This document shows positions 1 to 64,000 of a stretch of 64,000 nt of DNA, one piece after another. Below the pieces are notes generated by a model. It was not told where the DNA came from and did no database searches. It saw only the letters and a program-made list of their open reading frames with translations. Made by a program: the position numbers and the translations under genes. The DNA comes from a virus: positions 1 to 64,000 of the IMG/VR virus record IMGVR_UViG_3300049259_000288. One strand, given 5' to 3'. Each line of letters opens with the position of its first letter. Position 1 is the stretch's first letter.

Positions 1-89
1 CACAGAACCTCGGGCAGCGGTTCCGCCGCTGTCGGCGGCTCGGAGATCAACTCTCCGAAGTGGCTGCATCCCGCCCGGCGGTCAGCCAC
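1..89 (-). CDS. Partial hypothetical protein running off the left edge
   Basis: Only the first 29 codons are visible, beginning VADRRAGCSHFGELIS; the gene continues beyond base 1. Its GTG start lies inside the last codons of the preceding gene (CGTGGCTGA), the coupled-start arrangement used throughout this minus-strand operon. Too little is present to assign a family. Confidence 0.6.
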   Translation of the reverse strand, partial: MADRRAGCSHFGELISEPPTAAEPLPEVL

Positions 90-303
90 GGTTCCTCGCC
101 TCTCGTGCCCGCCGGTGCAGGTCACGCATCCGCTCGTTGTCGGCGTCCCGCTTGGCTCGCTGCTCAGACGACTTCCACCATGTCGAATCCGTGCCGTGCT
201 CGGGACAGTCGGGGTTCCAGTTGCGCTGCTCGGTCACCGTCATCCCGACACGGATGCGTCCGCATCGGCAAGCGTCGTCTGCCGCCCCTCGGTCATTCGT
301 CAT
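82..303 (-). CDS. Small hypothetical protein, 73 aa, charged C-terminus
   Basis: Starts ATG overlapping the stop of the upstream gene (GATGACGA). The N-terminal half has cysteines in CRCG and NPDCPEHG contexts; the second half (about residues 40-73) is a highly charged Arg/Glu-rich helix with REARNRG at the end. The WNPDCPEHG..S.WW pattern recalls a small protein of unknown role seen in many actinobacteriophages; that resemblance is from memory, not a search. Confidence 0.75.
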   Translation of the reverse strand: MTNDRGAADDACRCGRIRVGMTVTEQRNWNPDCPEHGTDSTWWKSSEQRAKRDADNERMRDLHRRAREARNRG

Positions 304-460
304 CGGGAACCTCCTCCCAACCGCTGACCCGTCGCATGACGACGTGGTCGAGCGGGTGCTTCGCCATCCGACGAGCGGCGTCCAAGTCGGCGTAGATGCG
401 GACGTGATTCGGGCCGTACTTCACGCCGTACTCGATGCGGTCGTCTGCCGCCCTAGCCAC
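293..460 (-). CDS. Small hypothetical protein, 55 aa
   Basis: GTG start at 460 overlaps the TAG stop of the upstream gene (CGTGGCTAG), and the stop overlaps the next start, so the gene is locked into the operon. A longer reading frame to 514 exists, but its extra N-terminus would cover coding sequence of the upstream gene. The product begins VARAADDRIEYGVKYGPNHV and ends GWEEVPDDE. No family recognised. Confidence 0.7.
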   Translation of the reverse strand: MARAADDRIEYGVKYGPNHVRIYADLDAARRMAKHPLDHVVMRRVSGWEEVPDDE

Positions 461-713
461 GGAGCAGCCGTTCGGTGAGCAGCGACAGCAGTTCCTCGAT
501 GCCAAAGCCACCACGCTCGTGCAGGCGCTTGAACGACTGGCTCGTGCCGTACTGCGCGGCGTACTCGACGTAGGCCGCTTCGGCGACCTCGCGCCGCACG
601 CCGGTGTACTCGGTGCCCATCGTTCGACGCGACACCTGCACCGGCACGAAGCCTTCCGGCAGCGGTCGCTTGTCGGTCAGAGCCGGACCCATCAGTCGGT
701 GGGTATCAGCCAT
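453..713 (-). CDS. Hypothetical protein, 86 aa
   Basis: ATG start preceded by a purine-rich ribosome site (GAGAGGGGA). Mixed alpha/beta composition with a helical C-terminal half (SFKRLHERGGFGIEELLSL). It opens the downstream part of the small-gene operon; a 39-base gap separates it from the gene upstream. Function unknown. Confidence 0.75.
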   Translation of the reverse strand: MADTHRLMGPALTDKRPLPEGFVPVQVSRRTMGTEYTGVRREVAEAAYVEYAAQYGTSQSFKRLHERGGFGIEELLSLLTERLLRG

Positions 714-752
714 CGTTCGCGTCCCCTCTCGTCGATCTGATTGCCGCCCCGG

Positions 753-980
753 TCATCGGAGGTCGCCCTTCATCGCTTCGGCGAACGCTGCGAGCCTTCG
801 GAGTGGTGCCGCCGCGGCTTCGGCGAGCTGCTGGTGCCAGTCGGCGTGACGACGACGAGCGTCGAGCGCGACAGCCGAACCGCACACACCGCACGACACC
901 ATCACGTCGTCGATCGGGTCGTATCGGGGATCGAGAAGGCCACCCACGTACTCGTCCTCACCCGCCCGCGGTCCGGTCAT
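753..980 (-). CDS. Small protein with a C2H2-like zinc-binding motif, 75 aa
   Basis: ATG overlaps the upstream stop (CGATGACC). Residues about 30-45 read CGVCGSAVALDARRRHADWH, a C-x2-C...H-x3-H arrangement that could bind one zinc ion. Small proteins with a CxxC...HxxWH core are common in actinobacteriophages, usually without a known role. The C-terminus is an Ala/Leu-rich helix. A DNA-, RNA- or protein-binding role is possible but not shown by the sequence. Confidence 0.72.
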   Translation of the reverse strand: MTGPRAGEDEYVGGLLDPRYDPIDDVMVSCGVCGSAVALDARRRHADWHQQLAEAAAAPLRRLAAFAEAMKGDLR

Positions 981-1201
981 CGCTTCTCCACCCACATCGG
1001 CGGTGCCGTTGCCGACGCGTTGTTCGTCGCCGGCCCGGTCCATCGCACGCGCTCCATCCCCATCGCCTCCATGCGCTGCTCGACGGGGAGCGAACGGAGC
1101 GCGTCGAGCACCTTGCGAGCGGTCGGATAGCGGTAGTCCATCCCGCCATCTAGAGCGGCGGCGACGGCGTCCTCGGCGGCGGTCATCCCCGCCCGGCTCA
1201 T
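977..1201 (-). CDS. Hypothetical protein, 74 aa, related to the 2420-2668 product
   Basis: ATG start overlaps the stop of the upstream gene (CCATGAGCC). The central segment LPVEQRMEAMGMERVRWT closely matches LPVDERMKVMGMERVFPT in the product of 2420-2668 in the same operon, so the two genes are probably paralogues descended from a duplication. The rest diverges. Function unknown. Confidence 0.75.
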   Translation of the reverse strand: MSRAGMTAAEDAVAAALDGGMDYRYPTARKVLDALRSLPVEQRMEAMGMERVRWTGPATNNASATAPPMWVEKR

Positions 1202-1443
1202 GGGCGCTCCATCTGCATCGTCTCGTAGTCGCCGTCGTCGAGGTCACCAGCGATCCACCGCTCGTAGCGAGCCAACGAAGCGCACCCACGCGACGACCCG
1301 CACGGATGCGGTCCTTGCAGGTGGTCGCGGAGCGCGAGGGCGAGCAGGTTCGCCACGGAGGCAACCTCGTCACGGTCGTTCTGCGCGGCCTCTAGTGCGT
1401 CCATGAGGCGCTGTTCCTTCGGTGTCATCTCCGCCCCGCCCAT
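1198..1443 (-). CDS. Hypothetical protein, 81 aa
   Basis: Start taken as the ATG in TGATGGGC that overlaps the upstream stop; a second in-frame ATG five codons later (MTPKEQRL, at 1428) is an equally possible start. The product is mostly helical with LALALRDHLQGPHPC in the middle and two cysteines (PCGSSRGC). Similar short proteins with a C-x5-C near a helix occur in other actinophages; no function is known to me. Confidence 0.68.
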   Translation of the reverse strand: MGGAEMTPKEQRLMDALEAAQNDRDEVASVANLLALALRDHLQGPHPCGSSRGCASLARYERWIAGDLDDGDYETMQMERP

Positions 1444-1700
1444 CAGAGGCCCCGAACGAACATGACCGGGCGGAACTGGCGCAGGTGCAGCCACGCTGCC
1501 TTCCACTGGCCCCGACGGGCGTCGCCGACCGCCCAACGGAGCGGCATCAGTCGCCACCGCATCTCGGCCCAGCGGTTCCACAACGGCTTGTTGCAGGACG
1601 AGCAGCGGGTGTCCTCGCCTCGCCACTGCTCGGTGAACGTGCGGTACTTCGGGTCGAGATAGCCGGGGTCTGTCGGCTTCGTTCGGAAGTCGGCCATCAC
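1443..1700 (-). CDS. Small basic protein with one CxxC pair, 85 aa
   Basis: Starts GTG-ATG after a GAGAGGAC ribosome site, so either codon 1 or 2 may initiate. A single CSSCNKPLW motif lies near the middle, followed by a Trp/Arg-rich helix (EMRWRLMPLRWAVGDARRG). The Trp-rich basic C-terminus suggests nucleic-acid or membrane contact, but this is inference. No family recognised. Confidence 0.72.
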   Translation of the reverse strand: MMADFRTKPTDPGYLDPKYRTFTEQWRGEDTRCSSCNKPLWNRWAEMRWRLMPLRWAVGDARRGQWKAAWLHLRQFRPVMFVRGL

Positions 1701-1736
1701 TTCGCGTCCTCTCGTAGTGCGTTGATTCCCGCCCGC

Positions 1737-1955
1737 TCACTCGACACGGCGTGCCTCCTCGATGCCAGGACGAAGCACGTCCTCGGGGGCGCCTACGCAG
1801 GCGATCTCGCCGCCGTCGCGCAAGCGGACGACGGTGTGGTGGCCGAGCTTGCGCGTGTGCTCGGCCTTAACCAGCACCACCTCGGTCAACGGGAACATGC
1901 GCACTCTCCCCGTCCGTGCTCCTCGCACCGACAGCCAGATGCGCGTGTCTCTCAT
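1737..1955 (-). CDS. Small beta-rich protein, 72 aa
   Basis: Begins MRDTRIWLSVRG. An alternative GTG start at 1988 would overlap the upstream gene more. The sequence alternates hydrophobic and polar residues (MFPLTEVVLVKAEHTRKL; TVVRLRDGGEIACVG), like a small SH3-like or OB-like barrel. Small beta proteins with a GG-I-x-C-V pattern occur in many actinophages; role unknown. Confidence 0.7.
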   Translation of the reverse strand: MRDTRIWLSVRGARTGRVRMFPLTEVVLVKAEHTRKLGHHTVVRLRDGGEIACVGAPEDVLRPGIEEARRVE

Positions 1956-1972
1956 CGGTCCGTCAGCCGCCC

Positions 1973-2212
1973 TCAGTTCGTCGGCCACAGCACCACGCAG
2001 ACCTCTCCGCCGACACCGACGTCGCCGCTCCACGTCGTCTCGGGCTCGTAGTCGGATAGCTCAGCCTCGGCGAGCGGCGAGAAGCCGTTGCCCTCGGCGT
2101 CCTTCGACAGCACGACGAGCACGTCGTCGCGCAGTCCGTCGAGATGCCGACGCAGTTCTCCCACGCGCAGGTATCCGTCCGCGCCGCACTGGCTGCTTCT
2201 CTGCCCCGTCAT
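1973..2212 (-). CDS. Conserved small actinophage protein, 79 aa
   Basis: ATG overlaps the upstream stop (GCATGACGG). The core LRVGELRRHLDGLRDDVLVV followed by LSKDAEGNGFSPLAEAE matches a pattern I know from many actinobacteriophage small proteins (VGELR..L..L.DD..VVL..DAEGN.FSPL), always of unknown function. The N-terminal 14 residues precede the conserved part and may be dispensable. Confidence 0.78.
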   Translation of the reverse strand: MTGQRSSQCGADGYLRVGELRRHLDGLRDDVLVVLSKDAEGNGFSPLAEAELSDYEPETTWSGDVGVGGEVCVVLWPTN

Positions 2213-2427
2213 GCTTCATCCGCGATGTCGTCGAAGGCGTAGGCCAACACCTCGAGCTCGATCTCGCTCCGCGATGCGTCGAACCGCGCCGCCACCTCGG
2301 GCTTCGAGATGTTCTCGGGCTTTGAGCACACCCGGAGTGCCAACAGGGCGTCGTGAAGGGCCTGGCCCGAGATCGAGATGGTGAACTGGCGATCTCGCAT
2401 ATCCATTGGGATTTGGAGCTCAGGCAC
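2209..2427 (-). CDS. Hypothetical protein, 72 aa
   Basis: GTG start overlaps the end of the upstream gene (TGTGCCTGA). Short beta strand (QFTISISGQALHDALL), then a helical acidic C-terminal half (EIELEVLAYAFDDIADEA). No recognised family. Confidence 0.7.
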   Translation of the reverse strand: MPELQIPMDMRDRQFTISISGQALHDALLALRVCSKPENISKPEVAARFDASRSEIELEVLAYAFDDIADEA

Positions 2428-2668
2428 AGCGCACCTCCTGGTAGGTCGGTGGAACGATGGTGTCGAAGTCGGTTGGGAACACGCGCTCCATACCCATGAC
2501 CTTCATGCGCTCGTCGACGGGCAAGTCCGTGAGAAGCCACGACAGCACCCACCAGGCGGCCTCCTTCGGCCCGTAGTCCACGACACCGTCACCGTCAGCG
2601 TCGAGCTTCGACGCGAGCCAGTTCCTCACGTCGGTCTGGGTGTCGTGGACTGCTGGGTCGAAAGCCAC
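2420..2668 (-). CDS. Hypothetical protein, 82 aa, related to the 977-1201 product
   Basis: ATG start two bases from the end of the LemA-like gene. Residues about 45-63 (LPVDERMKVMGMERVFPT) match the product of 977-1201, and both end in a short tail after a conserved Pro-Pro. A DADGDGVVD stretch near residue 25 looks like a calcium-loop-style acidic turn, though one copy alone proves nothing. Probably the older copy of a duplicated gene. Confidence 0.72.
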   Translation of the reverse strand: MAFDPAVHDTQTDVRNWLASKLDADGDGVVDYGPKEAAWWVLSWLLTDLPVDERMKVMGMERVFPTDFDTIVPPTYQEVRCA

Positions 2669-2670
2669 GG

Positions 2671-3363
2671 CTATCGCCCGGTCGTCGAGGTGGAGCCGAA
2701 CGGGTCCTCAGGCGCTACCTCGTGCGTCGTCTGTGCTTCCTTCGCCTCGCGCACGAGCACGACGGTGCTCATCTGATCAAGCGCAGCCTGACCGTGCAGG
2801 ATGGTGTCGCCCTTCGCGGCCTTGAGGTTGTTGTTCGGGAAGCCGCCGCCGAAGGTGCGGACGGTGAAGCTGCCGGTCCGCCACTTCTCGAAGTCGGCGA
2901 TCATGCGTTGCAGCTTCGTCTGGATGTCGCGGTAGTCGGTGCGGCAGCCGTTGACGACGGTGAGCACCTTGTCGAAGCCCGAGCCGATGGCGGAGAGGTC
3001 GGGATACGCCTCCTTGATCGCGGAGAAGAGCTGGCCACCGCCGACCTGGGCAGACGAGCCCTTGTCGTAGCGGCCCTTGACCGCATCGGTGAGCACCTGG
3101 TCGAGCGCAGCGGTCTGGCCCTTGACGACGCCGGCGGACTCACGGATGCGGACGATGCAGTCGCTCAGGTAGTTCGAGTTGTCGTTGTACTGCGCGTTGA
3201 GGTCCTGCTCCTTCTGGTTGCCCTTGTTCGTCACGCCGTTCTTGGTGGCGAACGTGATGATCAACAGCAGCACGATGACACCCGCGATGACAGCGGGGAT
3301 CACCCAGCGGGGCAGGTTCGACAGCGGGGACTTGGACGTGGTCGTGTCGTTGGTGTCGGTCAT
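2671..3363 (-). CDS. LemA-like membrane-anchored protein
   Basis: 230 aa. A polar N-terminal tail is followed by one transmembrane helix (about residues 19-41, VIPAVIAGVIVLLLIITFA) and a helical domain. The segments LNAQYNDN, VLTDAVKGRYD, LFSAIKEAYPDLSAI and FPNNNL match the LemA pattern (YN..., VKG, EAYPDL, FPSN). Bacterial LemA proteins are membrane-anchored helical bundles of unclear function, often encoded beside TPM-domain proteins, and here the next gene downstream is TPM-like. Related LemA-like proteins are known in some actinophages. The start is supported by GGAAAGGCC upstream of ATG. I am fairly sure of the family, not of the role. Confidence 0.8.
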   Translation of the reverse strand: MTDTNDTTTSKSPLSNLPRWVIPAVIAGVIVLLLIITFATKNGVTNKGNQKEQDLNAQYNDNSNYLSDCIVRIRESAGVVKGQTAALDQVLTDAVKGRYDKGSSAQVGGGQLFSAIKEAYPDLSAIGSGFDKVLTVVNGCRTDYRDIQTKLQRMIADFEKWRTGSFTVRTFGGGFPNNNLKAAKGDTILHGQAALDQMSTVVLVREAKEAQTTHEVAPEDPFGSTSTTGR

Positions 3364-3372
3364 GGTGGCCTT

Positions 3373-4806
3373 TCAGTAGTAGAGCCGGTTGGAACGGGGA
3401 CGACGTCGGCCGGTGCAGTAGCCGACCGGGTCGCAGAACAGCGCGATCGCCCAAAGGACCGTGGCGACGACGAGGGTGATGAGCACCATCGTGACCTTGG
3501 CGGCGCCAGAGATCGGGAGCGATGACTTGAGGTAGGTGTAGCCGGTGCCGTGGTCGCCCTTGTCCTTGCAGTTCATGCAGGCACGTCGGAACGGGTGATC
3601 GCTGAGCATGATCTTGCCGAGGAGTCCGTCGGGGCTCGCATCGTCGGCGTAGTCCACCTTCTTGCCGCCGCGCGAGACATGCGCGTTGGCCTCGCCGAGA
3701 ATGGTCTTGGCGTCGAGCGGCTTGTGCTCGAGATCGAAGCTGACGGCGGCGATCATCTCGCCGTTGCCTTCGGGCATCCCGGTCTTGGCGCGTGCCCACT
3801 CGATGGTCTTACCGTCGGCCGACGCGCCGAGCACCACCGCGATGCCGTTCTTCGGGAAGCCCCAGCGACCGAGGCGGTGCTGCCAGTACGACACCAGCGC
3901 GTTCATGTAGTCGTCGGGGTTCTGCACGCGCGACGCGGGCACGACGACCATGTGCAGGTCGCCTTGCACGCCGATGCCGAGCGCGGCGTTGAGACGCATG
4001 AGTCGCGCGTTCCACTCGCCCTCGTCGACCGAGACCTTGAGCGCCTGGAACTTCACGGCGAGCATGTCGTAGTCGAGCAGCACGTGTCCGTCGAGGTTGG
4101 CGGTGTGCTTGGGCAGGAGCCCCGCCTTGAGGTAGCGGTCGATGCTGGGGCTGTACTGCTTGTAGAGCTCGCCCTCAGTCGGGAGGATGAAGTTCGTGTA
4201 GGTGTGCAGCATCGTCACCGGATCGCCGATGCCCGTCTTGAGGTGGCTGACCGCTTCGGTCCAACGCGGTGGCTCACCGCGCGGCAGGTCGCCCGGGATG
4301 CCGTGACCATCGCGCCACTCCCGCGGATCGGCGTCGAGGTAGTCGGCGCCGATGAGCAGCTTCCGCCCGAGGTTGTCGTTGAGGAAGTAGTCGGACTCAC
4401 GCGTCGCATACGGGCAGTGGTGGTACTCGGTGTGGTACGTCGAGTAGGTGTAGCGACCCTTCGAGTCGTAATGCCGGTCCTCGACCTGATGCGGGTCGCA
4501 GCGGTACTTGTTCGAGCACTGACCGCCGTCGCGTGTGCAGGCGTGCGTCTCGACCGTTGATGAGATCAGCGAGCCGTTGAAGAACTCGTGGTAGCCGCCA
4601 GCGGTGCGTGCCTGGGCCGCGGCCGGGCCCCACACGATGGTGACGAGAACGGCGACCAGCAGCACCAGCGCGCCGGTGGCGGCCAGCTCGATGTTGGTGA
4701 CCTCGCAGGTCATGCCAGTGGCCGTGGTGATCGGTCGGCGGCGGACGTAGATCGTCGCCACGGCGCCAACGGCGAGCGCGACGAGGATCGTCATGATCGT
4801 GAGCAT
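3373..4806 (-). CDS. TPM-domain-like membrane protein
   Basis: 477 aa. Two N-terminal hydrophobic segments (about 4-20 and 43-63) and one near the C-terminus (about 440-460) flank a large domain presumably outside the membrane. Residues about 290-400 (WGFPKNGIAVVLGASADGKT, EWARAKTGMPEGN) resemble the TPM fold, where a short strand of small residues is followed by a G-x-G turn. The domain is rich in cysteines (HACTRDGGQC, RCDPH, RACMNCKDKGDHG), so disulphides or metal binding are likely. It lies between the LemA-like gene and the ATPase gene, with gaps of 7-9 bases. TPM and LemA proteins are neighbours in bacteria too. The assignment is moderate. Confidence 0.6.
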   Translation of the reverse strand: MLTIMTILVALAVGAVATIYVRRRPITTATGMTCEVTNIELAATGALVLLVAVLVTIVWGPAAAQARTAGGYHEFFNGSLISSTVETHACTRDGGQCSNKYRCDPHQVEDRHYDSKGRYTYSTYHTEYHHCPYATRESDYFLNDNLGRKLLIGADYLDADPREWRDGHGIPGDLPRGEPPRWTEAVSHLKTGIGDPVTMLHTYTNFILPTEGELYKQYSPSIDRYLKAGLLPKHTANLDGHVLLDYDMLAVKFQALKVSVDEGEWNARLMRLNAALGIGVQGDLHMVVVPASRVQNPDDYMNALVSYWQHRLGRWGFPKNGIAVVLGASADGKTIEWARAKTGMPEGNGEMIAAVSFDLEHKPLDAKTILGEANAHVSRGGKKVDYADDASPDGLLGKIMLSDHPFRRACMNCKDKGDHGTGYTYLKSSLPISGAAKVTMVLITLVVATVLWAIALFCDPVGYCTGRRRPRSNRLYY

Positions 4807-4813
4807 GGGTCTC

Positions 4814-6538
4814 CTAGCCGTAGATGAACTGGTCGTCGAGGTGGATCAGGCCGTCCCGTCGCTCGACGAGCCCGAGCTTCACGAGGATGCCGACCGCCGC
4901 GCCAGGCCCGCTCGAGGTGCGGCTCCATCCGGCTTGGTCGGCGAGCTCGTCCTGGGTCATCGGTGCGTGCCCGTAGAGGATCTGCAGCGCGCGTCGTGCC
5001 GCGCCGGCGCTGGGTCCGGTGATCCGGGATCCCCACCACTCGATGAGCTCAGGGCCCGAAGGTGGCTGCGCGCCGGGATCGACACCGGCGACCGCGAGCC
5101 CCTTCTCGGTGGCGATCCACTCGCCCTTGTCGAAGGTGGTGATGTAGCCAGCGTTCCGCAGCTGGCGCACCGCCGGATCCCACGCGCTGCTCGTGGGTGA
5201 CCGGTCAGCAGTCACCGACCACTGCCGCACCGTCATGGGCAGCGGATGGCGCGCCGCCAGCGACTTGAGCAGGTGCTCGGCGTAGGGCGTCAGAGCGGTT
5301 TCCTCGCGATCGCGAGCAATGGAGAACCCGGGCACTCGGATCGGCGGCTGCGATACCGCGCGCTCGCGCTTGACGACGGTCGCCTCGGCTTCGCGCGCCA
5401 GGGCCTTGCGATCAGCGCCGTCCTCGTTGGCCTTGATGGCGAGCGCGTACATCTTCTCGATGCGCTCGCCGAGGTTGTGGCACTCGGCGCGCAGCGCGCC
5501 CATCTCGTTCATGACCGTGACCGGCACCTCGGGGACCATGACCTCGACGGCCACGGACTTCACCGGCTGGCCCTCAAGGAACCGGACCCGCTCCTGTGCT
5601 TCACGCAGCTGGCGCGCCAGGAACTTGGGATCGGTCGCCTCGGCGCGCTCGATGGCGTCGGCCATCGCCTCCTTCACCACGTCGAGGTCGACGTCGGCGA
5701 GCGTCTTGGCCTCCCGCCTCGTCTCGCCGACCTTCGGCGTCCGCGACGAGTCGAACGTGCGGCGGGGCCGGAAGGCGACCTCCTCGAACACGTGGAGGAA
5801 CGACGTCGATGTCACGATCGCCGTGCCGGTGTTCAGATGTGGCAGCCGGCGCGCCGCCTCCTTGCTGCGGTCGGGGTCGTGGACCTCGAACCACGCCTTC
5901 ACCGCGTCGACGTCCTGGGGGCTGCGCACGCGGTGGGCGACGAGCACCTCGGTCTGGGTGCTCACCTCCTTGTTGATGGTCGCCGACCGCTGGGAGATCA
6001 GGGAGCAGCCGATGCCTTCGCCACGCCCGAGCCGCACGAGCTCCTCGACCACGCCGAGCATGGTCGTCTCCTCCTTCTGCGGGCGTTGCGGCGCGAACAG
6101 TGGCGCCTCTTCGAGCACGACGTGGACCGGCGACCGGTCGTTCGCTTCCAGGAGGCGCTCGAGGAAGGCGGTGACGAACCGGCGTCGGTCGGCCTTCGAC
6201 CACCTCTTGATGTCGAGGATCATCGACACCCGCTCGCCGATGGCCAGCTCGGCCATGTACTTGCCGGCGCCGGGCTCAAGCGGCACGTCGCCGCGGGCGC
6301 CGCCGAAGATCGGGATGGGGTAGCCGGTGTCGGTGCCGCTGGCCGAGGAGCGCAGCCCGTACCAGGCGTGCATCGGGTCGAGGATGATGACCTGGGCGCG
6401 CACGTCGAGCATCTCCTCGACGAACACCGAGCAGTCGTGTGTCTTGCCGCTTCCCCGGATGCCCAGCCACCAGAAGGTCTCGGTGACGGCGTCGATCGGG
6501 AGCGTGATCCCGCCGAGATCGAGCCCGCTACGACCCAT
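4814..6538 (-). CDS. HerA/FtsK-type P-loop ATPase with C-terminal winged helix
   Basis: 574 aa. Walker A is G26-I-R-G-S-G-K-T33; Walker B is at about 137-145 (VHVVLEEAP), and a conserved polar strand ISQRSATI lies at about 181-188, an order typical of HerA/DUF87-like ATPases. Residues about 330-400 are helical and probably a coiled coil. The C-terminal 150 residues contain two winged-helix-like segments (VRQLRNAGYITTFDKGEWIA and GWSRTSSGPGAAVGILVKLG). The ATG overlaps the stop of the HU-like gene. HerA-like enzymes translocate DNA or act in defence systems; the large terminase is a separate gene, so packaging is unlikely to be its job. Its link to the two membrane proteins downstream is unknown. 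Confidence 0.82.
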   Translation of the reverse strand: MGRSGLDLGGITLPIDAVTETFWWLGIRGSGKTHDCSVFVEEMLDVRAQVIILDPMHAWYGLRSSASGTDTGYPIPIFGGARGDVPLEPGAGKYMAELAIGERVSMILDIKRWSKADRRRFVTAFLERLLEANDRSPVHVVLEEAPLFAPQRPQKEETTMLGVVEELVRLGRGEGIGCSLISQRSATINKEVSTQTEVLVAHRVRSPQDVDAVKAWFEVHDPDRSKEAARRLPHLNTGTAIVTSTSFLHVFEEVAFRPRRTFDSSRTPKVGETRREAKTLADVDLDVVKEAMADAIERAEATDPKFLARQLREAQERVRFLEGQPVKSVAVEVMVPEVPVTVMNEMGALRAECHNLGERIEKMYALAIKANEDGADRKALAREAEATVVKRERAVSQPPIRVPGFSIARDREETALTPYAEHLLKSLAARHPLPMTVRQWSVTADRSPTSSAWDPAVRQLRNAGYITTFDKGEWIATEKGLAVAGVDPGAQPPSGPELIEWWGSRITGPSAGAARRALQILYGHAPMTQDELADQAGWSRTSSGPGAAVGILVKLGLVERRDGLIHLDDQFIYG

Positions 6539-6836
6539 TGGCGTTGACTCGGTCCTTGAACGGCTGGCTGGCGCGGAACACCGGTCGCCGCTTGGCCTCG
6601 ACGGCCACCTCTTCGCCGGTGTCAGGGCGCCGGCGGACGACCGGCTTCATCTGGCGGGCCTCGAACACGCCGAAGCCACGGAGCACGACCTGGTCGCCCT
6701 CGGAGAGCCGGGCGGCCACCTCATCGAGGAACGCCATGATGATGTCGTCGACGCCTTCCTCGGGGATTCCGAGACGCTCGGCGATGATCTGCACGAGCTC
6801 CATGCGGTACACGACGGTTCGGGCGGCTGTCGCCAT
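6528..6836 (-). CDS. HU/IHF-family DNA-binding protein
   Basis: 102 aa. The sequence shows the HU layout: an N-terminal helical dimerisation part (MELVQIIAERLGIPEEGVDD), then VVLRGFGVFEARQMKPVVRR, where GFGxF is the conserved turn before the DNA-binding arm, and a C-terminal RRPVFRASQPFKDRVN. Phages use HU-like proteins to bend or compact DNA. It is the first gene of the minus-strand operon, divergent from the plus operon across 96 bases, so it may be made early. Confidence 0.9.
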   Translation of the reverse strand: MATAARTVVYRMELVQIIAERLGIPEEGVDDIIMAFLDEVAARLSEGDQVVLRGFGVFEARQMKPVVRRRPDTGEEVAVEAKRRPVFRASQPFKDRVNANGS

Positions 6837-6875
6837 GGATCTCACCTTAGACCGTCCACGTTCCGAAAGGAAGCC

Positions 6876-6904
6876 TCGACAGCCCGACGACGCCACGATA
6901 CTGT
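6876..6904 (+). promoter_or_regulatory. Sigma-A-like promoter for the rightward operon
   Basis: TCGACA (6876-6881) and TACTGT (6899-6904) are separated by exactly 17 bases. The -35 differs from TTGACA at one base, and the -10 keeps TA...T. The first rightward gene starts 28 bases after the -10. The same -10 style (TACAGT) recurs at 58582. Read from sequence only. Confidence 0.6.
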
Positions 6905-6932
6905 CGGGTCGAAGCCGAAGGGAGGGCGAGCC

Positions 6933-7211
6933 GTGCGTGCAGTCGTGATGAAGGGATCGAAGTCGAAGCTGGCCGGAGCCCGGTGCGGGCTGTGCCCTCG
7001 CCCGCTGCTGGCGGGCCAGACCATCCTCTACAAGCACATGGCGAACGACTCCTATGACGAGGACCGCCTCGTGTACCACCGCGACTGCATGGCGGCGCTG
7101 ATCGAACGCGCTCCCCGCGGTGTGCCGGCGACCGATCACAAGGCAGTGGCGACCGACATCCGTCAGCGGATCCTCGAAAGCGGTGACCTGTACGGCCGCG
7201 TAGGTGCCTGA
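6933..7211 (+). CDS. Hypothetical protein with CxxC and a C-terminal GDLYGR motif, 92 aa
   Basis: GTG start after GGGAGGGC; another in-frame start at 6948 (MKGSKSK) is possible. Contains CGLCPRPLLAGQTI and YHRDCM, a C-x2-C...H-x2-C set that could hold a zinc ion; proteins of this kind (CxLCxxPIxxGE...HxxC) are common in actinophages. It ends ESGDLYGRVGA, a tail nearly identical to that of the next gene (ETGDIYGRQRG). Function unknown. Confidence 0.78.
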   Translation: MRAVVMKGSKSKLAGARCGLCPRPLLAGQTILYKHMANDSYDEDRLVYHRDCMAALIERAPRGVPATDHKAVATDIRQRILESGDLYGRVGA

Positions 7212-7797
7212 CGCCAAGGCCATCACGCCCGAGGCGCTCGCCGAGATCGTCGAGGCGACCGGGAAGGCGAAGAAGCGGCTGATCGTCGTCGCCGCTGATC
7301 CGGCGGCGGCGCAGGCGTGGGCCAAGTACCGCGGCGTGAAGCGCCAGTGGTACTTCGCCGAGGACGACAGTCTGCTCTACGGCATCGAGGACCGCCCCGA
7401 CAGCGTCGACGTCGTGCTCGTGAAGGGCTACGCGTCGCACAGGCGGTGGACGCGGTTGAAGCGCCGCCTCGCCCTCGTCGGTGCCGCTGGCGTCAACATC
7501 CACATCGACGAGCTGCCGCCCGAGGCCACACCGCCCGGGCCGACCGTGGGCGGCGCGTACGTCGCTCATCGCGAGGTCGCCCAGCTGCGACCCGACAAGG
7601 ACCAGGGCGACACGTTCATCATCAGGTCGACGACAGACGAGGTCGTTCTCACCCGGCCGCAGGCGGAGATGCTGACCGAGCTGTTGACCGCGTACGTCGA
7701 GGGTGAACATGTCGCTGACGAGTCCCTCGCGCGCTTCGACGAGATCGTGGCCAGGGTGCGCGAGACCGGAGACATCTATGGGAGGCAACGTGGCTGA
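7204..7797 (+). CDS. Hypothetical protein, 197 aa, sharing a C-terminal motif with its neighbour
   Basis: GTG start overlaps the end of the upstream gene. The N-terminal half has an alpha/beta pattern (RLIVVAADPAAAQAWAK; VDVVLVKGYASHRRWTRLKR) that resembles small nucleotide-binding-like folds but has no P-loop. The C-terminus ends ARVRETGDIYGRQRG, parallel to the neighbour's ILESGDLYGRVGA, so the two proteins may bind a common partner or share an ancestral exchange. No family recognised. Confidence 0.78.
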   Translation: MPDAKAITPEALAEIVEATGKAKKRLIVVAADPAAAQAWAKYRGVKRQWYFAEDDSLLYGIEDRPDSVDVVLVKGYASHRRWTRLKRRLALVGAAGVNIHIDELPPEATPPGPTVGGAYVAHREVAQLRPDKDQGDTFIIRSTTDEVVLTRPQAEMLTELLTAYVEGEHVADESLARFDEIVARVRETGDIYGRQRG

Positions 7798-8200
7798 GGG
7801 CATCGTCCCCGACGACTGGTGCATGGTCGAGTTCGACTACCGGAGCGACGGTGGTCCGCAGCTGGTGGGCCCGTTCCCGACGAAGGACGTCGCCGACCTC
7901 TGGCTGCAGTCGCTGCCGCCTATGGACTACGAGGCGAACATGGCGCCGTTCGAGCACCCAACCTGGCCTGAGTCGATGGTCATGGGCATTGCGCCGAGTC
8001 ACTCCGAGGTGATGAACGCGATCAACAAGGTCGCCTACCACTACGGGGGCGTGACCTACAGGATCATCGGCACGCACGACATCATCGAGCGCATCGAGGT
8101 GCGCGACTACGCCTTCGAGGGCGCCACCGGCGCGCGCCGGTTCGTCGAGTGGGCCAAGCGCCTTCCCTTCGACCCCAAGGCGGTGCCCGTTGCCGAGTGA
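7790..8200 (+). CDS. Hypothetical protein, 136 aa
   Basis: GTG start at 7790 overlaps the upstream stop and follows GGGAGGC. The product begins VAEGIVPDDWCMVEFDYRS and contains WPESMVMGIAPSHSEVMNAI. It looks like a compact alpha/beta protein; no motif allows a functional call. Confidence 0.72.
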   Translation: MAEGIVPDDWCMVEFDYRSDGGPQLVGPFPTKDVADLWLQSLPPMDYEANMAPFEHPTWPESMVMGIAPSHSEVMNAINKVAYHYGGVTYRIIGTHDIIERIEVRDYAFEGATGARRFVEWAKRLPFDPKAVPVAE

Positions 8201-8498
8201 CGGCTCCTTCTCCATCGGCAGCACCGTCTGGCCGGGCGCGTCGAAGCTGATCGAGGAGATCGGCGAGCTCGGTCAGGTCCTCGGCAAGCTCATCGCCACC
8301 CACGGCGAGACCGCCCACTGGGACGGCACCGACCTCCGCGTGCGCCTGATCGAGGAGATGGGCGACGTCCAGGGCGCGCTCGACTTCATGGCGCAGATGA
8401 ACTTCAAGCCGTTCGAGCGCGTGGCGATGTCGACGCGCGCCGAGTGGAAGCGCCGGCAGTTCTTCGAGTGGCAGGACGAACAAGGGAGCGACACATGA
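8190..8498 (+). CDS. MazG-like nucleotide pyrophosphohydrolase
   Basis: 102 aa. Helical, with KLIEEIGELGQVLGKLI and LRVRLIEEMGDVQGALDFM, giving the EExxE ... ExxD metal-binding pattern of the all-alpha NTP pyrophosphohydrolase (MazG) superfamily. Family members hydrolyse nucleoside triphosphates to the monophosphate and pyrophosphate; phage MazG proteins may clean up unusual nucleotides or act on alarmones. Starts at a TTG (8190) after AAGGCGG, an uncommon start, since no ATG or GTG lies in frame before the first motif. Confidence 0.85.
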   Translation: MPSDGSFSIGSTVWPGASKLIEEIGELGQVLGKLIATHGETAHWDGTDLRVRLIEEMGDVQGALDFMAQMNFKPFERVAMSTRAEWKRRQFFEWQDEQGSDT

Positions 8499-8761
8499 AC
8501 TTCGACACCGAGGGCAAGACCGTCATCGACATCGACCCGCAGCCATCGCTGTCGCCGGTGTGCATCGCACCGCGCACGCGCAACGATCCGACGCCGTGCG
8601 AGACGCCGTTCGTGCGCCGGATCGGGCTGAACTGGCAGAGCGGTCGATGGCAGTGGTCGTGGATGCGCGATTGCAAGCACAAGGGCATCAACGATGACAC
8701 CGTCCGCATCGAGTACCAGGAGCCGGAGGTCGTCAACGAGCCGGAGGTTGCCGATGTCTGA
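8495..8761 (+). CDS. Hypothetical protein, 88 aa
   Basis: ATG overlaps the MazG stop and follows GGGAGCG. Begins MNFDTEGKTVIDIDPQPSLS; two cysteine-containing loops and a Trp-rich segment (NWQSGRWQWSWMRDCKHKG). No recognised family. Confidence 0.72.
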   Translation: MNFDTEGKTVIDIDPQPSLSPVCIAPRTRNDPTPCETPFVRRIGLNWQSGRWQWSWMRDCKHKGINDDTVRIEYQEPEVVNEPEVADV

Positions 8762-8900
8762 GTGCACGCACCCCGAGGAGAAGCTGCAGCCAGCGATGTT
8801 GGCGCGCGACGCGCGCTACTGCCCGGGCTGTCAGTCGCTGATCTTTGACGACGGGACCGTCGAGCGCGTGCAGATCACCGGCATCAGGACGTACAAGTGA
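8754..8900 (+). CDS. Small zinc-ribbon-like protein, 48 aa
   Basis: ATG overlaps the upstream stop and follows GGAGGTTG. The sequence has CTH near the start and YCPGCQSLI in the middle, consistent with one knuckle of a zinc ribbon (C-x2-H / C-x2-C). Short single-ribbon proteins are frequent in this phage. Function unknown. Confidence 0.7.
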   Translation: MSECTHPEEKLQPAMLARDARYCPGCQSLIFDDGTVERVQITGIRTYK

Positions 8901-9181
8901 TGGCCGAGTATGACCTTCGCGTCGGCGGGAGCAGCACCGGGCGCGTGCTCATGCGCCGGTCGGACGCCGACGCAGCGTGGAGCGACATCGCCACGTTCAC
9001 GTCGTACAACGACGCCGACTGGGTGCTGCGGCAGCTGCGGAAGGCCGAGGCCACCGACGCCGCCATGGACGCGGTCCTCGATGCGCTGCAGGACGTGATC
9101 GCCGAGTGGGACGCCCGTGGTGACGGCGGCTGCACGAAGGAGGTGCAGGATGCGCTCCGGGAAGCGGTCATCGCGCTCTAG
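8900..9181 (+). CDS. Hypothetical protein, 93 aa
   Basis: Start within TGATGGCC; the adjacent GTG at 8897 is an alternative. Beta hairpin at the N-terminus (EYDLRVGGSSTGRVLM), then a long amphipathic helix (WVLRQLRKAEATDAAMDAV) and LQDVIAEWDARGDGGCTKE. No family recognised. Confidence 0.68.
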   Translation: MAEYDLRVGGSSTGRVLMRRSDADAAWSDIATFTSYNDADWVLRQLRKAEATDAAMDAVLDALQDVIAEWDARGDGGCTKEVQDALREAVIAL

Positions 9182-9572
9182 CCGTCCGCACCTGTTCTTC
9201 TACCGCGTGCGCAACTACTGGTACGGGCGGAAGAAGCGGTGCGACTACTGCGGGCGCCGGAAGCACTGGAACGACGCGTGGCACTCGTACCCGTCGGGTG
9301 ATCGCGTCTGGCACAGCGAGTGCATGGCCTACACCACCTGGCGCGGCAAGGCCCTCGAGCGCATCAAGGTGCTCGACCTCATCTGCGAGGTCTGGGGGAT
9401 CACCATGAGAGACGTCACCGAGCTGGCCAGCGGGCGCGCCGCCCAGGGCCCGGCGGACGGCCCCGAGACCCCCAGCAGCGCCACCTCCGACGCCTGGAAC
9501 ATGGCCTGGCGCGTCATGTACGACCTCGACAACCATCGGAAGGCAGGACACGAGGTCGTGCGCGGTGCCTGA
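9150..9572 (+). CDS. Protein with a zinc-binding N-terminal domain, 140 aa
   Basis: ATG preceded by AAGGAGGTGCAGG, a near-perfect ribosome site. An Arg/Ser-rich start leads into RVRNYWYGRKKRCDYCGR and VWHSECMAY, a C-x2-C...H-x3-C zinc site. The remainder is helical (ALERIKVLDLICEVWGITM). A nucleic-acid-binding role is plausible from the basic N-terminus and zinc site. Confidence 0.72.
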   Translation: MRSGKRSSRSSRPHLFFYRVRNYWYGRKKRCDYCGRRKHWNDAWHSYPSGDRVWHSECMAYTTWRGKALERIKVLDLICEVWGITMRDVTELASGRAAQGPADGPETPSSATSDAWNMAWRVMYDLDNHRKAGHEVVRGA

Positions 9573-9738
9573 GACCGACGACGGCCCCCGACTCGTCGGC
9601 GAGATCGGGGGCGGTCGGATCGTCCATCCCCTCCGCGTCGTCACCTTCGAGCACGTCCTCGAGCTCTGGTGGGGCTTCGCCGGCGGCGAGAAGCCCGTCG
9701 CCAAGCCCGAGACGTGGTGGAGTGTCCAGGGTGGATGA
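9565..9738 (+). CDS. Small hypothetical protein, 57 aa
   Basis: GTG start overlaps the upstream stop. Begins VPETDDGPRLVGEIGGGRIV and ends KPETWWSVQGG; contains LELWWGFAGG. The coding frame is defined by overlaps at both ends. No motif recognised. Confidence 0.62.
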   Translation: MPETDDGPRLVGEIGGGRIVHPLRVVTFEHVLELWWGFAGGEKPVAKPETWWSVQGG

Positions 9739-9982
9739 CGACCACGAGACCGAGGTGCTCGCCGTCGAGGCGGGCTGCACCCTCTGTCACGGGGCCGAAT
9801 CGGCGTGGGTGGCGTCCAACGCCATGGCCGTCGCCGCCCAGCACGCGCGGCGCTACGGCCACCCGACGTGGGTGCGCCAGACCATCGAAGTGCACTACGG
9901 CGCGTCCCCGCCGAAGCAGAAGGAGCACCTCCCGGGCTTCGAGCCCGTCCCGGCCGCCGGGACAGCATCCGTCACACCCTGA
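9731..9982 (+). CDS. Small protein with a C2H2-like motif, 83 aa
   Basis: GTG start inside the upstream stop region (GGTGGATGA). Residues about 16-45 include CTLCHGAESAW and HARRYGH, a possible C-x2-C...H-x5-H zinc site. It closes the run of small genes before the packaging genes. Confidence 0.68.
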   Translation: MDDDHETEVLAVEAGCTLCHGAESAWVASNAMAVAAQHARRYGHPTWVRQTIEVHYGASPPKQKEHLPGFEPVPAAGTASVTP

Positions 9983-10025
9983 GTGATCGCCCCTACGCTG
10001 GCCGGATGCTCAGCCGGAACGCCGC

Positions 10026-10712
10026 GTGACCTACGTCGAGGAGGACGAGGAGGCTGGCCAGCCCAGCGAGCGCCGGTCCGACCTCTCGGTGGTGCTGCCG
10101 TCGGGGTCCTCGCAGCCGGTGATGACCTTCTCCGAGCGCGACCACCTCGAGATGCTCGTGGCGATGTACCACGAGCACAACCAGCTGACGAACATCGCCG
10201 ACCTCGCTGAGCTCGACCGGCTCCTGCTGCTCGAGCTCCTGGTCCACCGCCTCGGGATCTGGCTCGGCAAGGGCCGGGACTACCAGGGCGAGGAGGTCAA
10301 CGACGCCAAGCTCCGGGCCCAGCTCGACAGCCACTCCACCGAGATCCGGCTGATCAAGAAGACCCTGGGCCTCGACCGGCCGGCCCGGGAGCGCGCCAAG
10401 GGCGAGGGCTCGGTGGCGCACTACTGGGAGCAGTTGCGGGTGCGTGCCCTGGCGTTCGGCGTGAACCGGGACATGCAGGCGGCCAAGTCGATCGAGCTCG
10501 CCATGCAGCTGATCTCGCTCATCCAGGTGCACGACAACTGCGGGTCCGAGAAGGAGCGGGAGGATCTCCACTGCACCATGAAGGAGAACATCCAGTGGAT
10601 CAGGGACGTCTACATCCCCGAGTTCATGGCGATCGACGAGAAGTTCCGGAGCGTCGGCCACGACCCAGAGCATCCCGAGATGGCGCAGAAATATTGGATC
10701 CGTTCGCAATGA
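10026..10712 (+). CDS. Hypothetical protein upstream of the terminase, possible small-terminase partner
   Basis: 228 aa, GTG start. Almost entirely helical, with a Leu-rich segment (LAELDRLLLLELLVHRLGIW) followed by coiled-coil-like helices. Its place two genes before the large terminase, its size and its helical make-up fit a small terminase subunit or packaging factor, but no helix-turn-helix is obvious here, and the next gene is the better candidate for DNA recognition. Confidence 0.6.
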   Translation: MTYVEEDEEAGQPSERRSDLSVVLPSGSSQPVMTFSERDHLEMLVAMYHEHNQLTNIADLAELDRLLLLELLVHRLGIWLGKGRDYQGEEVNDAKLRAQLDSHSTEIRLIKKTLGLDRPARERAKGEGSVAHYWEQLRVRALAFGVNRDMQAAKSIELAMQLISLIQVHDNCGSEKEREDLHCTMKENIQWIRDVYIPEFMAIDEKFRSVGHDPEHPEMAQKYWIRSQ

Positions 10713-10719
10713 GCGCGCG

Positions 10720-11301
10720 ATGACCGACGTCGCCATGCCCGTCACCACCCGCCGCCCCCAGGACCGCCCGCGCTCCTGGCCCGACCGGCTGGCCCAGATC
10801 CGCTCCGAGTACCCCTCGACGATGGACGACCGGGCCACCGTCCGAGAGGCGCTGGCGGACTACGACCTCGTGGGCCGGATCATGCGCGACATCCTGCGCA
10901 TCGGCTGGGAAGCCCCCACCCGCGGCCAGCGGGCCCCGCTCGAGTGGAACGACGGCAGCGCCCGGCTCCGGGCCCTCGAGTCCCAGCGGACCGGCCAGGC
11001 CACCACCAAGCCCTTCGCCGAGGCGTTCCGTGAGCTCGCCGCCGGCATCACCCTCGACGCCCTCGCCGACGCTCTCGCGATGAGTCGCTCCCAGGTCCAT
11101 CGCCTGCTGCGCGATGAGATCCCAGCCACGCCGCCGGAGATCGTGAAGGTGGCCGTCTACTTCGACAAGCCGCCGACCTACTTCCACGAGTACCGGCTGC
11201 ACCTGATCTGCGCGTCGATCGCCGAACAGCTCAGCGCCGTGCCCGAGCGGTCGATCGACGTCGCCGTGCGCCTCGGCGTCCACCCTGTCAGCGACGACTG
11301 A
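10720..11301 (+). CDS. Helix-turn-helix protein, candidate small terminase subunit
   Basis: 193 aa, directly upstream of the large terminase (31-base gap). Residues about 110-132 (ITLDALADALAMSRSQVHRL) read as a helix-turn-helix with the second helix in SRSQVHRLL. The N-terminus is basic and Pro-rich. Small terminase subunits bind the packaging site with a helix-turn-helix and oligomerise; the location supports that role, but an ordinary regulator is possible. Confidence 0.65.
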   Translation: MTDVAMPVTTRRPQDRPRSWPDRLAQIRSEYPSTMDDRATVREALADYDLVGRIMRDILRIGWEAPTRGQRAPLEWNDGSARLRALESQRTGQATTKPFAEAFRELAAGITLDALADALAMSRSQVHRLLRDEIPATPPEIVKVAVYFDKPPTYFHEYRLHLICASIAEQLSAVPERSIDVAVRLGVHPVSDD

Positions 11302-11332
11302 CCGCCCGCCCAGCGCGGGACAGTAGGTAGCG

Positions 11333-13159
11333 ATGGCCGTACTCGAAGCCGACATCGAACTCGAAGAAGCGGCCGCCCCACGGTTCTACGAGCCGCTGGA
11401 GGACGACGAGGCGTGTCTCTACGCCATCATGACCGACGAGTCGGGCATCGACCCGGCCGAGTTCCTCTGGACCGACGAGCGCAACCCCGACGGCTGCTGG
11501 CGCGCCTGGCCGTTCCAGTGGATGTGGTGGCGCCATCGCGCCATGAAGCAGATCGACCAGGCCGGCCGGTCGATCGGCAAGACCGAGTCGATCATCGCCA
11601 GGTGCTGCGTCTTCCCCTTCATCCACCCGCGCCAGGAGATGGTGCTCACCGCGCCCCAGGGGATCCACCTCGACGCCCTGACCGAGCGCATCGAGGCCAC
11701 CTTCAACAACGTCCGGATCCTTGACGAGATGACCCTCGGCGGCCGCGGCGGCGTGAAGCACCGCCCGTTCCTGATCTCGTTCATCAACGGCGCCCACATC
11801 ATGGGCCGCATCCCCCAGCTGTCCGGCGCCGGCGTGAAGGGCACGCACCCCGTCTGGCTCGAGCAGGACGAGGCCCAGGACTACCCCGAGAAGGGCTGGA
11901 AGGAGATCATCGAGACCCTCGACCGTCGCGTCGAGGGCGCCGAGTGGCGGGTGCACGGCGTGCCCCGCGGCATCCCCGACAAGTTCCAGGAGTACATCAA
12001 CAGCGACGACTGGGCGCACAACCGCTACACCGCCGTGCACAAGCCCTCGTGGTCCGACGAGGAGCGCCAGCAGAAGATCGCCGAGTACGGCACCAGCGAG
12101 GACGACCCGGAGTACCGGCGCAACGTCTACGGCGAGCTCGGCGACTCCACCAACCGCATCTTCGTGCTCGAGCGGTTCATGCGCTGCACGGACTCCGTCG
12201 AGGCGAGCGCTTACAACAACGAGGAGTACTTCCTCCGCAAGATCAGCGCCGAGAACGTCGAGCGCCTGGCGCGCGACGCCGGCGAGCTCGTAGAGGGCGC
12301 CACCGACGAGCACACGGCGGCGATGATGACGCTGCTCGACTTCCCCGTGGCGCACACCAGCAACTACCAGACCTTCTGGTGCGGCATGGACGTCGGCCTC
12401 ACCTCGGACCCGTCGGAGATCCTCGTCTTCGCCGAGTACCGGCCCAGCACGAAGGAGCTCAAGCTCGACGCCGCTGAGTTCCGCGCCGTGCCCAAGGACG
12501 GGGTGACGCGCCTCAAGCTCCTGACGCGGATCCAGCTCCAGCGCATCCCGGACCCGCTCCAGGAAGAAGTGATCATGGCGGTGGTCGACTTCTACAAGCC
12601 CAAGGCGTTCAGCCTCGACAAGACCGGCATCGGCGCCAACCTGCTGCAGGGTCTGCAGTCGCGCGCGCTCAAGTCGCGGTTCCAGGTGATCCCCGACGCC
12701 GAGAAGATCGACCAGGAGCGTGTCGACGACGCGCGCAAGACGCTCACGGCCATCAAGGGCTACGGCTACTCCGAGAAGATCGTCGTCGAGATCAACGAGG
12801 CCGAGGCCGAGCGTCTCCCGCCAGGCCTTTCCCTGCAGGAGATCGCCGAAAAGGCAGGCATCAAGCGCAACGTCAAGGAGTACGCCACCGACAAGCTGCG
12901 CGAGCTCGTCGACACCCAGCGCCTGCTGCTGCCGTGGGACAAGGACCTGATCAACCAGTGGAACGGCCAGACCTGGCAGTTCAGCAACGCCGGCACCGAC
13001 GCCTATGGCAACCGCGCGAAGTCCTACAGCCAGGGGATCTTCCACACGCTTGACGCCGGTCGCATGGCCGCCCTCGGCTACTTTCAGGCACCGATCGAAG
13101 CGATGCTGCTCGCTCCGCCGGAGCGCCGGCGTCCCGTCCTCGCCCAGTTCCTCAGCTAG
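11333..13159 (+). CDS. terL: Terminase large subunit
   Basis: 608 aa. The ATPase domain has the phage-type Walker A AGRSIGKT (about 77-84) and Walker B WLEQDEAQDY (about 175-184). The nuclease domain begins at GMDVGLTSDPSEI (about 350), with further acidic positions in DKTGIG and near the C-terminus (HTLDAGRMAALG), fitting the RNase H-like fold. The protein cuts and pumps phage DNA into procapsids. It is followed by an AGGAGG site for the next gene. Confidence 0.93.
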   Translation: MAVLEADIELEEAAAPRFYEPLEDDEACLYAIMTDESGIDPAEFLWTDERNPDGCWRAWPFQWMWWRHRAMKQIDQAGRSIGKTESIIARCCVFPFIHPRQEMVLTAPQGIHLDALTERIEATFNNVRILDEMTLGGRGGVKHRPFLISFINGAHIMGRIPQLSGAGVKGTHPVWLEQDEAQDYPEKGWKEIIETLDRRVEGAEWRVHGVPRGIPDKFQEYINSDDWAHNRYTAVHKPSWSDEERQQKIAEYGTSEDDPEYRRNVYGELGDSTNRIFVLERFMRCTDSVEASAYNNEEYFLRKISAENVERLARDAGELVEGATDEHTAAMMTLLDFPVAHTSNYQTFWCGMDVGLTSDPSEILVFAEYRPSTKELKLDAAEFRAVPKDGVTRLKLLTRIQLQRIPDPLQEEVIMAVVDFYKPKAFSLDKTGIGANLLQGLQSRALKSRFQVIPDAEKIDQERVDDARKTLTAIKGYGYSEKIVVEINEAEAERLPPGLSLQEIAEKAGIKRNVKEYATDKLRELVDTQRLLLPWDKDLINQWNGQTWQFSNAGTDAYGNRAKSYSQGIFHTLDAGRMAALGYFQAPIEAMLLAPPERRRPVLAQFLS

Positions 13160-13166
13160 GAGGCCC

Positions 13167-13469
13167 ATGACCACCGACCACATCTACGCCCCGTTCACCG
13201 CGGAGCAGGTCACCACGCTGAACCACTACCAGCACAGCGGCCACTTCCATCCGTTCACCTGCGGGCGCTGCCGCGACAAGCTCGGCACCGGCGCGTGGCC
13301 GCACCAGCCATACCAGGGACCGCACGACGACCGCCTGCTCGTGGCCACGCTCAACGGCTGGATCTGCCCGACATGCGATTACACCCAAGACTGGGCGCAC
13401 GCCTTCATGGCGGCCGCCGACGCTCCGTGGATGCAGCCGGGCTACGCGGGACCGCTCGGTGTCCGCTGA
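13167..13469 (+). CDS. Conserved small zinc-ribbon protein, 100 aa
   Basis: ATG after TAGGAGGCCC. Contains FTCGRCRDKLG and WICPTCDYTQDWAHAFM, two CxxC knuckles of a zinc ribbon. The start HIYAPFTAEQVTTLN and the WICPTCDY..DWAH segment match a small protein I recognise from many actinobacteriophages, with no assigned function. Confidence 0.82.
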   Translation: MTTDHIYAPFTAEQVTTLNHYQHSGHFHPFTCGRCRDKLGTGAWPHQPYQGPHDDRLLVATLNGWICPTCDYTQDWAHAFMAAADAPWMQPGYAGPLGVR

Positions 13470-13779
13470 GAGCGACATCGCACTCGCGCAGTCGGGCACC
13501 TGGTGGGACGTGCGGAACTGGCCGCGGTACCGCAGCGACCCCTTCCCGCACGAGACCGTGACCGAGAGCGGGCTCAAGATGCTCCTCGACCTCGCGCGGG
13601 ACGGCGATGATCTCTGCGATATCACCACCCAGATGCGCCACTACGACCTGCGGAAAGGCTCGGAGGTGCGCGACGCCGTGTGCATGATGCCCAAGGGCCA
13701 CGACACACCGCACCTTCCCCAGGACGTGGCCACCCTCGACGGTGTCGGTCGCATGATCGTGCGAAGCGTGAGTTCCTGA
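13459..13779 (+). CDS. Hypothetical protein, 106 aa
   Basis: GTG start overlaps the upstream gene. Begins VSAESDIALAQSGTWWDVRN; a central helical segment (ESGLKMLLDLARDGDDL) and a Met/His-rich C-terminus. No family recognised. Confidence 0.7.
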   Translation: MSAESDIALAQSGTWWDVRNWPRYRSDPFPHETVTESGLKMLLDLARDGDDLCDITTQMRHYDLRKGSEVRDAVCMMPKGHDTPHLPQDVATLDGVGRMIVRSVSS

Positions 13780-14054
13780 TGGTCGCTCCGCGCGCTGAGA
13801 CGATCTTCGACTGGAACCGCCACGTTGTGGTCGGCGTCGTGCTGCGGTGTCCCGAGTGCTCGGGCGTCCTCGCGAACCCGCTGCGCGTCGAGACGATCGC
13901 CGACTACGTGGGCGTCGGGGGCATCGCGGTCCCCGAGCTCGTGCGCAACGCCGGCGCGCTCGGCTTCATCCTGCGGTGCGACGTGTGCGGCTTCCGTGTC
14001 GAGATGCACGGCGACCGGCTGCCCACCGTCGCGATGCTCAAGGACTTCCGCTGA
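13779..14054 (+). CDS. Zinc-ribbon protein, 91 aa
   Basis: ATG in TGATGG overlapping the upstream stop. Two knuckles, RCPECSGVLANP and RCDVCGFRVEM, with about 40 residues between them, form a probable zinc ribbon. Function unknown; possibly nucleic-acid binding. Confidence 0.75.
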   Translation: MVAPRAETIFDWNRHVVVGVVLRCPECSGVLANPLRVETIADYVGVGGIAVPELVRNAGALGFILRCDVCGFRVEMHGDRLPTVAMLKDFR

Positions 14055-14326
14055 TGGTCCGCGTCGAGACCGTTGGCTCGGTGTGGCTGATCGACGAGAC
14101 CGAGGGTCGCTACTGCCGCTTCCCGCTCGAGGAGAAGCCGCGCGAGCGGGCCGAGTGGGGCGACGAGCGCGCCGGTGACCTGCAGGACCTCGTATGGCAC
14201 GACTTCGCCGGTCAGTGGCGCATCGACGACTACACCGGCCGGCTCTTCATCGAGACGCGTTGGAGCGAGGACGAGGGCTGGTGGGTGGTCACGGCCCCCC
14301 GTGCCCGCGTGGTCAGCGAGACGTGA
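14054..14326 (+). CDS. Small beta-rich hypothetical protein, 90 aa
   Basis: ATG in CTGATGG overlapping the upstream stop. Alternating Trp/aromatic strands (VETVGSVWLIDETEGRYC; QWRIDDYTGRLFIETRW; GWWVVTAPRARVV) suggest a small beta barrel or sandwich. It ends in the start codon of the sigma-factor gene. No family recognised. Confidence 0.72.
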   Translation: MVRVETVGSVWLIDETEGRYCRFPLEEKPRERAEWGDERAGDLQDLVWHDFAGQWRIDDYTGRLFIETRWSEDEGWWVVTAPRARVVSET

Positions 14327-15045
14327 GCGAGGACCTCTGGGCGCAGCGCGACGACCCGCGCGTGCGCGAGCGGCTGATCCTGCAGTACCAGCCGCTCGTC
14401 GAGCGTGTCGCCGGCGGCATGTCGACCGGCCTGCCGGCGAGCGTCGATCGAGCCGACCTCGTCGCCGACGGCATCTTCGGTCTGATCGAGGCGGTCGAGT
14501 CCTTCGATCCCTCCGTCGGCGCGCAGTTCGAGTCCTTCGCGATGCGTCGCATCCGTGGCGCCATCCTGGATGCGCTGCGCTCGATCGACTGGGCTCCCCG
14601 GACGATCAGGATGAACGCGCGCCAGCTCGAGCGCGTGCGCAGCGACCTGCAGGCCGAGCTCAATCGCACGCCGACCGAGGCCGAGATCGGCGCCGAGATG
14701 GGCATGAGCGAGGAGTCCGTGGCGCGCCTGATGGGCGAGGTCAACGTGGCTCAGGTGGGTCGCTTCGACGCCGAACTCGAGCAGTGGCACGGCTACGTGT
14801 CCCGCAGCGACAACCCCGGCGCTCCGGAGTTCCGGCTGTTCGACCCCGAGCGCCTGGCCGACCTGCTGGCCGACGCCATCGTCGAGCTCACGGGCCGGGA
14901 GCGCGTGGTCTTCACGCTGTACTACGTGGAGGAGGTCACCTTCAAGGAGATCGGCGAGCTCCTCGGCGTGTCGAAGGTGCGCGTCAGCCAGCTGCGCGAC
15001 GACGCCATGCTGCGCGTCAAGGAACACCTGGCGAAGGCGTCATGA
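14323..15045 (+). CDS. Sigma-70 family factor of the FliA/WhiG type
   Basis: 240 aa, GTG start overlapping the upstream stop. Region 2 spans about 18-96 (ILQYQPLVERVAGGM, DLVADGIFGLIEAV, FESFAMRRIRGAILDALR), the last two blocks being the core-binding and -10 recognition segments. Region 3 is at about 100-140 (TEAEIGAEMGMSEESVARL) and region 4 at about 180-235 (LTGRERVVFTLYY, FKEIGELLGVSKVRVSQL), containing the -35 helix-turn-helix. There is no long region 1, as in FliA/WhiG-type factors. These recognise TAAA-N15-GCCGATAA-like promoters in bacteria. Six TGAA-N16-GCCGAT sites in this window, mostly before late operons, are the likely targets. Confidence 0.93.
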   Translation: MSEDLWAQRDDPRVRERLILQYQPLVERVAGGMSTGLPASVDRADLVADGIFGLIEAVESFDPSVGAQFESFAMRRIRGAILDALRSIDWAPRTIRMNARQLERVRSDLQAELNRTPTEAEIGAEMGMSEESVARLMGEVNVAQVGRFDAELEQWHGYVSRSDNPGAPEFRLFDPERLADLLADAIVELTGRERVVFTLYYVEEVTFKEIGELLGVSKVRVSQLRDDAMLRVKEHLAKAS

Positions 15046-15170
15046 ACACGATCGAGAAGGCCATCTACACCGCCGACCGCGTGCTCACCGACAGGTTCCG
15101 CATCTGGTGGCGGCGGCGCCACGGCATCTACACCATCGGTCGATGGAAGTACCCGTGGCGATCCTCGTGA
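15042..15170 (+). CDS. Small basic protein, 42 aa
   Basis: ATG overlaps the sigma-factor stop (CATGAAC). Sequence MNTIEKAIYTADRVLTDRFR followed by a Trp/Arg-rich tail (WWRRRHGIYTIG). No motif; coupling and coding composition support it as a gene. Confidence 0.6.
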   Translation: MNTIEKAIYTADRVLTDRFRIWWRRRHGIYTIGRWKYPWRSS

Positions 15171-15186
15171 CGATCGCATAGACGCC

Positions 15187-15262
15187 TGGCTCGGGGAGCA
15201 CGGTTCGAACGTGCATCGTCCTGATCCAAAGTCAGGCGTCTTTCCGCTTAGACCACCCCCGA
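15187..15262 (-). tRNA. tRNA-Gln(TTG)
   Basis: 76 nt with encoded CCA. Acceptor TCGGGGG/TCCCCGA; anticodon stem CCTGA/TCAGG around loop CTTTGGA; T arm GCACG-TTCGAAC-CGTGC. Reads CAA (and CAG by wobble). It is isolated, 0.6 kb beyond the endonuclease genes that end the main tRNA array. Confidence 0.9.
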
Positions 15263-15277
15263 ACGAAGAACCAGCAA

Positions 15278-15299
15278 GGGGGTCCCTTTCGGGACCCCC
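15278..15299. terminator. Perfect hairpin between the sigma operon and the endonuclease genes
   Basis: GGGGGTCCC-TTTC-GGGACCCCC is a nine-base-pair stem with a four-base loop at the junction of two converging transcription units. There is no strong U run on either side, so termination is inferred from position and stability. Confidence 0.65.
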
Positions 15300-15351
15300 A
15301 GGCCGGGATAGAGCACCGCCTCGCGGCGGGGGCTTCGTAGCGCAGGTGATC

Positions 15352-15900
15352 CTACGCGACGGCGCCGGCGACGTTGTCGATGGGGAGGTACGGGGCCCAC
15401 GTCGGGTTGGCCTCGCGGATCCCCATGAGCAACCAGTACGTGCCCGTCGGGACGTAGGGCTTGAACGCGAGAACCCAGTCCATCTCGGCCAGCGTGTGAG
15501 CGGCCTTCCGCGCGTTGCACGGACGGCACGCGGCCACGACGTTGGTCCAGGTGTGCCGGCCACCCCGCGACCGCGGGTGAACATGGTCGACGGTGGTGCC
15601 GCGCCGCGGCGCCCACTGCCGTTCCCCGCGGTGGTTCTCGGGGATGCAGTAGGCGCACCGGTGCTCGTCACGCCGCAGGACCGCGGCGTTCGACAGCGCG
15701 ATGCGCGCGGTGTACGGCACCTGCACGTACTTCCGCAGGCGGATCACCTCGGGCACGGGCACCGAGGCGCGTGCTGAGTGGTAGGCGTCGTCACCGGCCT
15801 CGAGCACCTCGGCCTTCTCGGCCATGACGAGCACGACGGCCCGGCGGGTGTCGATGATCCGAAGCGGGGTGTAGTCAGCATTGATCAGCAGGGCCGCCAT
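15352..15900 (-). CDS. HNH endonuclease
   Basis: 182 aa. The start is fixed by AAGGAAAGGAGA before ATG. The N-terminal 75 residues (LLINADYTPLRIIDTRRAVV, AEKAEVLEA) match the McrA-like HNH type. The nuclease core is RCAYCIPENHRG..., TVDHVHPRSRGG, WTNVVAACRPCN, with H at VDH, N in NVVA and two CxxC pairs holding structural zinc. Free-standing HNH genes in phages are often homing endonucleases or packaging partners. It lies downstream of the tRNA array and shares its direction. Confidence 0.9.
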   Translation of the reverse strand: MAALLINADYTPLRIIDTRRAVVLVMAEKAEVLEAGDDAYHSARASVPVPEVIRLRKYVQVPYTARIALSNAAVLRRDEHRCAYCIPENHRGERQWAPRRGTTVDHVHPRSRGGRHTWTNVVAACRPCNARKAAHTLAEMDWVLAFKPYVPTGTYWLLMGIREANPTWAPYLPIDNVAGAVA

Positions 15901-15916
15901 CTGCGTCTCCTTTCCT

Positions 15917-16648
15917 TCATCGTTGGCGCGCCCTTGTTTGCGCATCCAGTCGTTGTTGTCGTTGGACCGGGTCGGCCCAAACCTTCCGCTGTGCCTCGGC
16001 CATGCGCGCGCGGGTCTCCTCGCTCACGACCCGCGCGGTGTTCATCTGCGCGATGGCTTCCCGCTGCGTCTCGGTGCGCTCGTAGCGCCCGACGCCAGGC
16101 GAGGGTCCGTTCCTGGCGTAGGTTGCACGCAGGGACGCAGCGATCTTGGACCGGGTCTCATCTGAGAGCCGTCGCCCGGTGTTCGACCTGGCGATCTTCG
16201 CGATGACTTCGGGCGCTCGTGGGCGGTCTTTGAGCGTCGCGCGTATCTTTTCGCGAACCACCGTGGGCATGGGCCCCTTGGGCTTGCCCCTTTGCCAGGC
16301 TGACATCTTCGCCTTTGTTGACACGGAGTGGTGATGGCCTGTCAGACCTTCGCCGCCATCCGTGTGATTCGTGAGTCGGGCTACAGCGCGGTAGTGCTGG
16401 ATCCAGTGGCGTTCGCGAGCGGCCCAGTCCTCGCGACCGTCTACGACCTCCACGAGCTGGATGATCGGCGGCGAGTTGTCTGCGAGACATCTTCTGATCC
16501 ACCGATCACGATGGGTGGAGGTTCGACCGGATCGCGCAGACCAAAGGTGGTAGGCGAGCCGGTCGCCCAGTGGCTTGACGGTCTTTCCGACGTACCGGAT
16601 TTCGTTGGAACGCTGGTCGATGAGCACATAGATGGACGTGGGTTGCAC
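15917..16648 (-). CDS. GIY-YIG homing endonuclease with NUMOD3 repeats
   Basis: 243 aa, GTG start after GGAGAT. N-terminal GIY-YIG domain: IYVLIDQRSNEIRYVGKTVK, conserved Arg in GDRLAYH and Glu in ARERHWIQHYRA. Several short DNA-binding NUMOD3-like repeats follow (SVSTKAKMS, VIAKIARSNTGRRLSDETR, VSEETRARMAEAQRK). Free-standing enzymes of this type mobilise themselves between phages. It sits at the end of the tRNA array with only about 35 bases between it and tRNA-Gln(CTG). Confidence 0.9.
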   Translation of the reverse strand: MQPTSIYVLIDQRSNEIRYVGKTVKPLGDRLAYHLWSARSGRTSTHRDRWIRRCLADNSPPIIQLVEVVDGREDWAARERHWIQHYRAVARLTNHTDGGEGLTGHHHSVSTKAKMSAWQRGKPKGPMPTVVREKIRATLKDRPRAPEVIAKIARSNTGRRLSDETRSKIAASLRATYARNGPSPGVGRYERTETQREAIAQMNTARVVSEETRARMAEAQRKVWADPVQRQQRLDAQTRARQR

Positions 16649-16683
16649 GATCTCCGACAGTAAACGGAGGGTGTGACGGAAAG

Positions 16684-16755
16684 CTCCGGGACGAGGACTT
16701 GAACCCCGTATTCGAGGTCCAGAACCTCGCGTGTTGCCGATTACACCATCCCGGA
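16684..16755 (-). tRNA. tRNA-Gln(CTG)
   Basis: Acceptor TCCGGGA/TCCCGGA, loop TTCTGGA in stem CGAGG/CCTCG, T arm loop TTCAAGT. No encoded CCA. Reads CAG. Last gene of the array in its direction of transcription. Confidence 0.88.
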
Positions 16756-16762
16756 ATGATGG

Positions 16763-16837
16763 TGGTCGGGAACCGGGGAGTCGAACCCCGCGCCTTCTGC
16801 CCCCCAGGCAGACGTGCTACCGCTGCACCAGTTCCCG
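16763..16837 (-). tRNA. tRNA-Pro(GGG)
   Basis: CCA encoded. Acceptor CGGGAAC/GTTCCCG; loop CTGGGGG in stem TCTGC/GCAGA; T loop TTCGACT. Reads CCC and CCT. Confidence 0.9.
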
Positions 16838-16844
16838 TTGTCGA

Positions 16845-16919
16845 TGGTCAGGGTGACACGAGTCGAACGTGCATCCTCCTGCCCCCAAAGCAGGCGCGCG
16901 GCCTTTGCGCTACACCCTG
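16845..16919 (-). tRNA. tRNA-Pro(TGG)
   Basis: CCA encoded. Acceptor CAGGGTG/CACCCTG; loop TTTGGGG in stem CCTGC/GCAGG. Reads CCA and, by wobble, CCG. Confidence 0.9.
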
Positions 16920-16924
16920 TTGCG

Positions 16925-16999
16925 TCTAGCTGGGGAGATTTGAACTCCCGACCTCCTCGTCCCGAACGAGGCGCGCTGACCAAGCTGCGCTACAGCTAG
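16925..16999 (-). tRNA. tRNA-Pro(CGG)
   Basis: No encoded CCA. Acceptor CTAGCTG/CAGCTAG; loop TTCGGGA in stem CCTCG/CGAGG. Reads CCG. With the two neighbours it gives a full proline set. Confidence 0.9.
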
Positions 17000-17000
17000 T

Positions 17001-17075
17001 TGGCGTCCCCGGCACGACTCGAACGTGCGCGCTGCGATTTAGAAGATCGCGGCTCTGCCGCTGAGCTACGGGGAC
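17001..17075 (-). tRNA. tRNA-Arg(TCT)
   Basis: CCA encoded. Acceptor GTCCCCG/CGGGGAC; loop CTTCTAA in stem GCGAT/ATCGC. Reads AGA. Confidence 0.9.
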
Positions 17076-17080
17076 TCGCG

Positions 17081-17153
17081 AGCCGGTGACAGGAGTCGAA
17101 CCTGCGCGTTCCGCATTACGAGGGCGGTGCTCAGCCACCCGAGCATCACCGGC
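17081..17153 (-). tRNA. tRNA-Thr(CGT)
   Basis: No encoded CCA. Acceptor GCCGGTG/CACCGGC; loop CTCGTAA; the anticodon stem CCGCC/TGCGG has a C.T mismatch next to the loop. Reads ACG. Confidence 0.8.
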
Positions 17154-17172
17154 GAGAACTACTAAATCGCGA

Positions 17173-17194
17173 AGAACTAGTAGAGAACTAGTAG
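17173..17194. repeat. Tandem 11-mer AGAACTAGTAG x2
   Basis: Two perfect head-to-tail copies of AGAACTAGTAG, with a diverged third (GAGAACTACTA) at 17154-17164, lie between tRNA-Thr(CGT) and tRNA-Leu(CAA). The AT-rich content contrasts with the GC-rich surroundings. Confidence 0.85.
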
Positions 17195-17198
17195 TTGG

Positions 17199-17274
17199 TG
17201 GTACCCGCGGCGCGAGTCGAACGCGCAAACACCTGATCTTGAGTCAGGCGGCTCGCCGGATGGCCTACGCGGGC
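17199..17274 (-). tRNA. tRNA-Leu(CAA), short variable region
   Basis: CCA encoded. Acceptor GCCCGCG/CGCGGGT; loop CTCAAGA in stem CCTGA/TCAGG; discriminator A. Only about five bases separate the anticodon and T stems, so the long variable arm normal for bacterial tRNA-Leu is absent. Reads TTG. Confidence 0.85.
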
Positions 17275-17279
17275 TTGCG

Positions 17280-17354
17280 TGTCCACGACAGGCGTCGAAC
17301 CTGCACGTTACGACGGTCTGAACGTCGCTCCTCTGCCAGTTGGGATACGTGGAC
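17280..17354 (-). tRNA. tRNA-Leu(CAG), short variable region
   Basis: No encoded CCA. Acceptor GTCCACG/CGTGGAC; loop TTCAGAC in stem CGACG/CGTCG; discriminator A. About six variable-region bases (TAACGT) instead of a long arm. Reads CTG. Confidence 0.85.
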
Positions 17355-17355
17355 G

Positions 17356-17432
17356 TGGTACTCGGGATGGGATTTGAACCCACACGCACCACGCTCTCGA
17401 CGTGGCGGCTTTGCCGATTTGCCTACCCGAGC
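17356..17432 (-). tRNA. tRNA-Leu(GAG), short variable region, C33
   Basis: CCA encoded. Acceptor GCTCGGG/CCCGAGT; stem CCACG/CGTGG is perfect around loop TCGAGAG, placing C rather than T at position 33. No long variable arm; discriminator A. Reads CTC and CTT. Confidence 0.82.
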
Positions 17433-17439
17433 TTGGTGC

Positions 17440-17513
17440 TGGTGGACCCGACGGGAGTTGAACCCGCAATCGTCTCCTTGCAGGGGAGGTGCTAGCCGTT
17501 CAGCTTCGAGCCC
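17440..17513 (-). tRNA. tRNA-Ala(TGC), C33
   Basis: CCA encoded. Acceptor GGGCTCG/CGGGTCC contains the G3.T70 pair, the main alanine identity element. Loop CCTGCAA has C33; stem CCTCC/GGAGA has a C27.A43 mismatch. Reading the loop one base later would give GCA (Cys), but that stem pairs worse and lacks Cys identity bases. Reads GCA and, by wobble, GCG. Confidence 0.8.
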
Positions 17514-17523
17514 GAGATGGTTG

Positions 17524-17604
17524 GTGCGGCTGCCCACGCTCGTCAGCGCGAAGCATCACGGCAGGGGCTCTCCCGATGCGCTCGGGCGCCTTTCTCAGCC
17601 GCAC
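17524..17604 (-). other. tRNA-like element without a canonical T loop
   Basis: An 81-base segment between two alanine tRNAs is closed by a perfect nine-base stem (GTGCGGCTG/CAGCCGCAC). Inside, on the minus strand, lies CCCG-AGCGCAT-CGGG, a four-pair stem with a seven-base loop that would show anticodon CGC and the same position-43 A as the alanine tRNAs. The D arm is too short and no TTCGA-type T loop exists. It could be a decayed tRNA-Ala(CGC) or another structured RNA. Confidence 0.5.
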
Positions 17605-17607
17605 CAG

Positions 17608-17679
17608 TGGAGCCACGGAGAATCGAACTCCGACCTTCGCCATGCCATGGCGGCGTGCTGCCACTATCACTATGGCCCC
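17608..17679 (-). tRNA. tRNA-Ala(GGC)
   Basis: No encoded CCA. Acceptor GGGGCCA/TGGCTCC has the G3.T70 alanine identity pair. Loop ATGGCAT in stem CCGCC/GGCGA, with the same C27.A43 mismatch as tRNA-Ala(TGC). Reads GCC and GCT. Confidence 0.85.
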
Positions 17680-17689
17680 GTAGAACGTG

Positions 17690-17732
17690 CTCGGCCCGGC
17701 TACGGATCCCTTGGGATTCCGACCGGGCCGAG
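17690..17732. other. Long near-perfect stem-loop within the tRNA array
   Basis: CTCGGCCCGG pairs with CCGGGCCGAG (ten pairs), and inside it CGGATCCC pairs with GGGATTCCG around a TT loop with one bulged T. It lies between tRNA-Ala(GGC) and the initiator tRNA. It may mark a processing or termination point, but no U run is present. Confidence 0.7.
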
Positions 17733-17748
17733 ACGCTTCTCTCGCAAA

Positions 17749-17827
17749 TGGTGGCAGGGAGAGGATTTGAACCTCCGACCTCCGGGTTATGGGCCCGGCG
17801 AGCACATCCAGGCTGCTCCACCCTGCG
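17749..17827 (-). tRNA. Initiator tRNA-fMet(CAT), C33
   Basis: CCA encoded. Initiator hallmarks: no pair between positions 1 and 72 (C opposite C), three G:C pairs at the end of the anticodon stem (GGG/CCC), and an A11:T24 pair in the D stem. The loop is CCCATAA, giving C33 where bacterial initiators have T33. Phage-encoded initiator tRNAs are uncommon. Confidence 0.88.
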
Positions 17828-17872
17828 TCGCTCTTGAGACGATACGCCTTGGCGCCGGCGTCGTCCAGTGTT

Positions 17873-17946
17873 TGGTACCGGTGCTCGGAGTCGAACCGAA
17901 GTCCGCGCGGGTATGGGCCGCACGTCGCACGCCTGTCATCACCGGC
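17873..17946 (-). tRNA. tRNA with anticodon CAT (elongator Met or Ile2), C33
   Basis: CCA encoded. Acceptor GCCGGTG/CACCGGT; loop CCCATAC in stem TGCGG/CCGCG, with C33. It lacks the initiator features, so it is either elongator methionine or an isoleucine tRNA whose C34 becomes lysidine to read ATA; the sequence alone does not settle which. Confidence 0.8.
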
Positions 17947-17947
17947 A

Positions 17948-17973
17948 TGAACCTTCTCGTCGATGTCGCCGAT
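17948..17973 (+). promoter_or_regulatory. Putative phage-sigma promoter, site A
   Basis: TGAA-N16-GCCGAT, followed after nine more bases by GTGAAGCTG, the start of a 40-codon membrane ORF. It reads against the tRNA array. Spacing is identical to the five other sites. Confidence 0.65.
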
Positions 17974-17982
17974 CGACGGGAT

Positions 17983-18105
17983 GTGAAGCTGAGCTCGCGT
18001 GCGGTCACCAACATCCTGACGATCATCGTGCTGATCGTGGCGCTGCTGCCGCTCGAGGTGTGGCTCCTCGACAACATCTTTCACTTCGGATACAGCGGCG
18101 ACTAG
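17983..18105 (+). CDS. Small single-pass membrane protein inside the tRNA array
   Basis: 40 aa, GTG start just after promoter site A, begins VKLSSRAVTNILTI. One strongly hydrophobic helix (about residues 9-28, TNILTIIVLIVALLPLEVWL) and a short polar tail. Codons are GC-biased like the real genes. An upstream in-frame ATG at 17947 overlaps the promoter's TGAA block and is unlikely. It is the only plus-strand gene in the array and is transcribed opposite to the tRNAs. Function unknown; a superinfection or membrane role is only a guess. Confidence 0.65.
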   Translation: MKLSSRAVTNILTIIVLIVALLPLEVWLLDNIFHFGYSGD

Positions 18106-18106
18106 A

Positions 18107-18180
18107 TGGGGTGACCGAGCGGAATTGAACCGCCATCACCAGGGCCACAACCTGGCGCTCTACCATTGAGCTACGGCCAC
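18107..18180 (-). tRNA. tRNA-His(GTG)
   Basis: CCA encoded. Acceptor GTGGCCG/CGGTCAC with discriminator C; loop TTGTGGC in stem CCAGG/CCTGG. The base before position 1 is T, so the extra G(-1) usual for histidine tRNA is not encoded. Reads CAC and CAT. Confidence 0.87.
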
Positions 18181-18182
18181 AG

Positions 18183-18255
18183 TAGGCGTGGGGGGAGTCG
18201 AACCCCCGCAACACAGCGTGTGGAGCTGCTGCTCTGGCCACTGAGCTACACGCCC
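18183..18255 (-). tRNA. tRNA-Val(CAC), C33
   Basis: No encoded CCA. Acceptor GGGCGTG/CACGCCT; stem GCAGC/GCTGT around loop TCCACAC gives C33. Discriminator A. Reads GTG. Confidence 0.82.
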
Positions 18256-18264
18256 GAGAACTGC

Positions 18265-18341
18265 TGGTGCCGGCAGCGGGGATCGAACCCGCGATGCTGT
18301 CCGCTTAAAAGGCGGCTGCCTTGCCACTCGGCCACACCGGC
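18265..18341 (-). tRNA. tRNA-Lys(TTT)
   Basis: CCA encoded. Acceptor GCCGGTG/TGCCGGC with wobble pairs at the base; loop CTTTTAA in stem GCCGC/GCGGA. Reads AAA and AAG. Confidence 0.83.
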
Positions 18342-18349
18342 ATCGTTTC

Positions 18350-18425
18350 TGGTACGCCATCAGGGAGTCGAACCCCGGACCCTCTCCTCATCAGGGAGAT
18401 GCTCTCACCACTGAGCTAATGGCGC
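18350..18425 (-). tRNA. tRNA-Ile(GAT)
   Basis: CCA encoded. Acceptor GCGCCAT/ATGGCGT; loop CTGATGA in stem TCTCC/GGAGA. Reads ATC and ATT. Confidence 0.9.
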
Positions 18426-18426
18426 T

Positions 18427-18502
18427 TGGTAGTCGCGACTGGATTTGAACCAGCGACCTCCTGCGTGTCGAGCAGGCGCTCTAGCCACTGAGCTACGCGA
18501 CC
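18427..18502 (-). tRNA. tRNA-Val(GAC), C33
   Basis: CCA encoded. Acceptor GGTCGCG/CGCGACT; stem CCTGC/GCAGG around loop TCGACAC gives C33. Reads GTC and GTT. Confidence 0.84.
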
Positions 18503-18503
18503 A

Positions 18504-18580
18504 TGGTGGAACCGACTGGCGTCGAACCAGCACCCTTCCGGGCTTCAACCGGACGCTCTCCCTGCCTGAGCTTCGGTTCC
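18504..18580 (-). tRNA. tRNA-Phe(GAA)
   Basis: CCA encoded. Acceptor GGAACCG/CGGTTCC; loop TTGAAGC in stem TCCGG/CCGGA. Reads TTC and TTT. Confidence 0.9.
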
Positions 18581-18584
18581 ATGA

Positions 18585-18636
18585 GGCGCTTGCCCCAGAG
18601 TCGCACTGGGTGAAACGGGCTCGAAGCCCAAGCGCC
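18585..18636 (-). other. Mini tRNA-like three-way junction RNA
   Basis: 52 bases between tRNA-Phe and tRNA-Thr. A perfect eight-pair outer stem (GGCGCTTG/CAAGCGCC) encloses GGGCT-TCG-AGCCC and CCCAG-TGCGACT-CTGGG. The second arm has the size of a T arm, and its loop TGCGACT differs by one base from the TTCGACT loop of several neighbours. It has no anticodon arm, so it is a deletion derivative of a tRNA or a separate small structured RNA. Confidence 0.55.
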
Positions 18637-18638
18637 AG

Positions 18639-18712
18639 AGCCGGTGACAGGAATCGAACCCGCGTCCTTCTGCTTACAGGGCAGGTGCTCAACCAACGTG
18701 AGCTACACCGGC
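18639..18712 (-). tRNA. tRNA-Thr(TGT), C33
   Basis: No encoded CCA. Acceptor GCCGGTG/CACCGGC, identical to tRNA-Thr(CGT); loop CCTGTAA (C33) in stem CCTGC/GCAGA with a C27.A43 mismatch. Reads ACA. Confidence 0.82.
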
Positions 18713-18716
18713 GAGA

Positions 18717-18791
18717 TGGAGCGGCTGACGCGAATCGAACGCGCATCACATGCTTGGAAGGCACGAGCTCTAGCCATTGAGCTACAACCGC
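18717..18791 (-). tRNA. tRNA-Gly(TCC)
   Basis: CCA encoded. Acceptor GCGGTTG/CAGCCGC, discriminator T; loop CTTCCAA in stem CGTGC/GCATG. Reads GGA and GGG. Confidence 0.88.
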
Positions 18792-18792
18792 A

Positions 18793-18869
18793 TGGAGTGT
18801 GTGACCGGGTTCGAACCGGCGACCTCGACGTTGGCAACGTCGCGCTCTGACCAACTGAGCTACACACAC
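18793..18869 (-). tRNA. tRNA-Gly(GCC)
   Basis: CCA encoded. Acceptor GTGTGTG/CACACAC, discriminator T; loop TTGCCAA in stem CGACG/CGTCG. Reads GGC and GGT. Confidence 0.9.
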
Positions 18870-18873
18870 GCGA

Positions 18874-18949
18874 TGGAGAGCGTGACCGGAATCGAACCGG
18901 TGAATGGACTGGGTTGCAACCAGCCGCCTTCCCACTTGGCTACACGCCC
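18874..18949 (-). tRNA. tRNA-Cys(GCA)
   Basis: CCA encoded. Acceptor GGGCGTG/CACGCTC, discriminator T as expected for cysteine identity; loop TTGCAAC in stem GCTGG/CCAGT. Reads TGC and TGT. Confidence 0.9.
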
Positions 18950-18953
18950 ACGG

Positions 18954-19028
18954 CCCCGAGACGAGGACTCGAACCCCGCTCCTTCCGCGTTAACAGCGCG
19001 GCGTCGTCGCCCGGACGACTCTCTCGGG
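18954..19028 (-). tRNA. tRNA-Asn(GTT)
   Basis: No encoded CCA. Acceptor CCCGAGA/TCTCGGG, discriminator G; loop CTGTTAA in stem CCGCG/CGCGG. Reads AAC and AAT. Confidence 0.9.
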
Positions 19029-19029
19029 T

Positions 19030-19105
19030 TGGTAGTCCGTACGAGATTCGAACTCGTGATCTTCTGGTTGAGAACCAGATGTGTTCACCCCTACACCAAC
19101 GGACC
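19030..19105 (-). tRNA. tRNA-Glu(CTC)
   Basis: CCA encoded. Acceptor GGTCCGT/ACGGACT; loop TTCTCAA in stem TCTGG/CCAGA. Reads GAG. The 100 bases between it and tRNA-Glu(TTC) hold no gene that I can support. Confidence 0.9.
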
Positions 19106-19206
19106 ATGTGCGCCGTTGACGACGTGCGCCGGCGCTGCGCTTGCCATCGAAGAGCACGGCCCTGTGCGGCCCGGAACCGTGTGGCATCTCGTCGATCGTC
19201 GCCGAG

Positions 19207-19279
19207 CACTCCGTACCGGATTCGAACCGGTGCCGTGACCTTGAAAGGGTCGTGTCCTTGGCCGCTAGACGAACGGAGC
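19207..19279 (-). tRNA. tRNA-Glu(TTC)
   Basis: No encoded CCA. Acceptor GCTCCGT/ACGGAGT; loop CTTTCAA in stem CGACC/GGTCA. Reads GAA and GAG. Confidence 0.88.
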
Positions 19280-19280
19280 A

Positions 19281-19366
19281 TGGCGGAAGGTGGAGGAATT
19301 GAACCCCTGCGCTTGCACGCACCACTGGCTTCGAACCAGCTCGCCTCACCGTCGGCGGCACCTTCC
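19281..19366 (-). tRNA. tRNA-Ser(CGA)
   Basis: 86 nt with CCA. Acceptor GGAAGGT/ACCTTCC, discriminator G; loop TTCGAAG in stem GCTGG/CCAGT; long variable arm of class II. Reads TCG. Confidence 0.9.
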
Positions 19367-19371
19367 TCGAG

Positions 19372-19459
19372 CGGAGCGAGTGAGATTCGAACTCACGGCG
19401 CATTGCTGCGCGCACGTCTTTCCAGAACGGCCCGTTCAGCCAGACTCCGGCATCGCTCC
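19372..19459 (-). tRNA. tRNA-Ser(GGA)
   Basis: No encoded CCA. Acceptor GGAGCGA/TCGCTCC, discriminator G; loop CTGGAAA; long variable arm (GCGCGCAGCAATGCGC). Reads TCC and TCT. Confidence 0.88.
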
Positions 19460-19463
19460 GAGA

Positions 19464-19553
19464 TGGCGGATCGTGGAGGGCTCGAACCCCCGCCAGTTCC
19501 TCACTGACGCCCCGCGCTTCAAACGCAGTTCGCCCCCACGGGCGGCACGATCC
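19464..19553 (-). tRNA. tRNA-Ser(TGA)
   Basis: 90 nt with CCA. Acceptor GGATCGT/ACGATCC, discriminator G; loop TTTGAAG in stem CTGCG/CGCGG; long variable arm. Reads TCA and TCG. Confidence 0.9.
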
Positions 19554-19557
19554 TCGA

Positions 19558-19648
19558 TGGCGGAGACGGTGGGATTTGAACCCACGGCGCATCACTGCGC
19601 GCACGACTTAGCAGGTCGGCCCGATGAACCAGACTCTGGCACGTCTCC
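19558..19648 (-). tRNA. tRNA-Ser(GCT)
   Basis: 91 nt with CCA. Acceptor GGAGACG/CGTCTCC, discriminator G; loop CTGCTAA in stem CCGAC/GTCGT; long variable arm similar to tRNA-Ser(GGA). Reads AGC and AGT. Confidence 0.9.
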
Positions 19649-19652
19649 GAGA

Positions 19653-19728
19653 TGGCGTCCTCGGCGCGACTCGAACGCGCGACCTGCGCGTTAGGAGCGC
19701 GCTGCTCTCGCCACTGAGCTACGAGGAC
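19653..19728 (-). tRNA. tRNA-Arg(CCT)
   Basis: CCA encoded. Acceptor GTCCTCG/CGAGGAC; loop CTCCTAA in stem GCGCG/CGCGC. Reads AGG. Confidence 0.91.
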
Positions 19729-19729
19729 G

Positions 19730-19806
19730 TGGAGCCGAAGTCGGGAATCGAACCCGAGGCCTCACCCGTACCAGGGGTGCGCTCTACCAAACTGAGCTAC
19801 GTCGGC
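19730..19806 (-). tRNA. tRNA-Thr(GGT)
   Basis: CCA encoded. Acceptor GCCGACG/CTTCGGC with one C.T mismatch at pair 6-67; loop CTGGTAC in stem CACCC/GGGTG. Reads ACC and ACT. Confidence 0.88.
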
Positions 19807-19807
19807 G

Positions 19808-19882
19808 TGGCGCCCACGACAGGACTCGAACCTGCAGCCTCGACCTCCGGAGGGTCGCGCTCTCCCATTGAGCTACGTGAGC
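19808..19882 (-). tRNA. tRNA-Arg(CCG)
   Basis: CCA encoded. Acceptor GCTCACG/CGTGGGC; loop CTCCGGA in stem CGACC/GGTCG. Reads CGG. Confidence 0.9.
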
Positions 19883-19909
19883 TACGTGCTACGTGAGCAT
19901 CGTGCATTG

Positions 19910-19981
19910 CGTCCCAGAGAGGGGTCGAACCTCCAACCTACGGCTCCGTAGACCGTCGCTCTTCCATTGAGCTACCGGGAC
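19910..19981 (-). tRNA. tRNA-Arg(ACG)
   Basis: No encoded CCA. Acceptor GTCCCGG/CTGGGAC; loop CTACGGA in stem ACGGT/GCCGT. The only tRNA here with A34, expected to become inosine by host TadA and then read CGT, CGC and CGA. Confidence 0.9.
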
Positions 19982-20020
19982 TCGCGGCGGGCGCTCTGCC
20001 ACAGAGCTTCGCCGTCCTCG

Positions 20021-20038
20021 GATGCTGCGCGCAGCATC
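20021..20038. repeat. 18-base perfect palindrome
   Basis: GATGCTGCGCGCAGCATC is perfectly self-complementary, in the spacer between tRNA-Arg(ACG) and a tRNA remnant. A second small hairpin, GCTCTG-CCA-CAGAGC, lies just left of it. Possible protein-binding site or cruciform; no function shown. Confidence 0.75.
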
Positions 20039-20045
20039 GTCATCG

Positions 20046-20070
20046 AACGGCGGCAGGAATTGAACCTGCG
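20046..20070 (-). pseudogene. Orphan T-arm fragment of a tRNA
   Basis: On the minus strand GCAGG-TTCAATT-CCTGC is a perfect five-pair T arm with a standard T loop, followed by a short 3' acceptor-like end. No 5' half exists, because tRNA-Asp begins 13 bases away. It looks like the 3' remnant of a deleted tRNA gene. Confidence 0.6.
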
Positions 20071-20082
20071 CCTCCCGCCTCG

Positions 20083-20158
20083 CGCGGCTGACGGGATTTG
20101 AACCCGCGATCTCTTCCTTGACAGGGAAGTGAGGACGACCAGACTCCTCCACAGCTGC
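20083..20158 (-). tRNA. tRNA-Asp(GTC)
   Basis: No encoded CCA. Acceptor GCAGCTG/CAGCCGC with one A.C mismatch at 3-70, discriminator G; loop CTGTCAA in stem CTTCC/GGAAG. Reads GAC and GAT. Confidence 0.85.
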
Positions 20159-20163
20159 TTGGG

Positions 20164-20238
20164 TGCGCGATCAGGGACTCGAACCCTGCCTATGTCGGTT
20201 TAAGAGACCGCTGGTCCAGCCATCTGACCAAATCGCGC
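20164..20238 (-). tRNA. tRNA-Lys(CTT)
   Basis: No exact CCA (CCC follows the discriminator A). Acceptor GCGCGAT/ATCGCGC; loop CTCTTAA in stem GCGGT/ACCGA. Reads AAG. Confidence 0.88.
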
Positions 20239-20248
20239 GTGAGGTGCG

Positions 20249-20325
20249 TGGAGTGGGCGCGGCGTGTGTGCCTGTTCTTCGATCGGTTTGGAACCCGGCC
20301 AGGCCCTCTGTCACGAGAGCCCACT
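20249..20325 (-). pseudogene. Decayed tRNA-Trp-like element with CCA end
   Basis: A tRNA-sized segment whose ends pair (AGTGGGC/GCCCACT) and which ends in CCA. Counting from its 5' end, TTCCAAA falls at positions 32-38, which would show the Trp anticodon CCA, but only two or three pairs of the anticodon stem remain and there is no T loop. An intact tRNA-Trp follows 0.2 kb away, so this is probably a decaying duplicate. Confidence 0.5.
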
Positions 20326-20387
20326 TCCGTCGGTGACACGAACCGGGTGCGTTCTCGCACGCCTCCATGTCGATCTCCACGCACGAG

Positions 20388-20467
20388 TGGGCCCGGAGGG
20401 AATCGAACCCCCTGTGTCATTCGACGTCTGGGTTACAACCAGGTGCGCCCCATGGCGCGTCGGACCC
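20388..20467 (-). tRNA. tRNA-Tyr(GTA)
   Basis: No encoded CCA. Acceptor GGGTCCG/CGGGCCC, discriminator A; loop TTGTAAC in stem CCTGG/CCAGA; long variable arm (class II, as in bacterial tRNA-Tyr). Reads TAC and TAT. Confidence 0.88.
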
Positions 20468-20471
20468 GTGT

Positions 20472-20493
20472 GGCGAGGGTTGGCGCCCTCGCC
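20472..20493. other. Eight-base-pair hairpin in the tRNA array
   Basis: GGCGAGGG-TTGGCG-CCCTCGCC between tRNA-Tyr and tRNA-Trp. Stable stem without a U run; possibly a processing or pausing element. Confidence 0.65.
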
Positions 20494-20536
20494 CTATCTC
20501 GGCGTCTATGCGATTGTCAACGAGCTGGTACTCAAG

Positions 20537-20608
20537 CAGGGGCGGGAGGGATCGAACCTCCGTTGCCGGTTTTGGAGACCGGAGTCCGTTCCACTGGACC
20601 ACGCCCCC
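20537..20608 (-). tRNA. tRNA-Trp(CCA)
   Basis: No encoded CCA. Acceptor GGGGGCG/CGCCCCT, discriminator G as expected for tryptophan; loop CTCCAAA in stem CCGGT/ACCGG. Reads TGG. First tRNA of the array in its direction of transcription. Confidence 0.9.
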
Positions 20609-20930
20609 TGGGTGTTGCTGCGGTGAAAGGCAGCCGAGCAGCGGCGCCGGGTATCCCGACGGCTGATCCGCTTCACTGGCTTGCCCTTCGATGTCCTGCG
20701 GTCTGTCGACCTACAGGTTCGACGGCGTTACCAGCTAACGCGGGTCCCCGGCTTATTCGCCGGGATGCGCTTGGCTTCGTACGTCACGCACGAAGGAAGC
20801 GCCTCGGGCGCGCCGGCGGACAGAGCGAATCGCTCTGTCCTCGCATCGGCGTGTGCCCGGTACAACATCGACGCCATCATGCCCACGTCTCGCGCCGCGC
20901 AGTCAATGAATTTCTCGCGATGATGTTCGT
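20609..20930. other. 322-base non-coding divergent region with hairpins
   Basis: No convincing ORF. It separates the leftward tRNA array from a rightward gene, so it should hold at least the array promoter; TTGACT on the minus strand (20901-20906) is a weak -35 candidate with no good -10. It contains CCCGGC-TTATTC-GCCGGG (20747-20764) and the ten-pair hairpin at 20818-20840. Confidence 0.6.
20818..20840. terminator. Ten-base-pair hairpin with three-base loop
   Basis: GGACAGAGCG-AAT-CGCTCTGTCC is a perfect inverted repeat in the non-coding region. It is not followed by a U run, so it may be a factor-dependent terminator, an operator or an RNA element. Confidence 0.5.
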
Positions 20931-21116
20931 ATGAGGCTCATCGACCGGGCGACCGGCCAGCCGCCGGTGCTCCGGAACGGCTACTCCTTCTCCATCGAGA
21001 CCATGCTCATCGAGGGCACGGAAGTCCCCGACGGCGTCGTCGGCGAGGACGTCGCGACCGCTCAGTCCTTGCGGACCTCCACGTACTTCACCTCGTACCG
21101 TGCACCAGGTGGGTGA
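20931..21116 (+). CDS. Small hypothetical protein, 61 aa
   Basis: ATG without a ribosome site; GATGAT lies six bases upstream, so a leaderless message is possible. Begins MRLIDRATGQPPVLRNGYSF. Codon use is strongly coding-like. The stop overlaps the next gene's start region. No family recognised. Confidence 0.62.
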   Translation: MRLIDRATGQPPVLRNGYSFSIETMLIEGTEVPDGVVGEDVATAQSLRTSTYFTSYRAPGG

Positions 21117-21516
21117 CGTCGACCAGAAGGCGGAAGCCCGCGAGACGGTCGACGCGTTGCGCGGGCGGAGCGACTACGAGCTGGGGCTGCTCTGCACGGA
21201 GATCCTGCAGTCGCGCGCGCCGCGGCCGATCGAGAACCGCAAGGGACGCCGGTGCCGGTGGTGTGGCAACGGGATCGCGCCGGACGCGCCGGCGTACCGC
21301 ATGTTCTGTCGTGACGTCTGCATCCAGGCGAAGCAGGACGCCATGGTGCGCGCCAACTGCGAGCACCTCGATTGGGTCGAGGCGCGCGACGCCTATGGCG
21401 AGTTCGAGCGGTGCGCGCGCTGCGGCATGGAGCGCACCGTCGAGGACCGTGTCATGGCCATGCTGATCGCGCTCTTCCGGCCCATGGTCATCGTGCCGGT
21501 GGGCGAGTACCTCTAG
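21100..21516 (+). CDS. Zinc-finger-rich hypothetical protein, 138 aa
   Basis: GTG start overlaps the upstream gene. Two zinc sites: CRWCGNGIAPDAP with FCRDVC, and CEHLDW with CARCGM. The first resembles a small treble-clef or DUF-type knuckle. A helical hydrophobic segment (MAMLIALFRPMVIVPVGEYL) ends the protein. Probably a nucleic-acid or protein-binding factor. Confidence 0.72.
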   Translation: MHQVGDVDQKAEARETVDALRGRSDYELGLLCTEILQSRAPRPIENRKGRRCRWCGNGIAPDAPAYRMFCRDVCIQAKQDAMVRANCEHLDWVEARDAYGEFERCARCGMERTVEDRVMAMLIALFRPMVIVPVGEYL

Positions 21517-21526
21517 CCTTCCGGCC

Positions 21527-22000
21527 ATGCTGGATGCTGCGTACCTCGACCGTCGCCTCGGCGAGCGGCTCACCTTCCCGACCTTCCTCGCGTCGATCGG
21601 CGAGCCCCTCGAGGGCGACCGACTGCCCGACGGCGAGTGGACCTGGGTGACACTCGGTGGCTACGTGGAGCGGGCCCATGGCGCTATCGCGCCGCCGGCG
21701 GATCAGGTCGGCTTCCACGTCATGGAGTTCGTCACCGAGCTTGGCGATGCGGAGAACGTCGATCGGCTCATCGACCTCGCCGGCCAGCAGATCGACCGCG
21801 CCGTGCTCCTGCGGCTCAGCGCGCTCATCGCCGCGGGCTCGGGCTACCTCGTCGAGAACATGGACGTCATGTACTCGATCGGGGCGCGCGAGACGAAGGT
21901 GTGGGAGGAGCCGATGAACTTCGAGTCGTCGGTCCTGCACTGGATGTGCCGGACCCCGGTGCGCCTGGCGATTGGGATGCCAGCGGGCGTTCCCGCCTGA
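21527..22000 (+). CDS. Partial paralogue of the major capsid protein
   Basis: 157 aa. Residues about 40-65 (WVTLGGYVERA, DQVGFHVMEF) line up with the major capsid protein of 33472-34407 at about 88-118 (WVSLGGYIEQS, DQVGFHLSEN). Helical similarity continues (QQIDRAVLLRLSALIAAG versus IQTMDAAMQVRLISMFQVA). The protein has half the capsid length and a different C-terminus (VWEEPMNFESSVLHWMC). It may be a duplicated, truncated capsid gene turned to another use, for example a vertex, decoration or assembly factor, or a repurposed interference protein. The alignment was made by eye. Confidence 0.7.
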   Translation: MLDAAYLDRRLGERLTFPTFLASIGEPLEGDRLPDGEWTWVTLGGYVERAHGAIAPPADQVGFHVMEFVTELGDAENVDRLIDLAGQQIDRAVLLRLSALIAAGSGYLVENMDVMYSIGARETKVWEEPMNFESSVLHWMCRTPVRLAIGMPAGVPA

Positions 22001-22109
22001 GCATCCGCCCAGCGCGTCACGGCGCCCCCGTATCATCGGTGCGAGGTTGCACGCGGCAAACCAACCGGTGGCCTCGGTAGCAGACGATTCGTCTCCCGAG
22101 GAGGGCCCT

Positions 22110-22352
22110 ATGGCCGAGCGAGTGCGTGCGAAGTTCTACGTGGCCGAGATCGGCAAGACGACCTACGGCGGCAAGGTCGTGCTGCGCGCGGTGTCGCGCG
22201 GTGAGGACAACAAGCAGTGGGCGAACGCGACGCCCAGCGGCGAGATCACGCTGTCCATCCGCAACGAGCTGGCGCTCGAGGTGTTCGACGTGAACGACGA
22301 GTTCTACGTCGACTTCATCAAGGCGCCCAAGGGCGAAGAGGGGATGGGCTGA
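22110..22352 (+). CDS. Conserved small actinophage protein, 80 aa
   Basis: ATG after GAGGAGGGCC. The sequence VRAKFYVAEIGKTTYGG with VVLRAVSRGEDNKQWA and FYVDF is a pattern I recognise from many actinobacteriophages, where it has no known function. Likely a small beta protein. The 109 bases upstream are non-coding and probably hold a promoter; GTATCAT at 22031 is a weak -10 candidate. Confidence 0.8.
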   Translation: MAERVRAKFYVAEIGKTTYGGKVVLRAVSRGEDNKQWANATPSGEITLSIRNELALEVFDVNDEFYVDFIKAPKGEEGMG

Positions 22353-23104
22353 TGGCCTACCCCGCCATCAACTGCAGGTTCATCACTCCCACCGGCTGGA
22401 TCCGGCGCGTCACCGTCCACTGGAAGCGCCCCGAGGGGTGCCGGGTCGAGGCGGCGTACTGCAACGAGCGCCGCAACGTCGACGACGGACCGGGCATCCC
22501 GGCCGACGATGGGTGGCAGACCCAGCTGCCGGCGCCGTGGACGCCAGGCATGTGCGAGGACTGCGCCAAGCCCTACGACGGCTCCGAGGCCCACGCCACG
22601 AGCATGGTCCAGATGCGGTGGAGCACCGAGAGCGGGCGGCCAGAGCCCGGCGACCTGCTCTACATCACCGAGGACATCCGCGAGATCGAGCGGATGATCC
22701 ACGTCAACGGTCACACCCCTCACGAGGGGTGCGACCAGTGCGTGCCGGGGGCCGCGGGCCCGATGGCGTGCGGTGACCTGTGCTACGCCCGGTCAGCCGG
22801 CGAACCGGAGGATGCTCCGCAGCGGATCGCGACAGCTGGCTGGCACAACTGCGATGGCCGTCACCTGGTGTGCATCCTGCCGAACGGACACCCCTGGGAC
22901 GTCGACGGCCGGGCCAACAACTGCACGATGCCGAACGAGCGGCTGCACCGCTGCTGGGTGCGACACGGCAGCCCGGAGAACCTGACCGTGCACGTCTCGA
23001 AGAACGGACCGTCCTGCGCCGCTGGCGCGGGGTCGATCCTCTCCGGCGACTACCACGGCTTCCTGCAGATGGCCAACGGGCGATCGACGCTGACCGCCGG
23101 ATAG
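22352..23104 (+). CDS. Conserved cysteine-rich phage protein, 250 aa
   Basis: ATG in TGATGG overlapping the upstream stop. The C-terminal third (GWHNCDGRHLVCILPNGHPW, ANNCTMPNERLHRCWVRHG, CAAGAGSILSGDYHGFL) matches a domain common in mycobacterial and related phages, of unknown function. The N-terminal half has further cysteine pairs (CEDCAKP, GCDQC). Metal binding is likely. Confidence 0.78.
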   Translation: MAYPAINCRFITPTGWIRRVTVHWKRPEGCRVEAAYCNERRNVDDGPGIPADDGWQTQLPAPWTPGMCEDCAKPYDGSEAHATSMVQMRWSTESGRPEPGDLLYITEDIREIERMIHVNGHTPHEGCDQCVPGAAGPMACGDLCYARSAGEPEDAPQRIATAGWHNCDGRHLVCILPNGHPWDVDGRANNCTMPNERLHRCWVRHGSPENLTVHVSKNGPSCAAGAGSILSGDYHGFLQMANGRSTLTAG

Positions 23105-23161
23105 GTCTACGGTGCTCGTGGCGGCCGGCCTGCTTCCGCCGTGCAGGTCTGGCCGCCATCA

Positions 23162-23377
23162 TCACCTGGTGCGAGGGTTCCACCGCCAGTGATGCACGAC
23201 TGCGTCCGGATCCGCGAGGAACTCCTGGGCGTCGCGCTCGCCGAGCTTGAGCACGCTGAGCACGTAGGGGTTGACCCGGCCCACGCCGACGCGCTGGATC
23301 AGGTAGGTGGTGCCGGCCTCGGTCCGGACGAGGTCACCCACCTGGGGCGGGTCCGCGTGCCAAGACGTCGCCGTCAG
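23162..23377 (-). CDS. Small hypothetical protein, about 71 aa, start uncertain
   Basis: A clear coding stretch on the minus strand: WHADPPQVGDLVRTEAGTTY, then LIQRVGVGRVNPYVLSVL and a helical tail ending HHWRWNPRTR. No ATG is in frame; a CTG at 23377 close to AAGGCG, or a GTG at 23341, could initiate. It sits 6 bases after the stop of the next gene upstream (23383-23607), so translational coupling is likely. No family recognised. Confidence 0.55.
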   Translation of the reverse strand: MTATSWHADPPQVGDLVRTEAGTTYLIQRVGVGRVNPYVLSVLKLGERDAQEFLADPDAVVHHWRWNPRTR

Positions 23378-23382
23378 GCGCC

Positions 23383-23607
23383 TTAGCGATTCCGGCGCTT
23401 GGACTCCCGCTGCATCTTGCGGCGCGCCGCGCGCGCGTCGAGCTCCTTGGCGCCGAGCTTCACGCGTTGGGCGATGGCGTTGATCTCGTCCTCGGTGCCG
23501 AAGGCGAGGATGGCGCCCTCCATCGCCTTGCGCGCTGCCATCTCGTGCTTCGCCTCATCGAACGTCGTCGCTTCGAGCATCTCGACGTGGCCGTCGGGTT
23601 GGATCAT
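23383..23607 (-). CDS. Small helical protein, 74 aa
   Basis: ATG after CAGGAGGACCCG, a strong ribosome site. Helical and charged, with a basic C-terminus (RAARRKMQRESKRRNR). No family recognised. Divergent from the gene at 23746. Confidence 0.75.
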   Translation of the reverse strand: MIQPDGHVEMLEATTFDEAKHEMAARKAMEGAILAFGTEDEINAIAQRVKLGAKELDARAARRKMQRESKRRNR

Positions 23608-23684
23608 CGGGTCCTCCTGTGCGTCTGGGGACCTGGTACCAGCCGATGACGGCCACCGCAGGGTGCGCTCAGGATAGGCCAGCC

Positions 23685-23710
23685 TGAAACGTCGAGGTCG
23701 GATAGCCGAT
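23685..23710 (+). promoter_or_regulatory. Putative phage-sigma promoter, site B
   Basis: TGAA-N16-GCCGAT with a further AG (GCCGATAG), the closest match to the FliA/WhiG -10 among the six. The gene at 23746 follows after a normal leader with a GTGGAGGAC ribosome site. Confidence 0.7.
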
Positions 23711-23745
23711 AGAGGGAACGAGAACTCACCCCGTGGAGGACTGAG

Positions 23746-23967
23746 ATGGCAGAAGGCGACCGCCCGTTCGCGGGGACCCAGATCGGCAGCGACGGCAAGC
23801 GGTACGACACCGGCGATCAGCCGACGACCCGCGAGACGCCCAAGACCACCTACCAGGTGTTCGGCACGCCGTCGCCCGGCGACATCGTCTGGTGGAACCC
23901 CGACACCGAGCGCCTCGAGTTCACGGACTTCGACACGGCGTCGGCGTACGTCCCGTCGAGCAGCTAG
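23746..23967 (+). CDS. Small hypothetical protein, 73 aa
   Basis: ATG after GTGGAGGAC, downstream of promoter site B. Polar and Thr/Pro-rich first half, then GDIVWWNPDTERLEFTDF. Its TAG stop overlaps the TAG stop of the converging glycosyltransferase gene. It could be a small virion protein, given the promoter type, but that is inference. Confidence 0.72.
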   Translation: MAEGDRPFAGTQIGSDGKRYDTGDQPTTRETPKTTYQVFGTPSPGDIVWWNPDTERLEFTDFDTASAYVPSSS

Positions 23968-24752
23968 CGAGTCGCTGGGTCGTACACCAGGGGCTCACCC
24001 TTGAGCCCCGCCTCGGGGTCGGGCGCGAAGAAGTGCTCGCGGAACCAGTCTGCGCACGCCTCGTCGCCGCGCTCTTCGGCGATGCCGCCGTACATGCGCC
24101 AGTGGGCGCCGGCTGAGTACGGCAGGTCCGTGGCGTCGTAGGCCGCCTTGCCGTTGATGGCCTTGCGCACGAACTGGGTGGCCGAGCGGTACGGGAAGTG
24201 GCGCACCTCGAGCACGCCGTCGATGCGCGTGGGCACCATGTTCGTGTAGTGGGCGCCGTGGTTGCCCTGCTCGATGACGAGGTCCTCGCGCCAGCGGCAC
24301 GCCACCTTGGGAAGCCCGCCCGGCGTGACGCGACGCCATCCCATCCGGAGGAACGGCGAGGTCTCCTCGTCGTCGTCGAGGCCGGTGGCGACGTGGTCGT
24401 AGAGCGTGGCCGTGGCGATCCAGGTGTCGTCGGGGAGTGTGGCCAGTGCTTCGGCGACGCGCCGGTGTCCGTAGGCGAACCAGAGCTCATCGGCGTCGAA
24501 GGGCACGATCCAGTCGGCGCCGTACTGCACGACCGCCGCCTGTGCCAGGGCCGTCATCTTCTCGGACTGCCGGTAGGCCGGGTCGGGGTCCTCGAGCACG
24601 TCCACGCCGAGCTCGTCGAGGATGGCGCGCGTGCCATCGGTGGAGAGGTTGTCGGCGACGAGGACATGGTCGACCTGGTGCATCATCCAGGTCACCGAGT
24701 CGCGGATGACGTCCTCCTCGTCCTTCACCATGGAGATCGCGACCGTGGTCAT
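23964..24752 (-). CDS. Glycosyltransferase, GT2-like with DADE motif
   Basis: 262 aa. MVKDEEDVIRDSV at the start, NLSTDGT at about 35-41 and FDADEL at about 85-90 are typical of the Glyco_transf_2_4 type, with DADE as the metal-binding DxD. ATG overlaps the methyltransferase stop. It belongs to a leftward operon of four glycosyltransferases and one methyltransferase, probably used to decorate virion proteins, as reported for glycosylated actinophage particles. Host cell-wall modification is an alternative. Confidence 0.85.
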   Translation of the reverse strand: MTTVAISMVKDEEDVIRDSVTWMMHQVDHVLVADNLSTDGTRAILDELGVDVLEDPDPAYRQSEKMTALAQAAVVQYGADWIVPFDADELWFAYGHRRVAEALATLPDDTWIATATLYDHVATGLDDDEETSPFLRMGWRRVTPGGLPKVACRWREDLVIEQGNHGAHYTNMVPTRIDGVLEVRHFPYRSATQFVRKAINGKAAYDATDLPYSAGAHWRMYGGIAEERGDEACADWFREHFFAPDPEAGLKGEPLVYDPATR

Positions 24753-25321
24753 GGCTTGGTCGCCAGGAAGATCGTCTCGACGCCGTACTGGGTCTGTGGG
24801 CTGTCGATCGTGGTGTGCGCCACGACGGCGCCAGCGGTTGCAAAGGCGTTCTCGATGTAGTCGGTCGGCAGCGACAGGTCGGGGACGCCAGGGTCTTCGT
24901 TCCACGCGATCTCATGGTCGTGCCACGCCGCGGGGAACTCGTCGCTCTGGTGCATCGGGGTGAAGATGATCAGCGCCATGCGCTCCCGGAACGACTCGAT
25001 GGCGTTGGAGAGGATCTCGCGCCAGCGGTAGTCGTGCTCGAGGACGTGGCGGATGAAGATCCCAGCCACGTCGCTGTGGTAAGTGGTGAGATCGGCGACC
25101 TCGTCGGCGAACGGCGAGTGCGAGCCGTCGATGCCGCGGTACCGCTCGGGCTCGACGAGCGTGCGCAACCAGCCCTTTCCGCACCCCCAGTCCTCGATCA
25201 CGCTGCAACCGGCGAGGTGCTCGGCGCCGAGCTTGTAGGTGTCGGAGTCGCCGTAGGGCTGGGGCCCATCCTCCTCGCTCATCAGCGAGTACCAGCGGTC
25301 CCACTTCCCGACGTTGCTCAT
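24749..25321 (-). CDS. SAM-dependent methyltransferase-like protein
   Basis: 190 aa. Residues about 41-50 (VIEDWGCGKGW) form the glycine-rich SAM-binding motif I, followed by GIDGS (motif II region) and IFIRHVLEHDYRW, a pattern seen in class I small-molecule methyltransferases. The stop overlaps the glycosyltransferase start. In this operon it may methylate a sugar or a virion glycan. Confidence 0.8.
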   Translation of the reverse strand: MSNVGKWDRWYSLMSEEDGPQPYGDSDTYKLGAEHLAGCSVIEDWGCGKGWLRTLVEPERYRGIDGSHSPFADEVADLTTYHSDVAGIFIRHVLEHDYRWREILSNAIESFRERMALIIFTPMHQSDEFPAAWHDHEIAWNEDPGVPDLSLPTDYIENAFATAGAVVAHTTIDSPQTQYGVETIFLATKP

Positions 25322-25998
25322 CAGTAGCCCGTCCCTGCTCGTTCGTCGCCGATGTGCAGCACCTTCGGGGGATCGAACTTCTTGCCCCAGAAGGCGAAGG
25401 GGCAGCCGCGTCGGTGCGTGAGCAGTCGGTGCGTGAACGCGCCCTCGCTGTGCTCGCCATCAGGCCAGCCTTCGCGCAGCAGGGCGCGATGGTAGACGGA
25501 CGGGTTCGTGGTGAAGAACCGGCGGTGTGCTGTCCACCACGACTCGCCGTCGCTCATCTGGAAGAAGTCCTGCGGGTTGGCCTCGATGATGCCGCCGGCG
25601 GCCCGCTCGATGTCGTTCCACGGCTGGCGCTTGAGGGCGACCTGGACGAGCTCACGCTGGCGGATCAGCAGGCGCTCCATGGCCACGACGTTGATGTCCT
25701 CGGTGAACACGAAGTCGTCCTCAAGGTGGAAGATGAAGTGCGAGTCGCTCGAGGCGAGGTAGGCCCAGGCTGAGCGGATGGCGCCGCCGAAGCCCGAGCG
25801 GCCGGGTGTCGAGATGATCGTGAACTGGGGGAACTGCTCGGCGAGCCACGCCCGGTAGTCCGGGTCGCCGGAGTCGTCGTGGATGATGCGCTCGGTGAAC
25901 GGCAACGCCTCGGCGCGGAGGTGCACGAGCGCCGAGTGCAGCGTCCGGCTGATGCAGTCGCGACGGCCGTCGGTCATCACCAGCAGCGTCGTGCTCAT
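25321..25998 (-). CDS. Glycosyltransferase
   Basis: 225 aa. A GT-A fold is suggested by FTERIIHDDSGDPDYR (about 34-49), PGRSGFGGAIRSAW and HLEDDFVF (about 91-98), the last being the acidic metal-binding segment. C-terminal half has FWGKKFDPPKVLHIGD. Genes on both sides overlap it. Confidence 0.8.
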   Translation of the reverse strand: MSTTLLVMTDGRRDCISRTLHSALVHLRAEALPFTERIIHDDSGDPDYRAWLAEQFPQFTIISTPGRSGFGGAIRSAWAYLASSDSHFIFHLEDDFVFTEDINVVAMERLLIRQRELVQVALKRQPWNDIERAAGGIIEANPQDFFQMSDGESWWTAHRRFFTTNPSVYHRALLREGWPDGEHSEGAFTHRLLTHRRGCPFAFWGKKFDPPKVLHIGDERAGTGY

Positions 25999-26567
25999 CC
26001 CGCGGTCTCCCTCCCCGTGCGGCGCGCGTCGGTGTGCTTCGTGCGGTAGGTCCAGGTCACCTTCGGGACCACCTCGAAGGCGCAGCCCAGCCGGTACATC
26101 TGCTTCCAGAGCTCCCAGTCCTCGTACGGCTTGTCGAGCGGGAAGCCGCCGGCGCTGAGGACGGCGGAGCGCCGTGCCAGCACGGTGATGGGGAAGATGC
26201 CGTGCCGGCGCAGGTCGTTCCAGGCGAAGGGGCGGTTGTAGTAGCCCCCGCAGCACGCGATCTCCGGGAGCGGCGGGCCCTCGAAGCGGCAGTGCGGGAT
26301 CACCACGTCGACGCGGTTGTCCGCTGCGTGCGCGGCCAGCGTCTCGATGTGGTCGGTGTCCAGATGGTCGTCGTCGTCGAGGAAGGCGATCCAGGAGGTG
26401 GTAGCCGCCTCGACCAGCTGGTTGCGCGCCTCAGCGACCCCAACGCTGTCGTCCACGCAGATGAGGTGCGCGGCTGCCTGGGTCTGGGCGCCGACGGAGG
26501 CGACTGCCTCGGCGAGCAGGGACGCGCGTCGAGGCAGCGACGCGGTGATGACGGTGACGTCGATCAT
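25995..26567 (-). CDS. Glycosyltransferase family 2
   Basis: 190 aa. Canonical GT2 features: VTVITASLPRRASLLAEAV at the N-terminus, GVAEARNQL at about 43-51, FLDDDDHLD (about 62-70, DxD motif) and YEDWELWKQM near residue 150, the acceptor-side ED motif. The gene overlaps both neighbours. Confidence 0.9.
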   Translation of the reverse strand: MIDVTVITASLPRRASLLAEAVASVGAQTQAAAHLICVDDSVGVAEARNQLVEAATTSWIAFLDDDDHLDTDHIETLAAHAADNRVDVVIPHCRFEGPPLPEIACCGGYYNRPFAWNDLRRHGIFPITVLARRSAVLSAGGFPLDKPYEDWELWKQMYRLGCAFEVVPKVTWTYRTKHTDARRTGRETAG

Positions 26568-27256
26568 GGCTCGATGGGCTCGAGGTGACGGGTGAAGGCG
26601 GCCAGACGCCGCTTCCGGATGTTCCAGGTGCGCGCGTCCATCCGCCACTGGGCCTTGCCCAGCTCGTAGGTCGGATCGCTCTCGGCCTTCTTCCAGGAGG
26701 GATGCACGTGCTCGACGATCGAGTCGGCGGCGAAGGCCCATGCCCGTCGGCGGATGGCGGTCTGGACCATCTCGACGTCACAGAAGTTGTGGTCGTATCC
26801 CTCGTGGTAGATCACGCCTGGCTGGTCGTAGGTGCCGTGCTCGAGGGCGTAGTCGCGTGTGACGATCGAGTGGGTGGCGTGGCGGCCAGCCACGACGTCG
26901 GGGTTGCCGAGGTCGTTCGTACCGACGACGCCGATGCCGTCGGCGAGCTTCGCCATGGCGGCCTCTAGCCAGCCGGGGGAGAACACGAGGTCGTCGGCGC
27001 CGGTGAAGATCAGCGGCTCCGTCGAGGCGCGCATCCCGGCGTTGATCTTGCGGGCGTAGTCGCCGGGCTGGCGGTCCGCCGAGGGCGTGATGTAGTCGGC
27101 GCCGGCGCGCGCCAGGGCTTCGATCTCAGGCCTGTCGGTGCCGGTGGCGACGAAGAGGAGCCGGAAGCCCGTCGTCGCCCTGGAGACGCTCTCGATGAAC
27201 GGAACGATCCGTTCTGGCCGGTTCAGCACCGGGACGACGATGCAGACGTTGGCCAC
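26564..27256 (-). CDS. Glycosyltransferase family 2-like
   Basis: 230 aa, GTG start. VCIVVPVLNRPERIVPFIES is a GT2 N-terminus; FTGADDLVF (about 84-92) supplies the acidic motif. First gene of the leftward sugar-modification operon and divergent from another glycosyltransferase gene across 54 bases. Confidence 0.85.
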   Translation of the reverse strand: MANVCIVVPVLNRPERIVPFIESVSRATTGFRLLFVATGTDRPEIEALARAGADYITPSADRQPGDYARKINAGMRASTEPLIFTGADDLVFSPGWLEAAMAKLADGIGVVGTNDLGNPDVVAGRHATHSIVTRDYALEHGTYDQPGVIYHEGYDHNFCDVEMVQTAIRRRAWAFAADSIVEHVHPSWKKAESDPTYELGKAQWRMDARTWNIRKRRLAAFTRHLEPIEP

Positions 27257-27310
27257 GGGCCGAGGGTATGGATGCGCTGGCCGTCGTAGTGGGATGCCTA
27301 CTGTGCGGCG

Positions 27311-28039
27311 ATGGCGGTGTCGGTGCTCATCCCCTTCCGCCCCACCGATGTGCACCGCCAGCGCGCGCTCGACTGGGTGCTGGGGCAGTTCGAGCGCCAG
27401 TACCCCCGTTTCCAGGTGATCGTCCAGGAAAGCGAGCGAGGTCCATGGTCCAAGGGTGAGCTCGTCGAGCGGGCGCTGCGCCGCGCCACGGGCGATGTGA
27501 TCGTGGTCGCCGACGGCGACGTCTGGACCGCCGGACTCGAGCGGGCAGTGCAGCTGGTGGCCGACGGGGACTTCCACTGGGCGCTCCCGCAGCTCTGGGT
27601 CTACCGGCTGACCGAGGCGGCCACCGCCCGGGTCTACGGCGGCGCCGGCCTGTCGATCAACGCCGAGACCGTGCGAGTCCACAAGGCTGTGCGCGGCGGC
27701 GGCTGCGTCGTGCTGGACCGACCCACCATCGAGCGCATCCCGATGGATCCCCGCTTCGTGGGCTGGGGAGGAGAAGACATCGCCTGGGGCAAGGCGCTGT
27801 CGGTGCTCGCCGGCGACTGTTGGCGAGCTCGATCGCCGCTGTATCACCTCTGGCACCCGCCGGCGCTCCGGGAAGACGAGATCGCAGGCAGCGCCGAGAA
27901 CGCTGCCCTCCTCAAGCGGTACACGATGGCCAAGGCGCGCTCGAGCTGGCCGGAGAAGATGCAGGAGGTCATCGACGAGGTGCTGGCTGGCCATCCGCCG
28001 ACTGAGCTTGTCCAGCGAGCATCATCGGAACGTCACTGA
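27311..28039 (+). CDS. Glycosyltransferase with GWGGED motif
   Basis: 242 aa. VSVLIPFRPTDVHRQRAL and VVADGDVW (DGD at about 68-70) form the nucleotide-sugar half; GWGGEDIAWG (about 151-160) matches the WGxED motif of the galactosyltransferase C-terminal domain. TACTGT ends six bases before the ATG, so this gene may also start without a leader. It faces away from the other four glycosyltransferase genes. Confidence 0.87.
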   Translation: MAVSVLIPFRPTDVHRQRALDWVLGQFERQYPRFQVIVQESERGPWSKGELVERALRRATGDVIVVADGDVWTAGLERAVQLVADGDFHWALPQLWVYRLTEAATARVYGGAGLSINAETVRVHKAVRGGGCVVLDRPTIERIPMDPRFVGWGGEDIAWGKALSVLAGDCWRARSPLYHLWHPPALREDEIAGSAENAALLKRYTMAKARSSWPEKMQEVIDEVLAGHPPTELVQRASSERH

Positions 28040-28052
28040 GGTCGCCGGAGCC

Positions 28053-28078
28053 TGAATCGAGCGCCTCCGAACGCCGAT
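28053..28078 (+). promoter_or_regulatory. Putative phage-sigma promoter, site C (portal operon)
   Basis: TGAA-N16-GCCGAT. The GTG of the portal gene at 28088 lies seven bases after GCCGATGA, about where transcription would begin. Confidence 0.72.
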
Positions 28079-28087
28079 GAGGTGCAT

Positions 28088-30013
28088 GTGAGCGTCGTCC
28101 ATGTCGAGACCGACGAGTTCGGCGACATCGCAGCAGCGGATGCGACCGGTCTGCACCTGAGCCCGGGCGAGGTCCGTCAGGTGTGGTCGCAGATGATGGC
28201 GAACGACCCGCTGGTCGCCGCGCTGACCACCTGGACTCGCAAGGTCCAGCGGCCCCGGCGCCGGGGCGGCCTGCTCGATCGTGACCGCTACGCCACCCCC
28301 GGCACTACCTTCGACCAGATCCGCACGGCGCGCGACGCCATGGACGACGACGTCGTCGAGGGCATCGCCGACCTCACCGAGGCGCTCGCGTTCAAGAAGG
28401 TCGGCTTCTTCTCCCCCGACGAGGACGAGGAGAGCGCCTGGAACCAGTGGGCTGGCACGGTGAACCTCGACGGACTGCTGCGCCAGGCGTGGCGGACCTA
28501 CTTCACCGACTCGCAGGCGGTCGTTGCGTTGTGGTGGGGCCGCACGCAGTACAAGGTCACCGGCAAGACCCGCAAGGGCAACGAGCGCCGAAAGACCTTC
28601 GACCTCGCGGTGCCGACGGCGATCGACACCATCGACTCGCTCAAGGTCACGCCCGTCGGCGACATGCTCTTCGGCCGGGAGCGGCTGGCCTACATCGCCA
28701 CCATCGGAGAGGCCGAGGCGTTCGACGAGATCCTCGGGCGTCGGAACTCGATCATGAAGCGCACGGGCCGGCTGCCCAGCGGGGCGCCGTTCCCGCGGAT
28801 GCTTCCCGTGCGCTGGGACGACGAGGAGACCCTCGACAACGAGGTCGTCGATCGCCTGCTCGTGGGGCGCTACACGCCCGATGGTGACGAGGCGCGCCTG
28901 CTGATGAGCGAGGGGGTCGACCCCCAAAACCTCTTCCTGATGTCGAACGACTCGGTGTTCCGGCACACCGCGACCAAGGGCGGCCACGAGCGGTTCGCCC
29001 GGGTGCGGATGAAGTCCACCTTCGAGCTCCTCGACATGAAGCACCAGCTGCGCCAGAAGGACCGGGTCTTCCTGCTCGCCGGCATCAACTTCATCCTGGT
29101 GATCAAGCAGGGCTCGGACACGCTGCCAGCGCTGCCCGAGGAGATCAGCCACCTGCGCGCCAACACCCAGGTGCTGGCGCAGATGCCGGTCATCGTCGGG
29201 CCCCACACCCTGACCGTCGACGTGGTGACGCCGGACCAGGAGTCGGTGCTGAACCGCGACAAGTGGGATGTGCTTGATGAGCGCATCGCCGCGCGTCTGC
29301 TGCGGCAGTTCGGGCCACGCGGCGGCGGCGCCGGCGACCAGACCGCCGACCTCGCTCAGCTCGCCGGGCTGTGGCTCGAGTCCGAGCGCCACATGCTGAA
29401 CCGGACGCTCGAGGCCAAGATCTTCGACCTCATCCGCAAGCGGAACGAGCAGCTGACCCAGCGCGCCAAGCTCCGGTACTACCCGAAGCGCATCGCACTG
29501 GCCTTCGACTCGGCCTACGCCTCGTTCCTGCTGGACATGCGCGACAAGAACGAGGTCAGCCGCGACACCGTGCACACCGAGTTCGGCCTCGACCAGGGCG
29601 ACGAGGCGGCGATGCGCGAGCGCGAAGAGCGCGACTTCGACGAGATCTTCAAGACCCTGGCGACGCCCGGCGCCGGCATGGCGACCGGAACGCCGGGGGC
29701 TCCAGCCGGTCTCCCGGGCGGAAATCCCGGCGGCGGGGACGGCGGTGCCGGCGGCGGCCGCGCGGCGCAGAAGCAGGCGGGTCGCAATGGTGGTGGCACC
29801 AGCAACGGCGGCGGTGCGGCGCCGGGCAGCGGCCAGGGTCAGGCGCCGCGCCGGCTGCGCAAGCTGTCGGCGAGCTCGACGCGCACGGCGCTGCTCGCCG
29901 CGGCCAAGGAGCTCGAGATCCCCGGGCGCTCTGGCATGAACCGTGAGCAGCTGGCGACGGCGATCCACGCCGAGCTGGGAATCGACGGTCCCGAGGAGGA
30001 CGACGATGAGTGA
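28088..30013 (+). CDS. Portal protein
   Basis: 641 aa from the GTG at 28088 (a GTG at 28082 is possible). The gene lies in head-gene order before the protease, scaffold and capsid. The core (VTPVGDMLFGRERLAYIA, LLMSEGVDPQNLFLMSNDS, LDMKHQLRQKDRVFLLAG) fits portal proteins of actinophages, which form the dodecameric DNA channel. The last 130 residues are a Gly-rich linker and a small SAP-like helix-extended-helix segment (RTALLAAAKELEIPGRSGMN), which may bind DNA. Confidence 0.8.
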   Translation: MSVVHVETDEFGDIAAADATGLHLSPGEVRQVWSQMMANDPLVAALTTWTRKVQRPRRRGGLLDRDRYATPGTTFDQIRTARDAMDDDVVEGIADLTEALAFKKVGFFSPDEDEESAWNQWAGTVNLDGLLRQAWRTYFTDSQAVVALWWGRTQYKVTGKTRKGNERRKTFDLAVPTAIDTIDSLKVTPVGDMLFGRERLAYIATIGEAEAFDEILGRRNSIMKRTGRLPSGAPFPRMLPVRWDDEETLDNEVVDRLLVGRYTPDGDEARLLMSEGVDPQNLFLMSNDSVFRHTATKGGHERFARVRMKSTFELLDMKHQLRQKDRVFLLAGINFILVIKQGSDTLPALPEEISHLRANTQVLAQMPVIVGPHTLTVDVVTPDQESVLNRDKWDVLDERIAARLLRQFGPRGGGAGDQTADLAQLAGLWLESERHMLNRTLEAKIFDLIRKRNEQLTQRAKLRYYPKRIALAFDSAYASFLLDMRDKNEVSRDTVHTEFGLDQGDEAAMREREERDFDEIFKTLATPGAGMATGTPGAPAGLPGGNPGGGDGGAGGGRAAQKQAGRNGGGTSNGGGAAPGSGQGQAPRRLRKLSASSTRTALLAAAKELEIPGRSGMNREQLATAIHAELGIDGPEEDDDE

Positions 30014-32000
30014 GCTCGAAGCGCCCCTGGTGGTGCAGGCGAACCGCGGGTTCCACGTGCTGTCGCTGGCCGAGGTCATCGACGACACGAAGGAGACGGC
30101 GGCGTCCTGGGCCGGCGAGCACATCCAGCTGCGCCCGGACTTCGGCTGGATCGTGGGCCGCTACGTCGAGGCGGACAAGCCCAACCGCAACGGCCACATC
30201 TTCCCGATGGAGGACCTGCGCGCCTCGCACCAGGGCGTGGTGCACACCTACCTGAACATGCTCCACCGCCAGCACCACGTCGTGGGCACCTTCACCGCGG
30301 CCAAGCTGCTCGAGGGCGTGGAGTCTGCGGTGCCGTTCGCGGCGTCGGAGCAGGCGGCGATGCTCAACCCGCACGTCGAGGCCGTCTCGGCGTTCTGGCG
30401 CTACGCCTTCCCGGACGAGTACCGCGCCACCCAGGCCGCCTTCCGCGATCGCAGCGCGTGGCTGTCGATGGAGGCCGTGCCCCGGCGGATCACCTGCACC
30501 GCCGACAACCTCACCTTCGACTACAAGGGCCCGGCGCACGACAGCTACTGCGAGCACCTCCTCGCCTCGCCGCGTGCGCAGCGTCGGCTGAACCAGCCGC
30601 ACTTCGTCGGCGGCGCCGTCATCATCCCGCCGACGCGCCCGGGTTGGGCCCACGCCGACATCCGCGACGTCGCCGGCGTCATCGAGAAGCACCTGGATGA
30701 GGCGGAGATGGTCTATGAGACGGTGGCCGCCGCCGCGTCGCACCTCGATCCCAAGACCTGGGAAGCGGTGATGGCCAAGGTGCTCGCCCACGCGTTCCCC
30801 CGCGACGCCGTGGCCACGGCGCGCCAGTTCTCCACCGGTGAGCGCGAGAAGCTCGCGAAGAGCGGCGAGGCCATGTCCGACGGCTCCTTCCCGATCAAGA
30901 ACGCCGAGGACCTCAAGAACGCGATCAGCGCCTACGGCCGCGCCAAGAACCGCGCAGCTGCCAAGCGCCACATCATGAAGCGCGCCCGCTCGCTGGGCCT
31001 CGAGAACCTGATCCCCGAGGAGTGGAAGGGCCGGGAGACAGCGGCGACGTCGATGCCGGCGAACGTCCGGGCAGCGTATGACGCCCACCTCGCCGAGGGC
31101 GGCTGGGAGCCCGACCCGCAGGTGAACTACCAGGCGCACCCCTACAAGGGCGGCGTGCTGCACATGGTCGCCGACGGCTGGGGCGAGTGGTTCTTCGCCG
31201 AGGTGCAGGGCCAGGTGGCCTTCGTGGCCCAGAAGATGGCTGACGTCCGCGCCTTCCACGTCGCCGAGGGCATCAACATCGGCAAGCCCCTCGTGAAGCA
31301 GATGGGCTGGGGCGACAAGGCGTGGATCGCCGAGCTCATCACCCAGCTCGAGAAGGCCCAGCCTGACGTGAAGCCCAAGCCAGCGGCTGCTGCGCTTGAG
31401 GACATCTCCGGGCTCATCCTCGAAGCGGCGGCCACCAAGAAGGGCGCCATCGTGGCTCTCGTGCCGCCGCCGGCGATCGCCGAGGACATGGCGAAGCTCG
31501 GCAAGGAGCTCCCCGAGGAGATGCACGTCACCCTCGTTTTCCTGGGCGAGATCGCTGATGGCGGCGGCACGGTGGCCCTCGACGACAAGGACCCGGCGTC
31601 GACCGGTCAGCCGGTGAGCAAGGAGCGCGTGCTCGGCGCCGTCGCTGCCTTCTGCGCCGGCGCGCCGGCGCTGCCCAAGGCCGCCGTGTCGGGACTCGGC
31701 GCCTTCGCGCTCGGCGACGACCGAGCCGTGATCTACGCCTCTCTCGACGTCCCCGGCCTGCCCGAGACCCGTGAGCGCCTGGTGGCGTCGCTCAAGGCCG
31801 CCGGCGTGCCGGTGAGCACGCTGCACGGGTTCAGCCCGCACATGAGCCTCGAGTACACGACCGCGGCCGACGCCGCGCCGCGCGTCGACGCCTTCGACGG
31901 CGACCTGCCGGAGTGGGTCGTCGATCACCTCGAGGTGTGGTGGGACGGCGAGCACATCAGCTATGAGCTGGCCGGCGGCAAGGTGGCGTTGCCGGCGTGA
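30006..32000 (+). CDS. Capsid maturation protease fused to a 2H phosphoesterase domain
   Basis: 664 aa; ATG overlaps the portal stop. The N-terminal 250 residues look like a prohead protease, with candidate catalytic His near 87 (NMLHRQHHVVG) and Ser near 154 (AWLSMEAVP). Residues about 293-345 (FPIKNAEDLKNAISAYGRAK) are a segment often attached to phage head proteins. The C-terminal 180 residues have the two signature motifs of 2H phosphoesterases: HVTLVFLG (about 505-512) and HMSLEY (about 611-616). Fusions of this kind occur in other actinophages. The 2H domain could cleave cyclic or 2'-5'-linked nucleotides; its substrate is unknown. Confidence 0.8.
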   Translation: MSELEAPLVVQANRGFHVLSLAEVIDDTKETAASWAGEHIQLRPDFGWIVGRYVEADKPNRNGHIFPMEDLRASHQGVVHTYLNMLHRQHHVVGTFTAAKLLEGVESAVPFAASEQAAMLNPHVEAVSAFWRYAFPDEYRATQAAFRDRSAWLSMEAVPRRITCTADNLTFDYKGPAHDSYCEHLLASPRAQRRLNQPHFVGGAVIIPPTRPGWAHADIRDVAGVIEKHLDEAEMVYETVAAAASHLDPKTWEAVMAKVLAHAFPRDAVATARQFSTGEREKLAKSGEAMSDGSFPIKNAEDLKNAISAYGRAKNRAAAKRHIMKRARSLGLENLIPEEWKGRETAATSMPANVRAAYDAHLAEGGWEPDPQVNYQAHPYKGGVLHMVADGWGEWFFAEVQGQVAFVAQKMADVRAFHVAEGINIGKPLVKQMGWGDKAWIAELITQLEKAQPDVKPKPAAAALEDISGLILEAAATKKGAIVALVPPPAIAEDMAKLGKELPEEMHVTLVFLGEIADGGGTVALDDKDPASTGQPVSKERVLGAVAAFCAGAPALPKAAVSGLGAFALGDDRAVIYASLDVPGLPETRERLVASLKAAGVPVSTLHGFSPHMSLEYTTAADAAPRVDAFDGDLPEWVVDHLEVWWDGEHISYELAGGKVALPA

Positions 32001-32125
32001 TCCGGTGCCTCTTGCAGGCCCTTGGGCGGGCGTGCGCTGCCTTCGCGCAGGCCGGTTCTGCTGGCCCGAATCGCTCGGAACGACGGGGTGAACGACCCGA
32101 GGAGAACCGGCTCCGACGCCGTTTC

Positions 32126-32151
32126 TGAATCTTCGGAGGGTCGCCGCCGAT
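32126..32151 (+). promoter_or_regulatory. Putative phage-sigma promoter, site D (scaffold-capsid operon)
   Basis: TGAA-N16-GCCGAT. A GTG follows seven bases after GCCGATCC at 32161. The 160 bases between the protease stop and this start are otherwise non-coding. The spacer begins TCTTCGG, the same as at site E. Confidence 0.75.
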
Positions 32152-32160
32152 CCATCGAAC

Positions 32161-32862
32161 GTGGAGGGCGCAGTGGTCACCGACGAGCTTCGTGCGATCC
32201 ACGATCTGCTCGTCGAAGCCAAGGCGCCTGAGAGCGAGCACGGTCCTGCGAACTGCGGGGTGTGCGCCGAGCGTGCCGGTCTGACGCCGGTTCATCAGGA
32301 GGGACACGTGAGCACCTACACCAAGGAGCAGCTCGACGCAGCCGTCGCCGAGGCGACGGGTCCGCTGCAGGCGCAGCTGGCCGAGCTCGAGAAGGCACAG
32401 ACCGCCGAGCAGATCGCGGCCCAGATCGCCGAGGCGGTCACGCCGCTGAACGACAAGATCGCTGAGCTCGAGGCTGCGAGCGACACGCTCACCGCCGAGC
32501 TCAACACGGTGAAGGCCGAGCGCGACGAGCTCGTGCAGGCCAACACCGACCGCGAGGCCGCAGCCGCCGCCGAGGCCGAGAAGGCCGCCCGGCGCGACGA
32601 GCGGGTCTCCAAGGTGCTCGAGGTGGCGTCGTTCACCGAGGAGCAGGTGGCCGAGCGCGCCGACCGGTGGGCCGACATGGACGACACGTCCTTCGACACG
32701 CTCATCGAGGATCTCAAGGCCCAGGCCACCCCGCCCGGGCCCGGCGAGGTCGTGCCGAGGCCGGTCCTCAAGGCCCACGAGTCCGCCAAGGCCACCGGTG
32801 GTCTGTCCAGCGCCATGACCACGGCGCTCGGCTTCCGCCGCCAGGGCATCAAGACCGTCTGA
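32161..32862 (+). CDS. Scaffolding protein (probable)
   Basis: 233 aa. The GTG at 32161 is chosen because it lies at the expected transcription start of promoter D; a second GTG at 32173 follows GTGGAGGG and is an alternative. The middle (about residues 55-150) is a long Ala/Glu-rich coiled coil, and the C-terminus (LGFRRQGIKTV) is basic, as in scaffolding proteins that bind capsid subunits. Position between protease and capsid supports this. Confidence 0.75.
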   Translation: MEGAVVTDELRAIHDLLVEAKAPESEHGPANCGVCAERAGLTPVHQEGHVSTYTKEQLDAAVAEATGPLQAQLAELEKAQTAEQIAAQIAEAVTPLNDKIAELEAASDTLTAELNTVKAERDELVQANTDREAAAAAEAEKAARRDERVSKVLEVASFTEEQVAERADRWADMDDTSFDTLIEDLKAQATPPGPGEVVPRPVLKAHESAKATGGLSSAMTTALGFRRQGIKTV

Positions 32863-32878
32863 GGTTCGAGGAGGACCG

Positions 32879-33451
32879 ATGAGCAACTACGGCCGCTACT
32901 TCGAGTTCCGCAACAGCCCCCGTCCGGAGAACCGGTACGGGCGTGCGCTGTCGCCGAACGCCGTCATCCCGATCGGTGCGCCGGTCGTGGCTGGCACTGC
33001 CGCCCCCAACGCCGACGGTCGCAGCGTGTACGCGCTCAAGACCGGCGGCCAGACGGGTCGGCCCCTGCCGGTCAAGAACGGGCTGGCGATCTTCGAGCAC
33101 TCGTACAACGCGTACGCGGGCTTCGACACCGAGCTCACCGTGCCGTCGGACTTCTCCGACATCCCGGCGAACTCGCCGATCCAGGTGTGCCACGGCACGA
33201 ACATCAAGGTGGTGTTCCGCAACATCACGGCGGACACGGTCTTCCTGGGCCAGCGGACCTACGACGACGCCAGGGTGATGATCGCCCCCGGCAACCTCGG
33301 CACCCTCGGTGTCGGCGACTTCATCGTGCCCGGCACGGGCGACGGCACCTCGGGCTACTGGGCCGAGGGCGGCGACGCCGACACGGCCTGGTTCCAGATC
33401 ACCTCGGTCGACACCGCTCGCGGTGAGGTCGAGGCCCAGATGTTGTTCTGA
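32879..33451 (+). CDS. Probable head decoration or capsid-stabilising protein
   Basis: 190 aa; ATG after GAGGAGGACCG. Beta-rich with many Gly/Pro/Asn turns (VIPIGAPVVAGTAAPNADGR, NITADTVFLGQRTYDD). Location directly before the capsid gene is typical for decoration proteins. No specific family recognised. Confidence 0.65.
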   Translation: MSNYGRYFEFRNSPRPENRYGRALSPNAVIPIGAPVVAGTAAPNADGRSVYALKTGGQTGRPLPVKNGLAIFEHSYNAYAGFDTELTVPSDFSDIPANSPIQVCHGTNIKVVFRNITADTVFLGQRTYDDARVMIAPGNLGTLGVGDFIVPGTGDGTSGYWAEGGDADTAWFQITSVDTARGEVEAQMLF

Positions 33452-33471
33452 CGGTCTGAGGAGGACCTGAC

Positions 33472-34407
33472 ATGACCACGGTGACCAAGGTCGACCCCTG
33501 GACCAACAACGAGGAGCGAGCCAAGGCTCGCGCCATCGTCGAGGCCGCCAACCAGGAGGCGCGCGACCGGTGGGAAGATGACGACTTCCACCGGGAGTTC
33601 GCGGCGGTGATGACCACCAACATCTTCGAGGGCTTCCGGCACGAGAACGTGCTCTCGCTGATGACCCAGGTGGAGACGGTCGGGCTCAACGACCGCATCA
33701 CCATCCGCGAGGTGCGCGGCCTCCGGGTGTTCTGGGTCTCGCTGGGTGGCTACATCGAGCAGAGCACCCTGCGTGCTCGCGTGATGGAGCTCACCAAGGA
33801 CCAGGTGGGCTTCCACCTGTCCGAGAACGAGGACAAGATGACGGCGAACTTCGTCGAGTCCTCGGGCGAGATCGAGGACCTGGCCATCCAGACGATGGAT
33901 GCCGCCATGCAGGTCCGCCTGATCTCGATGTTCCAGGTGGCGATCCCCGACACCTCGCCGTACTACATCGAGGGCGCGGGGCTGTCGCTGGCGGCGCTCG
34001 ACACCGCCCTCACCGAGGTCGAGGACGAGACCGAGCTCGACCTGCCGGCCATCATCGGTCGTGCGCCGATGGTCAACCAGATCTTCAACGATCTGCTGGC
34101 CAGCAACAACTTCACGCCGGAGACCAACGAGCAGCTGCTCCGCACCGGCGTCATCGGCATCTACAAGGGTGCCCGCGTCATCCGGCTCCGCAACTTCAAG
34201 AACGACATCGGGACGCCCTACTTCCCGAACAACGAGCTCTACGTCGTCGGACGTGACGCCTCGAAGTTCGGCTTCTGGGGCGGCCTGACCACGAAGGAGT
34301 GGGTGGAGCAGGGCGGCTGGTACTGGCACCTCATGGGTCGCCGGCTGGCCGGTGGGGCGCTCTACCGCCCCGAGCGGGTGCGCCGCATCGTCGACACCTC
34401 GCTCTGA
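33472..34407 (+). CDS. Major capsid protein
   Basis: 311 aa; ATG after GAGGAGGACCTGAC. Follows protease, scaffold and decoration genes and precedes connectors; a strong hairpin follows it. The sequence has an acidic helical N-terminus and the segment FWVSLGGYIEQST / DQVGFHLSENED, part of which recurs in the paralogue at 21527. I assign it by position and composition; the HK97 fold cannot be confirmed by eye. Confidence 0.8.
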   Translation: MTTVTKVDPWTNNEERAKARAIVEAANQEARDRWEDDDFHREFAAVMTTNIFEGFRHENVLSLMTQVETVGLNDRITIREVRGLRVFWVSLGGYIEQSTLRARVMELTKDQVGFHLSENEDKMTANFVESSGEIEDLAIQTMDAAMQVRLISMFQVAIPDTSPYYIEGAGLSLAALDTALTEVEDETELDLPAIIGRAPMVNQIFNDLLASNNFTPETNEQLLRTGVIGIYKGARVIRLRNFKNDIGTPYFPNNELYVVGRDASKFGFWGGLTTKEWVEQGGWYWHLMGRRLAGGALYRPERVRRIVDTSL

Positions 34408-34424
34408 TCCGAGACGCGATGACC

Positions 34425-34448
34425 GCCGGCCCCTTCACCGGGGCCGGC
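34425..34448 (+). terminator. Hairpin after the major capsid gene
   Basis: GCCGGCCCC-TTCACC-GGGGCCGGC, a nine-pair stem 17 bases after the capsid stop. Likely lowers expression of downstream genes relative to capsid or protects the mRNA end. Confidence 0.7.
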
Positions 34449-34539
34449 TGTCGCGTCCGGGACCATCACGTGCATCTTGGCCATGCTGCGGTAGAACTCG
34501 TCGCTGCGCACGTGCTCAGCGTGCAGACGGAGGACACCT

Positions 34540-35124
34540 ATGGCGACAGAAGTCGACCCCGCAGACCCGTTCGCCGGTCTCGAGGCATGGCAGTACACGG
34601 CGCGCGGCAAGCTCTACCTGCGGAGGTACACCGGCAAGCACGGCGAGGTCTCCTACGAGCCCATCCAGGGCGGGCAGACCTTCCACCTGACGCCGGCGGA
34701 GCGCCACCTCAACAGCGACAAGGTGAAGGACCCGGCCCGGGACCCCTTCCGCAACGGCACCTGCGTGCCGGTGCGCCTGACCGAGGAGACGCCGTCGCGC
34801 GACCGCGAGGCGATCGAGTCGAACCCGACGCTGCTGACCGACGATCAGATCATCGCTCTGTTCTCGAACCGCAAGGGCTCGGCCGAGACGCTCGTCGACA
34901 CGCTGGCCAAGATCGACAACCCGGTGGTGCTCGAGCGCATCCTCAACCTGGCCAACGATGCCGACCTGCCGGGCAGCCGGATCTCGGCCATCAAGTCCAG
35001 GCTCGAGGACGTCAACCCCGGCGTCGCCGGCGAGCGCACGCTCATCGCGGCGGCGAACGAGGTGGACTCGGCCGACATCTACGGCGACACCATGACCGGG
35101 CCGAGGACGGTCACGGCCGACTGA
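34540..35124 (+). CDS. Structural-region protein, 194 aa
   Basis: ATG after GGAGGACACCT. Begins MATEVDPADPFAGLEAWQ; mid part VPVRLTEETPSRDREAIESN and a helical C-terminus ending DSADIYGDTMTGPRT. A head-tail connector or capsid-associated role is inferred from position only. Confidence 0.68.
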   Translation: MATEVDPADPFAGLEAWQYTARGKLYLRRYTGKHGEVSYEPIQGGQTFHLTPAERHLNSDKVKDPARDPFRNGTCVPVRLTEETPSRDREAIESNPTLLTDDQIIALFSNRKGSAETLVDTLAKIDNPVVLERILNLANDADLPGSRISAIKSRLEDVNPGVAGERTLIAAANEVDSADIYGDTMTGPRTVTAD

Positions 35125-35133
35125 GCCTGCCGG

Positions 35134-35152
35134 TCGTCCCGGCTGGCGGGAC
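35134..35152 (+). other. Short hairpin before the connector gene
   Basis: CGTCCCG-GCTGG-CGGGACG, a seven-pair stem in the 40-base gap before 35165, overlapping the region just upstream of the GAGGAGG ribosome site. It could modulate translation of the next gene. Confidence 0.55.
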
Positions 35153-35164
35153 GAGGAGGATCCC

Positions 35165-35671
35165 GTGGGAGTAGCACTCGCCAACCTGGTGCCGACGCTG
35201 CGGCGGACGGTGAACCCACCCGGACAGGACTTCTATCCGGGGACCGGCCAGGCCGAGTGGCGGGGCCGTCTCGCTGACGCGTTCTGGAAGGCGCGGCTCA
35301 ACGACTTCTTCTCGGGCTACGCCATCAACGAGGACGGCTCCGAGGTCGTGCCGATCGACTCCACCGCCGAGGACCTCGGTCGCGAGCAGCAGGAGCTGAT
35401 CGTGCAGTTCGCCGCGCTCACCGCCATCCGCAACAAGATCCTGTCGCTGCCGACGACCTCGCGGGCCAAGGCGGGGCCGGTCGAGACCGAGACCCAGCGG
35501 TCCGCCGCGGTGCTCGTCCAGATGCTCAAGGACATCACCGCGGAGATGGCCGAGACCCGCCACATCGTGCTCGCCGGCAACGCGCCGCGCGCCGCCACGT
35601 TCTTCGACAGCATGGTGCTCGCCGCCAACCGGCTGGCTGCGAGCTACGACGTCTACGGGTTCGTGACCTGA
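35165..35671 (+). CDS. Head-tail connector protein (probable), 168 aa
   Basis: GTG start after GAGGAGG. Helical (LADAFWKARLNDFFSGYAI, AVLVQMLKDITAEMAETRHI) with LAANRLAASYDVYGFVT at the end. Place and size fit an adaptor of the gp6/gp15 type; no sequence motif proves it. Confidence 0.65.
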   Translation: MGVALANLVPTLRRTVNPPGQDFYPGTGQAEWRGRLADAFWKARLNDFFSGYAINEDGSEVVPIDSTAEDLGREQQELIVQFAALTAIRNKILSLPTTSRAKAGPVETETQRSAAVLVQMLKDITAEMAETRHIVLAGNAPRAATFFDSMVLAANRLAASYDVYGFVT

Positions 35672-35672
35672 C

Positions 35673-36122
35673 GTGGCCGAGCCCGACCCGACCGGCAACT
35701 TCAACGCCGCGGAGACGCGCGCCCAGCTGCAGGCGGCGATGCAGCTGGGCCTGCCGAACGACGAGGACCAGCGCCCGACGTTCTACTTCCCGACCGACGA
35801 CTCCTTCGTCGAGGCGTCGATGTCGGGCGCGCCGTGGGACTGGGAGGCCACGCCCCTCGAGAACAACCCCGACCGCGAGCCCGTGCAGGTTCCGTGCGCC
35901 GTGGAGGTCAGCGGCATCGAGATCGACCTGAGCACGGTCGGGCAGTTCAATCCCCAGCGCGCGCGGCTCACGATCCTCGACGAGGACTTCGAGCTCGTGC
36001 GCGGCTTCCACGAGGTGACGATGAGCGGTGCCATCTACCGCTACTCGAAGCTCGTGCAGATCATCGGGCTCTACGACATGGACACCTATATCGTGGAAGT
36101 CCTCGCCCGGGATCGCCCCTGA
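35673..36122 (+). CDS. Head-tail connector protein (probable), 149 aa
   Basis: GTG start directly after the upstream stop. Beta-rich, e.g. VQVPCAVEVSGIEIDLSTVG, ARLTILDEDFELVRGFHE and VTMSGAIYRYSKLVQIIGLY. Such barrel-like proteins often serve as stoppers between head and tail. Inference from position. Confidence 0.68.
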   Translation: MAEPDPTGNFNAAETRAQLQAAMQLGLPNDEDQRPTFYFPTDDSFVEASMSGAPWDWEATPLENNPDREPVQVPCAVEVSGIEIDLSTVGQFNPQRARLTILDEDFELVRGFHEVTMSGAIYRYSKLVQIIGLYDMDTYIVEVLARDRP

Positions 36123-36643
36123 TGACCGTCGACTTCACCACCGGCGGCAAGCGCGACCGGCTGATCCGCGACGCCGTGGCCGGCGTGGTCAAGGACGGCA
36201 TCGACTCCCTCGGCTGGCTCAGCGGGACGCGCAAGCACCTGCCGATCAACTGGCGCGATGAGGCGATCACCGAGACCGACACCGTGGTGCCGCTGAACAC
36301 CATCACGCTGGTGTCCGACAGCGAGCGGGACGAGGAGCGCGAGCTCGGCACCAACGCCACCGAGGACCGCTGGTCGTTCTGGGTCGACTTCTACGCCGAG
36401 AACGAGGACATCGGCCGCGAGATGATCGGTGACGTCCGGGACATCCTGCGCGGCAAGTACCCGTCGATCGGGCGGACGGCGCCGGTGGTGCTGGTCTATG
36501 ACCCGCTCTCGGACCCGCCCGAGCTGCTCTTCGGGCTCGAGATCGAGAACGTCGAACCCGACCGGCCGCCCCGGCAGACCCAGCGCCCATTCGAGCAGTT
36601 CTGGTTCACCTGCTCCTTCGATGTGGTCGACGAGCGTGACTGA
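36122..36643 (+). CDS. Tail-terminator-like or connector protein, 173 aa
   Basis: ATG in TGATGACC overlapping the upstream stop. The sequence has beta strands interrupted by helices (WSFWVDFYAENEDIGREMIG, VVLVYDPLSDPPELLFGLEI) and ends FEQFWFTCSFDVVDERD. Position before the major tail protein suggests a tail terminator. No direct motif. Confidence 0.65.
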   Translation: MTVDFTTGGKRDRLIRDAVAGVVKDGIDSLGWLSGTRKHLPINWRDEAITETDTVVPLNTITLVSDSERDEERELGTNATEDRWSFWVDFYAENEDIGREMIGDVRDILRGKYPSIGRTAPVVLVYDPLSDPPELLFGLEIENVEPDRPPRQTQRPFEQFWFTCSFDVVDERD

Positions 36644-36929
36644 CGAGCTCGCCAGCCTGGTCGAAGACCGGTCGCGCGCCGCGGTCAAGCGGATCCTGTC
36701 GCTCAAGGAGCGCATTGCGGATCCCCACCTGGAAAAGCGGGACCAGGAGAGGCTTCGTGCGGTCGTCGTCGACGAGATCGGCGAGCTCACGCGCCTGTCC
36801 TCCACGCTGCTGCGTTCGCTGAGCGGCCAGCTCGTGGACGGGTACGCCATGAACCAGATGTGGCTCGAGCAGATCGCCCAGAGCCTGGGCGTCGAGCTCG
36901 AGGAGGTGGAGGGTGCCCGCACCGTATAG
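36636..36929 (+). CDS. Small helical structural-region protein, 97 aa
   Basis: GTG start overlaps the upstream stop. Almost all helix with DERSRAAVKRIL-like charge patterning (SLKERIADPHLEKRDQERLR) and an amphipathic C-terminus. Function unknown. Confidence 0.7.
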   Translation: MTDELASLVEDRSRAAVKRILSLKERIADPHLEKRDQERLRAVVVDEIGELTRLSSTLLRSLSGQLVDGYAMNQMWLEQIAQSLGVELEEVEGARTV

Positions 36930-37851
36930 GCACGCCCGGATGCTCGACGCCCATCTCGTGGCGACGTCGCATGACATGGGCCAGGCCTACAACCTCGCGC
37001 TGGTGGACGCCTTCGTCGCCGCCGTGGAAGCCGCTGGCACTGAGGTCGGCAAGGTCCTGCGCGACATCACCCGTGTCATGGCATCGGGCGTGGGCGATGC
37101 GCAGCTCGCCAAGGCCCACGAGACCATCGCCCGCAAGGGCCAGGACTCGGTGCTGCGCTCCTATGACCAGGTGGTCACCGCGCGCAACAAGCGCCGCCTG
37201 GGGCCCTACCGCGACGTCATCGACCCGCCGTCGCGCCCGCAGAACGTCCGCTTCGCCAACGGCAAGCTGCGCGCGGCACTGGGCGCGGCGGACTTCTGGG
37301 AGGCCGATGCCCACGGCATCCGCTTCATCAACGTCGACATGCTCAACCACCGGGCTCGGCAGTGGGCCCGTCTGTCCGCGGGCGCCGGCGGCCGTGGCGC
37401 GGGCAGCAAGCAGCGGTTCGAGGTGAAGTGGGGCGAGCTCGTGGTGGCGAGCCTCGGGCTGAACATGCGCCCCTCGCCATCCTTCGTGGTCCCGAAGGGC
37501 TACTGGTTCGATCCCGAGTCCGGGCATCCGGTCGGCCCGGGAGCTCGCGGCACGTCCCGCTTCTTCCCCATGGGTGAGGGCCCTCGTTCCGGTGCGCGCT
37601 CTTCTCTCGTCGGCAAGAACGCCGATGGCAAGAAGGTCCGGGTGCCCATGCAGCGTCGACGCGTCTCGAGGGGCATCGAGGCGCGCAACTTCCTCGACGC
37701 CGGCGTGCGGCGCATCGCGCGCGAGATCGGGCCCACCTACGAGCGCGTCCACCGGGAGTGGTTCGAGACCAAGGTCGCGCACGCCCGTCCGGCGTCCCAG
37801 ACCTTCCACGTGACCGTGCGGAAGAACCTGGCATCCGTCGGCGTCCGGTGA
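36913..37851 (+). CDS. Structural-region protein, 312 aa
   Basis: GTG start overlaps the upstream gene. Helical first third, then a basic Gly-rich loop (LSAGAGGRGAGSKQRFEVKW) and a Pro/Gly-rich region with FFPMGEGPRSGARSSLVG. The end is helical and basic. Its stop codon forms the first block of promoter E. Possibly a minor head or tail protein; not recognised. Confidence 0.68.
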   Translation: MPAPYRHARMLDAHLVATSHDMGQAYNLALVDAFVAAVEAAGTEVGKVLRDITRVMASGVGDAQLAKAHETIARKGQDSVLRSYDQVVTARNKRRLGPYRDVIDPPSRPQNVRFANGKLRAALGAADFWEADAHGIRFINVDMLNHRARQWARLSAGAGGRGAGSKQRFEVKWGELVVASLGLNMRPSPSFVVPKGYWFDPESGHPVGPGARGTSRFFPMGEGPRSGARSSLVGKNADGKKVRVPMQRRRVSRGIEARNFLDAGVRRIAREIGPTYERVHREWFETKVAHARPASQTFHVTVRKNLASVGVR

Positions 37852-37874
37852 ATCTTCGGCCCTCGGCCGCCGAT
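37849..37874 (+). promoter_or_regulatory. Putative phage-sigma promoter, site E (GIY-YIG / major tail operon)
   Basis: TGAA-N16-GCCGAT. The TGA of the first block is the stop codon of the upstream gene. A GTG begins six bases after GCCGATCT (37883), as in sites C, D and F. Spacer starts TCTTCGG, as in site D. Confidence 0.75.
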
Positions 37875-37876
37875 CT

Positions 37877-38149
37877 GTGAGCGTGAACGCTGCAACGCCG
37901 CGCACCGATCAGGCGTTCATCTACGCGCTCTCGGACCCCCGGGACGGCCGGGTTCGGTACGTCGGCAAGACGATCGACGTGGGTCAGCGCCTTGCCGATC
38001 ACATGCAGCCGTCACACTCGGTTGCGCGCGCCTTCGGCACCAGCGGTGCCTACGTCAACCAGATCGTTCACGGGTTGTACCGGCTCGCCGCCGGCGGGCC
38101 GATCCGTGAGTTTGCCGCCGGGCACGTCGCCCAGCCGGCCCAGGTGTAG
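37877..38149 (+). CDS. Truncated GIY-YIG-domain protein, 90 aa
   Basis: Start at GTG 37877 or, better, GTG 37883 at the promoter E start point. The first half is a GIY-YIG N-terminus (FIYALSDPRDGRVRYVGKTI, QRLADHM) that matches the enzyme at 15917. The usual later residues (conserved Glu and Asn) are not obvious, and the C-terminal half (AYVNQIVHGLYRLAAGGP) is unrelated. Probably a degraded homing endonuclease or one fused to other sequence; activity is doubtful. Confidence 0.7.
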   Translation: MSVNAATPRTDQAFIYALSDPRDGRVRYVGKTIDVGQRLADHMQPSHSVARAFGTSGAYVNQIVHGLYRLAAGGPIREFAAGHVAQPAQV

Positions 38150-38161
38150 GAGGAATCGGTC

Positions 38162-39379
38162 ATGGCAGTGAAAAGTGGGCAGTTCCTCCACGTCGCGAAC
38201 GGCTACCTCATCGACCGCATCCAGTCCGCTGGGGCGGGGAACCTCAACATCCCCGAGGAGCGGATCTACGAGCTCGGCAACTACAAGACCGTCGGCCTGA
38301 TCCGCGACACCCCGGATCTGGCCTTCGACCTCGAGTCCCTCGACCCCACGGTCGAGATCGAGGCCATCCTCATGGGGATCGACCCCACGACGGTCTCGGC
38401 CGGCGACGAGATCGACTTCGCCGACTGCCAGCCCATCGACATCGTCGCCCCGTTCAAGGACCAGGGCGGCGTGTTCACGACGGTCAAGGGCGTCATCGTC
38501 CCCGAGCTCCGCATGGAGTCGGCGGCCTACCGCGCCGGTGTCCGCCAGAACTTCTCCAAGCAGTTCTCGCTGCGCGGCGACTCGATCTACTACACCCAGG
38601 GCACGCCGTACGCGGCGGTCTACACCGTGCCGGGCTCGGGTGGGACGGGCCCGTACGTGCTGGCGCACACGGCGCTGCCGTACGTCGACAGCCACGGCGA
38701 CACGCGCTACGTCCTCAACGCCCGCCTGGTCTACGCCTCGGGTGCCACGCGCCGGCTGGTGCACGGTGTCGACTACACCGACACCAACGCCAACATCACG
38801 CTGGCTTCGGCGCCGCCGGCGGGCACGCTGCTGCGGGTCGTCTACGGCTCGGCCGCCGCCGCCACCTTCGCCCAGGCGGGGCACCCGACCAGCTCGGTCA
38901 AGCCGGCCGCGGCCCGAGCCCGCAACGTCAAGGTCTACGTCGGCCCGCAGGGTGGTCCGCTCACCCAGTGGCTGGGCGTGCAGACCGTCGAGGCGAACTG
39001 GCGCGTCAACCTCGACCGTGACGAGGAGCTCGGCAACGACCAGATCGTCGCCGCCGACTACGACACCGCCGAGGTCACCGGCAGCCTGGCCGTCCGGGCA
39101 CGGGACGTGGCCTACCTCTTCGACCGCATCGCCGAGGTCACGGACACGGCGAACTCGGGCGTCGTCGCCGGCACGCTGTCGTCGATCCCGCTCGAGGTCG
39201 AGGTGCAGATCGAGAACATCACGACCGGCGACGTCGAGGAGACCCTCTTCGTTCCCGACGCCGTGATCCAGCCGCCAGCCATCCAGGGCCGTGTCCAGCA
39301 GAAGATCGAGACGAGCTTCCCGTTCACCAGCGAGAGCGGAACGCTCCTCGCCTACTCGGGCGAGCGCCCGGCGTCGTAG
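38162..39379 (+). CDS. Major tail protein
   Basis: 405 aa; ATG after GGAGGAATCGGTC. Beta-rich with ELGNYKTVGLIRDTPDLAFD and RQNFSKQFSLRGDSIYY at the N-terminal half and an Ig-like C-terminal part. Position before the frameshifted tail chaperones and tape measure is diagnostic. Polymerises to form the tail tube. Confidence 0.82.
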   Translation: MAVKSGQFLHVANGYLIDRIQSAGAGNLNIPEERIYELGNYKTVGLIRDTPDLAFDLESLDPTVEIEAILMGIDPTTVSAGDEIDFADCQPIDIVAPFKDQGGVFTTVKGVIVPELRMESAAYRAGVRQNFSKQFSLRGDSIYYTQGTPYAAVYTVPGSGGTGPYVLAHTALPYVDSHGDTRYVLNARLVYASGATRRLVHGVDYTDTNANITLASAPPAGTLLRVVYGSAAAATFAQAGHPTSSVKPAAARARNVKVYVGPQGGPLTQWLGVQTVEANWRVNLDRDEELGNDQIVAADYDTAEVTGSLAVRARDVAYLFDRIAEVTDTANSGVVAGTLSSIPLEVEVQIENITTGDVEETLFVPDAVIQPPAIQGRVQQKIETSFPFTSESGTLLAYSGERPAS

Positions 39380-39445
39380 TCACTCGAGCAAGACCGGGGC
39401 CTTCGGGCCATGTGCGGCGAGAGCCGTAGGAGAAAGGGGTAGTCC

Positions 39446-40381
39446 ATGGGGAACCGCTCGAAGCAGCGGCGCCTTGGCGATCTGTACGTCATGGGCACGC
39501 CGGTGGAGGTCACCGGCAGGCTCGGTGACGTGACCACCGTCTGGGTGCAGAAGCTCGATCCCGTCGACCACGACACGTGCGTGCGCAAGGCGAAGGCGGC
39601 GCGCGCCCGGGCTCGGGCGTCCTACCGTGACACCGACAGCGAGGAGTACCTCGACGCACGGGACACGGTGGAGTCGATCCCGCGAGAGACCCTGATCGAG
39701 ACCATCATCTCGCCCGAGGTCGACAAGATCCGCGAGTCGGTCCGGGCCGAGCTGTCGATGGGCGAGGACAGCGAGTGGGCCAAGGACGACTACCTCTCCG
39801 GGCTCTACGACGAGTGGGGCGACGCCCTCTCGGCGCGCTACGAGGAGGATCCCGATGATCCCGAGGCGCTCCGCGTGCTCGCCGAGTTCGAGCGGTTCGA
39901 GGCGGCGCTCAAGGAGGCGCTCGACCCCCAGGTCGACGAGCTCCGCACGATGTGGACCGCAGCCGACGAGTCGGCGCTGCAGGAGAAGGCGCTCGAGGTG
40001 CTCATCGAGCGCCAGCTGCAGGAGCGGTGGCTTGAGGAGTTCGTCCGCTCGGAGGTCTGGCTTGCCACGCGAGAAGCCTGCGAGCACTGCCTGAGCGAGA
40101 TCGACGAGGCCCGTCGTCGCATCGACGCTGGCGAGCCGCCCCAGGACGCCAAGAACCTCCACCAGGACCCGCACCCTCGCTACTACTTCGTCGATCGGGT
40201 CGAGGTCGATCGGCTCCCACCGCATGTCCGCTCCTACCTCGAGGCCGTCTACATGCAGGTCGCGGTGGACGCTACGGAGGGAAAAGACTTGCCGGAGACT
40301 GGGGCTTCCTCCGGCTCGTCCGACTCGTCCGAAGCGGAGGAGACACCAGCGTCCTCTGGCCCCGCGGCTGTACCCGCGTAG
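39446..40381 (+). CDS. Tail assembly chaperone, first frame (G-like)
   Basis: 311 aa; ATG after GGAGAAAGGGG. Acidic and helical, as in tail chaperones. Near its end lies the heptamer GGGAAAA (40279-40285), read G-GGA-AAA in frame, where a minus-one shift continues into the next frame to 40626. Most ribosomes would end at 40381. Such pairs bind the tape measure during tail assembly. Confidence 0.85.
   Translation: MGNRSKQRRLGDLYVMGTPVEVTGRLGDVTTVWVQKLDPVDHDTCVRKAKAARARARASYRDTDSEEYLDARDTVESIPRETLIETIISPEVDKIRESVRAELSMGEDSEWAKDDYLSGLYDEWGDALSARYEEDPDDPEALRVLAEFERFEAALKEALDPQVDELRTMWTAADESALQEKALEVLIERQLQERWLEEFVRSEVWLATREACEHCLSEIDEARRRIDAGEPPQDAKNLHQDPHPRYYFVDRVEVDRLPPHVRSYLEAVYMQVAVDATEGKDLPETGASSGSSDSSEAEETPASSGPAAVPA
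40279..40285 (+). other. Programmed minus-one frameshift site GGGAAAA
   Basis: Fits X-XXY-YYZ in the reading frame of the first chaperone gene. After slippage the new frame is open from 40285 for 113 codons and encodes a chaperone-like extension. Confidence 0.85.
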
Positions 40382-40626
40382 AGGACATCCCTTGGGATCT
40401 CGTCAACGCCGTGGACCACGCACACATGGTCCTCAACTGGCACGAGAACCGCCCCAGCAAGGAGATCCCGCCTCGATGGATGTGGCACGTGGACCACGAG
40501 ATCACCGATTGGTTCGAGCGCATCTCCAACGAGCAGGACGCCAAGTCGAACCCGGTCTCGGGTCGCAATGACGAAGAGGCCCCGATGATGACCAACGAGC
40601 TCGCGGCAGGAGTACGAGGTCGATGA
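40285..40626 (+). CDS. Tail assembly chaperone, frameshift extension (GT-like)
   Basis: Reached by the minus-one shift at GGGAAAA; it starts RLAGDWGFLRLVRLVRSGG and has VLWPRGCTRVEDIPWDLVNA and WHENRPSKEIPPRWMWHVDH. The Trp-rich helical content fits the T part of a GT chaperone. The frame has no good independent start before 40411, supporting expression as a fusion with the first 279 residues of the upstream protein. Confidence 0.82.
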   Translation, partial: RLAGDWGFLRLVRLVRSGGDTSVLWPRGCTRVEDIPWDLVNAVDHAHMVLNWHENRPSKEIPPRWMWHVDHEITDWFERISNEQDAKSNPVSGRNDEEAPMMTNELAAGVRGR

Positions 40627-41090
40627 TCACGAAGGTCTGTACGAAGTGCGGGGTCGAGAAGCCACTCGACTCCTTCGTCACGGAACGACGGACGAAGTCG
40701 GGCCGTGGGGCGCGGTGCCGCGCCTGCCAGTACCTCGCGGTCAAGGACTGGGATCGGCGCCATCCCGAGAAGCGCGCCGAGTACCTGCGGCGTGAGCGCC
40801 AGGTCCGTCCTGAGCGGACCCGGCAGTACAACCGCCAGCGGTGGGCGCGCCGCGCGAACGCCGGCGGGGTGATCCGCGATGCGGATTGGCGGCGGCTTGT
40901 CGATCGGTTCGGTGGTCGCTGCGCGTACTGCGAGCGCCCGGCGACGTCGCAGGATCACGTCGTTCCGCTGAGTCGCGGTGGTCGGCACACGATCGGCAAC
41001 GTGGTCCCGGCGTGCGGGTCCTGCAATAGCAGCAAGGGCAGCCTGCTGCTCGTCGAGTGGCGGTCGCGTCAGATTCGAGAGGCGGCGTAG
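40623..41090 (+). CDS. HNH endonuclease within the tail operon
   Basis: 155 aa; ATG overlaps the chaperone stop. N-terminal zinc ribbon (VCTKCGVEKPLDSF, RCRACQY), then the HNH core RCAYCERPATSQDHVVPLSR, GGRHTIGNVVPACGSCNSSK. SRGGRHT..NVV matches the enzyme at 15352 (SRGGRHTWTNVV). Its position between chaperone and tape-measure genes suggests a homing endonuclease insertion, though HNH genes near packaging genes can have other roles. Confidence 0.87.
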   Translation: MITKVCTKCGVEKPLDSFVTERRTKSGRGARCRACQYLAVKDWDRRHPEKRAEYLRRERQVRPERTRQYNRQRWARRANAGGVIRDADWRRLVDRFGGRCAYCERPATSQDHVVPLSRGGRHTIGNVVPACGSCNSSKGSLLLVEWRSRQIREAA

Positions 41091-41092
41091 CC

Positions 41093-44000
41093 ATGCCTCC
41101 CTCGAACTTCCAGCTGGTCATCGAGGCGCTGCTTCGCACGCCGAACGTGCGCGGCTTCGCTGGCGAGTTCGAGTCGACCATGGCGCGCATCCGCGCCCAG
41201 GCAGCGGCGGGAACGACGACGCCACAGCGGGCGTCGAAGGAGCTTCGCTCCTCAGCGGCCGCCACCGAGGCGGCGATCCAGCTTGAGGGACAGGGAGGGT
41301 TCCTCAGCAGCCAGGAGCAGGATGCGCTCCGCAAGCACTTCCGCCAGCTCTACGCGAACACTGTTCGGGAGACGCGGACGCTACTCGGCAAGGAGGTCAC
41401 CCTTGCCACCCAGAAGCAGGTCGAGACCGAAGCGCGGCGCCAGATCGGCCGCTCGGGAAGTCCGATCGTCCCGTCGCTGCAGACGGACCCCGCTCGCAAC
41501 CAGCCCTCGCTGAGCCCGGCCATCACGCGCATCCAGCGACGGCTGGCCGAGATCGCGCTCACCGACCTCGACTACATCGAGGAGCGCGCCAAGCTCGTCT
41601 CCGCGCTGCGCCGGCTGCGCACGGCAGAGAACGCGGTCGCCGAGGCGCTCGAGAGCCCGGAGGTCCGCGGCGAGCGAGAGTCGGTCCGCGCTGAGCAGGC
41701 GCGCAACCGCCGAGCGGCCGCCCTCGGCGTGCCGGAGAGGTCCGTCGGCCGAGACGCCAACGGCCAGCTGCGGACCGAGACCACCGCGGACTACGAGGCT
41801 CGTCTCGACGCCGCCAAGATCCACCAGGCCAACGTCAAGAAGATCCACACCATCAACACCCTGACCGACGAGCAGAAGCAGCTCCAAGCCGTCGCCAACG
41901 AGGACCAGGCCGCACTCAACCGGGAGATCAAGGAGCGCCAGCTCGCCGAGCGTCGCGCCCGGAACGGTCCCGCCGGCTTCTTCCGCACCGCTCTCAACAT
42001 CGCCCACGGCCGTCCTGGGCGCACGGTGGACGCCGCCGACGAGCAGGGGCCAGTCCAGTTCCTGGCCTCTCGCCTGCTGACCACGGCGTCCTATGGCGCC
42101 TCGGCGGCGCTGCTCTACGGCTTCGTCAACAGCGCCCGGGAGGCCACCAAGCAGGCGCTTGAGCTGCAGCGCGTCACCGAGCGACTGCGGGCCCAGTTCC
42201 AGGCGCTCGGCCAAGGGGATCAGTTCACCGGCTTCCGTCGTTCTCTGCTCAGCATCGCGCGCGACACGGGTGTGGCCGGCAGCGACGTCGTCGAAGTCGG
42301 CCTGCAGATGAAGGGCGCCTTCGGCGACACCGAGCTCGCCGTCCGGCGGACCAGCGAGGCGATCCGGGCGGCCCAGATCTCGGGTCTGCCCCTCGCCGAG
42401 GTCGTCGACTCGCTGACCGCGGCGTCCATCTCCTACGGCGTGTCGATCGACGCCATCTCCGACAAGGCCATCGGCATCGAGCAGCGGTTCGGTGTGCTCG
42501 CTGGCGCGTCGATCAAGTCCTTCGGTGATTTCGCGTCGACGGCGGAGGAAGTCGGGCTCAACCTGAACGAGGTCGCCGGCATCCTCGGCGTGATCAACCA
42601 GCGATCGGGCAAGGGGCTCGGGGCCATCACCGAGGGTCTGTCGCGCGTGCTGCCCCAGGTCCACGACAAGTTCGCCGACATCCTGCTGCTCGCCAACCAG
42701 GACCCGGCGCTCCGTCCGTCGTTGCCGAAGCTGCAGGAGGAGGTCGCCGGCGGCCAGAGCGGTCAGGTGCTCCTCACCCTGGCGGGGGCGTGGGACCACC
42801 TCGGTCGCTCGACGCGATCGACGATCCTCACCATGCTGGGCGCCAGCCGCAACGCCCAGTACCTCATCCCGCTCTTCGAGGGCAACGCCAAGCTGGCGGA
42901 GGAGGCAGCGCGCGCCAACGAGGACGACGGCAAGGCCATCGCCTACCAGGCCGCTCAGCACCGCACGCTCAGCTACGAGCTCGGGCGGCTCCGTGAGCAG
43001 TTCAATCAGATCGCCGGCTCCCTCGGCCGGTTGGGTCTGCTGCAGGGCTTCTCTGCCCTCGCGGGCCTCGCCGTTGGTCTCGCCACCGGCATCGGCACGC
43101 TCGTGCGCATCCTCGCCGACCTGAACGACGCCGCCAATGGCATCCCCTCGAGGCTGCTGGCGATCGCCTTCGCGATGGCTGCTCTCACGAAGGCGGCGGC
43201 CGCCGGCGCGGCTATCCGCACGGTCCTCAGCGGCTACGGCATCGGCATCGGTGGCGTTGGTCGCAGCGCCGCAGAGGGTGAGGAGCTTGCAGCCGCCACC
43301 GGAGGGCGTCTCGCAGGTGCCGGTCGGGGCGCGCTCGCAGCGACCGGACTGCCGGCCATCGGTGGTGCTGTCGGGCGAGGCCTCGGCGCTCTCGGTGCCG
43401 GCGGCGCGGCGGAGGCCATCGCCGGCAGCACGCTGGCCGCCACCGGGGTGGGCGTCCTCGCTGTGGGCGCTGTCGCCGGCGGCCTCTACCTGCTCAGCAA
43501 GTCTCAAGGCGAGCGCGACCGCAAGGAGAAGGCGGCCAACGCCGCCGCCAAGCGCACCATCGACTCGCTGATCCGGACTGGCCGTGTGGCCAACGCAGAG
43601 CTCGACAAGGCCACCAGCGACTTCATCAAGGCCGAACAGGGTGGACCTGGTGGCCCCGAGAAGCTCGGGCCTGGTGAGGCGTATGACCGTCTCGCTGCTG
43701 GCGAACAGCGGCACCCCTCGCGCGACGACAAGCACAAGGGAATCCTCGGCGCCGCCTCGCGTTTCCTCGGCCGCGTCGGTGGACTCGGCAACGTCTTCGG
43801 CAACTCCGATGACAGCGAGGACGTCGGCGACGAGTACAACAAGGCACTCGTCGAGGCGACCGAAAAGCGGTTCAAGGCTGCTGTGGGTCTCGGACTTCTC
43901 GGCAAGCACGCCACCGCTCCTGAGCACCTCTCGGGCAAGAAGCTGCGAGAGGCCGTCGCGTTTCTCCGCGGCCTGTCGACCAAGCAGAAGGGCAAGGTCG

Positions 44001-45466
44001 ACGAGGCCGTCGACGCCCAGGATGGTGTCGACAAGGCCGTCGCCGACGGCGGCGCCAACATCCTCAAGTCGGCGCAGCAGCTGGCGCAGAGCTACGCCGA
44101 TGGCGAGATCGCCTGGGATGCCTACATCGCGGCGCTCAAGTCCCAGATCGCGGCGCTCGGCACGAGTCCCGAGACCGCTGATGCCGTGGCCGCGCTGCAC
44201 CAGCAGGAGCGCCAGGCGCTGGTTGACCACACGAACGCGCTTGGTCAGCTTGCCAAGACCCAGGGCCAGGTCGCGCTCGGGTCCGATCCCACCGCGCATC
44301 AGCGGGCCCAGCAGCAGCGCCGTGATGCCGAGGTCGATCTCTACACGAAGCTGGCTCAGCCGCACAGCGACGACCAACGGAGACAGGCCGAGGCCGACTT
44401 CGCCGCGGCGATCCAGCAGGCGGACAAGGCCGATGCCGATGCTGCTGAGAACGCAGCCATCGCCCACCTGAACTTCCAGCTCGCGCAGACCGAGGACCCC
44501 CAGCAGCAGGCGCGGATCCGTCAGTCGATCGCTGCCCTCAAGGTCTCCTACGCCAATGCCGACGAGCTTGACGCCGCGAAGCAGGAGCAGGTCGAGGCGG
44601 CGCGCCAGGCCCGCGACGCCGATCGCGCCGTGCAGGACTCCCGGCACGACCTGGCCGAGGCCCAGGCGGGAAGCAACGATCAGCTGTTGGCCGTGATCGC
44701 CCAGGACCGCGCCAAGGACCAGGTCGAGCGCGCCCGCGGCGCCGGCACCGCTGCTCAGCTCGAGGCCATGGCAGCGAAGATCAGAGCCGACCGCCAGATG
44801 GAGGACTACATGGTCGACGCCGCGCGTGCGCGGCGCGAACTCGCCATTGCCGTCGCCGAGTCCGTCGGTGACGCTGCCAAGGTCGGCCAGCTGACCGTGG
44901 AGCAGGCCAATGAGGACCTGCGCATCATCAAGGAGAAGCAGTCCAAGGGCGAGGCCGACCAGGGCGATGTTGACCGCGCCACGGCCGCCAAGGTGAAGGC
45001 CGAGGCTGCCGAGAAGACGCGTGCGCGTAACGACCGGATCGGTGATCTTGAGTACCTCTTCGACTTCGACAAGATCACGGCGAACGAGCTCATCAACGGT
45101 CTCACCGCGGAACTGAACACCATCCCGGAGACCAACAAGGAAGCGCGTCGGGATATCGAGCGCCGCATCAAGCAGCTGCGCGACGACATGGGCAAGGACC
45201 TGAGCTTCAACCTGCCGACGACGATCCACCTCCCGTCGCTGCTCTACGAGACCCGCCGTCTCACCGCCGAGGGCCGCTTTGGAGCGTCGGGCATCGCCGC
45301 GCTCGGTGGCGCGCCGGCGGCGGGTTCGATGTCGACGTCGACCTACAACGACAACCGCACCCAGCAGATCATCATTCAGGGCGGCAACGCCGAAGAGGTC
45401 AAGCGCGGCGTCCTCGACGCGCTCGACGAGCGGCCGCGGCTCGGCACCTACGCGGGGGTCTACTGA
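41093..45466 (+). CDS. Tail tape measure protein
   Basis: 1457 aa, the second longest protein here. Mostly alpha-helical with two hydrophobic stretches in the middle (about 655-725 and 780-800, e.g. VGVLAVGAVAGGLYLLSKS), typical of tape measures that cross the host membrane during injection. N-terminus MPPSNFQLVIEALL. At about 1.5 angstrom per residue the tail would be roughly 220 nm long. Sequence between 860 and 1300 is coiled-coil-like. Confidence 0.92.
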   Translation: MPPSNFQLVIEALLRTPNVRGFAGEFESTMARIRAQAAAGTTTPQRASKELRSSAAATEAAIQLEGQGGFLSSQEQDALRKHFRQLYANTVRETRTLLGKEVTLATQKQVETEARRQIGRSGSPIVPSLQTDPARNQPSLSPAITRIQRRLAEIALTDLDYIEERAKLVSALRRLRTAENAVAEALESPEVRGERESVRAEQARNRRAAALGVPERSVGRDANGQLRTETTADYEARLDAAKIHQANVKKIHTINTLTDEQKQLQAVANEDQAALNREIKERQLAERRARNGPAGFFRTALNIAHGRPGRTVDAADEQGPVQFLASRLLTTASYGASAALLYGFVNSAREATKQALELQRVTERLRAQFQALGQGDQFTGFRRSLLSIARDTGVAGSDVVEVGLQMKGAFGDTELAVRRTSEAIRAAQISGLPLAEVVDSLTAASISYGVSIDAISDKAIGIEQRFGVLAGASIKSFGDFASTAEEVGLNLNEVAGILGVINQRSGKGLGAITEGLSRVLPQVHDKFADILLLANQDPALRPSLPKLQEEVAGGQSGQVLLTLAGAWDHLGRSTRSTILTMLGASRNAQYLIPLFEGNAKLAEEAARANEDDGKAIAYQAAQHRTLSYELGRLREQFNQIAGSLGRLGLLQGFSALAGLAVGLATGIGTLVRILADLNDAANGIPSRLLAIAFAMAALTKAAAAGAAIRTVLSGYGIGIGGVGRSAAEGEELAAATGGRLAGAGRGALAATGLPAIGGAVGRGLGALGAGGAAEAIAGSTLAATGVGVLAVGAVAGGLYLLSKSQGERDRKEKAANAAAKRTIDSLIRTGRVANAELDKATSDFIKAEQGGPGGPEKLGPGEAYDRLAAGEQRHPSRDDKHKGILGAASRFLGRVGGLGNVFGNSDDSEDVGDEYNKALVEATEKRFKAAVGLGLLGKHATAPEHLSGKKLREAVAFLRGLSTKQKGKVDEAVDAQDGVDKAVADGGANILKSAQQLAQSYADGEIAWDAYIAALKSQIAALGTSPETADAVAALHQQERQALVDHTNALGQLAKTQGQVALGSDPTAHQRAQQQRRDAEVDLYTKLAQPHSDDQRRQAEADFAAAIQQADKADADAAENAAIAHLNFQLAQTEDPQQQARIRQSIAALKVSYANADELDAAKQEQVEAARQARDADRAVQDSRHDLAEAQAGSNDQLLAVIAQDRAKDQVERARGAGTAAQLEAMAAKIRADRQMEDYMVDAARARRELAIAVAESVGDAAKVGQLTVEQANEDLRIIKEKQSKGEADQGDVDRATAAKVKAEAAEKTRARNDRIGDLEYLFDFDKITANELINGLTAELNTIPETNKEARRDIERRIKQLRDDMGKDLSFNLPTTIHLPSLLYETRRLTAEGRFGASGIAALGGAPAAGSMSTSTYNDNRTQQIIIQGGNAEEVKRGVLDALDERPRLGTYAGVY

Positions 45467-45840
45467 TGGTTGTTCGATGGACCTTCTCGGACGGCAGCAC
45501 GACGTACACGTTCGAGATCAACCCCAACGAGGGCGGCTCACCAGCACGCAAGCGCGGTGTCGGATTCAGCGTGACGGCGGCACCCGACGGCGGCGTGCTC
45601 GTGTACGAGAAGCGATCCGATCCGCGCACGCTGTCGTTCTCGGGCGTCGTGCTCACCCAGGCGCACTACGACGCGCTCGACGAGTGGTCGGACAAGCACG
45701 AGCCGATCACCCTCACCGACGACCTCTCGCGGTCGTTCACCGTGATCCTCACGAGCTTCGAGCCAAGGCGCGTGCGCTCGGCGCTGTATCCCTGGAAGCA
45801 CACCTACACGTGTGAGGCAATCGTCCTCGCTGCAGCCTGA
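45466..45840 (+). CDS. Tail protein (distal-tail-like), 124 aa
   Basis: ATG in CTGATGG overlapping the tape-measure stop. Beta-rich with WTFSDGSTTYTFEINPNEGG and DDLSRSFTVILTSFEPRR. Position and size fit a distal tail component. Its stop overlaps the next gene. Confidence 0.72.
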   Translation: MVVRWTFSDGSTTYTFEINPNEGGSPARKRGVGFSVTAAPDGGVLVYEKRSDPRTLSFSGVVLTQAHYDALDEWSDKHEPITLTDDLSRSFTVILTSFEPRRVRSALYPWKHTYTCEAIVLAAA

Positions 45841-48149
45841 TGCGCACGATCCCGACGCCGATGCGAGAGCGGTGGGAGGCCGGCGGCCCGTTCGTCGGTG
45901 ACGCCGGTCGCCCGAACGGCTACGTGACCGTGCAGCCCGACTGGTCGTTGCACGAGACGAGCTCGGTCACCACCCCGATCACGAGCAAGTTGCCGTTCCG
46001 CTGGTTCCAGAACCTCGACAACGACCAGACGGAGATCGTCGTCCCGAACGTGCGCGCCATCGTGAAGGACCGGTCGCTCGACGCCGACTCCAACACGTGC
46101 GAGATCGTGATGGTCAACACGAGGATGGGCTCGAACGTCGGCAACCCCGGCGGGATCGGTCAACCGGGCTACTACTCGTGGGACTACGGCTCTCCGGCCG
46201 CCGCCGCCCGATGGGGCCAGGTCATCCACTCGTGGTCGAACGTGCTCATCCCCAACGCCCTGTTGCGGACCTACCAGGGGTACGGCGGCTGGGACGGCAA
46301 CGCGCAGATCCCGCTCGCGGATGCCATCGAGGCCGGGTACGTGGTGCTCACCGGGCTGTGGCTCATCGACGAGGTCACGCCCAGCACCAACGCGCTGCAG
46401 ACCATCAAGTGCCGGGACATGTTCAAGCTGCTGATCGAGCAGCCGATCTACGGCTACTTCGCCGGCATCATCCCGTACTTCCGGCCCGTGGGACACACCG
46501 AGGTCGCGTACCCGCTTGACTACCGGCGGTACTGGTACGAGGAGATCGTCAACCCCGCAGTCCCCGTCTACGACTTCACCGACCCCGTCGCCTCGGGGCC
46601 TGGCGGCGAAGGCCCGAAGTACATCACCGACGTCTCGATGTCCGCTGACGGCAAGGGCTACTGGCTCGTCGGCACCGACGGCGGTGTGTTCACGTTCGGC
46701 ACCAAGTTCTACGGGTCACGCGGCGGTGTCACCGACACCGACTCGATGGTGTCGATCGCCGCTGACCCGCGCAACCACGGCTACTGGCTGCTGTCCGAGG
46801 ACGGCGGCGTGTTCACCGAAGGCGATGTCGACTTCTTCGGTGCGGGCGCCGGCGGCGGAACGCCCAACTACCGGCGGATCCGTGCGCACCCGTCCGGTGA
46901 TGGGTACTGGACGGTCCGCAAGGACGGCACCGTCGAGGCGTTCGGCGCTGCCGTGCACCACGGCGACCATCCGGCGACGGCGTTCGACATCATCGACATC
47001 TGCCCTACCAAGTCTGGCAACGGCTACTGGTTGCTCGCGATCGACGGCGCCATCTACACCTACGGCGACGCGCTGTTCTACGGCCGTGCCGCGGCGAGCC
47101 TCGACATCTCCGTCGCGATGTGCGCGACACCCGACGGGAAGGGCTACTGGATTGTCAGTTGGAACGGCGTGCTCCGTGCCTACGGATCCGCGCCGACGCT
47201 CAGGCTCAACGGTGCCGATTACGCTGGCCATCTCAACGACCCGATGGTCGGCATCGCCGCCACCCCCACCGGTCACGGCGTCGTGCTCGCCGGCGGCGAC
47301 GGCGGCGTGTTCACCTACGGCGACGGCCCCTTCTACGGGTCGCTGCCAGCTGGGTTCACGTACTTCGTGCAGCACCCGGGGAACTATCTCGACTACCGAG
47401 ACATCGTGAAGGATCTGCTTCGGTGGGCGGGGTTCCTCGCCTACGGCGACGGCGGCGACAGCGTGTACGGCACGCTCGAGGCCACCGGGGCGTTCTCTGA
47501 CGACAAGCTGCCGAAGGAGATGTTCGACAAGGTCCCGGTGATCGACGCTCTCAAGAAGATCAAGGAAGTCGTCGGCTACAACCTGTGGTGCGGCGACGAA
47601 GGCGAGGCGCGGTTCCAGCAGCCGAACTGGTATGCGCTCGGCAATCTGATCGAGGACAACTCACGTGTCGAGGACGTCCCCGAGATCGACGAGCGGATCC
47701 AGCTCGTCGACTACAGCGTGCCCTACAACGACAAGAGCACGCGCTCGTCGATCATCGTCGCGAGCGTCGATCCCACCGCCGGTCTTGACGCCATCGTGTC
47801 CACTGAGGCACCGCTGACGTCACCGCTGCTGCGCGGCATGAAGCGGCCCATGATGATCGTCAACGGCAACCTCACGAACATCTACGAGCAGTGGCGGATG
47901 ATCGATCTCATCAAGCGGCACCTTGAGTTCGCGTACCGTCCGGGTAGCGCGACCTGCTGGGCGACACCGATGATCCAGCTGAACGACCAGGTTCGCATCT
48001 ACGAGCGGCAGACAGCGGAGACGGCCATCCACTATGTGCGCGGCATCCACGACGAGATGGTGCTCGATTCGAGTGGTGAAGCGTCCTGGATGATGTCGGT
48101 GACAACGATCTGGTTGGGAGAGGCTGATGACTTCGTTCTCACAGAGTGA
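45840..48149 (+). CDS. Minor tail protein with inserted GYWL-type repeats
   Basis: 769 aa. The outer parts (about 1-255 and 510-769) look like a baseplate or tail-tip protein. Residues about 260-507 form seven or so repeats, e.g. GKGYWLVGTDGGVFTFG, HGYWLLSEDGGVFTEG, DGYWTVRKDGTVEAFG, NGYWLLAIDGAIYTYG, typically followed by FYG. Repeats of this pattern are abundant in secreted and surface proteins of actinobacteria and probably fold as a beta-propeller. An insertion of a host-derived domain for surface binding is likely. Confidence 0.82.
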   Translation: MRTIPTPMRERWEAGGPFVGDAGRPNGYVTVQPDWSLHETSSVTTPITSKLPFRWFQNLDNDQTEIVVPNVRAIVKDRSLDADSNTCEIVMVNTRMGSNVGNPGGIGQPGYYSWDYGSPAAAARWGQVIHSWSNVLIPNALLRTYQGYGGWDGNAQIPLADAIEAGYVVLTGLWLIDEVTPSTNALQTIKCRDMFKLLIEQPIYGYFAGIIPYFRPVGHTEVAYPLDYRRYWYEEIVNPAVPVYDFTDPVASGPGGEGPKYITDVSMSADGKGYWLVGTDGGVFTFGTKFYGSRGGVTDTDSMVSIAADPRNHGYWLLSEDGGVFTEGDVDFFGAGAGGGTPNYRRIRAHPSGDGYWTVRKDGTVEAFGAAVHHGDHPATAFDIIDICPTKSGNGYWLLAIDGAIYTYGDALFYGRAAASLDISVAMCATPDGKGYWIVSWNGVLRAYGSAPTLRLNGADYAGHLNDPMVGIAATPTGHGVVLAGGDGGVFTYGDGPFYGSLPAGFTYFVQHPGNYLDYRDIVKDLLRWAGFLAYGDGGDSVYGTLEATGAFSDDKLPKEMFDKVPVIDALKKIKEVVGYNLWCGDEGEARFQQPNWYALGNLIEDNSRVEDVPEIDERIQLVDYSVPYNDKSTRSSIIVASVDPTAGLDAIVSTEAPLTSPLLRGMKRPMMIVNGNLTNIYEQWRMIDLIKRHLEFAYRPGSATCWATPMIQLNDQVRIYERQTAETAIHYVRGIHDEMVLDSSGEASWMMSVTTIWLGEADDFVLTE

Positions 48150-48348
48150 CGACGAGCCGGTCGACCCGCGACGCCTGCCGCTCACGCCGATCACTGGCCG
48201 TTCACGCAGGCTGCTGCTGACCCAGCTCGACAAGAGCGACAGCGAGGTCGTCGTCATGCGGCCGCACATGATGCGCAGCATCCCCACGATCATCGAGCCG
48301 GAGGAGGATACCGATGCCACAGCCAGGCCCGGCGATCCGCCCGTTTGA
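48127..48348 (+). CDS. Small hypothetical protein, 73 aa
   Basis: ATG overlaps the end of the upstream gene; the next gene's start overlaps this one. Begins MTSFSQSDDEPVDPRRLPLT, ends with an acidic Pro-rich tail (SIPTIIEPEEDTDAT). Function unknown; in the tail operon. Confidence 0.7.
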   Translation: MTSFSQSDDEPVDPRRLPLTPITGRSRRLLLTQLDKSDSEVVVMRPHMMRSIPTIIEPEEDTDATARPGDPPV

Positions 48349-48703
48349 GGTTCGTCGTGAGCAGATCGACCGTGTTGAGGCACTCGCGGGTGGCGTGTTC
48401 CGGTACTGCACGTCCTTCGCCGTGCATGGCGCTGGCGAAGCTGCCGTTGATATCAACTTCCCCGTGAAGTTCTCCGAGTTGCCGAACGTCAGCGACGGCA
48501 CGAGCCTCAAAGCCGGCTCCGTCGTCGAGGAAGGCAACATGCCACACGGCCACGCCTGCGTTCTCGAGTGGCAGTTCGACGGGGCCGACGCGTACATCGG
48601 CGCGACGGTCGGGCTTGTCATGTACGGCTCCGACGACCAGGACGCCCTCATCCACCTCGGCGTCGAAGGCAAGGCGCTGCAGGCGCCGTTCCCGACGTCG
48701 TAG
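48314..48703 (+). CDS. Small tail-region protein, 129 aa
   Basis: ATG after GAGGAGGATACCG. Beta-rich (RYCTSFAVHGAGEAAVDINF, CVLEWQFDGADAYIGATVG). Small proteins of this kind occur beside minor tail proteins in actinophages. The stop overlaps the GTG of the Kelch protein. Confidence 0.7.
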   Translation: MPQPGPAIRPFEVRREQIDRVEALAGGVFRYCTSFAVHGAGEAAVDINFPVKFSELPNVSDGTSLKAGSVVEEGNMPHGHACVLEWQFDGADAYIGATVGLVMYGSDDQDALIHLGVEGKALQAPFPTS

Positions 48704-51700
48704 TGGCCGCCTGGGCTCCCATCGCCGACCTTCCCGAAGTCGGCGACACGTGGTCGGTGTGCGCGCACGCCGGCAAGGTGTACCTCACCCTCGGGCGGAC
48801 GCCCACCTACGGCGCCGGCTACCCGTGGATCCTTGAGTACGACCCGGTCGCGGACACCTACACCCAGAAGGCGGAGTGCCCGCACCCGTGCAGCTACGGA
48901 AGCTTCGCGTACTGGGACGGGGTGTTCTACCTGATCGGCGGCGACGACGTCGACGACAACAGCACCCGCGTGCTCGGGTACGACATCGCCACCGACACCT
49001 GGTTCGAGTGTGCTGCGCTGCCGTACAAGTCCGAGGACGGCGCGGCGATCGCGATCGCCGGCGGGGCAGGCGGCAAGATCGTCGTCACCGGCGGCTACGA
49101 CGACACGACCCTGCACGGCCACACCCAGGTCTACGACATCGCCACCGACACGTGGTCGGTTGGCACCGACTGGCCTGGCGTCATCGGCTATCACGCCATG
49201 GTCCCCGGCGCCACCAGCGGCACGGTGCAGACCATCGGCGGCTACGGGAACCTCACCGGCCCCGACGACCCGCGCGACGACATGATCGTCGTCTACGAGT
49301 ACACGCTCGCCACGAGCACATGGGCGCACGTCGGCGACGTCTCCCTCCCGATCGACGGGCCCGCGTTTACCCAGGTCGGCACCGACGCGTATCTGGTGTC
49401 CGGCACCTACATCCCCGATGCTGACTACGTGCCGACCGTGCAGGTGTGGGGCATCGCGTCGCACGCACCGCAGCACGACACCGACTACCCGTCCGGCATC
49501 TGGGCAGCAGCAGCAACGGCGATCGGCACGACGATCTTCGTGTTCGGCGGCTACGCCACCGGGCCTGGCGAGACAGCCGGCGCGTACAAGCTCGCCACCG
49601 ACCCGCAACCCGGCTGGCCGAGTTCACCGGTGCCGTCCGAGACCCCCGGCGACTCCGCCTACCGGCCGCTCCTCATCCCCGACCCCGGCGGGTCGTCCGA
49701 CGTCAGCGGAACGCTCGACGCCACGACGGTCGGCGCGACGTCGAGGGGCTACGACCCGTACGCGACCTTCGGCTACGGGTCGAGCATCTGGATCAAGTTC
49801 CCGCGGCTGCCAGAAGGAGCGTTCGTTCACGTCACCGTGCACGGCGGCGCGTTTGGTGCGAGCTGGTTCGCGGCCCTCTACCGCGTCACTCCCGGCAACT
49901 TCTTCGGGAGCAGCAGCGGCGGCAACCAGCTCGCCGGCGCGACCGTTGAGCTCGACAACACGTTCATCCCGAGCGACGGGACCTACGACTACTTGCTCGT
50001 CGTCGTCTCGCAGACCACCGACGAGCACGCGTTCACCGTCGACTGGCGCCACGCCATCCCGCTGTCGGCACCGCACAACGACGGCAAGTACAGCCTCGCC
50101 GTGCCCGAACGACGAAAGCGGCACCCGTGGTACACCAAGCCGCGCTGGGCGCAAGGCAGAGGCACGTCGAGCTACCCGACGTATCCGGGAAACCCGAACG
50201 CGTACGACGTCACCATGCGGCCCGCCCCCTATGGACCAAACGACGCGATGATCATCACGAACGAGCACATCGGAGCCGGCGTCCGCCACGTGCACTTCAC
50301 CGCTGACGCCGTGACGGTCGGTCCGCCGACGCTGCTGCGTCCTGTCACCGATGACGGTGGCGGTATCTATCACTCCGACTTCCTCGGCAACGATGGCATC
50401 GCCGCGATGATCACGAACCGCATCGAAGGCGAACCCGAGTTCTGGATCTACGGGCTTGATGCCGCCACCCAAGCGTTCGACGTCGCGCCGGGACCGGTCG
50501 GCCTCTACAACTCGAACGCCATTTGGACGGTGCGCCTCTCAGCGACGCGCGGCTTGTTCTTCTGTGACGCCAGCCAGACGGGGATCGGGCCGTACATCTC
50601 CTCGGGCATCATCGGCATTGTCGACTTCGACGGCGTCACCCCCACGATCACGTCCATCAGTCTCGACGAAGCTCTCGGCAGCCCCACCCCGAGCACGCAG
50701 TCCACGTCGGTGTTCACGTTCACGTGGGCGACCCGGCTCACCGACACGACGGCGCTCGTGCTGTTCCGCTACTACGAGTACACGGGGCCTGACTTCCCGT
50801 TCTACACCGAGCGCCGCCGCGCCGGGGTGCTCACCATCTCCGGTTCGACCGCGACGTTCGGGCCGCTCACCGAGCTCGACCCCATCGAGAACATCGACCC
50901 CGAGAACTGGGGAATCGGGTACTACGGCCTGTTCAACTCGTTCCGGTCAGCGACACCCGGCCGTGTCGACGCGCCCGTCCGCCACTTCGACGACTCGATC
51001 GACCTCGCCGTGTTCACCATCGCGGGCGGCGCCGTCTCCATCAGCTTCGAGCCTGTACCAATCCACCCGTTCATCATCATCGGATGGCCGATGGACTTGG
51101 GCGGAGGACTGGGCTGGGCGCTCGTCGACCCCCGGTCGTCCATCCCGAACACACTTCTCGCGCCCGTGTCTCGGTTCTCGCAGAGCGGAGTCCGCTACCC
51201 GCTGCAATCCGTCGAGGACCCCGACGTCTCCATCGACATCGAGAACGCGATCCTGATCGGCGGCTCCCCCTACGGCGACAACAACAGCGAGTATTCGCTC
51301 AACCCCGTCTACATGGTCCGGCCGACCCTCGTCGGCGACCTCGTCCTCAACACCAACTTCGGGACGGACGTCGTCACCTGCATCCAGATCCCGCCGGAAC
51401 CAGCGGGGCCGCGCGACGCGCAGCACGCCACCATCATCGAAGTCGACCCGACCATCCCCGACCCTTCCGGCTTCGCGATGGCCGCCTACACGCCGATCTA
51501 CGAGTTCACCGGCGAAGCAGACAGCGGCCCCGCGTTGTTCATGGGCGACGCGCACCGTTCCGACCATGACGCCTGGCGCGCCCTCGACGGGTCCACGCTC
51601 CCGGTCCTGTTTCACGAGGGCTACCGCACCGTCGACTTCCTCGGCGTGCCGCCGTACATCCCGGACCAGGATCTTGACATTCGCGTCCGGTGGGTCGGCA

Positions 51701-53298
51701 CCGGCGCGCCGGCGGTCATCGGCGTGGAAAGACCCGCCGACACCTACTTCGTTGACGCTGGCGACGTCACCACGTTCGTTGCGCACTGCATGTTCCTGCT
51801 GTCGTGGGCGTTCGACGGCACCGACCAGCCGGTGCGTGAGGCGCGCGCATCGATCACGTTCGCCAACAGTTTCAACGAGGACATCACCACCGTGCACGGG
51901 CCGTGGCTTGTCCTTCCGTTCTTCGACGCCGGGTTCCGACCGATCAAGGTGAAGGCCGCCGCCCCTACTGGCACGGTCACGGCCGGGTTCACCGTCGAGA
52001 TGCGCCACGGCGACGGCACACCGTTCACCTCGACCGATGACCAGCTCGTTGTGAGCTCCCCCGACTTCTGGGTGGGCGCCGACAAGCTCGTCGACTTCGG
52101 CGACAACGGCCTCGTCAAGCTCGGCGACGCGCTCATCGCCGCAGGACCATCCGCCCCGGGCGGGCCGACGCAGATGCACGTGCTCGGCGGCGACGCTTTC
52201 GGCCCACGCGCCGATCACCACGCGCTCACCGCGGGTGTGGACGACGGCACCATCTGGGCCGCGGCGTGGCTCGGCGCGCCGACCTACGAGTACCGGATCC
52301 GCCAGTACAGCCATCTCGGCGCGCTGCTCCGCGACTTCCCGTCGCCGCACGGGATGCCGGTGCAGTTGGCGCCCACCGACGGCTGGCTCTACTACACGGT
52401 CGGCACCATGAACGTGTACGGCATCCACCTCGCTACCGGCACCGACGTCATCGTCATCGACAGCGCCTACAACCACGACCACCTCGACAACGACAACATC
52501 GCCGGCCTCGCCGTGCTCAAGCAGCCCACAGGTGACGCGCCTGCGCCGGACGACCCGGCGATGCCGCTCCTCCCCGACGGCATCAGGCTTCTCACCGGAC
52601 GGCAAGACACCTTCCACATCACCGAACCCGGCGTCGACACGACACCCGCCGACATCCTCCGCTTCGCCGCCAGCGCCATGGTCCCCGGCACCGTGCACGC
52701 GGAGTCGGAGCGGTCGTTCGTGTACCTCGCGCGCGGCAGCCTCAGCGGCTACGACCACGGCATCGCCCGCATGTGGACTGACGGCATCACCTGGATGGAG
52801 GACCCCGTCGTCACGTTCCTCACCCCAGCGCGCGGAGCCGCCGTCGCGCTCGTCCCATCGCGGGTCGTGCACGTCCTCGCGGCGCAGGGTGTGACCGCGA
52901 CGTTGCACCGCGGCCGGCAGGTCAAGACCGCGAACGTCAACGTCGGCCGGATGCGACCCAACCATCGCGTGTCGACCGGCGGCGACCTCGTGCGCGTCGC
53001 GTGGGAGGTCACCGGCCGCGTCTACGAGAACGGTCCCGACGCGACGCCGATCGACATCACTGGGCATCTCGTCAAGGCGGTCCTCACTGCCGACATTGCC
53101 GGTACCACGGACACGACGATCACCGTGACGCGCGACGGCACCACCGTCGGCACGGCGATGCTTCCTGCCGGTGAGACCGAATGGGAGACGCCGTTCGGCA
53201 CGATCACCTGGGCGTCCGGGCAGGATGTCGACTTCACCCTCGCTCCCGGCATGGGACTCGAGGGGCTCATCGTCGAGCTCGACTGGTCGTGGTCATGA
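48703..53298 (+). CDS. Large tail protein with N-terminal Kelch repeats
   Basis: 1531 aa; GTG overlaps the upstream TAG. Residues about 1-300 contain Kelch-type repeats with W..Y...TDTW and GG-containing turns, e.g. YDIATDTWFECAALP, GKIVVTGGYDDTTLHGHTQV, YDIATDTWSVGTDWPG, FVFGGYATGPGE, which should fold as a beta-propeller. The rest is a beta-rich minor tail protein with many aromatic/Asp/Pro turns and no recognised catalytic motif. Kelch propellers bind proteins or sugars, so a host-receptor role is likely. Confidence 0.8.
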   Translation: MAAWAPIADLPEVGDTWSVCAHAGKVYLTLGRTPTYGAGYPWILEYDPVADTYTQKAECPHPCSYGSFAYWDGVFYLIGGDDVDDNSTRVLGYDIATDTWFECAALPYKSEDGAAIAIAGGAGGKIVVTGGYDDTTLHGHTQVYDIATDTWSVGTDWPGVIGYHAMVPGATSGTVQTIGGYGNLTGPDDPRDDMIVVYEYTLATSTWAHVGDVSLPIDGPAFTQVGTDAYLVSGTYIPDADYVPTVQVWGIASHAPQHDTDYPSGIWAAAATAIGTTIFVFGGYATGPGETAGAYKLATDPQPGWPSSPVPSETPGDSAYRPLLIPDPGGSSDVSGTLDATTVGATSRGYDPYATFGYGSSIWIKFPRLPEGAFVHVTVHGGAFGASWFAALYRVTPGNFFGSSSGGNQLAGATVELDNTFIPSDGTYDYLLVVVSQTTDEHAFTVDWRHAIPLSAPHNDGKYSLAVPERRKRHPWYTKPRWAQGRGTSSYPTYPGNPNAYDVTMRPAPYGPNDAMIITNEHIGAGVRHVHFTADAVTVGPPTLLRPVTDDGGGIYHSDFLGNDGIAAMITNRIEGEPEFWIYGLDAATQAFDVAPGPVGLYNSNAIWTVRLSATRGLFFCDASQTGIGPYISSGIIGIVDFDGVTPTITSISLDEALGSPTPSTQSTSVFTFTWATRLTDTTALVLFRYYEYTGPDFPFYTERRRAGVLTISGSTATFGPLTELDPIENIDPENWGIGYYGLFNSFRSATPGRVDAPVRHFDDSIDLAVFTIAGGAVSISFEPVPIHPFIIIGWPMDLGGGLGWALVDPRSSIPNTLLAPVSRFSQSGVRYPLQSVEDPDVSIDIENAILIGGSPYGDNNSEYSLNPVYMVRPTLVGDLVLNTNFGTDVVTCIQIPPEPAGPRDAQHATIIEVDPTIPDPSGFAMAAYTPIYEFTGEADSGPALFMGDAHRSDHDAWRALDGSTLPVLFHEGYRTVDFLGVPPYIPDQDLDIRVRWVGTGAPAVIGVERPADTYFVDAGDVTTFVAHCMFLLSWAFDGTDQPVREARASITFANSFNEDITTVHGPWLVLPFFDAGFRPIKVKAAAPTGTVTAGFTVEMRHGDGTPFTSTDDQLVVSSPDFWVGADKLVDFGDNGLVKLGDALIAAGPSAPGGPTQMHVLGGDAFGPRADHHALTAGVDDGTIWAAAWLGAPTYEYRIRQYSHLGALLRDFPSPHGMPVQLAPTDGWLYYTVGTMNVYGIHLATGTDVIVIDSAYNHDHLDNDNIAGLAVLKQPTGDAPAPDDPAMPLLPDGIRLLTGRQDTFHITEPGVDTTPADILRFAASAMVPGTVHAESERSFVYLARGSLSGYDHGIARMWTDGITWMEDPVVTFLTPARGAAVALVPSRVVHVLAAQGVTATLHRGRQVKTANVNVGRMRPNHRVSTGGDLVRVAWEVTGRVYENGPDATPIDITGHLVKAVLTADIAGTTDTTITVTRDGTTVGTAMLPAGETEWETPFGTITWASGQDVDFTLAPGMGLEGLIVELDWSWS

Positions 53299-56207
53299 CA
53301 AACAGGGTTCGGCTGTACGACGGCACCACCATCACGCCGGCGCTCGACTTCAACGCGTACCACGGGCGGTGGACGTGCACCGTCGACCCGTTCACGTGGC
53401 CGACGGGCACCGACGGCACGTTCTTCGAGTACGACTTCGCGGTCGCCGACCCGCTCGACTCGACGCTGTTCTACTGGTTCTACATCGGGTGCAACACGGC
53501 GCTGCCGACGTCGACGGTCACCGGCGGGTTCACCTTCGACAGCGACGCCCCGCCGGCCTGGGCTGACTACTGGGGTGTTGGGCACAAGGCCAAGACCGCG
53601 TATGACGGCACGTACCCGTCGCCGATCATCTACGACGGCACCTACACCGCGTACAACGTCTCGACACCCGCGTTCAGCGTTGACGTGGCGAGCCACCCCG
53701 ACTGGTATCAGCACGCCCCGGTGCCGCCGTGGGATCCGCCGGACATCACGATGCCGGCGTCGGGCATCACCATCAACTCCGCGGTGACCGACATCCTCAT
53801 GGTGAGCTGGAACTACCCGTCGACCGGCGGCGGGCTCAAGGACGCCGACATCCGCGTCGTACTCGACGCGGACGACACGATCGTCTGGCACACCGAAGCG
53901 CGCGGCGGCGTGTCACTCGCGCACGAGCTGGCGACCCCGTACTCCGCGCTCACCGGCCCAGCGACGCTACAGGTACGCCACCAACCGTGGAACACCTACG
54001 GCTGGTCGGACTGGGCGTCGATCCCGATCACGTTGGCGCCGACGATCGTCGAGAACGCCGACTGCTTCCGCCAGCAGATCATCGGCTCAGCGCCGGTCGT
54101 CGCCTATCTGTTCCAAGACACCGAGCCCCCCGTCGTCGAGGACATCAGCGGCCACGGGTTCGACGGGCAATGGCAGGTCGACTACCGGCCGGTGTTCATG
54201 AACACGCCGGCGGCTTGGCAGAACAGCCTCGGCGGAAGCAGCAACAACAAGTTCGGACCAGCGAACTACGGCATGGCCGGACAGGTGTACCCGGTCGCGT
54301 TCTACAAGTTCTATTACACGCCGGGCGACCCGGGCAACCTCGACGTCGGCGACACCATGTCGTACATGGCGACCATGCCCGCCGACTACTCGATCGCGAC
54401 GCCCGCCGGCTGGACAGCGCACGTCGACAACGTCGTGAGTGGTGGTGTGCGCGCCTACTTCGCGACCAAGGTCCACGAAGCGAGCGACCCCGACACCTAT
54501 CCGTTCACGATGACCGGTCCCGGCGACCCGTTCGGCGTCGGCGTGTCCCTGACCGGCGTGTTCCAGGACGTCACGCTCGCCGACGTCGACATGATCGTGC
54601 AAGGCGACGACGACCACTGGCACTGGCCGGGGTTCACCGCCGGATCGTGCACCGACTTCATGTTCTGCATCGGGTTCGCGGAGCCCACCGTCGGCAGCGT
54701 CAACGGCCCGCCCTACTTCGCCTCCGGGTTCGTCAGCTACGGCGCCGGCGGCTACCTCGTGTTCGGCGGCTTCACCCCGCGCGTGGTCGGCACCTATTCC
54801 GACTACACGATGCCAGCCGAGGCGCCGGGATATCACGGCTACCGCGTCGCGGTGATCGTGAAGTTCGAGACGACGGATACGTTCACGCCGGCGCCGATCA
54901 CGATCACGGTCCCGAACCCCGCCGCCACTTACGCCGGCCGGGAAGCGTGGATGCTGCTCGAGGCCGAAGCTGACTCCGGGTACCGGTACCACCCGACGTA
55001 CCTACTCCCGCCGCGCTCACCGTCAACGCCCGCTGGGTGGACGCTCATCGGCGACGTCGTGTTCGAGGACACGCGGTGGCTCGCGCTTCGGCGCGTTATC
55101 CAGGCCGGCGACCCGGACACCGTGGACGTGACATGGCCCGACCGGTACGCGACGCAGAAGTGGGCCGTCGCCTTCTCCCAGGAGCAAGCCGGTCTGCCCT
55201 TCGAGTCGAACGACCATGCGCTTGTCGTTGGCGACGCACAGGTCGGATACTCGACGCCGAGCTTCGACGAGCCCGGCTCGGTCACGTACATGCGGTTCCT
55301 CCGACGCCACGCCAAGGGTGACACCATCCCGTTCGGGCACATCACCAACGCCGGTACCGGCGAAGGCGTCGGCGGCGCGATCACCTCGGGAGCGAACGCC
55401 GCGTCGTTCAAGGGGAACCTGCCCGGCCAGTCGACGGTCCTGAGTGTCGCCAACGTGCACGACCCGGTGTTCGACACCGACTCCGGCATCGAAGGGATCA
55501 TCGTCGTCGCCACCCACCACGACTGGGACGACTACCCGATCCTCAACCAGCACCCGGCGCCCGTGTGCGACGCGGGCTGCGACGAGAACCTCGGCTACCT
55601 CGCGGGACTGTGGCGCGGCGACGACTCGAGCCTCGACACCGCGGATCGGGTCTATCCCTCGCTCCAATACATCGCCAACGCCGACGCCCACGGCGACGGC
55701 ACGTCCGTCGCGATGGAGCTCGTGTTCCGGTTCCCCCGGTCGCTCGGCGCAAACGACATCGACCGAGGCGTTTGGCTGTCCGCCGGCGGAACCCTCTCGG
55801 CCTCGATCAGCTCCTACTTCACCGGCTACTACACGTGGATCACGATGGACGACGGGAGCACGATCATCTTCTCGGAGGAGTTCCCGTTCGAGCTGGGGTG
55901 CTGGTACCACCTCGTCGCGAGCTTCTACGCCGGCAAGTTCCATGTGTTCATCAACGGGCTCGAAGTCCGTTCGCAGTCCACGTCGAGGACGCCGCACGCT
56001 GACTACAGCGGCGCGATGATGACCGCCGACGCCGACGTCCTCCTCGCCGCCTACTACCGCGACGAGCTCGACAGCGAGGCGATCCGAGCGCACTTCCGGC
56101 ACCTCTGCGACCTCTGCGGGAACACGTGGACGAAGCGCCAGGTGCTCCGCGGCCGGCTTGCCGTCACCGGCGTCACCGGAACGGTCGTCAAGATCAAGCC
56201 GCACTAG
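53295..56207 (+). CDS. Tail protein with C-terminal lectin-like (LamG) domain
   Basis: 970 aa; ATG overlaps the upstream stop. N-terminal beta domains include a fibronectin-like stretch near 155-250 (DILMVSWNYPSTGGGLKDAD). Near 290 is a segment typical of LamG-linked proteins (AYLFQDTEPPVVEDISGHGF). The C-terminal 170 residues (VAMELVFRFPRSLG, YTWITMDDGS, YHLVASFYAGKFHVFINGLE) look like a concanavalin/LamG sandwich that binds carbohydrates. Likely receptor-binding tip protein. Confidence 0.78.
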   Translation: MTNRVRLYDGTTITPALDFNAYHGRWTCTVDPFTWPTGTDGTFFEYDFAVADPLDSTLFYWFYIGCNTALPTSTVTGGFTFDSDAPPAWADYWGVGHKAKTAYDGTYPSPIIYDGTYTAYNVSTPAFSVDVASHPDWYQHAPVPPWDPPDITMPASGITINSAVTDILMVSWNYPSTGGGLKDADIRVVLDADDTIVWHTEARGGVSLAHELATPYSALTGPATLQVRHQPWNTYGWSDWASIPITLAPTIVENADCFRQQIIGSAPVVAYLFQDTEPPVVEDISGHGFDGQWQVDYRPVFMNTPAAWQNSLGGSSNNKFGPANYGMAGQVYPVAFYKFYYTPGDPGNLDVGDTMSYMATMPADYSIATPAGWTAHVDNVVSGGVRAYFATKVHEASDPDTYPFTMTGPGDPFGVGVSLTGVFQDVTLADVDMIVQGDDDHWHWPGFTAGSCTDFMFCIGFAEPTVGSVNGPPYFASGFVSYGAGGYLVFGGFTPRVVGTYSDYTMPAEAPGYHGYRVAVIVKFETTDTFTPAPITITVPNPAATYAGREAWMLLEAEADSGYRYHPTYLLPPRSPSTPAGWTLIGDVVFEDTRWLALRRVIQAGDPDTVDVTWPDRYATQKWAVAFSQEQAGLPFESNDHALVVGDAQVGYSTPSFDEPGSVTYMRFLRRHAKGDTIPFGHITNAGTGEGVGGAITSGANAASFKGNLPGQSTVLSVANVHDPVFDTDSGIEGIIVVATHHDWDDYPILNQHPAPVCDAGCDENLGYLAGLWRGDDSSLDTADRVYPSLQYIANADAHGDGTSVAMELVFRFPRSLGANDIDRGVWLSAGGTLSASISSYFTGYYTWITMDDGSTIIFSEEFPFELGCWYHLVASFYAGKFHVFINGLEVRSQSTSRTPHADYSGAMMTADADVLLAAYYRDELDSEAIRAHFRHLCDLCGNTWTKRQVLRGRLAVTGVTGTVVKIKPH

Positions 56208-56240
56208 TCACCCAGCGTGGTGTCACCGTTCGTCCAGGCG

Positions 56241-56266
56241 TGAAACTCGGTTCCGATCCTGCCGAT
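56241..56266 (+). promoter_or_regulatory. Putative phage-sigma promoter, site F (membrane/holin operon)
   Basis: TGAA-N16-GCCGAT (GCCGATTT). The GTG of the next gene lies six bases after this block (56275), in the same arrangement as site E. Confidence 0.75.
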
Positions 56267-56274
56267 TTAGAGAC

Positions 56275-56721
56275 GTGAAGCTCCCGGTGCCCAACTGGTT
56301 CCCGCCGCTGGCGCGCAACCACCCGGCGTTCTTCCTGTCGTACTCCTTCACCATCCTCCTGAACGCTGGACTTGCGATCTGCTACGCGGTCATTCCCGCC
56401 CGTTCCTTCGACCTCGGCTATCTCCGGCTCGTGAACATGGTCCCGCGCTGGGCGTGGGGCGGCTCCGGTGCTCTGATCGCCGCGCTCCTCATGTTCGGCC
56501 TTCGGCCCGGCCGGTTCCAGTGGGGCCGCGCCGGGTTCGCGATCGGCGTGCTCGTGTGGTTCACACGCGGCTGGCTGATGCTCTGCGCGTTGTGGCTCGA
56601 CGGCGAACGCATCTCGTCGATCGCCGTCCTGGCGTTCTTCTACGCCGCCCTCATGCACATCCCGCAGGGCGTCGAACCCCCCATCAACCCGGTCACCCAG
56701 ACAGAGATCGACATCGAGTGA
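56275..56721 (+). CDS. Multi-pass membrane protein, 148 aa
   Basis: GTG at the expected start of the site F transcript (GTGAAGCTC), with no ribosome site. Four hydrophobic helices (about 20-38, 52-75, 81-101, 107-124), e.g. FFLSYSFTILLNAGLAICYA and AWGGSGALIAALLMFGL. First gene of the lysis-region operon; possibly part of the holin system. Confidence 0.75.
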   Translation: MKLPVPNWFPPLARNHPAFFLSYSFTILLNAGLAICYAVIPARSFDLGYLRLVNMVPRWAWGGSGALIAALLMFGLRPGRFQWGRAGFAIGVLVWFTRGWLMLCALWLDGERISSIAVLAFFYAALMHIPQGVEPPINPVTQTEIDIE

Positions 56722-57107
56722 TCGAGGTCCTCGCCGCAACTGGTCAGTCGCCGTCAACTACTCCCGTCGCGATCGCGATCGTCATCGCGATCATCGGGAT
56801 GCTCGGCGGCGTCATCGCGGCGCTCCTCACCTTTTTCAGCAGCCGACGGACGACGGAGAGTGCATCGAGAGTGGCGGACACCAAGACCGTCGTCGAGGGT
56901 CTGTCGGGCCTCGTCGACCAGCTGCAGGAAGAGGTCGCCAAGGCACGGGATCACGCCGCCGAGACGCAGGTGTTGCTCGACCATGCACGCGCTGATGCCG
57001 AGCAGCTGCGGCGTGACCTCGCCGAGCGCGAGACCGAACTGGACAACCTTCGAGCCGAGATCGCTGGCCTTGTCGCCCAGCTCGAGCGTCTGAGAGGAAA
57101 GCAGTGA
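56718..57107 (+). CDS. Membrane-anchored coiled-coil protein, 129 aa
   Basis: GTG start overlaps the upstream stop. One transmembrane helix (about 17-38, AIAIVIAIIGMLGGVIAALL) followed by a long coiled coil (about 50-128, VEGLSGLVDQLQEEVAKARD). This shape is seen in spanin-like or holin-associated proteins; role inferred from location. Confidence 0.75.
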   Translation: MIEVLAATGQSPSTTPVAIAIVIAIIGMLGGVIAALLTFFSSRRTTESASRVADTKTVVEGLSGLVDQLQEEVAKARDHAAETQVLLDHARADAEQLRRDLAERETELDNLRAEIAGLVAQLERLRGKQ

Positions 57108-57556
57108 CCGAAGCAACCGCACTCCCCCCGGAGGAGCCACCGACCGTTGGCGACGCCGTACGGGCGTTGCAGAGCCAGCTGGAGTTCTGGCGCCGCATGG
57201 CGATCATCTTCGGCTCGGCACTGGCGTTCGCCGCCGTCGTCATCCTCGTCGGCCTCGGCGCGTTGCTGTCGGTGGCGTCCACGTCAGGGAGCGCCTCGAA
57301 CGACGCCAAGATCGCCGCGCAGGCAGCACAGGACTCCTCCGAGTCGAACCACAAGGTGCTCGCCATCATCCAGGAGCAGACCGGCCCGGCCGCCCAGGAC
57401 CGCCAAGCGACCGTCCTCAAGACGTTCCAGCACACCCTCGACTGCAACGTCCGCATGGCTGCAGCCGAGCTCGTCAAGCCGTTCGGACCGCCGCCGGCGG
57501 GCTACCTGGACGGGTGCTCAGCCACCCCGACCACCACAACCACGGAGGCACCATGA
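57104..57556 (+). CDS. Membrane protein, 150 aa
   Basis: GTG start overlaps the upstream stop. One transmembrane helix (about 36-58, FGSALAFAAVVILVGLGALL), then a polar domain and a Pro/Thr-rich tail (PTTTTTEAP). Belongs to the lysis operon by position. Confidence 0.75.
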   Translation: MTEATALPPEEPPTVGDAVRALQSQLEFWRRMAIIFGSALAFAAVVILVGLGALLSVASTSGSASNDAKIAAQAAQDSSESNHKVLAIIQEQTGPAAQDRQATVLKTFQHTLDCNVRMAAAELVKPFGPPPAGYLDGCSATPTTTTTEAP

Positions 57557-58044
57557 CCACAGCAGTCGTGCTGAGCCACGAGTGGGCGGAGACAGTCCGC
57601 CTGCTCCTGGCCGTCGGCATCCCCATCATCGTCGGGCTCATCAGCAAGTCCTCGGCGTCGAGCGGCCTCAAGTCGACGCTGAACGTCGTGCTCTCCGCGC
57701 TCGTCACCGCGGTGACCACGATCCTCGATCACGCCAACGCCGATGTCGCCCACGTGATCCGGGACTTCATCTACACCGCCGGGTTCAGCTTCGCCACCTA
57801 CTACGGCGTCTGGAAGCCCACCGGCATCGCCGGCACGATCGCCGCCAAGACCGAGAAGTTCGGCTTCGGATCGCCGCCTGACCTCACGACGTCGGAGAAG
57901 GGGCTCGAGGACCTGCAGGTGGAGCCGAAGGTGATGGCCGCTGTCGCCGACGCCGTCGAAGCGGCCGACGAGGAACCGCCGCCGCCCAAGAAGGCGCCGG
58001 CCAAGAAGGTGGCCAAGAAGGCCCCCGCGACGAAGAAGGGGTAG
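57553..58044 (+). CDS. Probable holin
   Basis: 163 aa; ATG overlaps the upstream stop. Two or three hydrophobic segments (ETVRLLLAVGIPIIVGLISK, TLNVVLSALVTAVTTIL, DFIYTAGFSFATYYGVW) and a Lys/Ala-rich tail (KKAPAKKVAKKAPATKKG), the usual plan of actinophage holins. Holins trigger lysis by forming membrane lesions. No endolysin is seen in this window. Confidence 0.78.
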   Translation: MTTAVVLSHEWAETVRLLLAVGIPIIVGLISKSSASSGLKSTLNVVLSALVTAVTTILDHANADVAHVIRDFIYTAGFSFATYYGVWKPTGIAGTIAAKTEKFGFGSPPDLTTSEKGLEDLQVEPKVMAAVADAVEAADEEPPPPKKAPAKKVAKKAPATKKG

Positions 58045-58053
58045 GGGACCGCC

Positions 58054-58200
58054 ATGTGGCTGATCGTTCTCATCCTGCTCGCCGTCCTGCTCTTCGGCCT
58101 CGGCGCCGTGATCAAGGGCGCCGTGCTCTTCGGTCTCATCCTCATCGCCGCCTCTGCACTCGGCGCCGCCCTGGCGGGGCCTCGCTACTGGCGACGGTGA
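58054..58200 (+). CDS. Small membrane protein, 48 aa
   Basis: ATG after GGGGACC. Nearly all hydrophobic (WLIVLILLAVLLFGLGAV, FGLILIAASALGAALAG) with a basic end (RYWRR). Short proteins beginning MWLLxxIL are common after holin genes in actinophages. Confidence 0.75.
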   Translation: MWLIVLILLAVLLFGLGAVIKGAVLFGLILIAASALGAALAGPRYWRR

Positions 58201-58562
58201 ACTCGTCCCGGCCGCCGGAACGGCGTACTCCCCTTCGTCGATCCGGCGGTCTGGGGCGGTCCAGGATCAAGCCCGTATCGGACAAGCGGCGTGAGGAGAA
58301 CTACGAGCGTCGCCGTGAGCTCGAGGCCGCCTTCGGGCGGTTCCCCGACTGCGTGCTCTGCGCGCCGCTCAAGGCCGCGGGCATCGACACCGGCTGCAAC
58401 GGCAAGGCCACCGACGGCGACGAGATCCTGAGCCGGGCCCGAGGTGGCTCGATCGTCGACGTCGCCAACATCAGACCGGTCGGCCGGCGCTGCCACAACT
58501 GGCTGACCACGCACCCGGCGAAGGCGCGCGAGCTCGGCCTCGTGGAGTCGCAGTTCGGCTGA
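58197..58562 (+). CDS. HNH-like endonuclease, variant active site
   Basis: 121 aa; GTG overlaps the upstream stop. A basic N-terminus precedes CVLCAPLKAAGIDTGCNG, then DEILSRARGGSIVDVANIRP and RRCHNWLTTHPAKARELGL. The SRARGGS..D..NI...CH pattern fits a known actinophage HNH-type family in which the first His of the motif is replaced by Asp/Glu (DEI). Catalysis is uncertain. Confidence 0.75.
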   Translation: MNSSRPPERRTPLRRSGGLGRSRIKPVSDKRREENYERRRELEAAFGRFPDCVLCAPLKAAGIDTGCNGKATDGDEILSRARGGSIVDVANIRPVGRRCHNWLTTHPAKARELGLVESQFG

Positions 58563-58587
58563 CGCTGTCACACCGCCTCAGTACAGT
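58559..58587 (+). promoter_or_regulatory. Sigma-A-like promoter before the rightmost operon
   Basis: CTGACG (58559-58564) and TACAGT (58582-58587) with a 17-base spacer; the -35 overlaps the stop of the HNH gene. Same style as the promoter at 6876. The next gene starts 32 bases after the -10. Confidence 0.58.
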
Positions 58588-58619
58588 CGCCGTGAACGAC
58601 TGTTCGACTCGGAGGTGAG

Positions 58620-59588
58620 ATGGCCGTCGCGATGATCGAGGACCCCGCCCTCGGCGAGCTTCGGCGCGAGACGGGCTATGGCCAGATCGAGGACGTGAAG
58701 CTGCCCGCGGGCAAGCGCAACGCCCAGGTGGTGATCAAGGCCGAGCAGCTCAAGGACCCGGTCCAGGGTTGGGTGGACTCGACGGGCGACCGCGACACCT
58801 ACCTCGCCGCCGTGTCGGCCCAGGAGCAGGGCCAGCGCATCTACTACCAGATCGACACGCACCGCAAGGACAGCGTCGACGTGTCGATCCCCTTCGAGTC
58901 GCTGGGGCGTGGCGACAAGGTCCGCGACGTCCGAGTCATCCAGGCCGTCAACGGCAAGGGCCAGCCGATTTCCGGAAGCGTTCCGGAACAGGGTCCCGTC
59001 GAGCAGCCCACGCTGCCCGTTTCCGGAAATGGACCAGGAAACGAGGAGGCCGCCACTGGGCCCGGCGCCAGCTCCACGGGTGAAGAAAGTCCTGGTCAGG
59101 GCGCTGCGGCAGCTCCAGCTCCGGCGGCTTCGAGCGCCCCGGGGGATCGTTCCGGAAAGCGCGGCCCTCGCATCGTCGAGGGCAAGCCATGGGAGCCGAT
59201 GAACAGCGATGGGAGCCTGAACCTGGGCTCCTACGCCGTGCAGGCGGCCGAGGGCATGTCGCTGCTCGCGCAGGACCTGCTGGTGAGCCGGTGGCGGGCC
59301 GGTGATGCCGAGGCGCCGCCCACCCAGGGCCAGATCCGCTCGCTGGCACGGCTGCTGCTGATCGCTGCGGACCGCGCGCAGGCTTCGGCGCGCGCCGACG
59401 GCCACGCTGACCGGATGGACAACAGCCATTCCCGCTCGCGCGCGGCGGTGCGCGCCGCGCTCGACATCTATCCCGTACCATTCGGCGCCGACCAGGCGGC
59501 CCGTGACGCGTGGCTCGAGGACATCACCAAGCACGCGTCGGAGTTCCTCGGCACCGTTCTGTCCCTCGTTGACCGGGAGGTCCCCTAG
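58620..59588 (+). CDS. Hypothetical two-domain protein, 322 aa
   Basis: ATG after CGGAGGTGAG. First domain (about 1-118) is beta-rich (QIEDVKLPAGKRNAQVVIKA, RIYYQIDTHRKDSVDVSIPF); then a Gly/Pro/Ala/Ser-rich linker (about 119-185) and a helical domain (MSLLAQDLLVSRWRAGDAEA, IRSLARLLLIAADRAQASA). The linker DNA holds four TTCCGGAA palindromes. An OB-like nucleic-acid-binding role is possible but not shown. First gene of its operon. Confidence 0.75.
   Translation: MAVAMIEDPALGELRRETGYGQIEDVKLPAGKRNAQVVIKAEQLKDPVQGWVDSTGDRDTYLAAVSAQEQGQRIYYQIDTHRKDSVDVSIPFESLGRGDKVRDVRVIQAVNGKGQPISGSVPEQGPVEQPTLPVSGNGPGNEEAATGPGASSTGEESPGQGAAAAPAPAASSAPGDRSGKRGPRIVEGKPWEPMNSDGSLNLGSYAVQAAEGMSLLAQDLLVSRWRAGDAEAPPTQGQIRSLARLLLIAADRAQASARADGHADRMDNSHSRSRAAVRAALDIYPVPFGADQAARDAWLEDITKHASEFLGTVLSLVDREVP
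58970..59157. repeat. Four TTCCGGAA palindromes in a coding linker
   Basis: Copies at 58970-58977, 58981-58988, 59021-59028 and 59150-59157, all inside the linker of the 322-aa gene. The 8-base palindrome is expected about once in 64 kb, so four copies in 188 bases is notable. Confidence 0.8.
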
Positions 59589-59626
59589 AGCATGAGCATC
59601 CGTCCACCGTCCCCGTCCACCGTCCG

Positions 59627-60085
59627 ATGAGCCGCACCTGCCCGCTCTGCAACGGCAGCGGCACGCTTGAGGCCCGCCCCCGAGAGCAGGACGACACGCT
59701 CTTCGACGCTGGCGCCGCCATCGTCGAGATGGATCAGGAGCCCCCGGCACACCGTGCGGCGCGTGCCGCCGAGCAGCTGGCACGTCTTGCCATCGCGCCA
59801 CACGCTGGCACGCTGCGCCGGCGCGTGCTCGACCTGGCGCTCGGCCGGGACTTCGGCATCACGAGCATCGAGGCCACCGAGGCGTTGGTGTACGAGGACC
59901 TCGTGCGAGCCGGCCAGGTCCTCGGGCGCGAGCAGTTCGAGCTCGCGGTTCGCAAGAAGCTCTACTCGATCGCTCCTCGCCTGACCGAGCTCGTGGACGG
60001 CGGCTGGCTCGCCGACAGCGACGAGGTGCGCGGGAAGCGCATGGTCTACCGGGCGACCGACAAGGCGCGCGCCGAGGCTGCCTGA
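59627..60085 (+). CDS. Hypothetical protein with zinc knuckle, 152 aa
   Basis: ATG start. CPLCNGSGTLEA at the N-terminus is a single CxxCxGxG knuckle as in DnaJ-type zinc domains; the rest is helical with a winged-helix-like end (SIAPRLTELVDGGWLADSDE). Role unknown. Confidence 0.72.
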   Translation: MSRTCPLCNGSGTLEARPREQDDTLFDAGAAIVEMDQEPPAHRAARAAEQLARLAIAPHAGTLRRRVLDLALGRDFGITSIEATEALVYEDLVRAGQVLGREQFELAVRKKLYSIAPRLTELVDGGWLADSDEVRGKRMVYRATDKARAEAA

Positions 60086-60555
60086 TGCCGGTGATGCGCT
60101 TCCCCGAGCGGCTCGGCTTCGGCACGCTGGTCGACGTCGCAGGCACCATGGCGCGCCTTGTCAACGACGAGACCGGCTTCCGTGAGCTCCTGCGCAGCCG
60201 CGGCTACGCCGCGAACCAGGCCGGTGCGCGCTTCGATCCCGGCGACTGGCCGGGCGCGGCGGTGCCCACCGCGTGGGAGGAAGGCCCGCGCGGCTACCCG
60301 CTGCAGCCCGACCTCCGCCTCGCCGGCGCGCCGTCGGTGAGGCTGCGACGACTGCTCACCGACAAGCCCGTGCGCGGCATCGTCGTGGGCTCGACCTACC
60401 GCCAGGAGGGCTACCTCGTCGACGGCATGTTGGTGCCGCCGTCGCGCACCATCCACGCCCTCGAGATCGCGCTGAACGTACGATCGGGCCGAGCCCGCAT
60501 CGTTCTCGCCCACCCGAACGACGTCCAACCAGTCCCTCGTCGGAGTCGCCCATGA
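60085..60555 (+). CDS. Hypothetical protein, 156 aa
   Basis: ATG in CTGATGCC overlapping the upstream stop. Contains ERLGFGTLVDVAGTMARL and KPVRGIVVGSTYRQEGYLVD; basic and Arg-rich end. No family recognised. Confidence 0.68.
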   Translation: MPVMRFPERLGFGTLVDVAGTMARLVNDETGFRELLRSRGYAANQAGARFDPGDWPGAAVPTAWEEGPRGYPLQPDLRLAGAPSVRLRRLLTDKPVRGIVVGSTYRQEGYLVDGMLVPPSRTIHALEIALNVRSGRARIVLAHPNDVQPVPRRSRP

Positions 60556-60791
60556 CCAACCTCCCTCCTGGCACGCGCGTTCGTGTGAACGACCGCTCCG
60601 GCTGGCCCGAGCGCATCGGCAGCGACGGCGTGATCATGGCGCCGGCGCCCGACGGCTCATATCCGCAGCCCGGCCCGGGCGAGGTGCTGCTGCTGCTCGA
60701 CAACGACCCGCTCGACCCCGGGCGGCGCAACAGGACGTGGTCGTGCGTCATCAACGCGCGCGCACTCGACACCATCTACAAGGAGAAGTAG
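60552..60791 (+). CDS. Small beta-rich protein, 79 aa
   Basis: ATG overlaps the end of the upstream gene. Begins MTNLPPGTRVRVNDRSGWPE and has VLLLLDNDPLDPG; strands with turns suggest an SH3-like fold. Ends at a GGAGAAG site used by the next gene. Confidence 0.7.
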   Translation: MTNLPPGTRVRVNDRSGWPERIGSDGVIMAPAPDGSYPQPGPGEVLLLLDNDPLDPGRRNRTWSCVINARALDTIYKEK

Positions 60792-61054
60792 TGGCAGACG
60801 AAGAGACGCCGGTCGTGATCGACCCGGTGGAAGAGGCGCTCGCGTCACAGGTCGACGCGTGGGAGAGCGACATCGAGGTGCTCGGTGAGGCCATCGCCGC
60901 CGCCGAGGCACAGCTGGCTCGCCAGCGCGCGTCGAAGAAGGAGCGCGCCGACAAGGTCGCCTCGATCAAGGCGCACCTCGACAAGAACTACGAGGGCTGG
61001 GACATCCGGCGCGCCGAGTACCTGCAGACGAACGTCACCAAGAAGGGCCGGTGA
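60791..61054 (+). CDS. Small coiled-coil protein, 87 aa
   Basis: GTG after AAGGAGAAGTA. Almost entirely helical (DAWESDIEVLGEAIAAAEAQ, LARQRASKKERADKVASIKA), a probable coiled coil. Function unknown. Confidence 0.72.
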   Translation: MADEETPVVIDPVEEALASQVDAWESDIEVLGEAIAAAEAQLARQRASKKERADKVASIKAHLDKNYEGWDIRRAEYLQTNVTKKGR

Positions 61055-61230
61055 GCCTCACCGTCACCGTCGTCGACAACGAGACCGGCGACACCGACAG
61101 CGCCCAGGTGGCCGACGGTGACTATGTACTGATCTGCGCTGCGCCCTGTCATCTTGCGCACACGCAGTCGTATCCGACCAAGGGCACGCACGTGCTCACC
61201 GTGAAGGGACGGCTCGGTGCCCTGGGGTGA
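61051..61230 (+). CDS. Small beta-rich protein, 59 aa
   Basis: GTG overlaps the upstream stop. VSLTVTVVDNETGDTDSAQV then VLICAAPCHLAHTQSYPTKG; strands with a C-x3-C-H cluster. Frame defined by overlaps at both ends. Confidence 0.62.
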   Translation: MSLTVTVVDNETGDTDSAQVADGDYVLICAAPCHLAHTQSYPTKGTHVLTVKGRLGALG

Positions 61231-61369
61231 GGAGCACAAGCCGATGAACGGCGGCGCCGGCACCACCGGCGAGATCGAGGACGCGCACGCGGCGCTCGAC
61301 GTCTACGACGTGCCGCGCGGCCCGCTTGCGCTGCGCGTGTTGCACTTCATCGAGCGGATGAAGCCGTGA
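61217..61369 (+). CDS. Small hypothetical protein, 50 aa
   Basis: GTG overlaps the upstream gene. VPWGEEHKPMNGGAGTTGEI, then LDVYDVPRGPLALRVLHFIE. Ends in the start of the next gene. No motif. Confidence 0.6.
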   Translation: MPWGEEHKPMNGGAGTTGEIEDAHAALDVYDVPRGPLALRVLHFIERMKP

Positions 61370-61578
61370 CCCCGCGCGAGTTCCGTCGCGAGACGCTCGG
61401 CGAGTTGAAGCCCGACGGTCGCGGGCATCTGTTCGAGCGAAGCGTCGAGAACGACATGCCGGTGCTGCGCTGCATGTACGGCGACTGCGGGTTCATCTGG
61501 TGGCCCGACGAGCATAAGCCCAGCAGGGAGTGCCGATCGGAGATGGCACCAGGACGCACGCTGCCGGGACGCACATGA
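61366..61578 (+). CDS. Small hypothetical protein, 70 aa
   Basis: GTG overlaps the upstream stop. Has VLRCMYGDCGFIWWPDEHKP and ECRSEM, a loose C-x4-C ... H ... C arrangement that may bind zinc. Function unknown. Confidence 0.65.
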   Translation: MTPREFRRETLGELKPDGRGHLFERSVENDMPVLRCMYGDCGFIWWPDEHKPSRECRSEMAPGRTLPGRT

Positions 61579-62324
61579 CCGCGCCGACGCCGAAGCATCC
61601 GGCCCGGTTCTCGGACCCGATCATGCCGGTGCTCGCCAAGTTCGTGGAGCCCGGTTGGACCGTGGTCGACCGGTTCGCCGGCACTGGGCGCGTCCACGAG
61701 CTGCGCGACCTCGTCCCCGGCGTGCACACCTTCGCCGTCGAGATCGAGTTCGAGTGGGCGGCGATGCACCCGTCGACGTGGTGTGGCGACGCGTTCGAGA
61801 TGACCGGCGAGAACCGCTACGACGCCGAGGTCACCTCGGTCACCTACGGCAACCGGTTCGCCGACTCACACAACGCGCAGGAACGCTGTCGGGCGTGCAA
61901 GGGCACCGGGTGGATACCGATCGCGAGTGGCGCGCCGGCGGAGCCATGCGAGAAGTGCGAGGGCACCGGCACCCGGAACCATCACCGCCGTTCGTACACG
62001 CACAACCTTGGGCGCCCTCTCACGCGCGGCAGCAGCGGGTCGATGCACTGGGGCCAGGACTACCGCGCGTTCCACACGAAGTGGCTCGAGTCGAGCTTCA
62101 CGCTCGTGCGCCGACGGCTGGTCCTCAACGTGAGCGACCACATCCGCGACAAGAAGCGCCAGCCTGTCGTCCGCTGGTTCAGGAACACCGCACGCGAGGT
62201 GGGGTTCACGCTCGTGGCCGAGCGCAGCATCGAGACGAAGCGCCTGCGCGACGGCGCGAACCGCGAGTCGCGCGTCAAGTACGAGAAGGTCCTGGTGTTC
62301 GACAAGGAGGCAACCGATGGGTAA
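61575..62324 (+). CDS. Methyltransferase-like protein with an inserted DnaJ-type zinc domain
   Basis: 249 aa; ATG overlaps the upstream stop. RFAGTGRV (about 33-40) is a class I motif I, and VTYGNRFADS (about 89-98) sits where DNA methyltransferases have the NPPY/DPPY motif. Between about 105 and 131 two knuckles, CRACKGTGW and CEKCEGTGT, form a DnaJ-type zinc finger insertion. C-terminal half (SSFTLVRRRLVLNVSDHI, RQPVVRWFRNTAREVGFTLV) resembles the later strands of N6-adenine methyltransferases. Probably DNA modification, but NPPY is not intact. Confidence 0.72.
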   Translation: MTAPTPKHPARFSDPIMPVLAKFVEPGWTVVDRFAGTGRVHELRDLVPGVHTFAVEIEFEWAAMHPSTWCGDAFEMTGENRYDAEVTSVTYGNRFADSHNAQERCRACKGTGWIPIASGAPAEPCEKCEGTGTRNHHRRSYTHNLGRPLTRGSSGSMHWGQDYRAFHTKWLESSFTLVRRRLVLNVSDHIRDKKRQPVVRWFRNTAREVGFTLVAERSIETKRLRDGANRESRVKYEKVLVFDKEATDG

Positions 62325-62697
62325 GGCCGCACGACTCAAGCGCGAGCGCCGAGCGCGCGGCACGGCCGACATCGAGGTCGTGTGCCCGGGGATGCTCGAG
62401 ATCCTCAGTGTTGGCAAGGGCGACATCAAGCTCACGATCGACGGCAGCAACGAGGGCGAGGTCAACGACGCCCGCACGATCATCGAGGAGATGCTGGCCA
62501 AGGGCTACGGCATCTTCGTGGAGACTGACAAGGGGCTGACGCGCGTCAAGAAGTTCAATCCCAAGCGCATGACCTACGTGATCTCGGAAGTCGTCGAGAA
62601 CGCCGAGGAAAAGCCGCTCGGCAAGCGCACGCGCGAGAAGCACGTTCCTGTCGCCGGCACGAAGGCCAAGGCCATTGGCAGGACGGCGGGCGGATGA
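62317..62697 (+). CDS. Hypothetical protein, 126 aa
   Basis: ATG overlaps the upstream stop. Basic N-terminus (KAARLKRERRARG), then an alpha/beta core (DIKLTIDGSNEGEVNDARTI, IEEMLAKGYGIFVETDKG, RVKKFNPKRMTYVISEV) and a basic tail. The ARTIIEEMLxxGY pattern is familiar from small actinophage proteins; function unknown. Confidence 0.75.
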   Translation: MGKAARLKRERRARGTADIEVVCPGMLEILSVGKGDIKLTIDGSNEGEVNDARTIIEEMLAKGYGIFVETDKGLTRVKKFNPKRMTYVISEVVENAEEKPLGKRTREKHVPVAGTKAKAIGRTAGG

Positions 62698-62831
62698 TGT
62701 TCCGGCTCTCGATTTGGCGGCACAAGCGACGTGGTCACACCCAGACGTGGAGCCGCGTCACGATCCCGGTGACGTCGCCCGACCGCGGTGACCTCGTCCG
62801 GTGCTCGTGCGGCGAGGTGTGGACCCGATGA
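62694..62831 (+). CDS. Small zinc-binding-like protein, 45 aa
   Basis: ATG-ATG start overlapping the upstream stop (GGATGATG). Basic N-terminus (RLSIWRHKRRGHTQTW) and RCSCGEVWTR at the end, a single CxC knuckle. Overlaps the next start. Confidence 0.6.
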   Translation: MMFRLSIWRHKRRGHTQTWSRVTIPVTSPDRGDLVRCSCGEVWTR

Positions 62832-63637
62832 CCGACGTCTCGACGTACATGCGCCAGGCCCGTGCCCGCCGCGGTGTCGACCCGCGCCAGAAGGACGGCT
62901 GGACCTGGGATGAGTCCCGGGCGTGGATCGACGCGCTCTCCGATCACGTCGGCGAGTGGCAGGGCATCCCCATCCCGCTCGGTGCGGACAACCCGCTGGT
63001 CCTCGCCGAGGGCCACCCGCTGCGCGACTTTTACGCCAAGGAGCTCGGCCAGGCTGACCTGACCGACGTGGACATCATCGTCGCTGGCGGCGAGGTGCCC
63101 GAGGACGAGGAGATTGTCAACACCTGGTTCTCCCGGAGGCGCAACGCCCAGGTGTACGTGGCCCGCGGCGGCGGCCGCTACTACGCGTTCGTCGTGCCGG
63201 TTTCCCCGGACCGCTCCATGGATCGCCTGACCTTCTGGCTGCAGACGATCGGCTCGGCCGACGCGTGGGACCTCGAGGCTGAGTACCGGGCCCGCGACAC
63301 GCTGCGGGCCATGCTCACTGAGCGCCAGTGGATGCACTACGACCTCACCGGCTGCTTCTTCGAGACGTCTCCGCGCTCTCGCGTCACCTACGTGTTCCGC
63401 CGGCTGCGCCCAACGCTCGCGCTGAGCCCTCGCGGCAGGGATGGGCGCGTGGGCAACATGCTCTGCCTTGCCGTGCTCTGCCTGCATCCGATCGGCTACT
63501 ACGCGAACAGCTGGGCGGGCTGCATGGTGCCGAGCGACGACGTGATCGCGCACCTCAGCTGGATGCGTGGGGATGAAGCAGCGTTCTGGAAGCACGCCAA
63601 CCAGCACGACCCGGCTTCGCCCGAGGCCGGCATCTGA
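62828..63637 (+). CDS. Hypothetical protein, 269 aa
   Basis: ATG overlaps the upstream stop. Begins MTDVSTYMRQARARRGVDPR. Mixed alpha/beta with VDIIVAGGEVPEDEEIVN, VYVARGGGRYYAFVVPVS and a helical C-terminal third rich in Leu/Cys. No recognised family. Confidence 0.72.
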   Translation: MTDVSTYMRQARARRGVDPRQKDGWTWDESRAWIDALSDHVGEWQGIPIPLGADNPLVLAEGHPLRDFYAKELGQADLTDVDIIVAGGEVPEDEEIVNTWFSRRRNAQVYVARGGGRYYAFVVPVSPDRSMDRLTFWLQTIGSADAWDLEAEYRARDTLRAMLTERQWMHYDLTGCFFETSPRSRVTYVFRRLRPTLALSPRGRDGRVGNMLCLAVLCLHPIGYYANSWAGCMVPSDDVIAHLSWMRGDEAAFWKHANQHDPASPEAGI

Positions 63638-63834
63638 TGGCCGAGACGTTCCTCTGTTCCTGCGGCGCAGCGGCAAAGGCATCCGGCTACCCGCCCGCCC
63701 AGGCGGAGGCGATCATCGCCGAGCTTCGACGCATCCACGTCGAGGACGAGGGCCACCATGAGGTGGAACCGAAGGAACACAAGCGGATCCGCGAGCGTCA
63801 GCGCCGCGATGAGATCAAGGGGCTCTATGGCTGA
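63637..63834 (+). CDS. Small hypothetical protein, 65 aa
   Basis: ATG in CTGATGG overlapping the upstream stop. CSCGAAA at the start (CxC), then a long charged helix (PAQAEAIIAELRRIHVED, HKRIRERQRRDEIK). Function unknown. Confidence 0.65.
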   Translation: MAETFLCSCGAAAKASGYPPAQAEAIIAELRRIHVEDEGHHEVEPKEHKRIRERQRRDEIKGLYG

Positions 63835-63988
63835 GCGATGCAAGGTGACCTATCCCGACGACGCGACCGTGCAGTGCCTCAAGAAGGCCGACGAGCCCGG
63901 CACCGGCAAGCACGAGCACTACGGCAAGGACTCACAGGGCTTCGAGTACACGTGGCGCGACGTGCCGACAGGTGGCTTCGATGCCTGA
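63827..63988 (+). CDS. Small hypothetical protein, 53 aa
   Basis: ATG overlaps the upstream stop. CKVTYPDDATVQCLKKADEP then HEHYGKDSQGFEYTWRDV. Cys and His positions could bind metal. Function unknown. Confidence 0.62.
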   Translation: MAERCKVTYPDDATVQCLKKADEPGTGKHEHYGKDSQGFEYTWRDVPTGGFDA

Positions 63989-64000
63989 CGATGACGCAGC
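63981..64000 (+). CDS. Partial gene at the right edge
   Basis: ATG overlapping the upstream stop (CGATGCCTGACG); reads MPDDDA before the window ends. Only the start is visible. Confidence 0.45.

Follow-up and report, generated by a model that had tools for sequence, protein, structure and literature searches.

Introduction

Why phages carry tRNA genes is a long-open question, and the locus analyzed here, a dense run of such genes in a 64,000-nt stretch of viral DNA (the window), raises it in the form of whether a phage set supplements the tRNAs of the host or replaces them. Phage tRNAs have been reported to defeat retron-Eco7 and PrrC (PMC11555353), as well as Septu (PMC13096335). A tRNA array unit has been defined as at least 20 tRNA genes at no less than 2 per kb (PMC5966550), and a survey of viral tRNA clusters found 15-37 tRNAs per cluster, at 2-10 per kb and reading 5-34 codons, with all 20 isotypes in 8 of 228 clusters (PMC6409571).

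Results

Composition of the array

Combining ARAGORN, Rfam and a cloverleaf fit, we identify 39 tRNA genes in a minus-strand array at positions 15,190-20,608 of the window, the number that a preliminary description had placed at 15187-20608. ARAGORN reports 37 of them, all on the minus strand. Rfam RF00005 adds a tRNA-Ala(TGC) missed by ARAGORN (17443-17513, 46.2 bits), and the cloverleaf fit provides the 39th, a second CAT tRNA (17876-17946) that neither Rfam nor ARAGORN matches; its acceptor stem has 7 bp and its anticodon and T arms are normal, but its D stem is poor. The Rfam gathering score is reached by 35 of the 39 tRNAs, and the widespread covariance-model failures that would have undermined the preliminary calls are therefore not seen; tRNA-Ser(CGA), found by ARAGORN, scores 25.6 bits, below the cut-off, while tRNA-Ser(TGA) and tRNA-Leu(CAG), both recovered by ARAGORN, are absent from the Rfam list, as is the second CAT tRNA. 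The features are listed below, (-) denoting the minus strand; tRNAs were supported by ARAGORN, Rfam and the cloverleaf fit unless the line states otherwise.

15190..15262 (-) tRNA-Gln(TTG); two endonuclease genes lie between it and the main block
15352..15900 (-) HNH endonuclease adjoining the array; PHROG 16726, E=1.8e-30; Pfam HNH_5/HNH
15917..16648 (-) GIY-YIG/NUMOD3 homing endonuclease adjoining the array; PHROG 314, E=1.9e-14; Pfam GIY-YIG and NUMOD3
16684..16755 (-) tRNA-Gln(CTG)
16766..16837 (-) tRNA-Pro(GGG)
16848..16919 (-) tRNA-Pro(TGG)
16925..16999 (-) tRNA-Pro(CGG)
17004..17075 (-) tRNA-Arg(TCT); nearest relative is the same phage's tRNA-Arg(CCT)
17081..17153 (-) tRNA-Thr(CGT)
17202..17274 (-) tRNA-Leu(CAA); short variable loop
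17280..17354 (-) tRNA-Leu(CAG); ARAGORN; short variable loop, A37 versus actinobacterial G37
17359..17432 (-) tRNA-Leu(GAG); short variable loop, C33 and A37
17443..17513 (-) tRNA-Ala(TGC); Rfam and cloverleaf fit; C33
17608..17679 (-) tRNA-Ala(GGC)
17752..17827 (-) initiator tRNA-fMet(CAT); GGG/CCC anticodon stem, C33
17876..17946 (-) second CAT tRNA, probably elongator Met; cloverleaf fit; C33, weak D stem
18110..18180 (-) tRNA-His(GTG)
18183..18255 (-) tRNA-Val(CAC); C33
18268..18341 (-) tRNA-Lys(TTT)
18353..18425 (-) tRNA-Ile(GAT); G37
18430..18502 (-) tRNA-Val(GAC); C33, usual in actinobacterial cells too
18507..18580 (-) tRNA-Phe(GAA)
18639..18712 (-) tRNA-Thr(TGT); C33
18720..18791 (-) tRNA-Gly(TCC)
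18796..18869 (-) tRNA-Gly(GCC)
18877..18949 (-) tRNA-Cys(GCA)
18954..19028 (-) tRNA-Asn(GTT)
19033..19105 (-) tRNA-Glu(CTC)
19207..19279 (-) tRNA-Glu(TTC)
19284..19366 (-) tRNA-Ser(CGA); ARAGORN; Rfam score below cut-off
19372..19459 (-) tRNA-Ser(GGA)
19467..19553 (-) tRNA-Ser(TGA); ARAGORN and cloverleaf fit
19561..19648 (-) tRNA-Ser(GCT)
19656..19728 (-) tRNA-Arg(CCT)
19733..19806 (-) tRNA-Thr(GGT)
19811..19882 (-) tRNA-Arg(CCG)
19910..19981 (-) tRNA-Arg(ACG)
19982..20082 (-) circularly permuted tRNA; fold and permuted-tRNA detector
20083..20158 (-) tRNA-Asp(GTC)
20164..20238 (-) tRNA-Lys(CTT)
20388..20467 (-) tRNA-Tyr(GTA)
20537..20608 (-) tRNA-Trp(CCA)

The main block (16683-20608) holds 38 tRNAs within 3.9 kb, about 9.7 per kb, so the locus falls within the definition of an array unit in both gene number and density. 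Each kind of tRNA in the array is present once, with no repeated gene and 38 distinct anticodons; a random draw among 45 types would be expected to yield 26 distinct kinds, and 39 distinct out of 39 has P=6e-12. All 20 amino acids and the initiator are represented, and the preliminary description was right in its counts (Ser 4, Arg 4, Thr 3, Leu 3, Pro 3). An Rfam search for tmRNA returned sub-threshold noise only, no sigma-70-type promoter was found for the array, and terminator-like sites around it showed no excess over chance.

The HNH and GIY-YIG genes that break up the array point to a reading in which homing endonucleases spread and amplify adjoining tRNA genes while the phage gains little. 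Among the coding genes of mycobacterial arrays, HNH genes are the most widespread (PMC5966550), the GIY-YIG enzyme SegB amplifies T6 tRNA genes (PMC13096335), and tRNA-Ser(GGA) and tRNA-Ser(GCT), 80% identical over 98 nt with flank included, look like an in-phage duplication. Amplification would nevertheless leave duplicates, of which the array has none, and the Rfam pass rate, together with good cloverleaves in nearly all genes, argues for a set under selection; we consider selfish accumulation quite improbable.

Codon use and missing readers

Relative to an actinobacterial set of about 45 tRNAs, six are absent: the four NTA readers, along with Gly-CCC and Ala-CGC, both redundant through wobble. 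Under ordinary wobble the codons left without a reader are TTA, CTA, GTA and ATA. The preliminary description had made the last of these conditional on the second CAT tRNA not being Ile2; this tRNA is nearer to the actinobacterial elongator Met (acceptor GGCGGTG/CACCGCT) than to Ile2 (GGGCCGG/CCGGCCC), and ATA therefore probably lacks a reader. NTA codons account for 30 of 21,625 phage codons (TTA 0, ATA 1, CTA 9, GTA 20) and, across the block of structural and lysis genes, for 10 of 9,811, which is far from the heavy late-gene use that would have spoken against the preliminary proposal. The array could thus read 21,595 of the phage's 21,625 codons (99.86%). Since sampled phage arrays without NTA readers are mostly high-GC and those with NTA readers mostly low-GC (G158 being an exception), the gap is mainly a matter of codon use; its interpretation as a defence signal was rejected on the same grounds, NTA codons being nearly absent from the genes.

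This relation to GC content, and the fact that the commonest codons are covered while the absent readers serve the rarest, would also follow if the tRNAs simply served to raise supply for the phage's own codons in lytic growth, independently of defence. In favour of replacement, a supplement aimed at rare codons would have no use for readers of the commonest ones, which the array includes. AAA and AGA, with 9 uses each, have exact readers although CTA is used just as seldom and GTA more often, single copies are poorly suited to boosting common codons, and the excess of anticodon-loop change described below is not predicted. We regard this translational boost as rather unlikely, albeit the strongest of the alternatives.

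Anticodon loops

Loops were compared with those of three actinobacterial genomes, which may not be the host's: 20 of the 39 phage anticodon loops match none of the three, whereas 35-37 of the 43-44 loops in each cell match another cell. At positions 32/33/37/38, 19% of phage positions differ from all actinobacterial references, versus 4-6% between cells. Divergence in the T loop is raised just 1.5- to 1.8-fold, and the anticodon loops have changed beyond what the remainder of the tRNA would lead one to expect. The loop excess may nevertheless in part stem from foreign ancestry of the tRNAs: the tRNA bodies have diverged as well (0.37 vs 0.18-0.25), and the Phe loop TTGAAGC is also present in other cells.

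C33 replaces the U33 of actinobacterial cells in Leu-GAG, Ala-TGC, Thr-TGT, Val-CAC, fMet and the second Met, the only tRNAs in which it is unusual relative to such cells. Position 33 is altered in 6 of 39 tRNAs here; across ten further arrays from phages the figure is 9 of 247 (Fisher p=0.009). The body of tRNA-Thr(TGT) is 91% identical to the Thr(TGT) of StAugustine, which has U at position 33. C33 as a general phage-only mark was rejected: actinobacterial Val-GAC carries TCGACAC in 8 of 12 cases, so C33 alone is no proof of nuclease resistance. Initiators with C33 occur in Leuconostocaceae, Phycisphaerae, Erysipelotrichaceae, archaea and over 119 viral contigs.

Leu-CAG and Leu-GAG have lost the 36-37 GG on which VapC11 depends (PMC6459853). 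Short Leu CAG and GAG tRNAs occur in phages only, among the sequences compared here; the same claim for short Leu-CAA was discarded, cells having 75-77-nt CAA and TAA forms. Several features count against simple nuclease avoidance: Ser-GGA, Ser-TGA and Ser-CGA are kept, the loops of Lys-TTT, Trp-CCA and Pro-GGG are identical to actinobacterial ones, and Gln-CTG retains the GG needed by VapC11 (PMC6459853). Reported tRNase targets are enriched in altered loops (p=0.04, on one hand-picked list of eight), but this is not relied on, since Trp-CCA and Pro-GGG, sometimes named as targets, are unaltered. The loop changes fit, without proving, a replacement set resistant to host tRNA-cutting enzymes.

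A circularly permuted tRNA

Flush between two complete tRNAs inside the array, the element at 19982-20082 has the organization of a permuted tRNA gene: a 3′ half (20078-20045) precedes a spacer containing an 18-nt perfect hairpin and then a 5′ half (20016-19987). Both halves are orphan. They pair in the acceptor (7/7) and anticodon (5/5) stems and form T and D arms, the predicted fold being cloverleaf-like (MFE -54.7, z -2.90), and joining the ends would give a loop with C33-GAC, a Val anticodon. We found no homologue of the element, and an open-access literature search returned no prior report of a phage permuted tRNA gene. It is conceivable, if doubtful, that the array constitutes a remodelled self-sufficient set, in which the otherwise nearly invariant U33 would have become C in several elongators and the initiator, escaping nucleases that read U33, and the permuted tRNA would function through anticodon-loop ligation.

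Phage identity

Among the 54 proteins searched, out of about 120 called, there was no T4-type RNA ligase, CCA-adding enzyme, peptidyl-tRNA hydrolase or tRNA synthetase, which counts against the replacement reading. Searches by tblastn with the terminase/HerA-like and capsid proteins matched only MW202482, MK557849 and Bacillus phages, megablast of 10 kb gave no match, and no close IMG/VR relatives were found by packaging ATPase and capsid. The phage is a divergent virus of bacteria, its host probably actinobacterial.

Discussion

The explanation that we favour, with somewhat better than even confidence, is that a single-copy, nearly complete decoding set keeps phage translation going when host tRNAs are depleted or cleaved. 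One gene per kind and 99.86% codon coverage argue for replacement and against a supplement of a few tRNAs. The preliminary proposal of host tRNA replacement holds in part: the non-redundant set and the diverged loops fit it, but the NTA gap is irrelevant to defence. Under this explanation, the tRNAs would probably be co-transcribed on the minus strand and released by host RNase P and 3′-end enzymes; the host would add CCA to the 15 genes that do not encode it, and host synthetases would charge the products. By analogy with the cases of T5, T6, the retron and PrrC, which have been shown experimentally, the selecting pressure would be host tRNA cleavage and not faster translation.

Near-complete decoding would equally give freedom from host-to-host variation in tRNA supply or modification, or from tRNA breakdown after takeover, and the varied sources to which the tRNAs are nearest, some of them phages (StAugustine for Thr-TGT, Stubby for the Leu trio), suit that idea. 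Host synthetases and modification enzymes would still be required, however, and we give pool independence as a main cause little credence. The loops altered at 33 and 37 provide direct, testable predictions of the host nucleases to which the tRNAs should be resistant.

Among the closest parallels are the arrays of cluster C mycobacteriophages (Bixzunavirus, Myrnavirus; Stubby, CharlieB, ScoobyDoobyDoo), which are likewise high in GC, have up to ~36 tRNAs and, in the stretches read, contain no UAN anticodons. Here too there is a short-variable-loop Leu trio (CAG/GAG/CAA, 74-77 nt), homologous to that of Stubby (blastn ~69% over 240 nt, E=5e-18), and CharlieB Val-CAC shares C33. By the proteins searched, however, the phages are unrelated, with no packaging or capsid kinship; the present array sets 39 genes in a single 5.4-kb stretch, and no tmRNA or peptidyl-tRNA hydrolase gene is seen. 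C1 mycobacteriophages avoid the NGA anticodons of Ser-GGA, Ser-TGA and Ser-CGA, a mark of nuclease-insensitive phage tRNAs (PMC10264068), whereas all four Ser types are present here.

Microbacterium phage A3Wally, whose capsid maturation protease domain is related at 42%, has 46 ARAGORN tRNAs with 38 distinct anticodons, but these are spread over 20 kb at 58% GC, include duplicates as well as TAC and TAG, and neighbour RNA ligase and peptidyl-tRNA hydrolase genes. Virus Rctr197k and Caulobacter phage Ccr10 share high GC, dense packing, the lack of UAN anticodons and C33 in Val-GAC, yet have fewer distinct types by ARAGORN (31 and 24) and do not carry C33 in Thr-TGT, Ala-TGC or Leu-GAG. Phage tRNAs from the tRNA-rich regions of T5 and T6 have been shown to counter tRNA-cutting defences (PMC11555353, PMC13096335), and the T6 region also lies beside a GIY-YIG endonuclease (PMC13096335); T5 and T6 act by dosage of one tRNA, in contrast to the single copy of nearly every tRNA found here. 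The array is real, and its odd anticodon loops and permuted tRNA are unusual details within a known kind of array. With 39 genes and 38 anticodons it slightly exceeds the one-cluster maxima of the viral survey (PMC6409571), and it is among the most complete of the near-complete sets known from a few other phages.

Composition of the tRNA array

ARAGORN predicts 37 tRNA genes in the window, every one on the minus strand (15187-20608), to which Rfam adds Ala-TGC (17443-17513). A second CAT tRNA (17876-17946), with a poor D stem and no Rfam match even at E=1, emerges from a cloverleaf fit. The resulting total of 39 agrees with the preliminary description, whose isotype counts and list of missing readers (NTA codons only) were likewise correct. 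With two Rfam scans combined, 35 of the 39 tRNAs reach the Rfam gathering score, and no type is duplicated. This phage tRNA array is real, under selection and among the most complete known.

Decoding capacity

Complete tRNA sets from three genomes in the phylum of a Nocardioides bin served as reference, of whose roughly 45 types the phage set comprises 39, with none outside the reference. The absent types are Leu-TAA, Leu-TAG, Val-TAC, Ile2, Gly-CCC and Ala-CGC, the last two being redundant because GGG and GCG are read by U34 tRNAs. Genes were called in the window with a simple codon model and codons were tallied in 100 well-supported genes, where codons without a cognate in the phage set amount to 30 of 21,625 (TTA 0, ATA 1, CTA 9, GTA 20). 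Such rarity explains the absent NTA readers only in part, since AAA and AGA, used nine times each, keep exact readers. Among sampled arrays, those without UAN anticodons have a GC content of 61-68% (window, the virus Rctr197k, the mycobacteriophages Stubby, ScoobyDoobyDoo, CharlieB and StAugustine, and Caulobacter phage Ccr10; several read in part), against 41-59% for those with them (DSS3_MAL1, Microbacterium phage A3Wally, Starbow, GRLPWR). The exception is G158, a viral contig with 67% GC that carries TAG and TAT.

The array of this 103-kb contig (L507, 74300-78000; array GC 65%) holds 33 tRNAs at similar density, Leu-TAG and Ile-TAT included. The capsid of the window phage has no match in G158.

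Anticodon loop divergence

Loop positions 32, 33, 37 and 38 were compared between the phage and three reference cell sets. The phage matches none of the references at 30 of the 156 positions (19%), against 4-6% when each reference cell is compared with the other two; in the T loop, a control with similar conservation, the difference rises only from 0.09-0.11 in cells to 0.14-0.18 in the phage. Other phage arrays are similar (15-27% of loop positions differing). Position 33 is the outlier, changed in 6 of 39 tRNAs here versus 9 of 247 across ten other arrays. For Thr-TGT the change probably arose within the lineage of the window phage, because the Thr-TGT of M. smegmatis phage StAugustine, 91% identical in its body, retains U33. 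A37 replaces the cellular G37 in Leu-CAG and Leu-GAG, which thus lose the GG required by VapC11 (PMC6459853).

Replacement of host tRNAs is the best supported explanation of the array. Nuclease evasion is a step that we infer within it, with loop controls drawn from a small genome set.

C33 also occurs elsewhere: as a natural exception to U33 it is frequent in cellular tRNA-Val(GAC) at actinobacterial loci (L294-L314; TCGACAC), and C33 initiator tRNAs (GGGCCCATAACCC) are found in more than 119 viral contigs (L010-L128) and some cell lineages.

Permuted and folded elements

Additional elements of the array (the spacers fold as strong closed structures, z -2.1 to -5.5)
19982-20082 (101 nt), minus strand, circularly permuted tRNA element, 3' tRNA half before 5' half
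17514-17606, minus strand, folded array spacer
17680-17748, minus strand, folded array spacer
18581-18637, minus strand, folded array spacer
20239-20386, minus strand, folded array spacer

The permuted element lies flush with two complete tRNAs, Asp-GTC and Arg-ACG. Its acceptor stem pairs at 7/7 positions (one G-U) and its anticodon stem at 5/5, the T and D stems are paired and a perfect hairpin lies within its spacer. When halves of different tRNAs are combined at random, their acceptor and anticodon stems pair as well in 956 of 400,000 trials. Its ends, if joined, would produce a putative tRNA with a predicted 7-nt loop, GCGACGA (C33-GAC), and the arrangement could come from duplication followed by deletion. 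Two IMG/VR contigs with tRNA arrays of their own hold a second, unrelated permuted tRNA, which is Leu-like (L252:11101-11187, minus; L256:6992-7078, plus); a pattern scan found no further copies. The four folded spacers match no Rfam family.

The virus and its host

The full record (76,960 bp, classed as linear by IMG/VR) begins with the 64-kb window, which encodes, among other products, a capsid protein, a sigma factor, a holin, glycosyltransferases and a HerA/terminase-like ATPase. The proteins resemble known ones only distantly; the nearest known capsid (MK557849, mangrove soil) shares 49% identity. An actinobacterial host is likely, judging by a DUF5131 protein 55% identical to Gordonia phages, a methylase 42% identical to that of Streptomyces phage ZL12 and a capsid-protease domain matching mainly actinophages.

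The ATPase (4814-6538) is a terminase by PHROGs and a HerA helicase by Pfam. In one 664-aa protein (30006-32000), a capsid maturation protease-like region is fused with a C-terminal 2H phosphoesterase ('2'-5' RNA ligase') domain; the virion may therefore contain a domain that acts on RNA. The glycosyltransferase-like gene run beside the capsid genes (23964-28039) perhaps serves DNA or virion glycosylation. A locus from the database searches (L009:6234-6947) encodes a 238-aa protein that has a Clp N-terminal domain and may be a ClpC/ClpA adaptor or mimic.

Origin of the array

Some of the genes seem to be copies made within the phage and given altered anticodons: Ser-GGA shares 80% identity with Ser-GCT over 98 nt, flank included, and Arg-TCT and Arg-CCT are mutually nearest, closer than any cell or phage tRNA compared. 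Other genes have counterparts in other phages, the Leu trio in Stubby for example. Val-GAC, fMet and Gly have their nearest relatives in actinobacterial cells. Next to the array are HNH and GIY-YIG endonucleases; endonucleases likewise accompany mycobacterial arrays (PMC5966550) and the tRNA genes of T6 (PMC13096335).
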